From: Candidatus Cloacimonadota bacterium
Lineage (GTDB): Bacteria > Cloacimonadota > Cloacimonadia > Cloacimonadales > TCS61
Length of the DNA: 47,249 nt
Assembly (NCBI GenBank): GCA_021735645.1
Contig: JAIPGP010000018.1
Location: 1-47,249 of the forward strand
Reading direction: 5' to 3'
Of this stretch, positions 1 to 47,249 are shown piece after piece. The notes under the pieces are model-generated. The model ran no database searches. It was not told the DNA's origin and worked only from the letters and a program-made list of their open reading frames with translations. Both the position numbers and the translations under genes were made by a program. Within the stretch, counting starts at the first letter, position 1; every line of letters begins with the position of its first letter.

Positions 1-70
1 TTCCCTTATTAACTATAGTATTAAGCTCTTCTCTTTCTTCTTCTGTTAATGTAACTTTATACTTTATCAT
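1..70 (-). CDS. IS630-family transposase, N-terminal fragment running off the left edge
   Basis: The reverse strand from an ATG at 70 down to base 1 encodes 23 residues beginning MIKYKVTLTEEEREEL. This Lys/Glu-rich start is typical of IS630/Tc1-type transposases, whose N-terminal helix-turn-helix domain commonly opens with a K-x-x-VTLTEEER-like stretch. A good ribosome-binding site (GAGGTG) lies just upstream, about six bases from the ATG. The rest of the gene, including the DDE catalytic domain, lies outside the window, so the family call rests on the N-terminus alone. The element end appears to sit near 137, where it interrupts the neighbouring peptidase gene. Confidence 0.6.
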   Translation of the reverse strand, partial: MIKYKVTLTEEEREELNTIVNKG

Positions 71-113
71 AATCACCTCACTTTTTTATGAGACAATTAT
101 AATTTCGCCTTAC

Positions 114-135
114 GTCATGTCAAGCTTGACGTGAC
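114..135. repeat. 22-bp inverted repeat at the insertion-sequence end
   Basis: The arms GTCATGTCAAG and CTTGACGTGAC are reverse complements except for one position. The palindrome covers the last codons and stop of the truncated peptidase reading frame. It is the likely terminal or subterminal repeat recognised by the adjacent transposase. The 11-mer TCATGTCAAGC also occurs near 30593. Confidence 0.6.
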
Positions 136-2258
136 ACTACATATCTTTGGACTAAAGCAGAATCATAAGCTTCTACACAGTTATTATTATCAATATCACC
201 AAAAACAAGCTCATACTCAGGTAGTCCTTCTATTTCAATAAAATCTATCCAACTGCACTTTGCCGAGGAAGTAAATGGGGTGTTATTGTCGAATTCCCAT
301 TTTAAAGTATTAGTTCCTGCATATAGAGTATAAACTTCTTCACTCCAGTCTATATTTCCACTCCATTCATCCTCTAAATTATCATTAATATAGAACATTA
401 AGTAAGACCAGTTTGCATGAGAGGAAACTTTCTTTCGAAAACTTACGCTACTTTGAGATTCATTTTGTATTGTGAGAAGTAATGCTGATTCACCATATAT
501 TAATGAGGGTTGACTTCTTGCTGAATATACACCTTCATAAGCAACATCTGATGTGATAGACCATTCACCATCGCCTTCAAAACTGAAATCAAACTCTGAG
601 GCGAAATCTCCGCTTTCAAAACTAATCGCATTGGTTCCTTGTAAATTTACAACAACGAAATTAGTTCCTGCTGCTAGAGTGATATCAGTTATCTGCGAAA
701 TGAAGCCGTTTCCATATACGAATAACTCATGTTCACCAACCGGAACATCAGAAAAACTAAATTCACCGGAATTATTTGTCATTTGATCAGCGAAAGGAGA
801 ATCAACGAAGCGTACATTAACACCAAACAGTGGAATTCCAGTTCTAGTATCTATAACAACACCCTCAATATCTGCTAAAGCAACTGACTGTAAATCAACA
901 TCTTGAAAAACGACATTCTGAGCAGGAACATTTATTGTAAATGTCTGGCTGGCATAGCCCCAGGCAGAAAATGTGAAATCGTAAGTTCCTTCACTAATGG
1001 GACGATGATAATCCCCAATTTCAGGATCAGTATATACTTCACTGTGATCAAAGTCATGATCTTCAATTGTTATTTTAGCTTCTAATGGTACACCAAATTC
1101 ATTAGTTACAATACCACGAAGTCCGTAAAGAGATTCCTCTATCAAAAGAAGCATTGCATTATAGTTCCATAGATAATGATCTTCCAGTAAATCAGCCGGA
1201 AGAGGTTTCATTTCACTTAATTCTAAACCAAAACATCTCATATTCTCATACCAGTTCGTGTAATCGACGCTAGAACCTGATATCGGGCAATATAGGAATC
1301 CATTCAATATCCCTCCATTACAGGAATTAAAATAGTCTGGAGGTGATAGTTCATGAACTGCTTCCACATAAGTCTGGCAGGTATTTTGGAACCAGTTATC
1401 ATCTGCATGAAGGGTATCCCAGGTAAACCAGGGATAAAGAATTAACTCAATACCAGAATGCAGATCAGCACTTAGGACAAAATTATGTTCTGCCATAAAT
1501 TCTATCAGAGCAATAATTTCCGGCTGAGTCTCATTACCATCAGGATGCTGTCCATCTTCCGGGTCAGGATAATTGCGGTTCATATCTATTCCATTGGCAT
1601 TTCCGCGAGTAGCTCCAGCAACAGTATTGTTTCCACCAGCGTAAAGACCGTCCGGATTAGCCAGGGGATTGATATAAAGATCAATTTCATTAACAATATT
1701 GTCAATTCTGGGAACTGATCCATATAATGCCAGCAGATCATCAATCAGATGCATAAGTACTATACTTGTAACCAGCTCATCTCCGTGTATTTGACCAGTG
1801 TAATAAAATTCAGGTTCATCTGACTCGATATTAATATCATCACCAATGTGAGCAACTAATAACTCGCGACCTTCAATGGAATAACCAATCGAAAATACTT
1901 CACAGATATCAGGATATTCTTCGGCAAACTGATACATGAGCTCTAGATAAGTATCATAAGTTGGATAATAATCCCAATCCCTCATCTGTTCTCTTGTTTC
2001 TGCCATATCAGGTTCAAAACCGGCAAGGGGACCAGGTATGATCTCAAATGTATAGGGAAGAGTCTTCAGCCGATTCAACTGCTGCTGATTGGCATAGGCA
2101 AAAACGGTATCAACCTCAATTTTATCAATAGAAATCAGACGGGTGAGTATTGCAATCTGTTCTGAGCTTACATTACTTAATTTTAAGTAATATTCAGCGG
2201 CAGATAATATAGATATAAAAAGCAGAAACATTAATACAACAAATACACGTCTATTCAT
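120..2258 (-). CDS. Secreted M14 zinc carboxypeptidase with C-terminal accessory domains, 3' end truncated by an insertion sequence
   Basis: The 712-residue product has a signal peptide (about residues 1-20), a propeptide-like segment, and an M14 metallocarboxypeptidase domain (about 95-375). Expected zinc ligands are His158 and Glu161 (GQIHGDE) and His267 (DLHSG). The substrate-binding Asn-Arg pair is at 227-228 (MNRNY), and the catalytic Glu is in the LELSEMK stretch (about 346). Two carboxypeptidase-regulatory-like beta-sandwich domains follow (about 380-460 and 463-540), then a possible jelly-roll domain and the start of a dockerin-like calcium loop (DIDNNN, 688-693) with its first helix. 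The frame then stops after five residues that appear to come from the inserted element, so the second dockerin helix pair is missing. An SD (GGAGG) precedes the ATG. It is probably exported to degrade extracellular peptides. Surface attachment or sorting may be lost. Confidence 0.85.
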   Translation of the reverse strand: MNRRVFVVLMFLLFISILSAAEYYLKLSNVSSEQIAILTRLISIDKIEVDTVFAYANQQQLNRLKTLPYTFEIIPGPLAGFEPDMAETREQMRDWDYYPTYDTYLELMYQFAEEYPDICEVFSIGYSIEGRELLVAHIGDDINIESDEPEFYYTGQIHGDELVTSIVLMHLIDDLLALYGSVPRIDNIVNEIDLYINPLANPDGLYAGGNNTVAGATRGNANGIDMNRNYPDPEDGQHPDGNETQPEIIALIEFMAEHNFVLSADLHSGIELILYPWFTWDTLHADDNWFQNTCQTYVEAVHELSPPDYFNSCNGGILNGFLYCPISGSSVDYTNWYENMRCFGLELSEMKPLPADLLEDHYLWNYNAMLLLIEESLYGLRGIVTNEFGVPLEAKITIEDHDFDHSEVYTDPEIGDYHRPISEGTYDFTFSAWGYASQTFTINVPAQNVVFQDVDLQSVALADIEGVVIDTRTGIPLFGVNVRFVDSPFADQMTNNSGEFSFSDVPVGEHELFVYGNGFISQITDITLAAGTNFVVVNLQGTNAISFESGDFASEFDFSFEGDGEWSITSDVAYEGVYSARSQPSLIYGESALLLTIQNESQSSVSFRKKVSSHANWSYLMFYINDNLEDEWSGNIDWSEEVYTLYAGTNTLKWEFDNNTPFTSSAKCSWIDFIEIEGLPEYELVFGDIDNNNCVEAYDSALVQRYVVSRQA

Positions 2259-2501
2259 AAGTCCTCCGAATATTTTCTCCTGAATTTATCAATATTAGAC
2301 TCAAGTCAAGGATTTCTCATAAATACTATCATCCAACTGAATTCCACACGATAAAAATCTGACGTTAATGGGAGTGAGAAAATATTTTAACTCAAGTTCC
2401 CTGATGAGGACATCGTATCCAGACCTGGTCAGGGATTATGGAATTTGCTGGTAGTAACTAAATAATTTCGATGAATACATCTCAAGTATTCCAAACTTGA
2501 A
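2259..2501. other. Intergenic gap without recognised genes
   Basis: This 243-base AT-rich stretch separates two reverse-strand genes. It contains a small GACC-T-GGTC hairpin near 2431, too short to call a terminator. I see no credible reading frame in it. Confidence 0.4.
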
Positions 2502-4406
2502 TCATCTCTGAGTATTATCCTGGTATTGCAGATTATATAAAGTCTGATAGCGGACATTAGTTTGCAGTAGTTCCTGATGAGTTCCCATTCCCACAATACA
2601 GCCTTTATCCATCACAATAATTTTATCTGAATTAAGAATAGTAGAGAGCCGGTGAGCAATCATCACCACAGTTCTATCTTTAGTTGCCTGTTCAATGGCT
2701 TTCTGCACTTTTTGTTCAGCTTCGGTATCCAGGGCACTGGTTGCTTCATCAAAGATGAGAATTGGCGGGTCTCCCACAATGCTTCTGGCAATGCACAATC
2801 TTTGTTTCTGTCCCCCGGAAAGGTTAGCGGCTTTAGTATCTAAAAGCGTATCATAGCCATTATCAAGCTCGACGATAAATTCATCGGCATTAGCTATTCT
2901 GGCAGATTCCATAAGAGTGGGACGGTCTATTTCATTCAGGGAGCCATAGGAGATATTATTGCAGACCGTATCTGAAAAGAGAATGGAATCCTGGGTAACA
3001 GTCCCAAAAAGCAGTCGCAGGTCTTTGATCTTGATTTTCCGGATAGAAATGCCATCAATGGAAATCATTCCTTTAGTGGTATCATACATCCTGGTCAGCA
3101 GATTAGTAATAGTAGTTTTTCCTGAGCCGCTGCTGCCCACCAGAGCGAGGCGTTCTCCTTTATTGATCACCAGATTGATATCATGCAGCACGTCAGTATT
3201 TCCGTCATAAGAAAAGGAAACATCATGAAATTCTATCTTATCATCAAAGCTGTTTTTCTCAATAGCATTTTCATCTTCGACTATTTGGCTGTCCTGATCG
3301 AGTATTTCAGAAATTCTTTCCAGCGAAATCAAAGCTTTGCGAATATTTGTATAGGTTTTAGTGAGGTTTTTTAAAGGGTGAAGCATAGAGAATATGGCAA
3401 AAAGAAATGCCATGAAACTGCCAAAGGTAAAGGTGCTGCCGGGTGTGAGAACTATCTTTCCACCAACTACTAGAATAATACAGCCGATGAGCACGCTATT
3501 CAGTTCTGAAAGTGGAGTAGTGAGGAAATGATAGACCTTGGATTTGAGCCAGTAGGTAAACTGCTTATGATTGATTTCTCTAAAACGGTCATATTCCAGC
3601 TTTTCATGCGAGAAAGCCTTCACTATTTTTATACTGGAAAGCACTTCTTCGACATAACTGAAAAGATGAGACATCTGGTTTTGAATGCGTCTGGCATATT
3701 TTTTCATTTTAGAACCGATCAACGAAACCAGCCAGGAAAATACCGGCAATATCAGCAGTGATATCAGGAACAATCTGCTATTGATCGTGATTGCCGTGAT
3801 CATATAAACAAATATGAGGATCACATCCTGAAAAGAGAGAAACACTGATTCTATAAACATCACATTAACTATTTGCACATCATTGACCATACGCACCAGC
3901 GAATCACCGATTTTGTTTTTATTAAAAAATGCCAGACTCTGGTAGAGATATTTATGATACATCATGTTTCTTACTTCGCGAATCGTATAGCCCTGTAAAT
4001 AAGCAAAGAGGTATTTCTGCCCCAGAAAGAATATATTCTTAAAAATTGTGAGAATCGCAAATAATACTGCAATTGTCCAAAGCAGCATCACCGGATCAGA
4101 TTGTTTCATGATCAAGGCCAGGTTATCTAATACAGGCTGATAGCTTCTATCTGTCAGTAGTGTTTTTATTCCTCCCAGCTCAGAGATAGAATTACTTAGC
4201 ATCTGCTGTACTGCCAGCCAGAATTGAGGAAAACTATGATAGAGCACAGCCGGTTTATCTGTCACAAATACATTGTCCAGCAGCGGGATCACCATCAAGA
4301 TGCTCACTCCGCTGAACAGGGCAAAACCTAAGGTAAAAAACAATCCACCCAGCACATAGCCCCAGCGGTGCAGCATGATCAAATATATCTTTTTTAAGTT
4401 CTTCAT
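2502..4406 (-). CDS. MsbA-like ABC exporter, fused permease and ATPase
   Basis: The 634-residue half-transporter has a six-helix ABC type I exporter domain (about residues 10-355) followed by an ATPase domain (about 385-620). The ATPase has every expected motif: Walker A GSSGSGKTT, Q-loop region, signature LSGGQKQR, Walker B ILIFDEAT with its catalytic Glu, and the switch His in IAHRLST. It should work as a homodimer in the inner membrane. The closest well-known relatives are MsbA-type lipid A/phospholipid flippases, which suits a Gram-negative host. Multidrug export cannot be excluded from sequence alone. An AAGGAT site lies upstream of the ATG. A 92-base gap separates it from the upstream bcp gene, so it may be the last member of an acyl-CoA ligase-bcp-exporter operon. 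Confidence 0.85.
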   Translation of the reverse strand: MKNLKKIYLIMLHRWGYVLGGLFFTLGFALFSGVSILMVIPLLDNVFVTDKPAVLYHSFPQFWLAVQQMLSNSISELGGIKTLLTDRSYQPVLDNLALIMKQSDPVMLLWTIAVLFAILTIFKNIFFLGQKYLFAYLQGYTIREVRNMMYHKYLYQSLAFFNKNKIGDSLVRMVNDVQIVNVMFIESVFLSFQDVILIFVYMITAITINSRLFLISLLILPVFSWLVSLIGSKMKKYARRIQNQMSHLFSYVEEVLSSIKIVKAFSHEKLEYDRFREINHKQFTYWLKSKVYHFLTTPLSELNSVLIGCIILVVGGKIVLTPGSTFTFGSFMAFLFAIFSMLHPLKNLTKTYTNIRKALISLERISEILDQDSQIVEDENAIEKNSFDDKIEFHDVSFSYDGNTDVLHDINLVINKGERLALVGSSGSGKTTITNLLTRMYDTTKGMISIDGISIRKIKIKDLRLLFGTVTQDSILFSDTVCNNISYGSLNEIDRPTLMESARIANADEFIVELDNGYDTLLDTKAANLSGGQKQRLCIARSIVGDPPILIFDEATSALDTEAEQKVQKAIEQATKDRTVVMIAHRLSTILNSDKIIVMDKGCIVGMGTHQELLQTNVRYQTLYNLQYQDNTQR

Positions 4407-4498
4407 AAATATCCTTCTTAAGGCAAAGATTCTTCTTTACCAGCTAAGCGGTTAATATTTTTTCTTAAGATAAATTGTCAATTAGAAGCCGGATTGAG

Positions 4499-4972
4499 CT
4501 ATTCACCCAGCAACATCTGCACCTCTTTTAGTATCCGCTCCGCATGTCCCTTTGCTTTCACATTATACCACACCTGGCTGATCTTTCCAGCCGGGTCAAT
4601 CAGGAATGTACTGCGGATAACACCCAGAAATGATTTGCCATACAGCTTTTTCTCCCGCCAGGTATCATAAGCTTTGATTACTTCCAGTTCAGGATCGCTT
4701 AATAAATGCAGGCTCAATTCCTGTTTACAGATAAATTTCTGATGGCTTTGCACACTGTCTTTACTTATCCCCAGAACTTGCACGCCCAGAGAGGCGAATT
4801 GCTCCTGCAGACAGGTGAAATCTTTTGCCTGAATTGTGCAGCCGGGCGTATTATCCTTAGGATAAAAGTAGATCAGCAGCCACTTACCCAGAAAGTCTGT
4901 TGACTTCACTCTGGTATTATCCTGATCGTGTAAGGCAAATACAGGGGCTGTATCACCGATTTTCAATGCCAT
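4499..4972 (-). CDS. bcp: Peroxiredoxin of the Bcp/PrxQ type
   Basis: The 157-residue protein has the usual Bcp length and the motif YPKDNTPGCT with peroxidatic Cys45. The family reduces hydroperoxides using thioredoxin. The resolving Cys found five residues later in many Bcp proteins (position 50 in E. coli) is replaced by Lys50. Cys54 and a Cys near residue 83 are candidates, so the protein may resolve differently or behave as a 1-Cys enzyme. It is cytoplasmic, with no signal peptide. The gene starts 14 bases after the acyl-CoA ligase stop with its own strong GGGAGG site, suggesting co-transcription. In an anaerobe this would serve oxygen and peroxide defence. Confidence 0.92.
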   Translation of the reverse strand: MALKIGDTAPVFALHDQDNTRVKSTDFLGKWLLIYFYPKDNTPGCTIQAKDFTCLQEQFASLGVQVLGISKDSVQSHQKFICKQELSLHLLSDPELEVIKAYDTWREKKLYGKSFLGVIRSTFLIDPAGKISQVWYNVKAKGHAERILKEVQMLLGE

Positions 4973-4986
4973 TATTCCTCCCTGCC

Positions 4987-6639
4987 TTATTTGGCATATA
5001 AATAGCGTTTCACTTTATTAGTTGGCGTTTTCACAAATTCCTCCGGTATTAGCTCTATTGCTGATATTTTGGAATATGCCGGCAGTTTTTCATTGATCTT
5101 TTTGAGATTTTCGTCCATCAGTTTAATTATTTGCTGGTCTTTGATGTCCTCAGCGCCGGTGGAAACAAAATCAGGATAAACCAGGGCTATCAGCTTGCTA
5201 TCTCGTTCGATAACCAGTGATTCCAGGATATAGGGCATATTATTTAACCTTGCTTCCAGTTCTTCCGGGTATATGTTATGTCCTGAAGGTCCCAAAATCA
5301 TATTTTTTTTCCTGCCAGTCAGGAAAATAAAACCATCTTTATCAATTAAGCCCAGATCGCCAGTATGCATCCAGCCATCTGCCGTAAAAGTCTCCTGGGT
5401 AGCTTTCTCATTTTTGTAATATCCATCCATCAGGCTTTCACCTCTTACCAGTACTTCACCGATCACTTTGTCCGGCTCAGGAGAATCAACCTTGATTTCC
5501 AGCCAGTCCACTACTTTTCCAACGGATGCCTGCTTCGTGGTTTTCCAGCTGGCATAACTGATCAGCGGTCCGCACTCGGTCATACCATAGCCGATCGTAT
5601 AGGGAAATTTTATCTTGCGCATAAAGTTTTCTACTTCCGGCGAAAACGCTGCTCCACCCAGTACAAGTTCGCGGAAATTATTACCAAAAGCTGCTGAAAG
5701 CTTCTTATTGATCTTTGCCCCGATCACAGAATTGATCAAGGGCAGGCTTAATAAGGTTTTCATTGGCTCTTTGCTGATCACAGGTTTAAGCTGTTTCCGA
5801 TATATTTTTTCTATGATCAATGGAACAGAGAGTATCAGCTCCGGCTTCACTTCATTAAAAGCCTTCACAATCACTTTAGGTGAAGGAATTTTACCCAGAA
5901 AAGTAACATGACAACCCAAAGTGAAGGGAAAGAGAAATTCAAAGGCACAACCATAAGCATGAGCCAATGGTAAAAATGAAAGGATACTATTTCCCCGTTT
6001 CAAGGGCATATTCTCTCTGGCATAGAGCAGATTTGCCAGCATACAATTATGCGAAAGCATCACACCCTTCGATAAACCGGTTGTGCCGGAAGTATATACG
6101 ATAGCTGCCAGCAGTTCATTGGAAATTTTCGGAAATATTAATTCTCCCGGAGTCGGTTTGAAATCTGAAGAATATAAATATTCTGAAAATAAGCGGGATA
6201 AAGAGGACTTCACCAGCTTCTTTTGCTCAAAAAGAACGGAGAAATCTTCCAGCTTCACTAAACCCAGTAAAGCCGGCATCTTTTCCTCATCGATCAGATC
6301 ATAATGATATTGGCTTATAAAGAGAAGAACTGCATCAGAATGATTGACGATATGTTGAATATCCTCGCTGTGAAAATCTGGCAGAATTGGCACTATCACT
6401 GCTCCGTAAGTGATTGCCGATAAAAAGACAATGCCCCAGTTAACAGTGTTTCCGCCCACAACGGCTATTTTATCTCCCGGCTTAAGACCCATTTTATGAT
6501 AGATCTGGTGCATTGCCAGTATATGTCTGCCTATCTGACCATAAGTGAGTGTTTTCCCCTTGTAATCGCTGAGGGCATTTAATTCCCAGTTATCCCTGAT
6601 ACTGGTCTCAAAATATTGAACATAATTATCTTTAATCAT
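4987..6639 (-). CDS. Long-chain acyl-CoA synthetase/AMP-forming ligase
   Basis: The 550-residue protein is an ANL-superfamily adenylating enzyme. Motifs in order are the P-loop YTSGTTGLSKG (about 197-207), the A5 motif GYGMTECGP, TGDLG (A7) and GRKKNMIL (A8), with a C-terminal lid domain ending in a PTNKVKR-type A10 motif containing the catalytic Lys. The family activates a carboxylate with ATP and transfers it to CoA. Overall organisation resembles FadD-type fatty-acyl ligases, but the substrate cannot be read from the sequence. The start has a GAGGTG site six to seven bases upstream. It leads a reverse-strand unit with bcp and possibly the MsbA-like exporter, which hints at lipid metabolism. 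Confidence 0.85.
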   Translation of the reverse strand: MIKDNYVQYFETSIRDNWELNALSDYKGKTLTYGQIGRHILAMHQIYHKMGLKPGDKIAVVGGNTVNWGIVFLSAITYGAVIVPILPDFHSEDIQHIVNHSDAVLLFISQYHYDLIDEEKMPALLGLVKLEDFSVLFEQKKLVKSSLSRLFSEYLYSSDFKPTPGELIFPKISNELLAAIVYTSGTTGLSKGVMLSHNCMLANLLYARENMPLKRGNSILSFLPLAHAYGCAFEFLFPFTLGCHVTFLGKIPSPKVIVKAFNEVKPELILSVPLIIEKIYRKQLKPVISKEPMKTLLSLPLINSVIGAKINKKLSAAFGNNFRELVLGGAAFSPEVENFMRKIKFPYTIGYGMTECGPLISYASWKTTKQASVGKVVDWLEIKVDSPEPDKVIGEVLVRGESLMDGYYKNEKATQETFTADGWMHTGDLGLIDKDGFIFLTGRKKNMILGPSGHNIYPEELEARLNNMPYILESLVIERDSKLIALVYPDFVSTGAEDIKDQQIIKLMDENLKKINEKLPAYSKISAIELIPEEFVKTPTNKVKRYLYAK

Positions 6640-6829
6640 AATTCACCTCATTCCCTTTTATGCTAAAACTATAAAATATATTATTTAAATAATCGGCAAG
6701 CAAAAACATTATTATAGTTTCCAGACAGCCTTCCGAAAGGTAGTAGGAAGACCATACTTCAGGGCATAATGGTCAATTAGGAGAGTTTTATCGCTTGACA
6801 GAAAACTGGATGTATCAGCTAATTCACCC

Positions 6830-8734
6830 ATGAAAGAAAGCATAGATAAGTATCAGAAATTTTTAGCAGAAATTGATGACATTATGCGAGCAAATCCTGC
6901 AGAGGCATTAGCCCAATTAGAGGATTTCAGGCAAAAGCTGGATGCTGATGATCCTGATCTGAGCAATGAAATTGATTTTAAGCTGGCTCAGGCAAAGGAT
7001 CAAACTGGTGATTTCGAGGGTGCTGAGCCTATTCTTAAAATGCTTTTGAAGAAGTACAAGGACAAGCATGATGCTAATGGCCTGGTGCGGATCACTAATG
7101 AGCTGGGTAATAATTACTGGTCACGAGGTATCCTGAATAAATCGCTGGAATACTATCTGCAAAGTTTGAATATTCTGGAAGAACGGGAAGATTTCAGCAA
7201 GATGTGTGTCCCCTTGAATAATATTGGGCAGATATACTGGTATAACAAGGATTTTGCCAAAGCCCGGGATTCCTATTGCCGCTCTCTGGAACTGGCAAAT
7301 GAGTATAAACCGGAAGTAAGTGGAGACGCTTTACTCAATCTGGGGATATTATCTGCAGAAGAAGGAGATTTTCAGCAGGCAGTAGAATTTTATAAGAGGG
7401 CTTTAACCGTTTATACTGACCAGAATTATAGAGCAAATATCCCGGTTATCCAGGTGAATCTGGCATTGCTTTATGAAGATACCGACCAGGATGATCTGGC
7501 AGTTGAATATCATCAGAAGGCACTGCAATCTTTCCGGGAGGCGGGAAACCGTTTCGGTGAGATGCATGTTTTAATGAATTATGCCGGTTTTCTGATTGCA
7601 AGAAAGAAATTTACCGGAGTTCCGGAAATTCTGGACAATGCCAGTACTATAGCAGAAGAACTGGATGCCAGAAATCAGATCATCCAATTGTATCTGCATT
7701 ACCGGGATTATTATCACGGGATTGGCGATATTGCCCATGCTTATAAATATTTTGAGAAGTTCCATGATGCCGAGATCGATAGACTTGATATGGAAAACCG
7801 CGAAAAACTTACTGAAATGCTCACAAAATATGAGACCGCACAGAAAGAAAAAGAAGCGAAGATGCTGCGCAGTCAAAATGAACTTCTGGAAAAGAAGAAT
7901 ATAGTGATCGAAGAGAAGAGCCAGGCACTTGACCTTGCCAATCGCAAACTGCAAAAAGCAAATCTGGAACTGGAACATCGCCTGGAAAATATTATTAATA
8001 AATGGCATGAACAGGAAATGGTTAATCGTGGCAGCGAGAATCTGGGCGGGTTCAACGTTATTCTTTCTAATATTGCCCATCAGTGGAAGCAGCCTTTGAA
8101 TGCAGTGGTACTTATGATCCAGAACCTGCAGGATGCTTATGAATTTGGTGAATTGGATTCTGACTTCCTGGAAAAATTTCATGACCAGATTTATCAGCAG
8201 ATCAAATATATGTCAAATATCATTGATAACTTCGCCTATAATTTGAGAGATTCAGATGAAAGGTCTGACTTTTCTTTGCAACACGCTCTGAAATTAAGTA
8301 CTATGCTGCTGGAAAAAACACTGGAAATGGAAAGCATCACTTTGATAAACGATATTAAAAACGATTTTCATATTCCAGGGAACGAAAGCCAGTTCATTCA
8401 AGTCCTCATGGTGCTGCTCTCTAATGCCGTGGAAGTTTTTCAATCTCATACACAGGAAAATGCCCTGATTGAACTCGCTGCTGAAGTGCAGGCAGATAAA
8501 TTGGTCTTTGAAGTTAGTGATAATGGACAACTTATCCCCGAAGACGTGCTCCCGCATATCTTTGATGTCTTTTATTCCACGAAAAGCAAAAAGAATAATA
8601 CCGGTCTGGGATTAACTTTAGCGAAGAAAATTATTAAAGAAAAATTCAATGGCAAAATAGAGTGCTACAACCGCAAAAACTGGGTCGTCTTCAGGATTAT
8701 TCTTCCTTTTAATGCCAAATCAGAAAAATCTTGA
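6830..8734 (+). CDS. Soluble sensor histidine kinase with N-terminal tetratricopeptide repeats
   Basis: The 634-residue protein has no membrane segment or signal peptide. Residues from about 15 to 330 form TPR-type helical repeats (about seven), followed by a coiled coil (about 330-395) rich in Lys/Glu. A histidine-kinase core follows. The H-box IAHQWKQPLNAV places the phosphoacceptor at His417, the N-box contains LLSNAVEVF, and the G-box is TGLGLTLAKKII. No receiver domain is fused and no response regulator gene is adjacent, so it is an orphan kinase. The TPR domain probably senses a protein partner or peptide. The start is the only nearby ATG in frame. No close Shine-Dalgarno is visible: the nearest (AGGAGAG) lies about 45 bases upstream, so initiation is uncertain. 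Confidence 0.85.
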   Translation: MKESIDKYQKFLAEIDDIMRANPAEALAQLEDFRQKLDADDPDLSNEIDFKLAQAKDQTGDFEGAEPILKMLLKKYKDKHDANGLVRITNELGNNYWSRGILNKSLEYYLQSLNILEEREDFSKMCVPLNNIGQIYWYNKDFAKARDSYCRSLELANEYKPEVSGDALLNLGILSAEEGDFQQAVEFYKRALTVYTDQNYRANIPVIQVNLALLYEDTDQDDLAVEYHQKALQSFREAGNRFGEMHVLMNYAGFLIARKKFTGVPEILDNASTIAEELDARNQIIQLYLHYRDYYHGIGDIAHAYKYFEKFHDAEIDRLDMENREKLTEMLTKYETAQKEKEAKMLRSQNELLEKKNIVIEEKSQALDLANRKLQKANLELEHRLENIINKWHEQEMVNRGSENLGGFNVILSNIAHQWKQPLNAVVLMIQNLQDAYEFGELDSDFLEKFHDQIYQQIKYMSNIIDNFAYNLRDSDERSDFSLQHALKLSTMLLEKTLEMESITLINDIKNDFHIPGNESQFIQVLMVLLSNAVEVFQSHTQENALIELAAEVQADKLVFEVSDNGQLIPEDVLPHIFDVFYSTKSKKNNTGLGLTLAKKIIKEKFNGKIECYNRKNWVVFRIILPFNAKSEKS

Positions 8735-8783
8735 AAATAATATTGACAGGAAAACGGGTATTAACATTTTTACATTCACGTGT

Positions 8784-8860
8784 GCGCCCATGGCTCAACT
8801 GGATAGAGCACCTGACTACGGATCAGGAGGTTAGGGGTCCGAATCCTCTTGGGCGTGCCA
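8784..8860 (+). tRNA. tRNA-Arg (anticodon ACG)
   Basis: The 77-base sequence folds into a complete cloverleaf. The acceptor stem GCGCCCA pairs with TGGGCGT (one G-U), the D-stem is GCTC/GAGC, and the anticodon stem CCTGA/TCAGG encloses loop CTACGGA with anticodon ACG. The five-base variable loop is AGGTT, and the T-arm AGGGG/CCTCT has loop TCCGAAT. The CCA end is encoded. ACG is normally deaminated to ICG and reads CGU/CGC/CGA arginine codons. It lies 49 bases after the histidine kinase stop. Confidence 0.96.
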
Positions 8861-8894
8861 TTTTTGTATATAAGTGGTTAGTAGTAATATATTT

Positions 8895-8923
8895 AGGCGA
8901 GTGTAATAACTCGCCTTTTTTTT
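8895..8923 (+). terminator. Rho-independent terminator after tRNA-Arg
   Basis: AGGCGAG and CTCGCCT form a seven-base-pair stem with an eight-base loop, followed directly by eight or more T residues. It lies 35 bases after the tRNA CCA end and should end transcription of the tRNA. Confidence 0.88.
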
Positions 8924-9014
8924 GTTAAAGGGCCCCACTCTATCATCAAACTTTTATTGCTTATCATCTCGAAAGGGTAGTTTTACGTAGCTTAATCCGG
9001 ATTAAGCATTAATT

Positions 9015-10670
9015 CTATTGTAATTCGTTCCAGGACATATTGTAATGATTTTTCAAGAGGAAATACAGGGCAGCGATTTGAATTGGTATTAAGGGTATGG
9101 TAAGGACTGGCAAGATGGTGTGGACCAGATAATGGAGCAAAAATGCCAAAGGTATGAAAACAAAAACTGCCAGGTAATAGGAGAAATGCTGGAAAGCAGA
9201 ATTATGTGCGGTTTTTAGTTCTTTAGAGAAGGGTAATACTCTTTTAGATAGATGCTGATAGAGAATCTGAACGATCAGGGCATTCAGCAGCATGATAATC
9301 ATGTCAGGAATAATTGTAAACTTCCAGAGTATAAGATGTAAGAGGCTCATAATGAGCAATAAAACTGACTGATAGCAGATGAACACTGATGCATTGGCAC
9401 CCAGAAAAATACTGTTAGGCGTTTTTAGGGGTAGATAAGAATATATCCAGGAAGCTTTGCAGTATTCACTGAAATTAGTATATATTGATATGGGCAGTGT
9501 CATAGCAATAACTAAGTAGAACGTGAAGAAATAATTAGTATCAATTATAACGATATCAGGATCGGTGACCATGCGGTAAATAAAGAAAGCCTGATAGATA
9601 AATGCCATTGCCATAAGGGGATAGATAGCCATTTTCAGCCGACGTTCACGGGTAAGCATAATTACCGAGAATTTATAAAAAGCCCGGTGCAGATTATTTT
9701 TTAGAAGATGGGAAAATTTCAGGGCTATTGGCTTTTTTCTATTAATCTGCTTTTTATCTTCAATTCTCATTTTGTAGAGATTTTTCTCAAAATTGGGAGC
9801 TTGATGATATATATAATACCTGTAACCGAGAAAGGTTATAAAAATACCAACCAGAACAACTAACGAGCCAGTTAGCGAAAAGGCATTATTACCCACCATA
9901 TATACAGGCAGGGCAAACCAGGTGGGTGGGAACAAGTAAAGCAGCACTGGTATGCTGGTGATATCCAGTTTTATGAGCCATGCCATAGAGGTGTGCACAA
10001 ATAATTGCGATCCAATAATAATAATGATCATCGATACTATCTGAACCATGGAGATTGTATCTTTCAACCGTTCGCCGGAAAGTTTGCCTAAGATCAATCC
10101 ATACATAAGTGCTGAACAGAATAAAAGAAAGAAAACAGATAGAATTACAAAAACAAAAGCTATAAGACTGACGAAAACATTGATCCGAATTGCCCAGAAA
10201 ACCAGAGACGGCAGGGCAAGGGCAGTAGCTATTGCAGAAATATAAAGGAAAATATGGAGAGATTTGGCAATATTTAATTCTGTGAAACCTACGGGTTTTG
10301 ATAATAATATCACCTGATCTGAGGTATCGAAGAAATCAAGACTAAACTCAAGGATAATGGCGTAAGAGACAAAAACCATCAAGATGGTGAAAAATATTAC
10401 AGAACCGAGTAGCAGTGATATTAGAGAAAGTGAGGCAACGAAAGCTAAAAGCATTAAGCCAAAAAGTCCAAAAAACAGTAGTGAAAAGAGAAACATATTG
10501 CTGTCTTTTGCTTTGGCTGGTTGAAAGTCTTTAAAAGCGAAACTTGGTTTCCTGCGGTCTTGGATAAGCTTTAATTTCATGATCAGTCTAACCTGATCAT
10601 AGCGGATATTCTGCTTAGAGAAAAGGAAAGAGAATAAATCTAATATTTTCAGGATAAATGGGTCTTTCAT
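9015..10670 (-). CDS. ABC-2 type transporter permease
   Basis: The best start is the ATG at 10670 (MKDPFILK), one base after the ATPase stop. A longer open frame reaches 10817 but only by overlapping the ATPase gene. The resulting 551-residue protein is strongly hydrophobic, with roughly 12 predicted membrane helices in two clusters separated by a basic cytoplasmic loop around residues 325-375. It matches the large ABC-2 exporter permeases that pair with a single-domain ATPase. The substrate is unknown. Translational coupling to the upstream ATPase gene (TGATATG junction) indicates a two-gene ABC exporter. No terminator hairpin is evident immediately downstream on this strand. Confidence 0.78.
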   Translation of the reverse strand: MKDPFILKILDLFSFLFSKQNIRYDQVRLIMKLKLIQDRRKPSFAFKDFQPAKAKDSNMFLFSLLFFGLFGLMLLAFVASLSLISLLLGSVIFFTILMVFVSYAIILEFSLDFFDTSDQVILLSKPVGFTELNIAKSLHIFLYISAIATALALPSLVFWAIRINVFVSLIAFVFVILSVFFLLFCSALMYGLILGKLSGERLKDTISMVQIVSMIIIIIGSQLFVHTSMAWLIKLDITSIPVLLYLFPPTWFALPVYMVGNNAFSLTGSLVVLVGIFITFLGYRYYIYHQAPNFEKNLYKMRIEDKKQINRKKPIALKFSHLLKNNLHRAFYKFSVIMLTRERRLKMAIYPLMAMAFIYQAFFIYRMVTDPDIVIIDTNYFFTFYLVIAMTLPISIYTNFSEYCKASWIYSYLPLKTPNSIFLGANASVFICYQSVLLLIMSLLHLILWKFTIIPDMIIMLLNALIVQILYQHLSKRVLPFSKELKTAHNSAFQHFSYYLAVFVFIPLAFLLHYLVHTILPVLTIPLIPIQIAALYFLLKNHYNMSWNELQ

Positions 10671-10671
10671 A

Positions 10672-11451
10672 TCAATCTCGCAAGGCAGCAATAACTCTGT
10701 CGGCAATTTGTTCCTGTTCATGGAATCCGGTGAGGTCATTGAATATCTTTTCCAGGGTGCCTTCTTTGCTTTTCTGCTTAAGTTCATTGAAGGTTCCGTC
10801 AGCCAGGATTTCACCATTTGCTATGATTATTATCCTGTCTGTGATCTTTTCTACCACATCCATCAGGTGTGAGCTATAGAAGATAGTTTTGCCTTCTTTT
10901 GCCAGTTTGATTAAGATATTTTTAAAGATCATCACACTATTGGCATCCAGACCGGTAAGCGGTTCATCGAGAATAATAATTTCAGGATTATTTAACAGAG
11001 CTGAGATAATGAGAATTTTTTGTTTCATGCCTTTGGAATATGAAGAAATCCGGTCATTAAAAGCTAAAGTCATACCAAAGCAGTCTGCCAGTGTTTCACT
11101 CCGCAGTTTCAATTCTGCAGATGGAACTTCATATATCTCACCTATAAATTCTAAATATTCCCAGCCGGTAAGGTTTTCATAGATATCACCACCTTCAGGG
11201 ACATAGCCAATTTTCTTTTTATAATCAATCTGGTCAGGAGTTATCTTTTCGCCAAAAATCTCAATTTCACCCTTGTAGTTATTGATCATCCCTAAAAGAA
11301 TCTTTATTGTTGTGGTTTTCCCTGCCCCATTGGGACCTATATAGCCGATGATCTGGGCCGGTTTTATCTCCAGATTTATACCCTTCAAAACATCCTCAGT
11401 ACCATAATTCATGCGGATATCTTTCAACTTTATTACAGGTTCATCATACAT
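10672..11451 (-). CDS. ABC transporter ATP-binding protein (ABC-2 exporter)
   Basis: The 259-residue stand-alone ATPase has Walker A GPNGAGKTT, the signature YSKGMKQK, Walker B IIILDEPLTGLD and switch His in SSHLMD. The YSKGMKQ form of the signature is typical of ATPases serving ABC-2 exporters (drug, bacteriocin immunity, Na+ or polysaccharide type). It acts at the cytoplasmic face of the membrane as a dimer with the permease encoded immediately downstream. An AGAGGAAA ribosome-binding site precedes the ATG. The transported substrate cannot be determined. Confidence 0.9.
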   Translation of the reverse strand: MYDEPVIKLKDIRMNYGTEDVLKGINLEIKPAQIIGYIGPNGAGKTTTIKILLGMINNYKGEIEIFGEKITPDQIDYKKKIGYVPEGGDIYENLTGWEYLEFIGEIYEVPSAELKLRSETLADCFGMTLAFNDRISSYSKGMKQKILIISALLNNPEIIILDEPLTGLDANSVMIFKNILIKLAKEGKTIFYSSHLMDVVEKITDRIIIIANGEILADGTFNELKQKSKEGTLEKIFNDLTGFHEQEQIADRVIAALRD

Positions 11452-11549
11452 TAGAATTTCCTCTTTTATTTTTCTGATATTATTTCATAAAAACATAATA
11501 TTTTGTAAACTATTTTTTTTGTAAACCGTAGTAATAATCAGAAAATATA

Positions 11550-13259
11550 TTATCGCTTAAGGTAATTTTTATAATCTTCGTTCTTGAGTAACTCGATGTG
11601 TGTGCCGCAGTGGACTTTGCCGGCATGGATGTAAATTATCTCATCAAAGCGGGAGATTTCTGAGAGGTCATGGGTGATGGTGATGGATAGTTTATTATCT
11701 AAACTGGTATAAAATAGATCATCGATCTGGGTGGCTAGGGCTTTATCCAAGCCTTTTTTGCCTTCATCTATCAGGGCAATTTGGCAGTCTTTTTTCAGTA
11801 ATAATCTGATAGCACCAATCATTTGCTTTTCACCGCCGGAGAGAGAATAGCCTTCATTTGCTTCGGTAGATAAGCCTTTCTGGAAACGGTTGAAAAATCC
11901 TGCCAGACCCAGGCTTTTTACAAAGGCTTTTATATCAAGCGATTTATCAATGTCATCCAGGATGATATTCTCTTTTATAGAGCCCTTGAAAATGCTGGAA
12001 TCCTGCAGCAGGATCACCACATTCTGTTGCCACCAGGTTTCGGCAACCTCATTTGTATTGATGCCATTAAGGGTGATATTGCCGGAAGTGGGGAATTGAA
12101 TTCCGGTTATTAAGTCAAATAGAGTGGATTTCCCGGAACCGGTTTTACCGATCAGGCAGTATTTCTTACCTGTGCAAAGTGCCAGCGAGCCTATCTTTAG
12201 AGAAAAATCACTACCGGGATAAGAGAATTCCACTTTATCGAATTTTACTTCCAGTTCTGTATTTACAGGCGGATACTTATCGCCATATTTTACCGGAATG
12301 GAATACAATTCAACGAGTCTGTCGAGTGAGGGGATATTTTTCAGATAGTTATCTATAACCGCGAAACTCAGCGAACTTAGACCAGTGACAATGGAATTGA
12401 AGACATATAGTACTGCAAAAAAAGTACCGAGTGACATGGAACCAATACTCACCTGATAGCAGCCAATTAAAAAGAAGAGAGCATAGATGCCCTGATCAAA
12501 AAAATCATAAGAATAATAGAGCGAAGTATTGGCATATCCATATTTTCTACCGTGTATTTTCAGTTCGTTATTAGCTTCCTCCATCTTGGCTGATAAAAAG
12601 GTTTCCAGTCTGCGAGACTTGATCTCCTTGATTTTAGTTAGAGGTGAATAGGTATATGAAAAGAAGTTTTTGCGTGCTTCCTCGTAGTTTCTGCCATAGG
12701 TTTCCACAATCTTTGTGCCTTTCCGAATGAAATAAAAACAGACCGGTGCCAGAAATAGAACAATTAATGACCCCGCACCAAACAGACTTACCACTATAAT
12801 GAGATCGATTACAAGCTGAAAGGAAAGAGAGAGAATCTGCAAAATACCGTAGGTTATAAGATAAAAGAGATTATTGCTGTCAAAGGAGACCAGTTTCATG
12901 AGATCGCCTTTGTCTCTGGTCACTAAATAGGAATACGGCAAGCCGAATATATGACGATAAATATCCGTTCCTACCGTAAAAGCTACATCATACTGCATAC
13001 TGGATGTTTTTCTGCGGCTGATAAATGCCAGGGTAGTTTTTATAATGAGCAGCAGAATATAGATGAGGACTAAATAGAGTATTTCATTAAAACTGATAGC
13101 GGTTATCTGATTAATGATCCGTTTATAGAGAAAGGGTATCGGTATGGAGACCAGTGAAACGAGTACAGAAAGGAACAGAATAAGGGTGAATTCCTGCTTA
13201 AAGCAGTTTTTCATATAATATTCAATCAGTTTCCTGCGTGAAAGTATGTTTTCTTTCAT
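11550..13259 (-). CDS. ABC exporter half-transporter (fused permease-ATPase), divergent
   Basis: The 569-residue protein has an ABC type I exporter membrane domain (about residues 20-310) and an ATPase domain (about 340-565). Walker A is GKTGSGKST, the signature LSGGEKQM, Walker B IALIDE and the switch His lies in ITHDLSE. The segment after Walker B reads GKKGLD instead of the common ATSALD, and the arginine after the signature is replaced (QMIGAIR), marking it as divergent from the 2502-4406 exporter. It should function as a homodimer. The substrate is unknown. It lies 98 bases upstream of the ABC-2 ATPase gene in the same direction, so co-transcription is possible but not certain. Confidence 0.82.
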   Translation of the reverse strand: MKENILSRRKLIEYYMKNCFKQEFTLILFLSVLVSLVSIPIPFLYKRIINQITAISFNEILYLVLIYILLLIIKTTLAFISRRKTSSMQYDVAFTVGTDIYRHIFGLPYSYLVTRDKGDLMKLVSFDSNNLFYLITYGILQILSLSFQLVIDLIIVVSLFGAGSLIVLFLAPVCFYFIRKGTKIVETYGRNYEEARKNFFSYTYSPLTKIKEIKSRRLETFLSAKMEEANNELKIHGRKYGYANTSLYYSYDFFDQGIYALFFLIGCYQVSIGSMSLGTFFAVLYVFNSIVTGLSSLSFAVIDNYLKNIPSLDRLVELYSIPVKYGDKYPPVNTELEVKFDKVEFSYPGSDFSLKIGSLALCTGKKYCLIGKTGSGKSTLFDLITGIQFPTSGNITLNGINTNEVAETWWQQNVVILLQDSSIFKGSIKENIILDDIDKSLDIKAFVKSLGLAGFFNRFQKGLSTEANEGYSLSGGEKQMIGAIRLLLKKDCQIALIDEGKKGLDKALATQIDDLFYTSLDNKLSITITHDLSEISRFDEIIYIHAGKVHCGTHIELLKNEDYKNYLKR

Positions 13260-13393
13260 AATAAATACCTGTAATTTAATATATATTTATTTAGCTTTAT
13301 TTTAACGTAACAATAATCTTGTGAGCCGGAGAAATTAGTCAATAGATAAATGTGAAGGGGGATATATTGGCGTTAGTGGTTAGTTGTTAGTGG

Positions 13394-13428
13394 TTAAGAG
13401 TTAAGAGTTAAGAGTTAAGAGTTAAGAG
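13394..13428. repeat. Heptamer tandem array (TTAAGAG x5)
   Basis: Five exact copies of TTAAGAG run head to tail, preceded by related degenerate units (GTTAGTGGTTAG). The period of seven makes it a simple-sequence repeat prone to copy-number change. Its inverse text (TTAACTCTT) reappears at 13682, after the octamer array. Confidence 0.9.
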
Positions 13429-13438
13429 GAACTCGGGA

Positions 13439-13547
13439 AATAGAACACTGATGCCGCGGATTGCACTGATCGGCACGGATAATGTATTCTTTAACCGTGA
13501 TTGGGAACCAGGGACTGGGATGAGAAGAAAATGTAATGTAAGATTTT
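13439..13547. repeat. Dispersed intergenic repeat, copy 1 (AATAGAACAC...CACGGATAATGTA)
   Basis: This stretch begins AATAGAACACTGATG, then has CACTGATC, CACGGATAATGTA (13474-13486) and AATGTAAGAT. Shorter or inverted versions of the same words occur at about 37413-37490 and 45995-46024, all in intergenic DNA. It reads as a degraded member of a dispersed family. Function is unknown. Confidence 0.65.
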
Positions 13548-13549
13548 TT

Positions 13550-13576
13550 CACCACAGAGGCACAGAGAACGCAAAG
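13550..13576. repeat. CACAGAGG-type interspersed repeat
   Basis: The words CACCACAGAGG, CACAGAGAAC and GCAAAG are adjacent. Very similar purine-rich text is scattered through intergenic regions of many unrelated bacterial genomes, as I recall. Here it sits inside the repeat-rich gap. Confidence 0.5.
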
Positions 13577-13640
13577 AAATGTATGAATTGTTTATTAACT
13601 GTCAATCTTCACCTTTTCACCTCTTCGTCTCTTCGACTCT

Positions 13641-13680
13641 CTATCCCTCTATCCCTCTATCCCTCTATCCCTCTATCCCT
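13641..13680. repeat. Octamer tandem array (CTATCCCT x5)
   Basis: Five exact head-to-tail copies of CTATCCCT occupy 40 bases, flanked by a degenerate pyrimidine-rich stretch (CTCTTCGTCTCTTCGACTCT) upstream. It lies 78 bases before the deoC start codon. Confidence 0.92.
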
Positions 13681-13758
13681 CTTAACTCTTCACCCAAAAA
13701 ATCTATTATTCTTTACAAAATACCTGCAATTTGCTGAATGTATTTCTGGAGGATAATT

Positions 13759-14574
13759 ATGAAAAAAATAGAGAAGATAGCCAGAGAGATATTTCAGCTA
13801 GATGGTGATCAGCCTTCCAGGTCAGGTGGGGGACACGTGATCAGCATTAATTCTGTAGTGGATCGCAGTGACTTCCCGGATCAAATAGCTGCTAAGGATT
13901 GCGAACTAAACGGTCTCATTGACCATACAATATTAAAACCTGATGCTACAGTTGATGATATTATTAAAATATGTAAAGAAGTGAAGCTTTATCGCTTTGC
14001 CAGCGTGTGCTTGAATCCCTGCTGGGTGAGTCTGGCAGCTGCGCATCTGAAAGATGGGGTAGTCTGCACAGTCATCGGCTTTCCTCTGGGTGCAAACAGT
14101 TCAGTTATGAAGGCATTTGAAGCCAGGCTGGCAATAGAGAACGGTGCTAAGGAAATTGATATGGTGATCAATATCGGGCAATTGAAATCCGGTAATTTTG
14201 ATCTGGTTTATCAGGATATTGCTATCGTGAGTGATACCTGTCAGCAGAATAATACTCTATTAAAAGTTATCATCGAAACCTGTCTGCTTACTGAAGATGA
14301 AAAGATAGTTGCCTGTCTGCTGGCAAAGAAAGCGGGAGCAGATTTTGTGAAAACCTCTACTGGTTTCTCAACCGGCGGGGCTACCGTGGCAGATATACGT
14401 CTGATGCGGAAGGTAGTTGGACCAAAGATGGGCGTGAAGGCTTCCGGTGGCGTTCGCACGGAAGCAGATGCCAGAGCAATGGTGGCAGCGGGAGCAAACC
14501 GCATCGGAGCATCCAGCGGTATAAAAATAGTCGATCTGCAATTAGATATATTAGAGAGCCTGGACAGCAAATGA
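13759..14574 (+). CDS. deoC: Deoxyribose-phosphate aldolase
   Basis: DeoC cleaves 2-deoxyribose 5-phosphate to acetaldehyde and glyceraldehyde 3-phosphate. The 271-residue TIM-barrel protein has DHTILKPDA near the start of the barrel, the Schiff-base lysine in FVKTSTGFS, and the second conserved lysine in GVKASGG. The ATG at 13759 is chosen because GGAGG lies seven bases upstream. An in-frame ATG at 13738 has no such site. About 45 residues precede the barrel, slightly more than in short DeoC proteins. The stop overlaps the thyX start (ATGA), so the pair is translationally coupled and likely belongs to deoxynucleoside salvage and dTMP supply. Confidence 0.95.
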
Positions 14575-15995
14575 AAGTAGAAATTGCAGGTTATAATCTT
14601 GATTATAGTCAAATCCAAAAGCTGGAAAACCAGCACCAGGCTACCCCTGAAACTATCTCAGCAGCTTATGCCCGAATATCACGCAGCAGCAAAAGCGTAG
14701 GTGAATTACGAAGTGCAGCCTTAGGCGATGTGGTAAAAGCCAAAGCATCTAATCAGAGCATTGTCTTTGAGATGGGGCATGCTTCAGTGGCGGAGCATGC
14801 TGTATTTAATTTTGATATCACCGGTATTTCCAGGCTGCTGGTAGAAGACGTCCAACGCAGCAGGCTGGCATCTTTCACGGAGAAATCACAGCGGTATGTA
14901 ACCCTGAAAGGTGATTATCTGCTGCCTCCAGAAATTGCCGGAACCGCTCTGGAGAACGAATTCCGGGAAGTAATCACCAGCCAGAACAATTTATATTTTT
15001 CGCTTTATGAAAAAGCACTTATTCATCTGAAGCAGTCAGGTTTTGCCGGCAGTTCCAATGAATTACGGGGCAAAGCCAAAGAAGATGCCCGTTATGTGCT
15101 GGCACTTGCCACTCAGACACAGTTTGGTATGACTATCAATGCGCGTTCTCTGGAAAGATTATTACAGCGTCTGGATAAAAACGAACTGGCTGAAGCCCGG
15201 GAACTGAAAGAGGCATTGTATCAGCAGGCGATCAGCATTGCTCCTTCGCTGGTGCGCTATACAAAGTGCGAAGCATGTGAGAAACATTTTTTTGATCATC
15301 TGCCCATAATAGACAGCCCTCAATCCGCTAAACAGGTAGAATTAGTGGATATCACTCCGCAGGCAGAAGATAATATATTGGCAGGCATGATCTTTGAAAA
15401 GAGTGGCGGGGATATCTTTGCCATTCAGCAGCAGGTGCAGAAACTCACTGCAACTCAGAAAGCAGAGATATTCCAGCAGATGTTTTGCGGCATGAAGTCC
15501 TGGCAACGGATGCCGCGTGCTTTTGAACTTGCTGATCTTACTTTTAGCCTGCTGATCTCATCTTCCTGCTTTGGACAATTAAAAAGGCATCGCATGTCCA
15601 CAATCCTGCGGAGCAGTTATCAGCCGGAGAATGGCTATGTAATCCCTCAGTTGATTGACGAGATCGGGGGCAGAGAGCTGATACTGCCGGTGATGCAGAA
15701 AGTAGGAATGCTCTATAAAGAACTGGAAAGGTATAAACCAGGGCTGGGAAGCTATATATTAACTAATGGTCATCGTTTGCCGGTATTATTTAAAGCTAAT
15801 CTGCGGGAATTATATCATTTTTCCCGATTACGCTCAGATGCTCATGCTCAATGGGAGATACGGGAAGTTTCGCAGCAGATAGATTCAATAATACAACGCG
15901 AATTACCCAATGCCGGGAAGCTGATCATGGGGAAGGATGAATTTGGGAGACGTGAGACGTCCTCCTTCGCTAAAGCTACTGAGGATCTTCTATGA
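14571..15995 (+). CDS. thyX: FAD-dependent thymidylate synthase, tandem ThyX domains
   Basis: ThyX makes dTMP from dUMP using methylene-tetrahydrofolate and FAD. The 474-residue protein is about twice the length of a single-domain ThyX and holds two related halves. The first (about residues 60-220) has the signature as [14 protein letters not shown]. The second (about 300-455) has a partial version, [12 protein letters not shown]. Two-domain ThyX proteins are known, for example in chlamydiae, so this is an established architecture in which one domain may be degenerate. The start overlaps the deoC stop by four bases. The last ten or so residues ([11 protein letters not shown]) come from a dispersed palindromic element and are probably not part of the ancestral protein. 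Confidence 0.85.
15957..15990. repeat. REP-like palindromic element forming the 3' end of thyX
   Basis: The stretch TCCTCCTTCGCTAAAGCT followed by ACTGAGGA has matching outer arms (TCCTC/GAGGA) and partly matching inner arms. In frame it gives SSFAKATED, a peptide recurring at the ends of unrelated predicted proteins because the DNA element is mobile. A related core (CTTCGC, then AGGCTACGG on the opposite strand) occurs at 37457-37482. Confidence 0.55.
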
Positions 15996-16024
15996 GTCGT
16001 GAAAATATTTTATGGAGATAAATG

Positions 16025-17005
16025 ATGAAGGCAAGAGTATTTATTACCAGAAGACTGCCGGAAAAAGTCATGCTGGAACTGGAAGATTTGTATATTGTTG
16101 AGTGCAATCCTTATGACCGGAATATCTATCCTGAGGAATTAGAGGCAGCTCTGCAGAGATGTGATGTGATCATCACCATGTTAGCAGATAAAATAGACGC
16201 TGATATGCTTAAAAAGAGTCCTAACCTGAAAGGAATCTGCAATTATGCTGTTGGATATAATAATATCGATGTGCAGGTAGCAACAGAAGTAGGTGTTCCC
16301 GTTTGTAATACACCGGGAGTACTTACAGAAGCTACTGCTGACCTTGCCTGGGCATTGATTTTAGCTGCCAGCAGACGAATTGTGGAATCAGACAGATATA
16401 CCAGAGCCGGTAAATTCACCGGCTGGAGTCCACTGCTGATGCTGGGTCAGGATATATATGGTAAAACTCTGGGTATCATAGGAGCCGGCAGGATAGGTGA
16501 GGCAGTTGCCAGACGCTCAACGGGCTTTGATATGAAGGTGCTTTACACCAGTAATCATGAAAATGAATGGCTGAATGATAATCTGCAGGCAGCCAGAAAA
16601 CCGTTGGCAGACCTGCTGCGGGAAAGTGACATCATTTCTTTGCATATACCATATAATCAAAATACGCATCATTTGATAGATGCCGGAGAATTAAAACTGC
16701 TGAAACCAACTGCTGTGTTGATCAATACAGCTCGTGGTAAAGTAGTGAATGAACCTGAACTGATCAAGGCGTTGCAGGAAAAAAGACTTGCTGCTGCCGG
16801 ATTTGATGTTTATTATAATGAGCCGGAAATAGACCCTGAACTGAAAGCTTTGGATAATGTGGTGATAGTTCCGCATATTGGCAGTGCCACCAGTGAGACA
16901 CGTATCCGAATGGCAGAACTGGTGAGAGACAATGTGGCAGCCTGCCTGAAAGGCATTTTGCCGCCAGCTATTGTGAATCCGCAGGTGATAAAGGGAAAAG
17001 GGTAA
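16025..17005 (+). CDS. D-2-hydroxyacid dehydrogenase (glyoxylate/hydroxypyruvate reductase type)
   Basis: The 326-residue NAD(P)H-dependent enzyme interconverts a 2-oxoacid and a D-2-hydroxyacid. It has the substrate-loop region CNYAVGYNNID, the dinucleotide-binding GIIGAGRIGEAVARR (about 152-166), catalytic Arg in INTARGKVV, Glu in the NEPEIDP stretch and His in VPHIGSAT. All three catalytic residues are present. Glyoxylate or hydroxypyruvate reductase is the best family match, but the substrate is not certain. Two adjacent ATGs exist. The second (16025) is better spaced (six bases) from GGAG and is used here. The stop overlaps the next gene by one base (TAATG), so it is coupled to the LhgO-like oxidase. 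Confidence 0.9.
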   Translation: MKARVFITRRLPEKVMLELEDLYIVECNPYDRNIYPEELEAALQRCDVIITMLADKIDADMLKKSPNLKGICNYAVGYNNIDVQVATEVGVPVCNTPGVLTEATADLAWALILAASRRIVESDRYTRAGKFTGWSPLLMLGQDIYGKTLGIIGAGRIGEAVARRSTGFDMKVLYTSNHENEWLNDNLQAARKPLADLLRESDIISLHIPYNQNTHHLIDAGELKLLKPTAVLINTARGKVVNEPELIKALQEKRLAAAGFDVYYNEPEIDPELKALDNVVIVPHIGSATSETRIRMAELVRDNVAACLKGILPPAIVNPQVIKGKG

Positions 17006-18099
17006 TGGAAGAAGTAAAAATCCTGATAATTGGTGCTGGCTGCGTGGGACTGGCGATTGGTGAATACCTGAGCAGAAGTTGTGATGATGTGGTGATAGTA
17101 GAAAAAGAAGCCAGCTATGGCAGGCATACCAGCAGTCGCAATAGTGAAGTGATCCACTCCGGTATCTATTACCCGCAAAACAGCCTGAAAGCTGAGCTCT
17201 GTATCAGAGGCAGGGAGTTATTATACCACTATCTGGCAGAAAATAATGTAGCACATAGAAAGTGCGGTAAACTGGTAGTGGCAGTATCTGAACCGGAAAT
17301 TGACGCCCTGCTGGAACTGCAGGCAAATGGTATCTGCAATGGTGTTACAGACCTGCAGATATTAGACGTAGATCAGTGTAAAGAGCTTGCACCTGAAGTG
17401 AAAGCCGTAAAAGGTATGCTGGTGCCCTGCACAGGTATTATGGATACACATGGATTTATGCGGGCAATGAAGATAAATTTTGAAGCTAATGACGGATTCC
17501 TGCTCTTTGATACAGAAGTGACTGCTATCAGGAAAACTGCCGAAGGTTATCTGGTCACTTTTAATAATGGTGAACAATTCCTGACCGAAACGCTGATCAA
17601 TGCTGCCGGACTGGAGTGCGAAACCATCGCTGCCTTGACCGGGATAGATACAAAAGCTGCCGGGCTGAAGCTGCACTGGTGCAAAGCAGAATACTTCAAA
17701 ACTACGCAGAAATTCCAGCTCGATAAACTGATCTATCCAATGCCAGACCCTACTGGCATGTATCTGGGCATTCATCTCACGCTTAATCTTGCCGGGGAAG
17801 TCAGGTTTGGTCCCAGTGCTTATTATGTGGATGATCTTGATTATGGCATGGATGAAAAATATAAGCAGGATTTCATCGATAGCGTCTCGCAATACCTGAA
17901 TATTGACCCTGATAAACTTCATCCCGATGATACCGGTATCAGACCCAAATTGCAGGCTGCCGGAGAAGGATTTCGCGATTTTTATATCAAAGAGGAAAGT
18001 CACCGCGGTTTACCCGGCTTTATCAATCTGATGGGTATAGAATCTCCCGGACTCACCAGTTGCCTGGCGATTGCCCGGTATGTGGCAGAATTTATCTAA
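17005..18099 (+). CDS. lhgO: FAD-dependent oxidoreductase of the L-2-hydroxyglutarate oxidase (LhgO) family
   Basis: The 364-residue DAO-type flavoprotein starts with an FAD-binding Rossmann motif (ILIIGAGCVGLAIGEYL, about 6-22). It then has the SSRNSEVIHSGIYY stretch (about 42-55) that is diagnostic of LhgO/L-2-hydroxyglutarate dehydrogenases. The family oxidises L-2-hydroxyglutarate to 2-oxoglutarate, passing electrons to oxygen or quinone. In an anaerobe another acceptor must serve. Translational coupling to a D-2-hydroxyacid dehydrogenase suggests a shared hydroxyacid substrate or a racemising pair, which is inference. No signal peptide or membrane helix is seen, and no clear terminator follows. 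Confidence 0.82.
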   Translation: MEEVKILIIGAGCVGLAIGEYLSRSCDDVVIVEKEASYGRHTSSRNSEVIHSGIYYPQNSLKAELCIRGRELLYHYLAENNVAHRKCGKLVVAVSEPEIDALLELQANGICNGVTDLQILDVDQCKELAPEVKAVKGMLVPCTGIMDTHGFMRAMKINFEANDGFLLFDTEVTAIRKTAEGYLVTFNNGEQFLTETLINAAGLECETIAALTGIDTKAAGLKLHWCKAEYFKTTQKFQLDKLIYPMPDPTGMYLGIHLTLNLAGEVRFGPSAYYVDDLDYGMDEKYKQDFIDSVSQYLNIDPDKLHPDDTGIRPKLQAAGEGFRDFYIKEESHRGLPGFINLMGIESPGLTSCLAIARYVAEFI

Positions 18100-18349
18100 A
18101 CAGTAAATCACTATTATCAATTTTTGACATTATATTCTATTAACCTTGTCAGGGCAATGGAAACCATATAAATAATTATATATGTAACTAAGTGGACAGG
18201 TTCAAAACATACAAAAATATATAATAAATGGCAAAGCAGGTATATTCAGGACAGCCAGGTTGATAAATTATCTACTTATAAACTAATTAGTTCTTGACGA
18301 ATAAAAAAATAATCTGAAATTGATATTAATAGTACAAAGAGGAAAAAGC
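18100..18349. promoter_or_regulatory. Leader/promoter region of the sucCD-fum-mae operon
   Basis: This 250-base AT-rich gap precedes sucC. A TTGACG box at 18294-18299 followed by AT-rich sequence with GATATTAAT (18322-18330) could act as a sigma-70-type promoter, though the -10 box and spacing are imperfect. The AGAGGA ribosome-binding site of sucC lies at 18338-18343. No riboswitch-like structure was recognised. Confidence 0.3.
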
Positions 18350-19525
18350 ATGAATATCCATGAATATCAAGCGAAAAAATTGTTATTTAATTACGGAGTA
18401 AATGTCACACGGGGACAGGTGGCTCACAGTGTGATAGAGGCGGAGCAGGCAGCTGAAGCACTTGGCTGTGAAAGCTGGATCGTGAAAGCTCAAATCCATG
18501 CCGGAGGCAGAGGTAAAGGTGGGGGAGTGAAATTTGCCCGAACTCTGACGGAAGTGAGAGAGCAGGCAGAGCGGATGCTGGGAATGAATCTGGTAACTCA
18601 TCAGACAGGAGAGTCTGGCAAGCTGGTGCAGAAGGTATATATCCAGGAAGCTTATAACATAGGCAAAGAGTTCTATCTGGGCATCGTGCTGGACAGGCGA
18701 CTGGAGATGCCGGTGATCATGGCATCCACTGAGGGTGGAGTAGATATCGAGACAGTTGCTGTCGAAACTCCGGAGAAAATAATCAAAGTTGGTATTGACC
18801 CTATAATAGGTTTACAGAGCTATCATTTACGAAAACTTGCCTACGGACTGGGGCTGGATAAAGACCAGATGAAGGAATTCAGCAAATTTATACCTCCATT
18901 ATTTGAGGCTTATTTGAAGACTGATGCCAGTCTGGTGGAGATCAATCCTTTAGTACTTCTGAAAAATGGAGAATTTATTGCTTTAGATGCCAAACTTAAT
19001 TTTGATGATAATGCCTTATACCGTCATCCTGAGATAGCAGCTTTGCGGGACGAGAGCGAAGAGGAAGCTGCGGAACTGGAAGCAGCGCGTTATGAATTGA
19101 GCTATGTGAAGCTGGATGGCAATGTAGGCTGCATCGTGAATGGAGCTGGACTGGCGATGTCCACTATGGATATTATCAAGCAGGAAGGCGGCGAGCCGGC
19201 GAATTTTCTGGATGTAGGTGGCAATGCCAGTGCCGAGACAGTAGCAAGAGGTTTTGAGCTCATTTTGCGGGATAAGAACGTGAAGGCGATACTGGTGAAT
19301 ATTTTTGGTGGCATCGTGAGATGCGACCGCATCGCTAATGGAATTCTGGAAGCTGCCCGGCTGATACATGTGCAGGTGCCTGTGATAGTGCGTCTGGATG
19401 GCACAAATGCCGCCGAAGCTGGTGAGATACTGAAAGAAGCCAGCATCAAGCAGATCATTATTGCCCGGGATATGCGGGAAGCAGCTCAACTGGCAGTTCA
19501 GGCAGCAAAAGGAGATAGAGTATGA
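18350..19525 (+). CDS. sucC: Succinyl-CoA ligase (ADP/GDP-forming), beta subunit
   Basis: The 391-residue protein has the canonical N-terminus [12 protein letters not shown], an ATP-grasp domain (about 1-240) with [14 protein letters not shown], the VEINPLVL metal/nucleotide-site stretch, and the C-terminal CoA-ligase domain with DVGGNAS and [10 protein letters not shown]. The enzyme couples succinyl-CoA <-> succinate + CoA to ADP or GDP phosphorylation. The start is the ATG at 18350, preceded by AGAGGA. An in-frame ATG 30 bases upstream lacks homology. The stop overlaps sucD by four bases (ATGA). It opens an operon of C4-dicarboxylate enzymes. Confidence 0.97.
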
Positions 19526-20391
19526 GCATCTTAGTAAATAAAGATTCACGGGTGGTAGTGCAGGGCTTCACAGGTAAAGAAGGCACTTTTCATGCCCAGA
19601 ATTGTATAGATTTTGGCACTAATATAGTGGCAGGAGTCACGCCCGGCAAGGGCGGGATGTGTCATTTAGGGAAGCCGGTATATAACACAGTGGAAGAGGC
19701 AGTAAACAGCACTCTGGCAGATGTGTCATTGATATTTGTGCCACCTGCATTTGCGGCAGATGCAATCCTGGAAGCTGCTGATGCCGGTATTAAGCTGATT
19801 GTGTGTATCACTGAAGGGATACCGGTACGTGATATTCTAAATGCCAAGAAATATGTGCAGCATAAAGGCAGCAGGCTGATAGGGCCTAACTGCCCGGGAA
19901 TAATCACCGCAGGAGAAGCAAAGATAGGTATTATGCCCGGTTATGTATTCCAGAAAGGCAGGATTGGTTTGATCTCCAAGTCTGGAACTTTAACTTATGA
20001 GGCAGCAAATCAGATCGTGAAAGCAGGAATGGGAATATCTACGGCAGTAGGCATTGGCGGTGATCCTATCATAGGGACAGACTTCATTGACCTGCTGCAA
20101 CTATTTGAAGCTGATGAAGATACAGATGCTATTGTGATGATAGGAGAGATCGGCGGAGAACTGGAAATACGGGCAGCAGAATACATCAAAGAACACCTTA
20201 CAAAACCTGTAGTGGCTTTTATCGCAGGACAGACGGCTCCCAAAGGCAAAAGAATGGGACACGCAGGGGCGATTATTGCCGGTAGTAAAGGAACTGCTCA
20301 GGAAAAGATAAATGCTTTGCAGACTGCAGGAGTGGAAGTATCTCTTTCACCGGCTGAAGTGGGCAGCACCCTGGCAGAATTAATAAAATAA
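19522..20391 (+). CDS. sucD: Succinyl-CoA ligase, alpha subunit
   Basis: The 289-residue subunit has the CoA-binding Rossmann fold with [16 protein letters not shown] near the N-terminus, the GPNCPGIIT loop, and the catalytic phosphohistidine in GHAGAIIAG (about residue 247). It forms the active enzyme with SucC. Length and motifs match the bacterial family throughout. The ATG is inside the sucC stop, giving coupled, equimolar expression. Confidence 0.97.
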
Positions 20392-20425
20392 CTCGACTGA
20401 TTTATAAAAACAAAAGAGGTATGTT

Positions 20426-21271
20426 ATGAGGAATGTAGATGTACAAGAGATCACAAAGATCGTTAAAAAACTATGTATTGAAGCATGTACCGTGGCGAAT
20501 GACAGTTTAGTTGAAAGCTTTCAAAGGTCACAGGCAAAGGAAGAATCTGCAGTGGGCAAAGCGGTCTTTCAGCAGTTACTCGAAAACGTGGAAATAGCAC
20601 GCAATGAGTGCACACCAATTTGTCAGGACACAGGATTCACAGTAGTATTTATGGAGATCGGGCAGGAAGTAGCCTTCAAGGGCGGATTACTGAAAGATGC
20701 CGTAAATGCAGGTGTTGCAGCAGGATACACAGAGGGTTATCTCCGTAAATCTATTGTGAAAGACCCCATTACTAATCCTGTGAATACTCAGGATAACACG
20801 CCGGCTATTCTGCATACAGATATTGTGGCAGGTGATAAAGTAAAGATCACAGTGATGCCCAAGGGTGGTGGTTCGGAGAATATGAGCCGCATAAAAATGA
20901 TGAAACCGGCAGATGGGGTGCAGGGCATAAGGAACTTCGTGGTGGAAACTGTGAAAAATGCCGGTGGCAATCCCTGTCCGCCCATATTTGTAGGTGTGGG
21001 AGTGGGCGGCACTTTTGATTATGTGGCATATATGGCAAAGAAGGCTTTATTACGTCCCATAGGCAAGCGAAATCCCGATCCCAAGATAGCAGAATATGAA
21101 AGGGAATGGCTGGATGAAGTGAATAACCTGGGAATCGGACCTGCCGGTCTGGGTGGCAGAGTCACAGCAATTGACCTGTTCATTGAAGTATTTCCTCGGC
21201 ATATTGCCACTTATCCTGTAGCAGTAAATATCCAGTGCCATGCTAACCGCGTAAAGTCATTTATATTGTGA
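20426..21271 (+). CDS. fumA: Class I fumarate hydratase, alpha subunit
   Basis: The 281-residue protein matches the N-terminal (iron-sulfur) domain of class I fumarases/L(+)-tartrate dehydratase alpha. Candidate [4Fe-4S] ligands are Cys residues in NECTPICQDTG, GGNPCPPIF and IQCHANR. The enzyme hydrates fumarate to malate and is oxygen-sensitive. An AAGAGG site precedes the ATG. It is the alpha half of a split two-gene enzyme, the usual arrangement in anaerobes, with the beta half starting 11 bases later. Tartrate dehydratase (TtdA) is a close paralogue, but the setting next to sucCD and malic enzyme favours fumarase. Confidence 0.92.
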   Translation: MRNVDVQEITKIVKKLCIEACTVANDSLVESFQRSQAKEESAVGKAVFQQLLENVEIARNECTPICQDTGFTVVFMEIGQEVAFKGGLLKDAVNAGVAAGYTEGYLRKSIVKDPITNPVNTQDNTPAILHTDIVAGDKVKITVMPKGGGSENMSRIKMMKPADGVQGIRNFVVETVKNAGGNPCPPIFVGVGVGGTFDYVAYMAKKALLRPIGKRNPDPKIAEYEREWLDEVNNLGIGPAGLGGRVTAIDLFIEVFPRHIATYPVAVNIQCHANRVKSFIL

Positions 21272-21281
21272 GGTGAAAATA

Positions 21282-21827
21282 ATGATAAAACTTAATGCTC
21301 CCCTAATTCTTGAAGATGTGAAGAAATTGAAAATAGGTGATCAAATCTCGCTTAGTGGCGTTATTTATACCGCTCGGGATTCTGCTCATCAGAAACTGGT
21401 GGATTTGCTTAAAGCAGGAGAAGAACTTCCCTTTGATCCGGATGGAAGTGTGATCTTTTATGTGGGACCTTCACCCGCCCAGCCGGGTCAGGTGATTGGT
21501 GCTGCAGGACCAACTACCAGCTACAGGATGGATCCCTTTGTAATAGACCTTATGAAAGTAGGTATGAAGGGAATGATAGGCAAGGGTCCGCGGTCTGAAG
21601 AAGTGAAAGCGGGATTGCGGGAATATACAGGTGTGTATTTCGGGGCTACAGGTGGTGCAGCAGCACTGCTGGCAAAATCCATTACAGCCGCCGAAGTGAT
21701 CGCTTTCCCCGAGCTGGGACCCGAAGCTGTGAGACGACTGGTAGTGAAGGATATGCCTTTGATAGTAGTAAATGATTGTTATGGCGGTGATCTTTATGAA
21801 AAGGGTGTGCAAGATTTCAGGAAATAA
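21282..21827 (+). CDS. fumB: Class I fumarate hydratase, beta subunit
   Basis: The 181-residue protein matches the C-terminal domain of class I fumarases (TtdB/FumA-C type), with GDQISLSGVIYTARD near the N-terminus and KGPRSEEVKAGL and FGATGGAAALLAKS in the middle. It supplies part of the active site to the alpha subunit. The open frame extends back to a GTG at 21273, but the ATG at 21282 is better placed, seven bases after GAGGTG. Confidence 0.92.
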   Translation: MIKLNAPLILEDVKKLKIGDQISLSGVIYTARDSAHQKLVDLLKAGEELPFDPDGSVIFYVGPSPAQPGQVIGAAGPTTSYRMDPFVIDLMKVGMKGMIGKGPRSEEVKAGLREYTGVYFGATGGAAALLAKSITAAEVIAFPELGPEAVRRLVVKDMPLIVVNDCYGGDLYEKGVQDFRK

Positions 21828-21858
21828 TGATCGATAATAATAAACTGGAGGAATAATA

Positions 21859-23316
21859 ATGAAAGTGAAAATGGATATTTCTAATATCAATGAAATATTT
21901 CCGTCAGATTTCTCAAACGAAGAAATAGCAAAGGCTAAAACACTGTTTCTGAAAAGATTAGCTCTTGTATCCCATAAATTCTACCGCGGTAAGATCCAGA
22001 TAGTTCCCAAGGTGCCTGTGCCCGGATTTAACTGGTTCAATGTCTGGTACACTCCGGGAGTATCGCTGGTTAGTACTACGATCAGAGATGATAATCTCAC
22101 CTCTTTTGAGCTTTCCAACCGGGGCAATCTGGTGGCTGTTGTGAGTGATTCCACCCGGGTGCTGGGTGATGGTGACTGCACTCCTCCTGGTGGACTGGGT
22201 GTGATGGAAGGCAAAGCCTATTTAATGAAATATCTGGGTGGTGTGGATGCTGTGCCATTATGCGTGGACAGCACAAATGCCGCAGGCAAAAAAGACCCTG
22301 ATAAAATTATAGAATTCGTCAAGATGGCAGCTCCCAGTTTTGGAGCAGTGAATCTGGAAGATATTTCGCAGCCTAATTGCTATAAGGTTTTAGATACCTT
22401 GCGTGAAGAATGCAGTATTCCTGTCTGGCATGATGATGCTCAAGGCACTGCCTCAGTTACACTGGCAGGTCTTATCAACGCCTTAAAGCTGGCTGGCAAA
22501 AAGATCGGAGATGTGAGAATAGTGATGAATGGAGCTGGTGCTTCCAATACCACCATCGCCAGATTTATCCTGGCAGCAGGAGCTGACCACCAAAAGATGG
22601 TTATGTTTGATTCTCGTGGATCATTACACGCTGGAAGAGTTGATATAGAGAGCAAACCGGAATTTTACCGTAAATGGGATTTATGCCGGATGACCAATCC
22701 GGATAGAATTCCTGATATAGCTACAGCTATGAAGGGTGCTGATGTATTGATCGCCCTTTCAAAGCCGGGGCCAGGAACTATCAAACCGGAGTGGATCAGT
22801 AAGATGGCAGCTAAATCCATCGTATTTGTCTGCGCCAATCCAGTACCGGAAATTTACCCTTATGCTGCCAAGGAAGCCGGAGCTTTTATCGTTGCAACGG
22901 GTAGAGGAGATTTTCCTAATCAGGTGAATAATTCAATTGGCTTCCCGGGAATTTTGAAGGGTACTTTGCTGGTGCGAGCTTCTAAGATCACAGATAATAT
23001 GGCTATAGCAGCTTCATATTCTCTGGCTAATTATGCGGAACAGCGGGGAATAACTCCTGATGATATTATCCCTAAGATGGACGAACCGGACATCTTCTGC
23101 CAGGAAGCAGCGGATGTGGCTATGCAGGCGATAAAAGATGGAGTAGCAAGACTGCCTTTGAGCCGCGAGGAAGTATTTGCTGCTGCTAAAAAAGATATTG
23201 ACTATGCCAGGGACTTAACTAATTCCATGGTTAGTAACGGCTTTATCGAGAACGTGCCACAGGACTTTCTGGAAGAAGCCAGAGATTGGGCGGTTAAACA
23301 GGTTAAAGGAGTATAG
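21859..23316 (+). CDS. maeB: NAD(P)-dependent malic enzyme
   Basis: The 485-residue protein carries the malic-enzyme N-terminal domain with the YTPGVSLV stretch, GDCTPPGGLGVMEGKA, and metal and substrate residues in WHDDAQGTASVT. An NAD(P)-binding domain with VMNGAGASNTTIAR (about 222-235) follows. The enzyme converts malate to pyruvate and CO2, or the reverse. It is the short form without the phosphotransacetylase domain of E. coli MaeB. GGAGGAATAATA lies directly before the ATG. Position after fumarase in the same operon closes the route from succinyl-CoA to pyruvate. Cofactor preference cannot be read with confidence. Confidence 0.93.
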   Translation: MKVKMDISNINEIFPSDFSNEEIAKAKTLFLKRLALVSHKFYRGKIQIVPKVPVPGFNWFNVWYTPGVSLVSTTIRDDNLTSFELSNRGNLVAVVSDSTRVLGDGDCTPPGGLGVMEGKAYLMKYLGGVDAVPLCVDSTNAAGKKDPDKIIEFVKMAAPSFGAVNLEDISQPNCYKVLDTLREECSIPVWHDDAQGTASVTLAGLINALKLAGKKIGDVRIVMNGAGASNTTIARFILAAGADHQKMVMFDSRGSLHAGRVDIESKPEFYRKWDLCRMTNPDRIPDIATAMKGADVLIALSKPGPGTIKPEWISKMAAKSIVFVCANPVPEIYPYAAKEAGAFIVATGRGDFPNQVNNSIGFPGILKGTLLVRASKITDNMAIAASYSLANYAEQRGITPDDIIPKMDEPDIFCQEAADVAMQAIKDGVARLPLSREEVFAAAKKDIDYARDLTNSMVSNGFIENVPQDFLEEARDWAVKQVKGV

Positions 23317-23322
23317 ATATTG

Positions 23323-24147
23323 ATGAAAGATTTAAATCAGTTATTTAAAAAGGCTGAGGATTTTAAGCGAAAAGGTTTGCTGGATAATGCCATTGAGTTG
23401 TATAATGAGATACTGGCAGAAGACCCCGACTATGAAGATATTCATGCCATTCTAGGCGAAATCTATTACATTAAGGGCGATGTGGAGCTCTCGGTGCAGA
23501 ATTATGAATTGCAGATTGCAAAATGTTCTGAAAACTGTCTCGTGCTTTATCGCCTCGGTATTACTTATTATCGCGCAACTCAATTTTCCAAATCAATTCA
23601 TATCCTCAGTAATCTGCTGCAGAAAGGTTGTGAACTTGATATGGCATATTACTGGATGGGTCTGGCATACTACCATACCGGCAGAATACATAAAAGTATA
23701 GAGATGTTTGAGACCCTGCGGGATAAGATGCCTCAGAATACTATAGGCTGCAATAATCTGGCCCTTGCCTATAAGACAATTGGAGATTATACTAAGGCAA
23801 TTGAGTGTTTTAAGCAGATTCTGGCTGAAGACCCTGCCATTGTGTCGGTTCATTATAACATGGGTTTATCCTATCTGGGAGATATGCAGATTGCTTTGGC
23901 TCTGAAACATTTCCAGAGGGTAGTGGAGCTTGATCCTGAGCACATTGCCGCCCGTAAAAAGCTGGATGAGATATATAATGACCAGGAGATGCTGTATTCT
24001 TATGGTATTGCAGCTCCCAAGGACATCACGAATCACGAGGAACTGGATATCAATTTCCGGATCGGAGAGGCATATAAAGGGTTTAGTATGATTGATAAGA
24101 CGTTTAAGTACCTCAAAAGCCTGGCAATTGATAAGGATAAAAAGTAA
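23323..24147 (+). CDS. Tetratricopeptide repeat protein
   Basis: The 274-residue soluble protein is almost entirely TPR helices (about six repeats between residues 5 and 215), with units such as AIELYNEILAEDPD and AIECFKQILAEDP. It has no signal peptide or catalytic domain. It starts six bases after the malic enzyme stop, so it is the last gene of the sucCD-fum-mae operon. A scaffold or assembly role for the neighbouring enzymes is possible but unproven. The ATG at 23323 is preferred over the in-frame TTG at 23320. Confidence 0.85.
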   Translation: MKDLNQLFKKAEDFKRKGLLDNAIELYNEILAEDPDYEDIHAILGEIYYIKGDVELSVQNYELQIAKCSENCLVLYRLGITYYRATQFSKSIHILSNLLQKGCELDMAYYWMGLAYYHTGRIHKSIEMFETLRDKMPQNTIGCNNLALAYKTIGDYTKAIECFKQILAEDPAIVSVHYNMGLSYLGDMQIALALKHFQRVVELDPEHIAARKKLDEIYNDQEMLYSYGIAAPKDITNHEELDINFRIGEAYKGFSMIDKTFKYLKSLAIDKDKK

Positions 24148-24162
24148 TTGATCTATTAATAG

Positions 24163-24190
24163 AAAAAGCGACCGCTAGCGGTCGCTTTTT
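24163..24190. terminator. Perfect bidirectional terminator between convergent operons
   Basis: AAAAAGCGACCG and CGGTCGCTTTTT are exact reverse complements around a CTAG loop, giving a twelve-pair stem that ends in a T-run on either strand. It lies 15 bases after the TPR gene stop and 50 bases beyond the frdA-like stop, so it can end both operons. Confidence 0.93.
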
Positions 24191-24199
24191 TTATTGTTT

Positions 24200-24223
24200 C
24201 CAGACCATCCTGGTCTGGGTTTT
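24200..24223 (+). terminator. Second hairpin (CCAGACCA/TGGTCTGG)
   Basis: An eight-base-pair perfect stem with a three-base loop is followed by GTTTTAT. It may back up the preceding terminator for forward transcription. The short T-run makes it weaker. Confidence 0.5.
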
Positions 24224-24240
24224 ATCTTATCGGCATAATT

Positions 24241-25914
24241 CTATTTCACCAGCGTTCCCAGATATTCTTCTGTCATCTGCTTAGCCTTCACGTGATCAGG
24301 GATATAGTCCGGTAATATCAGTGGAGATATCTTTTCTTTCGGAACTCCCAGTTTCTCCACTTCTTTGGCATAATCATCTACATGCTTTAAGCTTAATTCA
24401 CCAAGCTCAATCCCGGCTATCACTTTTTCTGCTGCATGGATTCCTGCTCTTCTGCCAAACACGATGATATCAAGCTGAGAATTGCCCATAAGCCTATTCC
24501 TGCCATGAATTCCACCCGAAGCTTCTCCGGCTACATACAGACCCGGAACCGTGGTTTCGGCATTCTTATTGATCTCCAGTCCGCCATTTTGATAATGCAG
24601 AGTGGGGAAGACCAGCATGGGATATTTGCGGATATCGATATCAAATCTCTCATATTGTCTCAGCATAGCGGGAAGGGTTGTCTCGATCGTTCCTTCCCCG
24701 GAAAGTTCTTCAATCAGGGGACTATCCAGCCAGATACCTTTGAGACCGGAAGGAGTGGTTACTCCTCTGCCTTCTTCACACTCGCGGATAAAGGCAGAAG
24801 CTTCCACATCTCTGGGTTCCAGAGGATATACAAAGAGTTCTCCAGCTTCATTTACCGGCTGAGCACCAATAGAGCGTATCTTTTCTGTGCACAAAAAGCC
24901 CACGATCTGTTCCGGAAAAACTGCTCCGGTGGGATGATACTGCACAGAGTCCATAAACATCAGATTAGCACCGGCTCTATAGCCCAATACCAGTCCATCA
25001 CCAGTAGCTCCATAATGATTTGTGGTTTCAAAGCCACGTATATGCAGTCTGCCGAAACCGCCAGTTGCAATTATCACAGTTTTGGCTTTCACAATAAAAT
25101 ATTCTTTCAGCTCGATATGATAAAGGATAGCACCGGCTACTTGACCTTTATCATCTAATATCAGCTCAGTTGCTGAGGTATATTCCAGGTATTTTACGTT
25201 CTGAGCGTTGCTGTAAACCTCATCCCGCAGTACGCGGCAGATTCCGGCACCAGTATAATCTCTGGTAGAGTGCATGCGGTTACGGCAGGTTCCGCCACCC
25301 GGCTTCACTGTCATTCTGCCGTCATCATCTTTATCAAACATCACTCCCAGGTCTTCCAGCCATTTTATGGACTTAGGTCCGTCCATCACCAGAGCTTCCA
25401 CCAGTTCCTTTTTATTATCAAAGTGACCACCACCTATCACGTCCAGATAGTGCAAAGTGGGACTGTCATCCCGCTGATCTGCTGCCTGGATTCCGCCCTG
25501 AGCCATCATGGAATTGCTGTCACCCAGACGCAGTTTAGTTACCAGCAGCGTTTTCACACCCTTCTTGTCTGCTTCAATTGCAGCAGAAAGACCGGCACTG
25601 CCAGCACCGATCACCAGCACATCAGTCTCATAATCAACTTTGGAAAGATCAAAGTCACTGGCTTTATTACGTGGATAAGATTCCATGATGTCCACCACTT
25701 CATTGATGATCATCTCACCTTTATTTACTCCCAGTCGCATCTCACGCAGAGCGTCTTTTTTATAGTCAGGATGAAAGGTCTCTAAAATATTTTCACGTTC
25801 CTGCTCATCCATTGGAGGAAATACCTGTTTCCCCTGTTTTCTGGCGATTGCCAGTCGTTTTGCCCGGGTTGCTTCTACTTTCTTGATTGATTCCATCATA
25901 TATTCCGGATACAT
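24241..25914 (-). CDS. frdA: Fumarate reductase/succinate dehydrogenase-type flavoprotein (soluble, TfrA-like)
   Basis: The 557-residue flavoprotein belongs to the FrdA/SdhA/NadB family. FAD-binding GAGSAG is at 103-108 after an unusual N-terminal extension of about 95 residues. The capping-domain and active-site stretches include GGTCRNRMHSTRDYTG, QYHPTG and GRNRLMGNSQLD. At the position where membrane FrdA carries the FAD-linking His (SHTVAAEGG in E. coli) this protein has SNSMMAQGG, with Asn134. FAD is therefore probably non-covalent, as in L-aspartate oxidase and thiol:fumarate reductase. It lies last in hdrA-hdrC-hdrB-frdB-frdA with no membrane anchor gene. The likely reaction is fumarate <-> succinate in the cytoplasm. 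A relative acting on another enoate is possible. Confidence 0.82.
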   Translation of the reverse strand: MYPEYMMESIKKVEATRAKRLAIARKQGKQVFPPMDEQERENILETFHPDYKKDALREMRLGVNKGEMIINEVVDIMESYPRNKASDFDLSKVDYETDVLVIGAGSAGLSAAIEADKKGVKTLLVTKLRLGDSNSMMAQGGIQAADQRDDSPTLHYLDVIGGGHFDNKKELVEALVMDGPKSIKWLEDLGVMFDKDDDGRMTVKPGGGTCRNRMHSTRDYTGAGICRVLRDEVYSNAQNVKYLEYTSATELILDDKGQVAGAILYHIELKEYFIVKAKTVIIATGGFGRLHIRGFETTNHYGATGDGLVLGYRAGANLMFMDSVQYHPTGAVFPEQIVGFLCTEKIRSIGAQPVNEAGELFVYPLEPRDVEASAFIRECEEGRGVTTPSGLKGIWLDSPLIEELSGEGTIETTLPAMLRQYERFDIDIRKYPMLVFPTLHYQNGGLEINKNAETTVPGLYVAGEASGGIHGRNRLMGNSQLDIIVFGRRAGIHAAEKVIAGIELGELSLKHVDDYAKEVEKLGVPKEKISPLILPDYIPDHVKAKQMTEEYLGTLVK

Positions 25915-25930
25915 TTATTGCCTCCCCTGC

Positions 25931-26617
25931 TTATCTTATCTTCATTTCGCGGGAATAATACTTCTTCACCAGATCATCGTGACCCATATTATTCAATTCT
26001 TCGATTTCCGCATCATATTTACCGTCTGCTATTTCCTGCAATCTGTCAGCAAGTTCAGGACTCGGTTTTGCCAGGTATTTGCCATATAATCGCTGAGCCA
26101 GGGTGGCAGCATTGAATTGTACAATATCTGCCGGACAGCGCAATGCACATAATCCGCAGCGAATACAGTCAAAAGAAGTAGAAGCTGCTGCTGCAATGTC
26201 TCCGCGTTTAAGCTGCTGGATATAATCCATCACTTTGATGTCCTGAGGACAGGCTTTGGAGCAGGTATTACATGCCACACATCTGAATATTGTTGGAAAA
26301 AGCTCTTTGAATGTATTAATGTCAGGTTTCAATTCTGCTAGATTATAACGCGGTCGTTCCGCGGGTACATATGGAATCTGCACCAGAGACATGCCTTCCG
26401 AAACTACGGTTTGACAGGCTAATCCACCTTTAAGTTTATAATCTCCTTTTTCCCGATAAACTGTGGCACAGGCTCCGCAGAATCCTTCCCGGCAGCCCAG
26501 TCCTTTTTTCAACTGAAATCCGGCATATTCCCAAGCCATGATAATCGTGGAACCTTCGGGCACCAGCTGGGGTTCACCCATTATATAAACAGTGACCATC
26601 TTTTGCTCTACTGCCAT
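25931..26617 (-). CDS. frdB: Fumarate reductase/succinate dehydrogenase-type iron-sulfur subunit
   Basis: The 228-residue protein has an N-terminal plant-type [2Fe-2S] domain (CREGFCGAC, then a fourth Cys in LACQT). It is followed by two four-Cys iron-sulfur motifs, CVACNTCSKACP and CIRCGLCALRCP. This is the SdhB/FrdB layout, with the second motif in full [4Fe-4S] form, as in the N-terminal half of methanogen TfrB. In TfrB an HdrB-like CCG domain is fused. Here that domain is the separate upstream gene. The ATG at 26617 lies nine bases from AAGGAGG. An in-frame TTG at 26623 is too close to the site. It should wire electrons between the flavoprotein and HdrB/HdrC. Confidence 0.85.
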   Translation of the reverse strand: MAVEQKMVTVYIMGEPQLVPEGSTIIMAWEYAGFQLKKGLGCREGFCGACATVYREKGDYKLKGGLACQTVVSEGMSLVQIPYVPAERPRYNLAELKPDINTFKELFPTIFRCVACNTCSKACPQDIKVMDYIQQLKRGDIAAAASTSFDCIRCGLCALRCPADIVQFNAATLAQRLYGKYLAKPSPELADRLQEIADGKYDAEIEELNNMGHDDLVKKYYSREMKIR

Positions 26618-26649
26618 TGTCAATGACCTCCTTACAGTATATAGATTTT

Positions 26650-27549
26650 TTATTTATTCAATATCTTATTTTTTAGTAGAGGCATGCCATCTACTTTATT
26701 ATTTTCAAAGCCAAACTTATTAATATCCAGTCCCAGGGCAATTGCCAAAAGCTGCGAAAAATATAGGACCGGTATAGGCTCAAAGTTCGGATTCCTGATT
26801 TGAAGAAGCTCCTGTCTGCTATCCAGATTAAAGGCGCATAAGGGACAGCTTGTAATTATCAGATCAGCTCCATTTCTACGGGCATCTTCCAGGATCTTAC
26901 CCGTTAGCTTTACTACTATATTCTCTTTATTCACCGTAAGATAACTGCCGCAGCAGGTCTTCTTTGACCGCCAGTCCACCGGCTCAGCACCAAGAGCTTT
27001 CAAGAAATCTTCAAAAATTGTGGGCTCTTCAGCATCATCTATTCCCACTTCTTTGGGTCGGATCAGCATACAGCCATAATAAGGCGCTACCTTCAGACCT
27101 TTAAGCGAAACTTTCACTTTCTCGGCTATTTTAGCAAAGCCATATTCTTTCAGAATTTCCAGATAATGCATCACCTGCACGCTGCCATCATATTTCTGGT
27201 CTTCCTTATACATAAAATCATTGATTGTTTCCAGCTCATCAGCATGTTCCTGCATCTTTAGGTTTGATCGCTTCAGTGTATTCATGCACATGGAGCAGAG
27301 TGTGAGCATCTTATTATCAGTATCCACTATTTTATCATTCTGCATCTCCAGCACGCGTATCATATTGCGAACAGGTGCCAGATGGTGCATCAGATCATCA
27401 CTCGTGAGCGAGGATACCACTCCACAACAGTTCCAGCGAGGTATCTCCACAAATTCAATGCCCAGTTCTGCACCGGAGGCAATAGCAGATTTCTCAAAAC
27501 TGCTGGCATAAGTTTTTAATGAGCATCCTGGAAAATATGGTATTTTCAC
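26650..27549 (-). CDS. hdrB: Heterodisulfide reductase subunit B-like CCG-domain protein
   Basis: The 299-residue protein has two CCG domains. The first has CSLKTY, WNCCGV and CSMCMN. The second has YYGCMLIRP, KTCCGSY and SCPLCAF. Each matches the cysteine pattern that in HdrB binds a non-cubane [4Fe-4S] cluster and reduces disulfides. It begins with GTG, eight bases after AAGGAG, an unusual start for this window. Disulfide substrate is unknown because CoM/CoB is not expected outside methanogens. The position between hdrC and frdB suggests it forms part of one complex with them. Confidence 0.88.
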   Translation of the reverse strand: MKIPYFPGCSLKTYASSFEKSAIASGAELGIEFVEIPRWNCCGVVSSLTSDDLMHHLAPVRNMIRVLEMQNDKIVDTDNKMLTLCSMCMNTLKRSNLKMQEHADELETINDFMYKEDQKYDGSVQVMHYLEILKEYGFAKIAEKVKVSLKGLKVAPYYGCMLIRPKEVGIDDAEEPTIFEDFLKALGAEPVDWRSKKTCCGSYLTVNKENIVVKLTGKILEDARRNGADLIITSCPLCAFNLDSRQELLQIRNPNFEPIPVLYFSQLLAIALGLDINKFGFENNKVDGMPLLKNKILNK

Positions 27550-27571
27550 TTTTATATCTCCTTATTATCTT

Positions 27572-27976
27572 CTACGAGCTTAGTTTGCGCAAAGCTGCTA
27601 TTAATGCTATTTGAGGTAATTCTTTCAATACGTTTTTAGGCAGGTCATTAATGTCCAGATTATTGATCTCATCACGCAGCTTGATCTGGCGTAATGCCTC
27701 AGCTATTTTAGACACGTCCAGTTTCCGCGGGCAGCGCACTGTGCAGGTATTGCAGGTGGCACATATCCATAAAGTGTCACATTCCAGCACATCTTCCTGT
27801 CCCAGCATCACTTTCCGCATCAATTGAGCAGGTGTGATGTCCATCTCTTCCACAAAAGGGCAGCCACCGGAGCAGGTGCCGCATTGATCACACATCGCGG
27901 TATTTTCTCCGGACAATTCTTCCACTTTTTTCTGGAATGCCAGGGTCTTTTCATTTAGTACTATTTTCTTTGTCAT
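27572..27976 (-). CDS. hdrC: Heterodisulfide reductase subunit C-like 4Fe-4S protein
   Basis: The 134-residue protein has two four-Cys motifs, CDQCGTCSGGCP and CATCNTCTVRCP, each followed by Pro, as in HdrC and related electron-transfer subunits. It would relay electrons from HdrA to HdrB. It starts 11 bases after the hdrA stop with a GAGGTG site and ends 22 bases before hdrB. It is soluble and lacks the membrane subunit of the HdrDE type. Confidence 0.88.
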   Translation of the reverse strand: MTKKIVLNEKTLAFQKKVEELSGENTAMCDQCGTCSGGCPFVEEMDITPAQLMRKVMLGQEDVLECDTLWICATCNTCTVRCPRKLDVSKIAEALRQIKLRDEINNLDINDLPKNVLKELPQIALIAALRKLSS

Positions 27977-27987
27977 CTATTCACCTC

Positions 27988-30360
27988 TTATAATTCCTGT
28001 CTTTGCTCTTCTGTGATTGGTTCTGCCTGTTTCAATTTTGCCGAAAGATCATTGATCATTGCCGTAAATTTCTGCAGATCACCTGCCGAAAATTCACTGA
28101 AGAATATCCGCTCATCTGCTATGCCGGCTTCTGCCAGTCTGGCTCTTGCTGCCAGCATAGTCTGCTCAGTAACATCTCTGCTCCAGGGATAAAGCGAACT
28201 GGCGACCGGGCAATCACCCAGAATCACCAGATCTGCTCCCTGTTTAAAGGAGTGCAGTATCAGATTTGCTGATATCCGGGCAGAACTGGGAACTCGCATT
28301 ATCCGGGTATCAATATCATATTTCATTTTACGGATGCCCAGCGCATCTGCCAGTCTATAGGTGCAGGTATTATCCGCAAAGATCAGTATTCGCGTTTCTC
28401 CGGGCTTTTTACCTGCCAGTATGCCATTGATACTGGCATACATCTGGCTATTTGAGCTGTTATGAAAATCTATCGCTTCCAGCGGACACACAGGCAGACA
28501 GGCTCCACAGCCCACGCAAAGCGCTTCCACTACCTCTGCCTTGCCTCCCTTCATTAATATAGCATCTTTGGGACAGGCAGCTACACATTTACCGCAGCCA
28601 TCACAAATCTCTGTCTCTACAAAGGCAAGCTGAGGATCTACATCAAATTCTTTCTGTGCCAGGGTTACCATTACTCTCGCCGCCGCTGCACTTGCCTGGG
28701 CTACTGTATCAGGAATGTCTTTGGGCCCCTGAGCCACGCCACAGATAAATACTCCTTCTATATTTGTGTCCACCGGCTTGTATTTAGGATGTGCTTCCTG
28801 CAAAAATCCATCAGAACTCTTGGTGAGTTTCAGGAAATTGACTATCTTTTCAGTTGAATCATTTGGTTTTAAGCCATTTGAAAGCACTACCAGATCAAAT
28901 TCACTTTCTATTATCTGCCGTGACAGCGTGTCTTCTGCTTTCAACAGCACTTTTTCACTATCCGGCACACCATGCAGTTCTGCCACTTTGCCCCGGATGA
29001 ATTTGATCCCCAGTTGCTGGGCTCGCTTATAATATTCTTCAAAGCCCTTGCCATAGGCTCTGATATCAGTATAGAAAACATAAATGTCTTTTTCCGGTTT
29101 TGCCTGCTTAAGCAGTGATGCCAGCTTCACGGCATACATGCAGCAGACCCGCGAGCAGTATTCTCTGCCGGTCTGCTCATCACGTGAGCCCACGCACTGG
29201 ATAAAGGCTACTTTATCGCCCACTGGTCGTGGTGGCGGCTTCTCAGTGATGTGATCCACTATCCGCTCCATCTCCAGTCCGGTTACCACATTCTTCAATT
29301 TATCATAGCCAAACATGGGCTTCTCAGAAGGATGAATGGTGTCATAACCCGTTGCTACTATAATATTATCAACTGTAAACTGCACTTTCTCCGGTTTCTG
29401 ACTAAAATCTATCACCTGCTGCGGACAGATAGTCTCACACTTATTGCAGGAACCGTCCTTAAAGTGCAGACACACGCTGTCATCAATCAGATAACGGAAT
29501 GGTATTGCCAATGCTGCCGGGATATATATTGCCTTACGCTGCATGATTCCCTGCTCCCACATATTAGGAGCACTCACAGGGCATTCCTGCACGCACTGTT
29601 CGCAGATCAGGCACTGATCCATATCTATCTCCGGCTTAATGTAGCGGGGTTTCTTTTCTACCGTAATTTCAAAATGCAGTCTGTGTCCCACTGTGCTCAC
29701 GATCTCAGAATTGGTCATTAGATTGATATTAGGATGATCCTGTGCTGCTGCCATCTTGGGTGAAATAATGCAGGCAGAGCAATCTTCCGTGGGAAAGGTC
29801 TTCGTGAGTATTGCCATCTTGCCGCCGATAGTCGGCTCTTTTTCCACCAGATACACTTCATTGCCGGTATCTGCCAGATCAAGCGAAGCCTGGATTCCGG
29901 CTATTCCGCCGCCTATCACCAGCACGCGTTTGCCCATCTTGATCTTTTTCTTCTCCAGACTGTAATTTTCACGCACTTTGTTCACGCCAGCCAGAACCAG
30001 GTCTTTTGCCTTCTCAGTTGCTGCCTCAGGCTGGTCTTTATAGGGCCAGGAACAATGCTCACGCAGGTTCACCAGTTCAAGTACGAATTGATTCAAACCT
30101 GCTTTCTCCATGGTCGCCCTGAACGTCTTCTCATGGAAATGCGGTGAACAGGAAGCTATCACTATCCTGTTCAAACCCTTGTCTTTTGCTTCTTCAATGA
30201 TCAATTTCTGCCCGGCTCCTGAACACATATTTGAATGTATCTGAACCACAGAAATATCATCTTTGCCTTCCACAAAATTCTGAACTTCCGGTAAATCGAT
30301 GGTCTTGGAAATATTCCCGCCACACTGGCAAAGAAAAACTCCTATCTTCTTTTCAGCCAT
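27988..30360 (-). CDS. hdrA: Heterodisulfide reductase subunit A-like flavoprotein with degenerate MvhD-like C-terminal domain
   Basis: HdrA is the flavin protein where bifurcation occurs in HdrABC complexes. The 790-residue product has the N-terminal CQCGGNI region, a thioredoxin-reductase-like FAD fold with VLVIGGGIAGIQASL (about 145-160), and DCSACIISPKM. It also has inserted ferredoxin motifs (CLICEQCVQECP, CNKCETICP) and a C-terminal two-cluster ferredoxin (CDGCGKCVAACP, CVGCGACLPVCP). The last ~130 residues resemble MvhD, the [2Fe-2S] subunit that links hydrogenase to HdrA. Most cluster cysteines are missing (NTCTYRLAD, RVPSSARI, GDCPVASS). It leads a five-gene reverse-strand operon with a GAGGG site upstream. 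Confidence 0.9.
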   Translation of the reverse strand: MAEKKIGVFLCQCGGNISKTIDLPEVQNFVEGKDDISVVQIHSNMCSGAGQKLIIEEAKDKGLNRIVIASCSPHFHEKTFRATMEKAGLNQFVLELVNLREHCSWPYKDQPEAATEKAKDLVLAGVNKVRENYSLEKKKIKMGKRVLVIGGGIAGIQASLDLADTGNEVYLVEKEPTIGGKMAILTKTFPTEDCSACIISPKMAAAQDHPNINLMTNSEIVSTVGHRLHFEITVEKKPRYIKPEIDMDQCLICEQCVQECPVSAPNMWEQGIMQRKAIYIPAALAIPFRYLIDDSVCLHFKDGSCNKCETICPQQVIDFSQKPEKVQFTVDNIIVATGYDTIHPSEKPMFGYDKLKNVVTGLEMERIVDHITEKPPPRPVGDKVAFIQCVGSRDEQTGREYCSRVCCMYAVKLASLLKQAKPEKDIYVFYTDIRAYGKGFEEYYKRAQQLGIKFIRGKVAELHGVPDSEKVLLKAEDTLSRQIIESEFDLVVLSNGLKPNDSTEKIVNFLKLTKSSDGFLQEAHPKYKPVDTNIEGVFICGVAQGPKDIPDTVAQASAAAARVMVTLAQKEFDVDPQLAFVETEICDGCGKCVAACPKDAILMKGGKAEVVEALCVGCGACLPVCPLEAIDFHNSSNSQMYASINGILAGKKPGETRILIFADNTCTYRLADALGIRKMKYDIDTRIMRVPSSARISANLILHSFKQGADLVILGDCPVASSLYPWSRDVTEQTMLAARARLAEAGIADERIFFSEFSAGDLQKFTAMINDLSAKLKQAEPITEEQRQEL

Positions 30361-31304
30361 TTTGCCCTCATATTTTATCTTTATTGGTTAATTCCATAAT
30401 TCTTGACCGTTTGCAGGTACACTTCTGCTGACTTATTTGACCTCCCCACCCGCTTGATAGACGCTCTCCTATCTCCTCAGGATGTGAATTAGACAAATAA
30501 CTAAATTCCAAGGCTACCCCCTTACGATCTAAAAACCCTATCTCTCTGTTGCTCAATTTTTTAATATTTTTAAAAAGTATAATCACGCTTATCATGTCAA
30601 GCATAAATCTCTATCGCTCTTTTACAATTTTACTCTCGTTTCTCAATGCTAAAAGCTCCTATTGAGCCTTTCGTATTTAGAGTAACTTGATTCATTACTG
30701 ACATATATATTATGTTGATTAGGATTGCTTTTCTTATATGTTTAGCTTAATTGTTCCTATGGAACTGCAATAACCAATGAAGTACTTACCTCTGTAGCCT
30801 GCAGATTAGATTTAGGGATTATATAATTAAATTAACTAGGGCAAGAGGTTGAAACATATCCATTCACAAATAACTAATACAATCATACTAATTACTATTA
30901 ATTTAAGTCACGTAACTGCAAATCATTCTTTTATTTTTACTCTAATCTCCAATAACCTGCTCCCAATTACCTCATACTCGCAAAATTTTACATTTTTTAC
31001 TTCAATTTAGCACGACTGTAACCTCCCTGTGACTTCCCTGTGGGTTTTTAGATAATAAATATCACTTATGCAAATGATTTAAAACACCAGTTATATTGTA
31101 TTTCTACTTACTGATAATTCGCCTGCACCCAAAAATATGACGTTAATCCTTCAAACACTGCACTCCTACAACCATTCTCCTCTTCCACTCCTCCAGTCTT
31201 TTTTCCCTCTTTCACTACGCTCCTATTGTTCATAGATTTTTTTACTTGCCAGAGCAAAGCATGATTTTGAGTGTGTATTTAAGAAAAGCTGGAAAGGAAT
31301 AATG
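30361..31304. other. Long AT-rich intergenic region upstream of two divergent operons
   Basis: About 940 bases lie between hdrA and the LPP20-like gene. A 78-codon reverse frame at 30368-30604 has no recognisable domain, and I do not call it. I see a small CTCAAT/ATTGAG hairpin near 30637-30665 and TCATGTCAAGC near 30593, the latter matching part of the insertion-sequence end at 116-126. No tRNA, CRISPR or clear promoter was found, although promoters for both operons should lie here. It may include decayed sequence. Confidence 0.45.
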
Positions 31305-32831
31305 ATGAAAAAAGCGGGAATGATATTACTGGTGATACTTATAGTTATGCAGTTATTTGCCGGGAGCGGATTTGATAAATACCGGAAAGAAATAGAGAAG
31401 CGAAAAGATTTATTTTATGGTTATGGAACAGCTGATACCCCTGAGGAAGCGGAAGATTCTGCCCGTCTGGAACTGGCAAAATCTATCAGTGTCTGGTATC
31501 TTACGGAACGTGGTATGCAGAATAAGATTAGCTACAGTAAGCGCGATAAATATGAGCAGATGGTGCTGGTGTGGCTTGGTAGTATGGAAGCCGATCTTCA
31601 GAGCATGAAAGAAGCCGATTCAAAATATGAGGAAGTTTGTACAATCAGTCGAGAGACGATTAAAGAGAATTATCAGTTAAAAGAAGCAGAAATTAAGGGT
31701 ATGATCCGCCGTGGTGAAGATGCTTTGGAGCTTAATAAACTGGGGATTTATTTCCGCAATTTCTATATGACACTGGTGGAAATAGACCTGCTGGCAGGTA
31801 AGGAGATAATAATTGAGGATAAAGTCTGGTCAGCGGATGATTTGATTGCAGCAATCAACAAAGTCGCTGAGAGCTTTGCCATCAAAGTAGTAGGGAACAG
31901 TTTTGAGAATGGCAACAGGCGGTTAATACTGCAATTGCTTTATGGCAGACGTCCGGTGAATGATCTGCGGTTAAGCATTATTGTGGGTGAGAAAAACCGG
32001 GCATTTTCATCGACAGACCGCTATATGCAGGTAGATTTATTTGGCTACGAATATTCTGAGCTGGATAATATTACATTCAGCATAGATGTCCAGGACAAGT
32101 TAACTCATATTTGGGGATATGAGGTGGAAAAATTAAGTTTAATAACCGGAATGGATGGTTATGAAGCCTATAGAACAATTCCTTTGAAACCGGTGGAATT
32201 TGCTGAAACAAGCTGGCAGAATGTGCGGATTCCGCTGGAACCAGGCGAAGAATTGCTGGAAGCCAGACTGAGGAATCTGCTGGAAAGCAATGAAACAGGC
32301 ATAATAGTAGACTCCGAGATATTTTCTGATGATCAGGTAAAAAAGGAATATCAGAATTTGCAGGAGATACTGAAACTGCGAAACAATGTCTTTGATGCCA
32401 GTATTAAGCGGATAAAACTGGCTGAGGGCAGTATCTGGCGGGGATTTAATGTGCAGGTGCAATATGCCGGCGGTTTAGTGGCAATGACTAATCTGGTTGT
32501 GAAAACAGATAACGAAGCTAATATCTGCGGAGTCTGGCTGGGAATGAAGCCTTTGGATTTCCGGCTTATAAGCCGTCAAGATAGTGATGATGGACAAAAT
32601 AGGCTGATGGCTGCTGTGGAAGATATTGAACGACAATATAGTGCTGCTGTTTGCGGCAAAGGGAATGAGATCGAGGGTTTTCCTGCCTGTCCTCCGGAAG
32701 GCTGGTACTGGAGTGAAATGGAAGACGTCAATGTGGAAGTAATGGAAAATGCCGTGATCTATAATTACAGATTGACTGTTGCAGGAGAGAATGAAAGCTG
32801 GGAATTTGAACTGAAAGGGATAAAGGATTAA
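31305..32831 (+). CDS. Secreted protein with LPP20-like N-terminal domain, function unknown
   Basis: The 508-residue protein has an N-terminal hydrophobic signal (about 1-20) without a lipobox Cys. It then has FYGYGTADTPEEAEDSARLEL (split here as FYGYGTADTPEE and AEDSARLEL), matching the start of LPP20-type domains that follow the pattern GxGxAxxxxEAxxxAxxxL. The remainder is alternating helix and beta sequence with no recognised domain. It should reside in the periplasm or be exposed at the outer membrane. The gene is followed after five bases by mutL, so the two may share transcription despite unrelated roles. The ATG at 31305 is preferred over 31302 for spacing from AAAGGA. It is a distant relative of the 37914-38954 lipoprotein. 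Confidence 0.7.
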   Translation: MKKAGMILLVILIVMQLFAGSGFDKYRKEIEKRKDLFYGYGTADTPEEAEDSARLELAKSISVWYLTERGMQNKISYSKRDKYEQMVLVWLGSMEADLQSMKEADSKYEEVCTISRETIKENYQLKEAEIKGMIRRGEDALELNKLGIYFRNFYMTLVEIDLLAGKEIIIEDKVWSADDLIAAINKVAESFAIKVVGNSFENGNRRLILQLLYGRRPVNDLRLSIIVGEKNRAFSSTDRYMQVDLFGYEYSELDNITFSIDVQDKLTHIWGYEVEKLSLITGMDGYEAYRTIPLKPVEFAETSWQNVRIPLEPGEELLEARLRNLLESNETGIIVDSEIFSDDQVKKEYQNLQEILKLRNNVFDASIKRIKLAEGSIWRGFNVQVQYAGGLVAMTNLVVKTDNEANICGVWLGMKPLDFRLISRQDSDDGQNRLMAAVEDIERQYSAAVCGKGNEIEGFPACPPEGWYWSEMEDVNVEVMENAVIYNYRLTVAGENESWEFELKGIKD

Positions 32832-32836
32832 GGAAT

Positions 32837-34687
32837 ATGTCACGTATAAAGATTTTATCAGAAGAGGTGAGTAACCGGATAGCTGCGGGTGAAGTGATAG
32901 AGCGTCCGGCATCAGCAGTGAAAGAGCTGGTGGAAAACTCACTGGATGCGGGTGCAAATGAGATAACCGTAGTGATCGAGAATGGTGGTAAGAAGCTGAT
33001 ACGGGTGATAGATAATGGGACAGGTATGAGCGAAGATGATGCTCTTACGGCATTCGAAAGGCATGCCACCAGCAAGATTCGCACGGTAAGTGATATATTT
33101 AATGTCTCCACTATGGGATTCAGGGGTGAGGCATTACCCAGCATGGCATCAGTTTGCCAGATGACTTTGATCACCCGGGAAAAAGATAGCGAACTGGCTA
33201 CCCAGGTGGAATTTAAAAGCGGCAGGCTGACGAATATTAGCAAAGTATCTGCTAATCCCGGGACTTCTATAGAAATAAAGAACCTGTTTTCCAATGTGCC
33301 GGCGAGAAAGAAATTCCTCAAGAGCGATCCGGTGGAATATAATCATATTCTTAAATACCTGCATTACCAGTCTATTGTACATTTTAAGACCGGATTCATA
33401 TTGATCGTTAACTGCAAAGAAAAACTGAATTATCCGGCTGCTGAATCTCAGGATGAGCGGATAAAACTGGTGCTGGGCAAGAAGTTTTTCAGCAGTAATA
33501 GAATGAGTCTGGACGAAAGCCGGGGCGGTATGAGGTTATATGGCTATATAAGTGGATTAGAGGAACCCGAAGCGATCTATGACCAGCATTATATCTTCGT
33601 GAATGGCAGATATATCAGAGACAAGATAATCTCACACAGCATCAGAAGCGCTTATGAACCGTTTATTAAAAAGTTTCGCATGTATCAGCAGGGAAAACTG
33701 CCGCCCTATATACTTTTTCTGGAAATTGACCCGGGCTCTGTGGATTATAATGTTCATCCTGCTAAACTGGAGATTCGTTTTCGAGACCCCGGAGCTGTGC
33801 ATCAGTTCATAAAAAATGTGCTCAGCAATATGCTGCTGGCTTATGAAGAATCAAAATACGATGAGATCAAACGGCGGCTGCAGGTGACAGCATCACAGGA
33901 AAAAGGCTTGGGTGACTTTGAAAGCAGGATATATAATAAACGGGTAGATAAGCGCCGTTATCAGGATGTGCGTAAGGATTTGCAGGATGTATATCAGCCG
34001 GACTTATTTAAAGGAAAAAGAGAGAGTGATGAAGAATTGCTGCATCAGGTAGAGGATGAGAGCATCTTTCGTAACCGGCGTGATATGCTGCCCCAGGAGG
34101 AAGAGATCGTTAATCCCTGGCAGCTGCATCAAAGCTATATATTCGTGGCAACGGAGGATGGTGCTCTGGTGATTGATCAGCATGCTGCTCATGAACGCGT
34201 GGTATATGAAAAACTGATCCAGCGCCTGCACGGTGCCGAAGCTCGTAGTCAAAAGCTGCTTTTTCCCATTGTTGTGGAATTACCTCCTTTTATGCAACTC
34301 ACTGTCCCGCAATTGATTGAAGCTAATATTGCGGAGTTTGAGAAGGTGGGATTTGTGATAAAAACCTTTAGTAATAATTCTATTGTGATAGATGAGATAC
34401 CTGCGGAGCTGGATAACTGGGATGGCGGCGAGATATTTCTGGAGATTATGCGCAATCTGGAAGATGAGTTAAATGAAACCGAAGATTTTCGGGATGGGAT
34501 GGCAAAATCGGTAGCCTGTAAATCAGCGATTAAAGCAGGACGTAAAATGAGCCGCAAAGAAATGCTGGCTTTGATCAATGATCTTTTTGCCTGTGAAGTG
34601 CCGTTTTTTTGTCCGCATGGCAGACCTGTGATCATTAAGCTCTCCTTAACCGAATTTGAAAAGAGATTTAAGCGAATAGAAACCTGA
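32837..34687 (+). CDS. mutL: DNA mismatch repair protein MutL (endonuclease type)
   Basis: The 616-residue protein has the GHKL ATPase domain: catalytic Glu in KELVENSLDAGA, DNGTGM, and TMGFRGEAL. A linker (about 330-420) leads to a C-terminal dimerisation/endonuclease domain. The metal-binding endonuclease motif DQHAAHERVVYE is present, as are ACKSAIKAG and CPHGRP, the accompanying zinc/metal motifs of nicking MutL proteins. It should therefore nick the daughter strand itself, as in MutH-lacking bacteria. mutS is not in the window. The stop overlaps the miaA start by one base. Confidence 0.96.
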   Translation: MSRIKILSEEVSNRIAAGEVIERPASAVKELVENSLDAGANEITVVIENGGKKLIRVIDNGTGMSEDDALTAFERHATSKIRTVSDIFNVSTMGFRGEALPSMASVCQMTLITREKDSELATQVEFKSGRLTNISKVSANPGTSIEIKNLFSNVPARKKFLKSDPVEYNHILKYLHYQSIVHFKTGFILIVNCKEKLNYPAAESQDERIKLVLGKKFFSSNRMSLDESRGGMRLYGYISGLEEPEAIYDQHYIFVNGRYIRDKIISHSIRSAYEPFIKKFRMYQQGKLPPYILFLEIDPGSVDYNVHPAKLEIRFRDPGAVHQFIKNVLSNMLLAYEESKYDEIKRRLQVTASQEKGLGDFESRIYNKRVDKRRYQDVRKDLQDVYQPDLFKGKRESDEELLHQVEDESIFRNRRDMLPQEEEIVNPWQLHQSYIFVATEDGALVIDQHAAHERVVYEKLIQRLHGAEARSQKLLFPIVVELPPFMQLTVPQLIEANIAEFEKVGFVIKTFSNNSIVIDEIPAELDNWDGGEIFLEIMRNLEDELNETEDFRDGMAKSVACKSAIKAGRKMSRKEMLALINDLFACEVPFFCPHGRPVIIKLSLTEFEKRFKRIET

Positions 34688-35643
34688 TGGCTGACAACAG
34701 GATAATCATTATTCAAGGGGCTACCGGTACCGGTAAAAGTGCTCTGGCTGAGAAACTGGCAGTAGAGTTTAATGGTGAGATTATTTCCGCTGACTCACGC
34801 CAGGTGTACCGCTATCTTGATATAGGCACTGCCAAACCGGATGCAGCCAGTCGTGCCCAGGTGAATTACCATTTGATTGATATCATTAATCCGGATGAAA
34901 GATATAATGCCGGCAGGTTTTGTGAAGATGCTCAAGCAATCGTGCAGGATATTTTTAACCGCGGGAAAGTCCCCTTTATTGTGGGAGGTACCGGCTTTTA
35001 TATTGCTGCCTTTCTCAAAGGTCTGGCAGATATTCCGGCAATCAGTAAAGAGGCAAAAGCTAAGGTTGCAACAATGCTGAAGGACTGGGATGCAGATAAA
35101 ATATACCGTTATCTTTGCCAAGTGGATAAGCAGGCAGCTGCTAAGATAGAACAAAATGATCTGCATCGGATGCAGCGTGCTTTAGAGGTTTTTGAGAGCA
35201 GCGGCAAGCCTATATCGTGGTGGTGGAGCAAGCCGGAGCAAAAAAATACTTTTACAGCAAAAAATATATTATTAATGCGTAACAGAGAGATATTGTATAA
35301 ACGTATTAATGACAGAATGGACAGGATGCTGGAAAAAGGATTGATCAGTGAAATTAGGCAGCTTTTTGCAAAAGGCTATGGTGAAGGCGATCCGGGAATG
35401 ATAACGGTTGGTTATCGGGAATTTTATCCCTGGCTGAGAAATGAAATAACACTCGATGAATCAGTGAATCTTGCCAAACAGCACTCCCGGAATTATGCCA
35501 AAAGACAGCTGACCTGGTATCGGAAACAATATTTTGATTTGACATTCACAATAGAATACCTTAACTTATCTACATTAAAAGAAGAAATTGCCGCGTTTTT
35601 AGGCGAAGGAGATGAGGTTGGTAGCAATCGTAAATGGGATTAG
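34687..35643 (+). CDS. miaA: tRNA dimethylallyltransferase
   Basis: MiaA transfers a dimethylallyl group to A37 of tRNAs reading UNN codons. The 318-residue protein has P-loop GATGTGKSALA (about 10-20), SADSRQVYRYLDIGTAKP (about 37-54), the DxxxPxxxYNAGRF-like stretch and VGGTGFY. All are diagnostic. The start overlaps the mutL stop (TGATG). The mutL-miaA pairing is widespread in bacteria. The C-terminus overlaps the next gene by 32 bases in a different frame. Confidence 0.96.
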   Translation: MADNRIIIIQGATGTGKSALAEKLAVEFNGEIISADSRQVYRYLDIGTAKPDAASRAQVNYHLIDIINPDERYNAGRFCEDAQAIVQDIFNRGKVPFIVGGTGFYIAAFLKGLADIPAISKEAKAKVATMLKDWDADKIYRYLCQVDKQAAAKIEQNDLHRMQRALEVFESSGKPISWWWSKPEQKNTFTAKNILLMRNREILYKRINDRMDRMLEKGLISEIRQLFAKGYGEGDPGMITVGYREFYPWLRNEITLDESVNLAKQHSRNYAKRQLTWYRKQYFDLTFTIEYLNLSTLKEEIAAFLGEGDEVGSNRKWD

Positions 35644-36451
35644 GATTACTAAAGATCAGTTGCGCAAAGAAAAGGACTTTATTACTATGAAAGATGTAAA
35701 TCTTGATCAGGATGGACTTTATCAGCAGGCTCTAAAAAATTTGATTGATGCAGCAATTATTTTGCAGCAATCCCGGGATTCAGATGTTTGTGTTCAGGAA
35801 TGCGAGATTGATGAAGCATTAGTGGACTTTCTGGCTTATTTCATCGATGAGGAAAATTATAAATCCAAGTTGCAGGAAGTGGAGATCACCGAAGATGAAT
35901 TGCGGGAAAGATTGGAAAGGCATGTGCGGGTTGGCAAGTTCCTGGCGGGAAAATTTGAATGCAAAGATAACGCCTGCGAAGAACGACTATATCGCTTCTT
36001 TGAGGAAAACCGTGAATTATTCACTACCGATGATAAGGTTAGACTGAGTCATATTTTAATTCCCGGCAATTGCGATGATTCAAAAGAATGTGCCCAGAGA
36101 ATTCGGGAAAAACTGCATACTCCGGAGGATTTTGTACATTTGGCTGTTTCGGTTTCCAAATGCCCCAGTTGTCTGCAGAATGGTGATCTGGGCTATTTAC
36201 TGCCAGGAGAATTGATCCCGGAGCTGGATAGAGTTGCCTTCAGCATGAAACCAGGCGAGATCAGTGATGTTTTGCAGACTTCTTTTGGGTACCATATTTT
36301 AATGGTGACAGATTTTGTCCCGGCACGACGACTGGAATTTGACGAAGTTCGTGAGTTTTTGAGCGGTTATCATCAGAATGTAATGCTGGAACTGAACGTG
36401 GAAAAATATCTGGCAGAACTGCGTAAAAAAGCAGATATAAAATTATTGTAA
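35612..36451 (+). CDS. Parvulin-type peptidyl-prolyl isomerase without signal peptide
   Basis: The 279-residue protein has a SurA/PpiC-like N-terminal helical region (about 1-115). A parvulin domain follows (about 135-235) with VRLSHILIP, NGDLGYLLPGELIPELDRVAFSM (split here as NGDLGYLL and ELDRVAFSM) and GYHILMV. Most relatives are exported, but no signal peptide or lipobox is visible, so this copy appears cytoplasmic. The parvulin domain has extra cysteines (NCDDSKEC, KCPSCLQ) that could bind metal or be redox-active. The ATG at 35612 abuts GGAG too closely. A TTG at 35618, six bases after GGAG, is a plausible true start. It overlaps miaA by about 30 bases and ends the operon. Confidence 0.82.
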   Translation: MRLVAIVNGIRITKDQLRKEKDFITMKDVNLDQDGLYQQALKNLIDAAIILQQSRDSDVCVQECEIDEALVDFLAYFIDEENYKSKLQEVEITEDELRERLERHVRVGKFLAGKFECKDNACEERLYRFFEENRELFTTDDKVRLSHILIPGNCDDSKECAQRIREKLHTPEDFVHLAVSVSKCPSCLQNGDLGYLLPGELIPELDRVAFSMKPGEISDVLQTSFGYHILMVTDFVPARRLEFDEVREFLSGYHQNVMLELNVEKYLAELRKKADIKLL

Positions 36452-36470
36452 AATCTTATATAATTAATTT

Positions 36471-36510
36471 CCCCCTTTTTTCTTTACAAATGAAAGAGGG
36501 GGATTTTTTT
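36471..36510 (+). terminator. Terminator after the mutL-miaA-ppiC operon
   Basis: A CCCCC...TTCTTT arm pairs with AAAGA-GGGGG across a seven-base loop with a bulged T-run, followed by seven T residues. It lies 20 bases after the parvulin stop and 29 bases before the pdxJ start. Confidence 0.75.
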
Positions 36511-36538
36511 ATGCAAATATCTTGAGGAGAATTTTATT

Positions 36539-37243
36539 ATGAGAAGATTATGTGTGAAATTAGATAGAATAGCAGGTTTACGGCAGTTGCGTGATTCGCT
36601 GGAACCTGACCCCGTATCGGCAGCAGTAGTGTGTGAACTAAATGGTGCAGACAGTGTCTCAGTTCGCGTCAGACCGGAGCAGTCATCAATTCAGCCCCGA
36701 GACATCAGGCTGCTGAGGCAGATGGTGCAAACCCAATTGAATCTGGAAGTTGCCAATCGGCAGGATTATCTGACTATGGCACAGAAATATCAGCCTGATA
36801 TGATCACCATTATTCCGGCATATCAGGAGTCCAGTGTGATTCACAACGGTATCAAGCTTAATAGAAATCTACAGGAATCGATTACGGAATTGCGGAAAGC
36901 CGGCAATAAAATTTGTCTGCTGCTTGACCCTGATCCCCTGCAGATCAGACAGGCTGTGAAACTGGATATTCAGGCAATTGAGATATGTATTGGTAATTAT
37001 ACTCTGCTGGGCAGTAAAGACGAAAAGAACAAAGAACTGAATAATATCTGGAAATCTGCTGAACTGGTACATCAGGCAAAGATGCTGTGTGCAGTTGGGC
37101 ATGGGCTTGACTACCAGAATATTAAATCTCTTGTGAAAATTACCGAGATACGTGAGTTCCGGATCGGATATGCCTTAATTGCCAGAGCTATATTTACAGG
37201 TCTTGATCAGGCTGTACGCGATTTGAGGAAGATAATTGACTAA
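36539..37243 (+). CDS. pdxJ: PdxJ-like protein (pyridoxine 5'-phosphate synthase family) with altered active site
   Basis: The 234-residue TIM barrel matches PdxJ, which joins 1-deoxyxylulose phosphate and aminoacetone phosphate to make pyridoxine 5'-phosphate. Retained features are LNLEVAN (catalytic Glu70), AVGHGLDYQNI with its His, and a PdxJ-like C-terminus. However, the N-terminal N-x-D-H-x-A motif reads KLDRIAG, the H-x-R-x-D-x-R-H motif reads RVRPEQSS (43-50), and the late IGHA motif reads IGYA. Several catalytic or phosphate-binding histidines are therefore replaced. It may be a diverged paralogue with another substrate. GAGGAG precedes the ATG. No pdxA is nearby. Confidence 0.8.
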   Translation: MRRLCVKLDRIAGLRQLRDSLEPDPVSAAVVCELNGADSVSVRVRPEQSSIQPRDIRLLRQMVQTQLNLEVANRQDYLTMAQKYQPDMITIIPAYQESSVIHNGIKLNRNLQESITELRKAGNKICLLLDPDPLQIRQAVKLDIQAIEICIGNYTLLGSKDEKNKELNNIWKSAELVHQAKMLCAVGHGLDYQNIKSLVKITEIREFRIGYALIARAIFTGLDQAVRDLRKIID

Positions 37244-37278
37244 GATCACTCAATGAGTAACAAATAAACAAAGGCAGT

Positions 37279-37392
37279 CCATAACTTCTGAACCGTACCC
37301 GGGACAGGAGTTATGAGCGACATTGACTGACAGAATTCAGGTAATAGAAGTTGTCCAGAAGTCCTGTCCGGAGTACCGTTCAGAACTCCTGA
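37279..37392. repeat. Pair of ~35-bp inverted repeats downstream of pdxJ
   Basis: The left arm (37279-37315) and right arm (37355-37392) are near reverse complements. Shared core words are TTCTGAAC, GTAC and GGACAGGA, with a few mismatches, separated by about 40 bases. The left arm also has short outer arms (CATAACT/AGTTATG) that could form its own hairpin. It could form a large stem between two genes converging from opposite strands, or mark a small non-autonomous mobile element. Confidence 0.7.
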
Positions 37393-37412
37393 CTTAACTG
37401 ATTAATAATATA

Positions 37413-37490
37413 TTAAATCCGTGGAGATCAGTGTCATCCGTACAATCTGCCTGCCGTGCCGTAGCCTTGTGCGAAGGATGGTGTTCTATT
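37413..37490. repeat. Dispersed intergenic repeat, copy 2, with nested REP-like core
   Basis: On the reverse strand this reads AATAGAACAC...ACGGATGACACTGATC...CACGGATT, the same family as 13439-13547. Between the two halves lies a segment with CTTCGCACAAGGCTACGG, akin to the palindromic element at the end of thyX. The arrangement suggests one repeat inserted into another. Confidence 0.55.
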
Positions 37491-37495
37491 CTTGT

Positions 37496-37912
37496 TTATT
37501 CCCCAATGATCTTCACCAACAGTCGTTTGCGTCGTTTACCATCAAACTCACCGTAGAATATCTGTTCCCAGGGACCAAAATCAAGTTTCCCTTCTGTGAC
37601 GGCAACCACCACTTCTCTGCCCATGATAGTTCTTTTCAGATGGGCATCGGCATTATCTTCATAGCCATTGTGCTGGTATTGGGAATAAGGCTTTTCTGGA
37701 GCCAGTTTTTCCAGCCACTTTTCAAAGTCAGCATGTAACCCGCTTTCATCGTCATTAATAAACACGCTGGCGGTGATATGCATGGCATTCACCAGACAGA
37801 GCCCCTCTCTGATACCGCTTTCCTGCAGACAGGCATTTACATCAGGAGTGATATTGAGCAGCATTCGGCGTGTGGGAATATTGAACCAGAGTTCCTTGCG
37901 GTAAGATTTCAT
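37496..37912 (-). CDS. yjbQ: YjbQ/UPF0047 family protein
   Basis: The 138-residue protein matches the UPF0047 family throughout, with [12 protein letters not shown] (about 43-54), [13 protein letters not shown] (about 86-98) and a [13 protein letters not shown]-type C-terminus. Conserved histidines in these motifs line a metal-binding pocket. Members have been reported to have weak thiamine-phosphate synthase activity, but the physiological role is uncertain. The gene ends a reverse-strand row, starting two bases after the LPP20 lipoprotein stop, and the preceding genes encode envelope lipoproteins. A + strand frame over 37421-37738 is its shadow. Confidence 0.93.
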
Positions 37913-37913
37913 T

Positions 37914-38954
37914 TTATTTTGCCTTGATCACAAGATTATCAAACCAGGAATTGAGCTCGCTGATAATTGTTTTATCAAGCTTCTTTTCAATATCGATATA
38001 TACCCTGGCACGTGCTTCTTCTTTGGAAATAGAACCTGCCCTGCCCGAAGGATTCAGGCTGAGGATAGTATTCCCATCTGGTTGAGTGAGGTTCAAGGAC
38101 ATTTCCCAGCGATAGAAGATAGTAGCGTCATCCCGCTTGAGATCAGTAAGAGCCATATTTATCGAGCCGGAAGCCGAGATATAAGCTTTATCATCCGAGA
38201 TTTGAAAGCCTTCGGCAGTGATGATCCTTTTAATGATATTCTTTATTCTATTATCATCATCTCCAGCAATATTTATCGAGAAGGTGATAGCCCTGGCTGC
38301 TTTCACATAGCTGTTCTTGATGGCATTATTATCATATTCCGGTTTATACATGGAACTCATCTGCGGTGAGATAATGCGATACTGACGCAGCAGGTCTTCA
38401 TTTTTGCTGGCAATCATCCAGGCTGCTCCATAATAAGCATAAATATCCAGAGCATCGGTGAGGCTCTTGCTTTTACTCGTATAATAATTTATCTGACCGC
38501 TATTGGCAGAAATCATCTCTTCATAGATACCAGCCGTCTCAAAACGGTTAAGATAGGCTATGGCATGCACTTTTGCCTGATTATCTGTATATGATTCGCC
38601 AAATTGCATATTGATCAGGGATTCACTGGTACTGAGAGTGATATTTTTGATGGATCTGGCATAATCTTCTGTGGAGGTTACGCTGTTTTTTGTGAGTTCC
38701 TCATATCTTTTTTCCATAGTTTCAGTAGCTTCCACTTGAGTGCTAAAGATGCGGGAGAGCTTGGCTGCAGCATCTTTTTCGGCATCAGAGCGAGAGAATC
38801 CGCTGCCAATGGCAGTGATGTATTGTGTATTGGGGTATTTGCTTTCCGGATCATCCAGCCAGGCAGGTCGGGAAGTACGTTTTACCGCTTTATTCCCGGC
38901 ACAGGCAGAAAGCAGAAGTAGCAGTAGAATTATCATTATTAAATACTTTTTCAT
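37914..38954 (-). CDS. LPP20-family outer-membrane lipoprotein
   Basis: The 346-residue protein has a lipoprotein signal peptide with lipobox LLSAC (Cys18). It then has an LPP20 domain (about 45-165) beginning [21 protein letters not shown]. The C-terminal half (about 200-340) resembles a second module of alternating beta strands seen in periplasmic lipoproteins. It is predicted to be anchored in the outer membrane facing the periplasm. It lies 10 bases after the COG3014-like gene. LpoB-, COG3014- and LPP20-like lipoproteins are recalled as neighbours in other Gram-negatives such as Vibrio. Together they suggest an envelope or peptidoglycan-synthesis role. Confidence 0.85.
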
Positions 38955-38964
38955 ATGCTTATCC

Positions 38965-40359
38965 TTATTGCAGGCAGAAAGATTCTACCAGATTCAGTTT
39001 ATCACCGGCTATCCGGACAGTTCCGCGGTTATCATTATAAACCACGTTCCCGTATATATTAAGGTATTCCACTTCCAGGGTATGATCTCCGGCTGGCAGG
39101 TGTATTTCGGCTATATGAGCCAGTTTGGGGAAGTAGTGAGAAATTCGCAGATCTGCCTGTTCCGTTGCCGATACTGCCAGATCAGCACCCAGATTTAGCA
39201 GTGAAGACATCAGTTCATTGCCTACCTGCTGATCAATTTTATCTTTACCCTGTTTTGTCAATAGTCCTTTGGAAACGGTGCGGATAATAGTTTTCAAATA
39301 AATAAGGTTTTTCTTTAATTCAAAGGTGCTTTCGGCAACATTATCAAAGCTTTCCAGTAAAGCAGTTTTATATTGTTTGCCATCCACTATCACTCTGATC
39401 TTTTCAATTTCAGAAGCACGGCTTTGCATCACCGGTATCTGAAATTTAAAGAACAGGTTACTGGTGACATCTTTCCAGTAGATCATATCAAAGTAATTGG
39501 TTACTTTATCACCCGAAAGCTGCTCTTTGCTGGCTCCTATAAAGATATAATCATTCCAGGTGCGTATCCACCAGGTTCGCGAGCGTTTTTCCGGTGATTT
39601 CCCTGCGAAGCAGAATAGATTAAGTCTCCCTTCTGCATCTCTGTCCAGACTGGCTTCCAGGCTTGGCTTGGCAAAGTTATATACCTCAGGCTGCGTTTCC
39701 CAGGCACTGTCAAATTTGCCCTTATCAATGCGAACATCATCCCAGTCATCCGAATTTCTATATAAAAGAATGCTCAGATAACGTGCCATTGCTGAATTAT
39801 AAAACTTGTTTTTAACTGATTTGACTTCTATTTTGGCATCTTTGGAAGAATTCATCTTTGAACTGAGTGTTGCATATTTATCTTCCAGTACGTCCAGTTT
39901 ACCATTCAGGCGGCGGATTTCCACAAAGGCGTCTTCGGTTTTATCCAGATTGATATAATTAAGAGCTTTAAAGAAATTCAGGTAAATATCTTCATATTCC
40001 TCACCACCATAATCCATGGCGTTATCATTCAGCAGCATTGAAAGAGCCGCTTTGGAAACGCTTTTGGTATATAGCTCTTCAATTGCTCTTTCTGCCTGAG
40101 TAAGTGTTTGATTACTAAGCTCATATTGCCCGTTATAATGATAGAGCATGCCCAGATCAAGGTAATACATCACCCTGTCCTTGAGCTTATATACCTCTTC
40201 TTTGGCTTTGATTACAGAATTGATTGCTCCGCTATAATTCCCGGAATATACCTGCCGCGTTGTCTCTTCAAAAAATACATTATTCGTCGAAACATAGGAA
40301 CAACCTACAAATAATATGGTAAAAACAAGGCTGATTAATAATGCCTGACTTTTTTTCAT
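38965..40359 (-). CDS. COG3014-like lipoprotein
   Basis: The 464-residue protein has a signal peptide with lipobox LFVGC (Cys20). Helical, TPR-like sequence fills about residues 30-200, and a beta-rich C-terminal region (about 330-464) contains LPAGDHTLEVEYLN, a PEGA-like stretch. This matches uncharacterised lipoproteins grouped as COG3014, commonly encoded between LpoB-like and LPP20-like lipoproteins. It should be periplasmic and membrane-anchored. No catalytic motif is visible. It begins three bases after the LpoB-like gene, so the three are one transcript. Confidence 0.8.
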   Translation of the reverse strand: MKKSQALLISLVFTILFVGCSYVSTNNVFFEETTRQVYSGNYSGAINSVIKAKEEVYKLKDRVMYYLDLGMLYHYNGQYELSNQTLTQAERAIEELYTKSVSKAALSMLLNDNAMDYGGEEYEDIYLNFFKALNYINLDKTEDAFVEIRRLNGKLDVLEDKYATLSSKMNSSKDAKIEVKSVKNKFYNSAMARYLSILLYRNSDDWDDVRIDKGKFDSAWETQPEVYNFAKPSLEASLDRDAEGRLNLFCFAGKSPEKRSRTWWIRTWNDYIFIGASKEQLSGDKVTNYFDMIYWKDVTSNLFFKFQIPVMQSRASEIEKIRVIVDGKQYKTALLESFDNVAESTFELKKNLIYLKTIIRTVSKGLLTKQGKDKIDQQVGNELMSSLLNLGADLAVSATEQADLRISHYFPKLAHIAEIHLPAGDHTLEVEYLNIYGNVVYNDNRGTVRIAGDKLNLVESFCLQ

Positions 40360-40362
40360 AGC

Positions 40363-40971
40363 TTAGAATTTAACTTTCTTGCGATAGATCATTTTATTCT
40401 TGGGCATTGTCTCCAGCCAGACCTTCTCATTTGTTTCTATGTTTATAAGTTCCAGATCGACCTGATAGGTGATCACCTGCTGATTATCAATCACGTCACG
40501 CAGGCTTTTTATACTGCCGATCAGCATAAAATCTGCCGCTGCTTCATTTGCCAGCGCTTTCACTGTCTCATCTGATGCATAGCTCTGCTGATTATGCCTT
40601 TCTTCCCTGATCTCCTTACGCTCATCCTTAGATGACACAAATTTCGCTTTGCCGCTATTAGTGATCTCGCGTTCGATATCTTTCACAAATAAACCGGTTT
40701 CTATATGTTCATCAGAACGGTTTTCAATGTTTCCCAAAATGATACGCGGAACTCTTTCTTCTTCGCTTCTAAAATTTGACAGCCAGGCGGAAGAAAGCAT
40801 GCTCATGATCATCTGCTGTGATACGTCACGACTGTCATTGGCATTCCAGCGTCCCGAAAGATCTGGAACTTCATCATTGCTAAGTCTTGTAACTTGTGTG
40901 TTTTGTGAAGCACAACTGCTCATAATTAAAATAATAAGTGTAAGGGCTGCCAAGTTGATCACTTTTCTCAT
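40363..40971 (-). CDS. lpoB: LpoB-like penicillin-binding-protein activator lipoprotein
   Basis: The 202-residue protein has a lipobox (IMSSC, Cys20) and a disordered linker. An LpoB/CsgG-like domain (about 65-200) includes RIILGNIENRSDEHIETG and ADFMLIGSIKSL. In E. coli LpoB spans the periplasm to activate PBP1B. Members of this family in other phyla may do related envelope work. The ATG at 40971 is chosen because GGAGG lies four bases upstream. The longer open frame to 41025 runs through a terminator-like hairpin. It is first in a four-gene row of lipoproteins plus yjbQ. Confidence 0.85.
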   Translation of the reverse strand: MRKVINLAALTLIILIMSSCASQNTQVTRLSNDEVPDLSGRWNANDSRDVSQQMIMSMLSSAWLSNFRSEEERVPRIILGNIENRSDEHIETGLFVKDIEREITNSGKAKFVSSKDERKEIREERHNQQSYASDETVKALANEAAADFMLIGSIKSLRDVIDNQQVITYQVDLELINIETNEKVWLETMPKNKMIYRKKVKF

Positions 40972-40986
40972 ATTTCCTCCGATAAT

Positions 40987-41016
40987 AGAAAGCGGGGTCA
41001 GTTTACCAACCCCGCT
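40987..41016 (-). terminator. Terminator-like hairpin after korC
   Basis: On the reverse strand AGCGGGGT pairs with ACCCCGCT around a ten-base loop, followed by TTTCTATTAT. It lies 16 bases after the korC stop and before the lpoB start, so it probably separates the kor and lipoprotein operons. The T-run is short, so read-through is possible. Confidence 0.6.
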
Positions 41017-41031
41017 ATATAACACTTCTTC

Positions 41032-41568
41032 TTACTTCTTTCCTAATTCATAACCTTTGTCAATTGCTTCCAGATTCATGTCATAGAGTTCCGGCGCTTT
41101 TTTCTGGAGCGGTGCTATGGAATTCAGCATGGTTTCTTTCTTCACCAGTTCCGTATTACCCATCACCATACCAATTGCCACCATATTCATCACTTTCAGA
41201 TTGCCAATTTCCTTGGCTATCGTTGTCATTGGGGCACTAACGACCTTGATATCCGTCCGATCAGTGCCTTTGGGACACATATCTTCATTATAGATCAAAA
41301 GCCCGCCTGCTTTCAGCATGGGCGCAAATTTATCTATAGATGGCTGATTAAGAGCGATCACAATATCGGGATGTGCCACAACCGGTGAACCTACAGGCTT
41401 ATCAGAGATCACGGTAGATACATTAGCTGTGCCGCCCCGCATCTCCGGCCCATAAGAAGGCAGCCATGATACGTTTTTCCCTTCATTCATTCCGGCTTTC
41501 ACCAGAAACTTACCTATGGTGAGTGCTCCCTGTCCACCAAATCCTGCGCAGATCATTTCAGTTTTCAT
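41032..41568 (-). CDS. korC: 2-oxoacid:ferredoxin oxidoreductase, gamma subunit
   Basis: The 178-residue subunit matches KorC/VorA-gamma type proteins, with CAGFGGQGALTIGKFL near the N-terminus and the SYGPEMRGGTANV stretch (about 39-51) that contacts CoA and the other subunits. Together with KorA, KorB and the ferredoxin subunit it oxidatively decarboxylates a 2-oxoacid to its acyl-CoA, reducing ferredoxin, or runs in reverse. The start codon is embedded in the korB stop (ATGA). Confidence 0.92.
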   Translation of the reverse strand: MKTEMICAGFGGQGALTIGKFLVKAGMNEGKNVSWLPSYGPEMRGGTANVSTVISDKPVGSPVVAHPDIVIALNQPSIDKFAPMLKAGGLLIYNEDMCPKGTDRTDIKVVSAPMTTIAKEIGNLKVMNMVAIGMVMGNTELVKKETMLNSIAPLQKKAPELYDMNLEAIDKGYELGKK

Positions 41569-42317
41569 TTTGCCTCCTCTATGCCCTTATCACGGAAATT
41601 TTGCACTTTGAAAAATGGTAACATGTGCTCACGTGCCCAGTCCCGGGATTCTAAGGCATCCAGTCCCCAGTTAGTGGGGCAGGTAGAGACGAATTCAATG
41701 AAAGTGAATCCGCGTTCTTCTTTATTATAGGTCAATGCTTTCAAAACTGCTTTCTTGGCTTTCATGATCTCTGCCGGTGATAACAAGCTGACGCGCTCAA
41801 TAAAATAGGGAGCTACTAAAGTATTCAAAAGCTCACATACCCTGATAGGATATCCTATATCATCTACATCTCTGCCGTAAGGCGAGGTAGTGGTTTTCAT
41901 GTCTGGAAGTGTGGTAGGAGCCATTTGACCGCCGGTCATACCATAAATAGCATTATTTACGAAGAATACTGTGATATGTTCGCCACGATTGGCGGCATGC
42001 ACTATTTCCGCGGTGCCTATTGCTGCCAGATCGCCGTCACCCTGATAGGTGAATACGTTCATATCCGGACGTGCCCGTTTCATGCCTGTTGCCAGGGCAG
42101 GGGCTCTGCCATGTGCAGCTTCCTGCATATCAATATTAAAGAATTTATAGGCAAATACCGAGCAGCCCACCGGAGCTACGCCCATCATCTGGTTTCTCAT
42201 GCCCAGTTCATCTATTGCCTCTGCTATCAATCTATGTGCCACGCCATGCAGACAGCCTGGACAGTATGTGAAATTAAGATCAGTTAATGTATTTGGTCTG
42301 GTTGCGATTACTTGCAT
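41565..42317 (-). CDS. korB: 2-oxoacid:ferredoxin oxidoreductase, beta (thiamine diphosphate) subunit
   Basis: The 250-residue subunit binds thiamine diphosphate and magnesium through the GDGD...N motif (YQGDGDLAAIG, then FVNNAIYGMTGGQ). CPGCLHG near the N-terminus and VAPVGCSVFAYKF follow the family pattern. It is short, as in Kor/Vor enzymes, compared with the longer PorB type. The start overlaps the korA stop by one base. Substrate is likely 2-oxoglutarate or branched-chain 2-oxoacids. Confidence 0.92.
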   Translation of the reverse strand: MQVIATRPNTLTDLNFTYCPGCLHGVAHRLIAEAIDELGMRNQMMGVAPVGCSVFAYKFFNIDMQEAAHGRAPALATGMKRARPDMNVFTYQGDGDLAAIGTAEIVHAANRGEHITVFFVNNAIYGMTGGQMAPTTLPDMKTTTSPYGRDVDDIGYPIRVCELLNTLVAPYFIERVSLLSPAEIMKAKKAVLKALTYNKEERGFTFIEFVSTCPTNWGLDALESRDWAREHMLPFFKVQNFRDKGIEEAK

Positions 42318-43411
42318 TATTTTGCCTCCTCAAGATTCTCGGCGATTTTGGCTTTCACTTCATCAGTCGAGAATAATATACCACCTACTTTGCCCATGAA
42401 ATCTACCGGAACTTTACCATTTACCGCTATTTTCACGTCCTGTACCATTTGTCCAAGATTCAATTCAAATACTATTACCTTCTTGACTTTGTCTCCTACT
42501 GCTTTATACACTGCATCATAAGGATAGGGCCATACTGTGATGGGGCGAACTAAGCCGATATTATGTCCGGCATCATTCAATTCGTCTATGGCAGATTTAC
42601 AAATTCTGGAAGCTGTGCCAAAGGCTACTACCAGTATCTCATTATCAGCATTGATATTATAATCTTCCCAACGCTGCTCATTGGCGGTTATCTTGTCATA
42701 TTTCTCACCCAGCCTTAGCACATGCTGCTCCAGCACCACCGGATCGATTTCCAGAGAATTGATCTCATGATGATGATGATTCGGCTCGTCTTCATTCGGG
42801 CAGCAGCACCAGTCAAGATGCTGATTATCAAGCTCTTTCAGCTCTGCTTCCGTCTTTGCCGGTAAAAATTCCACCGGCTCCATCATTTGACCCAGTAAAC
42901 CATCGGCAAGAATTACTACCGGATTGCGATATTTATCTGCCAGATCAAATGCCAGAGATGCCATATCGGCAAATTCCTGAACTGTGCTGGGTGCCAGCGC
43001 CATTGTGTAATAATCTCCATTACCACCACCACGTGTAGCCTGGAAATAATCACCCTGTGCCGGCTGAATATCTCCCAGACCTGGTCCGCCGCGCTGCACA
43101 TTCACGATCACTGCCGGCAGGTTTGCTCCGGCAAGATAGGATATTCCTTCCTGCTTGAGGGCAATGCCGGGAGATGATGATGAAGTCATCGCACGTCTGC
43201 CGCAGCCGGATGCGCCATACACCATGTTAATTGCTGCTATTTCACTTTCTGCCTGCACGAATACACCACCAGCTTTGGGCATCATGCGAGCCATATATTC
43301 TATTAATTCACTTTGCGGAGTGATGGGATAGGCAAAATATAGCCGGCATCCTGCTCTAATTGCTGCTTCTGCTACTGCTTCATTGCCTTTCATTAATACT
43401 TTTTCTGCCAT
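42317..43411 (-). CDS. korA: 2-oxoacid:ferredoxin oxidoreductase, alpha subunit (VorB/KorA type)
   Basis: The 364-residue subunit has MKGNEAVAEAAIRAG at the N-terminus, YPITPQSELIEY (about 25-36) and TSSSSPGIALKQEG. These are standard for the alpha subunit, which contributes to the 2-oxoacid and thiamine sites. A histidine cluster (NHHHHE) lies in a loop near residue 225 and is not a family hallmark. The ATG at 43411 gives the best spacing to GGAGG. Longer starts run into the ferredoxin gene. Databases often label this subfamily VorB, but the neighbouring C4/C5 acid genes make 2-oxoglutarate a plausible substrate. Confidence 0.92.
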   Translation of the reverse strand: MAEKVLMKGNEAVAEAAIRAGCRLYFAYPITPQSELIEYMARMMPKAGGVFVQAESEIAAINMVYGASGCGRRAMTSSSSPGIALKQEGISYLAGANLPAVIVNVQRGGPGLGDIQPAQGDYFQATRGGGNGDYYTMALAPSTVQEFADMASLAFDLADKYRNPVVILADGLLGQMMEPVEFLPAKTEAELKELDNQHLDWCCCPNEDEPNHHHHEINSLEIDPVVLEQHVLRLGEKYDKITANEQRWEDYNINADNEILVVAFGTASRICKSAIDELNDAGHNIGLVRPITVWPYPYDAVYKAVGDKVKKVIVFELNLGQMVQDVKIAVNGKVPVDFMGKVGGILFSTDEVKAKIAENLEEAK

Positions 43412-43422
43412 CATTCCTCCCT

Positions 43423-43626
43423 TTACTTCTCGATCGTTATTGCTACATCTGGACAGGTGGTGTAGCACATTTTGCAGGCTATGCAGGCTTCCTGATCAAA
43501 GCACTCGGCATAATGATAGCCCTTTTTGTTAATGTTCTCAGAAAAGCGGATGATTTTTTTGGGACATGCTGCTATGCAGAGTCCACAGCCCTTGCAATAT
43601 TTGGGGTCTACGGTCATTCTCGCCAT
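43423..43626 (-). CDS. korD: 2[4Fe-4S] ferredoxin subunit of 2-oxoacid oxidoreductase
   Basis: The 67-residue protein has two four-Cys cluster motifs, CKGCGLCIAACP and CIACKMCYTTCP, plus one extra Cys (AECFDQ) between them. It is the first gene of the reverse-strand kor operon, 11 bases before korA, and should carry electrons from the thiamine subunit to free ferredoxin. An AGGAGA-like site precedes the ATG. Confidence 0.93.
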   Translation of the reverse strand: MARMTVDPKYCKGCGLCIAACPKKIIRFSENINKKGYHYAECFDQEACIACKMCYTTCPDVAITIEK

Positions 43627-43808
43627 AAATTTCTCCTTTATTATATTTTTTCTTATTTATACTAAGAATTTAGTCTCTCAGGTTTATGTCAAAGACTTTT
43701 TTATTACTTGATATTTATTAACTAATAATCACTAAAATTTACTATAAATCATATAGGTCCTATAGGTCTTATAGGTCCTATAAAAAGCTAAAAAATCCCT
43801 TCTTAACC
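43627..43808. other. Intergenic DNA with kor operon upstream region and repeat array
   Basis: This AT-rich stretch should contain the kor operon promoter on the reverse strand. The only conspicuous structure is the decamer array at 43751-43782, near the beta-helix gene stop. No gene is seen. Confidence 0.4.
43751..43782. repeat. Decamer array (TATAGGTCC units), left of the beta-helix gene
   Basis: Three copies of a self-complementary-rich unit close to TATAGGTCCT follow each other with one substitution (GTCTT). The inverse orientation of the same unit forms the array at 45930-45974 on the other side of the gene. Confidence 0.8.
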
Positions 43809-45830
43809 TCAATCAATAAATTCCACTGCCCCTATTTCCGGTTTTTCTCCATAGTATTCTTCTATTTCCAGGATGATATCTCCCTCCCAGGTATAAGACG
43901 CAGTTCCACTTTCTATACACCCGGATTCTCTCTGCAGCCGGAAATCACCATCTGTCGCATTGATAAATAGCGGGTCACTGTCAATATTCCCCTCACCCCA
44001 GCTCTTTATAGCATGCTGTCTCTCATAATCATCAGCATCCAAATATTGCCCTACGATACTCGTCATCGAATGGGTAATAATACCTTTTTCACCGCCGGAT
44101 ATATCACTACAGGCAATAGACATTTTTATTTGCGGTACAAAGGAAAGTTCAATTTCCTGGGGAGCATCATCCCACATGATACAATTCAGCAGGTAGAAGT
44201 TTGAATCACCGCTTCCCCAGATACCTCCGCCCTGGGTATCTGCACTATTACCATAAAAAGTCACATTCATCAGCCTGTAATCACTATCAAGTCCTGATAA
44301 TCCGCCACCAATTCCCGCTTGATTTTCAGCAAGCACTACCCGTGTCAGCGTCAAATCTGATAAACTGCTGTATATTCCACCTCCACTGTCAGTGCTGTGA
44401 TTAGCCTTTATTATCAAATGTTCCAGCACTAAAGCTGTACTTCTACACCAGATACCTGCTCCTTTTCTAGCTTTCCCGCCTGTGAGAGTTAAATGCTTCA
44501 GCATACAACCCTTCACATTATCAAAACTCACTACACTGCCCTCTTCCTCGGCATCCAGTATCACATTATGTTTACTTTCACCTGCCAGTATCACATATTC
44601 CGGCAGACGCACCGGAAACATCTCCGCATTCACAGAGGGACTATAAACCCCTGCTGCCAGATGGATCGTTCTCACATTCGCACTATCAGCCCAAATGATC
44701 CGGCAGGCTTTATCAATGCTCTGCAAAGGCTCTTCAGGCTGCCTGCCGCTATTATTATTATCACCGTAAGGTGACACATAAAGATCAGCCTGCACCTGTT
44801 GATGTTTTCCATGCAATATATCCCAGTGCACTTCGCCTCTTCCACTTAAATACCATGAAGTGGGACGCAGTACGGAAAATGTATCTAAAATAACTTCCAC
44901 TTCTCCCCAGGCTGCAATATCTCCCCGAAAATTCCCACTGCTATTGTCATAAATGTTACACCGTTTACCTGCCTCTTCACAAAATGTGTATTCAGGACTA
45001 ACTGATATCCCGCCGCCTTGATTGTTACGGATTGTTACGTTTTCCAGATAAGGATTGCTGGCTACTCCGCTATTTATCCCTATTCCGGAATTGCCCTCAA
45101 TAAGTACATTCCGCAAAATAGGACTGGAGCCAGTATTCTGAATTATTCCGCCACCCTTATTGTTTCGGATTATCACATTTTCCAATATTGGGCTGTCATC
45201 AACCATGCAATAAATACCGCCACCCTGATTCTGCTCTATCACTACATTCTTTAAATGCAGATTTCCACCTCTTTCACAATAGATAGTTCCCTCACGCGGA
45301 GTGGAATTTTCCCTGATTACGCTATCTGAGAGTTCTCCCGTGGAATTATGACTAAATATTGCACTACCTTCCCAACTGCTTTCACAATTATCTATCAATA
45401 AATTAGTTAATACTGGCCCACTTTCCCCTGAATCCTTCATATAAATACCACCGCCCCAGACTGCTTTCCCACCTGTTAGCCGGAATCCTGCCAGTTTTGA
45501 CTTTTCATTCTCTCCACTGACAAATTTCACTACACTATCAAAACCTCCACCATCAATTACAGTCTCCCGAATATAGCTGGTATCTTTAGTAGTATAAAAA
45601 AATGAAGCCACAGTAATATGTTTTCCCTTAAAATCAAGATTTTCCTGATATACTCCAGGTGATACAATCACCTCATCACCATCAGAAGCAGCATCAATTG
45701 CTGCCATGATAGTACTGTAATCCCCCGGTACACTCAAAATATTACCACCCTTCATCTGACTGCTGAGCGACGTTCCAACCAGCAATATACCAATAACCAG
45801 CAATAGCACCAGCAATTTCCCCTTTTTCAT
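43809..45830 (-). CDS. Secreted right-handed beta-helix repeat protein with central DUF1565-like segment
   Basis: The 673-residue protein has an N-terminal signal (about 1-24) and two blocks of parallel beta-helix repeats (about 35-310 and 430-590). The repeats show a recurring pattern of N-x-(V/L)-I-x-N-N-x-GGGI, as in NVIIRNNKGGGI. A central segment beginning LYVSPYGDNNNSGRQPEEP (about 353) matches DUF1565, a common partner in surface-exposed beta-helix proteins. No catalytic pectate-lyase residues could be assigned. No typical C-terminal sorting signal is evident, and the end reads IGAVEFID. The ATG at 45830 is preferred to GTG 45833 because of its distance from GGGAGA. It probably acts at the cell surface in binding or polysaccharide handling. 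Confidence 0.85.
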   Translation of the reverse strand: MKKGKLLVLLLVIGILLVGTSLSSQMKGGNILSVPGDYSTIMAAIDAASDGDEVIVSPGVYQENLDFKGKHITVASFFYTTKDTSYIRETVIDGGGFDSVVKFVSGENEKSKLAGFRLTGGKAVWGGGIYMKDSGESGPVLTNLLIDNCESSWEGSAIFSHNSTGELSDSVIRENSTPREGTIYCERGGNLHLKNVVIEQNQGGGIYCMVDDSPILENVIIRNNKGGGIIQNTGSSPILRNVLIEGNSGIGINSGVASNPYLENVTIRNNQGGGISVSPEYTFCEEAGKRCNIYDNSSGNFRGDIAAWGEVEVILDTFSVLRPTSWYLSGRGEVHWDILHGKHQQVQADLYVSPYGDNNNSGRQPEEPLQSIDKACRIIWADSANVRTIHLAAGVYSPSVNAEMFPVRLPEYVILAGESKHNVILDAEEEGSVVSFDNVKGCMLKHLTLTGGKARKGAGIWCRSTALVLEHLIIKANHSTDSGGGIYSSLSDLTLTRVVLAENQAGIGGGLSGLDSDYRLMNVTFYGNSADTQGGGIWGSGDSNFYLLNCIMWDDAPQEIELSFVPQIKMSIACSDISGGEKGIITHSMTSIVGQYLDADDYERQHAIKSWGEGNIDSDPLFINATDGDFRLQRESGCIESGTASYTWEGDIILEIEEYYGEKPEIGAVEFID

Positions 45831-45929
45831 CACATATCTCCCGACTAATATTTATTCAAGCACACCATATTATTTAACCATTTGTATATATTCTGTCAAG
45901 TAAGTTATCCCCCACAAAACTCCAGTTTA

Positions 45930-45974
45930 CGACTTATATGACCTATAGGACTTATAGGACCTATAGGACCTATA
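45930..45974. repeat. Decamer array (GGACCTATA units), right of the beta-helix gene
   Basis: About four units near CCTATAGGAC/TTATAGGACC run head to tail. They are the reverse complement of the 43751-43782 array. Each unit contains the palindrome CCTATAGG, so cruciform structures are possible. Confidence 0.8.
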
Positions 45975-45994
45975 ACTAAAAAAAAATCCCATCC

Positions 45995-46024
45995 CATCTT
46001 ACATTACATTATCCGTGTTCTATT
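45995..46024. repeat. Dispersed intergenic repeat, copy 3
   Basis: On the reverse strand this reads AATAGAACACGGATAATGTA followed by ATGTAAGAT. The 13 bases CACGGATAATGTA exactly match 13474-13486, and the flanking words AATAGAACAC and ATGTAAGAT also match copy 1. It lies directly after the stop codon of the unknown gene at 46026. Confidence 0.6.
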
Positions 46025-46025
46025 C

Positions 46026-47054
46026 TTAAAAAATCTCCACAGCCAGCTCCTCCCCAGAAAGCCCATATCTCCTCATTCCGCACAGTTTCAGCAGATCACC
46101 CAGCGTTTCCACGCCCCACAGCCAGTTATCAGGCGATATCTCTTCCAGATCAAATCCCAATACCCCACCCGCTCGAAACACCAGCCTGCTCCACAGATTA
46201 TGCTGTTTCACCTTCTTCCAATCCTTCCGGTAATTAGCATCAAACCACCTGATATGATACTTCTCCCACACCCTTCTAAAATTACCAGAAGCAGCACTCC
46301 AGCACGCCATTACCCGTTTTTGCACCGTATAAAAATAATCCCCATTAGCATTATGCTGATGTTCATAAGCTTTGCGTGAATACACAAAACGTTCCCTGCA
46401 TTTGCTGCGGTACATAATTCCGCTTTCTGTTTTTCCCACAATATATTGCACCCAGAAAGGCATTTCCACACCCCGATGATAGATTCGTAAAGCCCTAAAA
46501 CGCGGGTCAGGAAAATGTAATATTTCTCCTAAATGCTCAGTATACCAGGCACTGTAAACTTCCTCTAATTCTGCTTCCGCATCCATCACTATCACTTTAC
46601 GCTCACTATATAACACATCCCCATTATAGCATTTTATCTCATATTCCCCTGCCACAAACTCAAAAGTAAGCATTTTACGCTTAAAAAGTCGTATAGGCAG
46701 CCTCATGCCATTGATCATCACAGTAAATTGTCCTGCCTGGCGTATCTTTAAAAATGTCTCACAGCACAAATTATATACCCCCGCATAAACAAAATATGGC
46801 GTATAATAATAAAGCTTATTAATAATTGCCTTATACCCCTTATACTGCGGATTAGATATCCCCGAAGCAGCCTTCACCACGCACACACTACGCCTGCTCA
46901 ATGTTGTTGGAGCATATTTGGGCTTATACACATAATCATAAATCCAGGGCTGACCATTATTCTTTCTCCGGTAAACCTTATTCCCAAAGCGACCATGTAT
47001 CTCACAAAAATTCTCCACAAATACTGCCAGATTACCATCTTCTCTATACGCCAT
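46026..47054 (-). CDS. Hypothetical basic, aromatic-rich protein
   Basis: I do not recognise this 342-residue protein. It has no signal peptide or membrane helix and is rich in Tyr, Trp, Arg and Lys. The N-terminal 60 residues (GRFGNKVYRRKNNGQPWIYD, then KPKYAPTT) resemble the opening of small uncharacterised bacterial and phage-like proteins that carry a G-x-x-G-x-x-x-YRR-x-G pattern. The rest has no visible motif. GGAGGAATT precedes the ATG. It lies just downstream of a 22-unit octamer array and is followed immediately by a dispersed repeat, so the locus could be a recent acquisition or a fast-evolving one. Function is unknown. Confidence 0.65.
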   Translation of the reverse strand: MAYREDGNLAVFVENFCEIHGRFGNKVYRRKNNGQPWIYDYVYKPKYAPTTLSRRSVCVVKAASGISNPQYKGYKAIINKLYYYTPYFVYAGVYNLCCETFLKIRQAGQFTVMINGMRLPIRLFKRKMLTFEFVAGEYEIKCYNGDVLYSERKVIVMDAEAELEEVYSAWYTEHLGEILHFPDPRFRALRIYHRGVEMPFWVQYIVGKTESGIMYRSKCRERFVYSRKAYEHQHNANGDYFYTVQKRVMACWSAASGNFRRVWEKYHIRWFDANYRKDWKKVKQHNLWSRLVFRAGGVLGFDLEEISPDNWLWGVETLGDLLKLCGMRRYGLSGEELAVEIF

Positions 47055-47068
47055 AATTCCTCCGATTG

Positions 47069-47244
47069 CACGAAAACACGACTACACGACTGCACGAAAA
47101 CACGAAAACACGACTACACGACTGCACGAAAACACGACTACACGACTGCACGAAAACACGACTACACGACTGCACGAAAACACGACTACACGACTGCACG
47201 AAAACACGACTACACGACTGCACGAAAACACGACTACACGACTA
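47069..47244. repeat. Octamer tandem array, 22 units, higher-order 24-bp period
   Basis: Three related octamers, A = CACGAAAA, B = CACGACTA and C = CACGACTG, run without interruption for 176 bases. The order is A B C A, then A B C six times with the last cycle ending A B B. All share CACGA. The array starts 15 bases upstream of the unknown gene's start codon (reverse strand) and may continue past the window edge in altered form (CTGGA). Confidence 0.95.
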
Positions 47245-47249
47245 CTGGA

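Follow-up and report, generated by a model that had tools for sequence, protein, structure and literature searches.

Five consecutive genes, hdrA-hdrC-hdrB-frdB-frdA, were located on the minus strand at positions 24241-30360 of the window, i.e. the whole 47,249-nucleotide stretch of DNA that was analysed (Table 1). The place, strand and order given by the first-pass annotation were all verified. The gaps between the genes were 11, 22, 26 and 16 bases with the TTG start of frdB, and the previously reported range of 11-32 bases holds with its ATG start. Its recurrence among relatives and in further phyla shows that the arrangement is not due to chance. No membrane anchor gene accompanies this joint frdAB-hdrABC operon, and no membrane-like helix was detected in any of the five proteins in a 19-residue Kyte-Doolittle scan (highest mean 1.62). 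The remark that the modules of TfrB are split here was also correct, the SdhB-like and CCG parts being encoded by separate genes. Identity with thiol:fumarate reductase was rejected on this gene structure and on the model scores. ATP-citrate lyase is encoded in the same genome.

Table 1. Coordinates and features of the hdr-frd operon and of other genes in the window.
Gene(s)	Position	Strand	Length	Features
hdrA	27988..30360	-	790 aa	HdrA2-like flavoprotein with an FAD motif, Cys197 and six [4Fe-4S] ligand sets; [2Fe-2S] ligands absent from the MvhD/FlpD-like domain at the C-terminus (aa 658-778)
hdrC	27572..27976	-	134 aa	two [4Fe-4S] motifs
hdrB	26650..27549	-	299 aa	two CCG motifs, both complete, of the noncubane cluster type
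frdB	25931..26623	-	230 aa from TTG (ATG two codons further)	iron-sulfur subunit with weak similarity to SdhB; [2Fe-2S] and two [4Fe-4S] motifs
frdA	24241..25914	-	557 aa	SDH/FRD-type flavoprotein; complete dicarboxylate site, Asn134 in place of covalent-FAD His, N-terminal extension of ~95 aa
sucC-sucD (succinyl-CoA synthetase)	18347..20391	+		convergent neighbour; in the frdA operon in relatives (e.g. locus L041)
two-subunit Fe-S fumarase	20426..21827	+		
malic enzyme	21859..23316	+		
korABG-like 2-oxoacid:ferredoxin oxidoreductase	41032..43468	-		11 kb off here; directly upstream of the hdr genes in many relatives

Cofactor and substrate sites

The identities of HdrA, HdrC, HdrB (CCG domains) and FrdA are supported by Pfam and NCBIfam models. 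The earlier assignment of HdrA was supported by the models as HdrA2-like, but the C-terminal FlpD/MvhD domain had been overlooked. The score of HdrA with NF040770 was 866 bits, below the cut-off of 1100. The FAD motif, every one of the six [4Fe-4S] ligand sets, including those of both ferredoxin domains, and Cys197 are retained; the roles of the HdrA clusters and of Cys197 and the electron path have been described (PMC9012536). A second GxGxxG motif for direct NAD(P)H binding was not seen by eye. In the fused MvhD domain, at most one of the four [2Fe-2S] ligand columns was kept in 16 of 16 fused rows; standalone MvhD kept all four in 53 of 53 rows. Judged from these residues, the cluster at which the electron donor usually docks has been lost from the window-type variant.

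HdrB gave about equal scores with the HdrB and SdhE models, and the value with the SdhE-type CCG model, 167 bits, did not reach the cut-off of 500. Both of its noncubane-type motifs are usable for disulfide reduction. In FrdB, one [2Fe-2S] motif and two complete CxxCxxCxxxCP motifs were determined, with no [3Fe-4S] pattern. The phmmer search of FrdB against PDB resulted in generic ferredoxins only. The AlphaFold model of FrdB (pLDDT 79.7, pTM 0.60) was weak around the clusters, and Foldseek returned only low-TM matches of it to subunits of complex I and hydrogenases.

The SDH/FRD superfamily residues of the dicarboxylate site of FrdA are invariant, and the fold is in agreement. The scores of FrdA were far under every FRD/SDH equivalog cut-off, the value with the TfrA model NF004900 was 332 bits (cut-off 718), and similarity to L-aspartate oxidase was detected too. 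The His that binds FAD covalently is replaced by Asn across the whole FrdA set. Enzymes without covalent FAD do not oxidize succinate, and in one of them the return of the His did not restore this activity (PMC2680327), which means that more than the His is involved. The invariant Asn, taken together with the lack of succinate oxidation in such enzymes, favours fumarate reduction. Succinate oxidation, which had been offered as an equal option, is thus disfavoured, and the fumarate reductase, which appears to be soluble, is probably one-way. The reduction was favoured by 16-85 kJ/mol in most of the computed cases, and near-equilibrium was computed to be attainable at a very low fumarate/succinate ratio.

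Linkage across phyla and electron input

An hdr gene was found within 9 kb of frdAB in 59 of the 64 informative loci, which are labelled as at least nine phyla. At three of the five unlinked loci, a matching hdrACB set is present elsewhere in the genome. At least three exchanges of the Hdr cassette are placed on the FrdA tree, through which the hdr-frd pairing persisted (AU p 8e-8). The earlier proposal of a coupled complex would have been refuted by frdAB occurring regularly without hdrABC; this was rejected inside the clade by the 59 linked loci and was observed only in a distant branch of ~43% identity, where frdBA is paired with a NuoF-like gene.

Relatives with an input module in the operon have either the [NiFe] hydrogenase MvhAG or the NAD(P)H module Flx. 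The Flx version occurs in Aminicenantes and in the cultured Ilyobacter polytropus, where the Flx-Hdr-Frd genes sit behind aspartase; this organism ferments fumarate, and cytochromes were not detected in it (PMC3035301). Neither MvhAG nor Flx genes were found in the type-1 operons, i.e. that of the window and others of its kind, and the ligands of MvhD were lost only in operons without both modules. A group-3c hydrogenase was not found elsewhere in the genome, the sole NiFe-family match being a NuoD-like protein. F420 was rejected as the donor, as no CofH was detected above the cut-off in the genome (95% complete).

Proposed reaction and its alternatives

Together with the neighbouring SucCD, fumarase, malic enzyme and Kor genes and the ATP-citrate lyase of the genome, these observations make it somewhat probable that the operon encodes one cytoplasmic HdrABC-FrdAB complex which reduces fumarate to succinate by Hdr-based bifurcation. 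We infer the formation of the complex, the electron path, the bifurcation and the direction as follows. Electrons would arrive at the FAD of HdrA and pass through HdrC, HdrB and FrdB to the FAD of FrdA, where fumarate would be reduced. HdrB may serve two partners, binding HdrC in the manner of HdrB and FrdB in the manner of SdhE. Among the relatives driven by H2 or NADH, the other electron pair probably goes from HdrA to ferredoxin, and the reduced ferredoxin could be used by the neighbouring 2-oxoglutarate:ferredoxin oxidoreductase. As the HdrA of the window retains every needed cluster, bifurcation is the best guess here too, although the absent hydrogenase and Flx genes and the lost MvhD ligands make a bifurcating input less certain in the window version. 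The earlier proposal of a cytoplasmic complex coupling fumarate/succinate to ferredoxin and a second carrier is supported as to the HdrABC-FrdAB unit with Hdr bifurcation, by the conserved linkage and by MvhAG or Flx in relatives. It is a rather doubtful suggestion that the type-1 enzyme bifurcates with HdrA fed by a new undocked donor (not H2, F420H2 or NADH via Flx) and with the cluster-free MvhD as a docking or gating element.

Fumarate reduction is usually viewed as membrane-bound and quinone-linked. If a soluble enzyme is coupled to HdrABC instead, much energy released on the way to fumarate could be conserved in reduced ferredoxin. Handed to the adjacent 2-oxoglutarate synthase, this ferredoxin could increase the yield from the reductive TCA cycle and from succinate or propionate fermentation. 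The pairing in many uncultured phyla and in one cultured fusobacterium makes the proposed, still hypothetical bifurcating fumarate reductase directly testable.

The loss of the MvhD ligands only where MvhAG and Flx are absent would also suit a lineage that no longer bifurcates and uses the complex as a ferredoxin:fumarate oxidoreductase, with reduced ferredoxin feeding HdrA and the same chain to FrdA as an electron sink. M. acetivorans HdrA2B2C2, likewise fused to MvhD, takes electrons from ferredoxin (PMC5296606). Such a relay is possible, though not what we would expect, since it would not need the complete HdrA cluster sets, both ferredoxin domains and Cys197, and the spending of ferredoxin on fumarate is an energetically poor bargain. 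The reverse running of the complex is unlikely. Here succinate would be oxidized by confurcation in propionate or amino-acid oxidation, with reduced ferredoxin from pyruvate or 2-oxoglutarate helping to push the succinate electrons to a mid-potential carrier. Methylmalonyl-CoA mutase and MeaB encoded in the genome, a methylmalonyl-CoA-epimerase-like gene adjoining frdBA in three relatives (L063, L064, L089) and the attainable near-equilibrium agree with this direction, but the Asn found throughout, the energetics of most computed cases and the Ilyobacter operon, led by aspartase in a fumarate fermenter, oppose it.

The separate hdr and frd sets of three genomes, the disulfide-competent motifs of HdrB and the NuoF-associated FrdBA branch are consistent with co-transcription only, where HdrABC would reduce some disulfide and FrdAB would be fed by another soluble carrier. 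This was considered quite unlikely, as the linkage outlasted repeated cassette exchange and HdrB is as close to SdhE, the natural partner of SdhB, as to HdrB. The low equivalog-level agreement of FrdA and its L-aspartate oxidase similarity might point to a different unsaturated or amino dicarboxylate as the substrate. This is highly improbable in view of the invariant site residues and of fumarase, SucCD or aspartase as neighbours; furthermore, the genome has nadB at another site, next to nadA-like and nadC-like genes.

Comparison with known systems

The coupling of fumarate reduction to Hdr, supported here, had prior proposals which the first-pass annotation missed (PMC6315080, PMC7282089). 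A coupling of fumarate reduction to ferredoxin was proposed for the Flx-Hdr 'succinate operon' of Pseudoclostridium thermosuccinogenes (2019 preprint by Koendjbiharie and van Kranenburg, cited in PMC7282089). As here, its two-gene fumarate reductase is grouped in an operon with genes for fumarase and Hdr, but Flx provides NADH input, whereas the window lacks such a module and the MvhD fused to its HdrA is cluster-less. A joint complex was also suggested for the kor/tfr/flx/hdr rTCA clusters found in Thioflavicoccus mobilis and in symbionts of tubeworms (Rubin-Blum 2019, PMC6315080), described as interspersed Kor, Hdr and TFR-like fumarate reductase genes; these differ by the Flx input. Ca. Celaenobacter (PMC8542988; L087), of the same phylum and FrdAB clade (67% FrdA identity), has Kor and Hdr too, but with MvhAG and two HdrA copies, and Hdr and fumarate reductase were treated there as separate enzymes.

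Methanogen HdrABC-MvhAGD (5odc) shares the HdrA domains and clusters, HdrB and HdrC; in the window the hydrogenase is absent, FrdAB stands at the acceptor end and MvhD is fused and cluster-less. M. acetivorans HdrA2B2C2 (PMC5296606) has the HdrA-MvhD fusion, but its donor is F420H2, the pathway of which was not found in the window genome, and it lacks FrdAB. The Wolinella methylmenaquinol:fumarate reductase SdhABE (PMC2680327) is similar in its non-covalent FAD, the second [4Fe-4S] cluster replacing [3Fe-4S] and the CCG subunit, but it is periplasmic and quinone-linked, with no Hdr module. TfrAB is soluble and combines FRD and CCG chemistry as well; TfrB is a fusion, in contrast to the separate subunits and additional HdrA of the window. 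In the Culexarchaeia Ehe cluster (PMC9723716), sdhA is described together with hdrA2B2C2, but the system is archaeal, with a membrane hydrogenase and suggested succinate oxidation. The concept itself goes back to proposals of 2019, from which the window operon departs in lacking an input module and in the missing cluster of its fused MvhD.

Operon, gene linkage and cassette exchange

The position, order and minus-strand orientation of the five genes hdrA-hdrC-hdrB-frdB-frdA were as stated in the first-pass annotation, with gaps of 11, 22, 26 and 16 bases. Its claim that a membrane anchor gene is absent held among the operon neighbours, and no membrane-like helix was found in any of the five proteins. 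Within a 3.77 Mb assembly (151 contigs, 95% complete), the window corresponds to contig C143; the closest named relatives of its FrdA are Cloacimonadota.

Residues 1-650 of HdrA matched the solved methanogen HdrA (E ~1e-190); the score with the HdrA2 model was 866 bits, below the model cut-off. HdrA retained Cys197 along with its FAD motif and [4Fe-4S] ligand sets; in M. wolfeii, the equivalent of Cys197 spans the dimer of HdrA (PMC9012536). HdrB has two complete CCG motifs and scored similarly with SdhE of methylmenaquinol:fumarate reductase (167 bits) and with HdrB (162 bits), under both cut-offs. The FrdB motifs for one [2Fe-2S] and two [4Fe-4S] clusters were invariant across 44 sequences. 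The dicarboxylate-site residues of FrdA (HPT, TE, PRD, HYxNGG, HGxNRL) were kept in 43 of 43 aligned sequences, Pfam detected no C-terminal SDH domain in the window FrdA, and the best matches of its predicted structure (pLDDT 82, pTM 0.85) were SDH/FRD flavoproteins.

In the scan of species genomes, FrdA relatives were encoded by 454 stretches, of which the best 80 were read and pooled with closer relatives, and 64 non-duplicate loci with at least 3 kb upstream were counted. The search for the five-gene order in other genomes, proposed with the first-pass annotation, revealed recurring linkage: at 59 of the 64 loci, hdr and frd genes shared a strand and lay within 9 kb of each other, also beyond Cloacimonadota, the phylum labels being those of MAG record titles and some possibly mis-binned (e.g. 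a 'Bacteroidales' row within the Aminicenantes group). Three arrangements recurred: type 1, hdrA(fused MvhD)-hdrC-hdrB-frdB-frdA with no hydrogenase (the window, Delongbacteria, some Neomarinimicrobiota, a Spirochaetaceae MAG); type 2, kor-hdrC-hdrB-hdrA-mvhD-frdB-frdA-mvhG-mvhA; and type 3, kor-hdrA-mvhD-flx-frdB-frdA (Aminicenantes and others). An hdr neighbour within 9 kb was missing at five loci (L063, L064, L089, L094, L123); the first three are from Cloacimonadota genomes with a type-1 hdrA-hdrC-hdrB set elsewhere, and L063 shares its genome with L061. In the sample of the phylum, 27 of 88 genomes encoded FrdB, but none of the 38 sampled members of family f10 did, which fits the report of digester Cloacimonadota without succinate dehydrogenase (PMC13082233).

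Mapping the type-1 and Mvh states onto the FrdA tree required four changes, of which supported branches enforce at least three, and a single type-1 group was rejected (p-AU 8e-8); these groups were set by gene content, though only once a first tree was known. Type-1 proteins grouped together on the HdrA tree, except for one Celaenobacter copy. Two genomes of one genus (G004, G020) carry different operon types. Because FrdAB remained paired with HdrABC even as the Hdr cassette was swapped, there is good evidence that FrdAB and HdrABC function together. HdrABC-FrdAB is probably a joint unit, whose complex structure and activity we infer.

Additional genes were observed near frd (table). A TPR-repeat gene also lies between fumarase and hdr genes in three Neomarinimicrobiota loci (L072, L073, L074). 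The epimerase-type gene near frdB hints at a tie to the methylmalonyl-CoA pathway, and the GlcD/GlcF-like genes of some Cloacimonadota are possibly a further electron input or output module.

Coordinates of the operon and of further genes observed in the window and compared loci
Location	Coordinates	Feature
Window	24241-30360 (-)	hdrA-hdrC-hdrB-frdB-frdA
Window	23320-24147 (+)	TPR-repeat protein gene, after malic enzyme
L063	5726-6133	Glyoxalase-family gene, methylmalonyl-CoA-epimerase type, between korABG and frdB
L064	8570-8974	Same
L089	6075-6479	Same
L045	3913-5924	GlcD-like FAD oxidoreductase and GlcF-like iron-sulfur genes within frd-mvh cluster
L047	9283-12833	Same
L145 (contig C90, window's genome)	14758-16356	FrdA/TfrA-like flavoprotein, 405 bits to TfrA model, at contig end
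L160 (contig C129, window's genome)	349-7718	Aconitase, two ATP-citrate lyase subunits, monomeric isocitrate dehydrogenase
L168	5321-8887	frdB-frdA-nuoF-like operon, aerobic Cupriavidus/Pseudoroseomonas
L169	5213-8816	Same

The lost MvhD cluster and candidate electron donors

In the MvhD domain alignment, Cys occupied the four ligand columns in all 53 standalone rows; the HdrA-fused rows had at most one ligand Cys (16 of 16, including the window twice and some rows from duplicate contigs). Since electrons enter HdrA from MvhD in the solved complex (PMC9012536), the usual electron port is gone in operons from which mvhAG and flx are absent as well. No description of the fused, ligand-less type was found in the largely open-access literature searched. 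In L057 and L087, the ligand-less fused HdrA adjoins a second HdrA with intact MvhD. Such tandem pairs of a ligand-less fused and a second HdrA, seen in L139 and L140 as well, suggest HdrA heterodimers. HdrA heterodimers have been proposed for ANME archaea.

The window's genome encodes a trimeric-type NADH-dependent [FeFe] hydrogenase and NuoF/RnfC-family proteins. A group-3c [NiFe] hydrogenase was not found there, the sole match being a NuoD-like protein, and no F420 pathway was seen in this 95% complete genome. An Hdr-Flx cluster unlinked to the frd operon is located on contig C80 (L142, L143); it has several hdrA-like genes (one of 1476 aa), Flx-like genes, HdrC and rhodanese-like proteins, and no Frd genes. 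The further FrdA/TfrA-like flavoprotein at the end of contig C90 (table) had no iron-sulfur partner in the available sequence. The chance that the window's own version bifurcates is, we infer, somewhat better than even.

Direction of the reaction

Fumarate reduction and succinate oxidation had both been offered by the first-pass annotation; reduction is now favoured by Asn134, gene context and energetics, and oxidation is not supported as an equal alternative. Asn134 of FrdA aligns with the covalent-FAD His of E. coli SdhA and is invariant throughout the FrdA clade, also in distant aerobic relatives. An enzyme without covalent FAD is reported not to oxidize succinate, and His mutants of the E. 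coli and yeast enzymes to lose this activity, although the former enzyme did not gain it when His was inserted (PMC2680327). Together with Asn134, these findings indicate fumarate reduction.

ATP-citrate lyase, aconitase and isocitrate dehydrogenase genes are grouped together in the window's genome, and the row on contig C129 represents most of a reductive TCA cycle. Fumarate is the product of aspartase. The reductive direction agrees with this gene group and with the aspartase leading the Ilyobacter cluster. According to calculations from assumed potentials, most cases gave an energy gain of 16 to 85 kJ/mol for the reduction of fumarate and ferredoxin by two H2 or NADH, and the balance was about zero only at extremes. 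Fumarate reduction is thus the likely direction of the predicted HdrABC-FrdAB activity.

Comparison with known systems

The row of Ilyobacter polytropus DSM 2926 consists of aspartase, hdrB, hdrC, hdrA, mvhD, three flx-like genes, frdB and frdA; its MvhD cluster ligands are intact and its FrdA is 57% identical to that of the window. From malate and fumarate, this organism forms acetate, formate and propionate by fermentation; it does not use succinate, and cytochromes were not detected (PMC3035301). In a distant aerobic branch, frdBA occurs with a NuoF-like gene and without Hdr. The FrdA of these Cupriavidus and Pseudoroseomonas operons is about 43% identical to the window FrdA, and the operons may encode a soluble NADH:fumarate reductase.

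In tubeworm symbionts and Thioflavicoccus, the kor, tfr, flx and hdr genes are interspersed and were suggested to encode one complex (PMC6315080), the Celaenobacter cluster was listed in PMC8542988, and an archaeal cluster with sdhA and hdrA2B2C2 was noted (PMC9723716). Because of these earlier proposals, the window operon is a variant of an already proposed kind of coupling and not a new concept.
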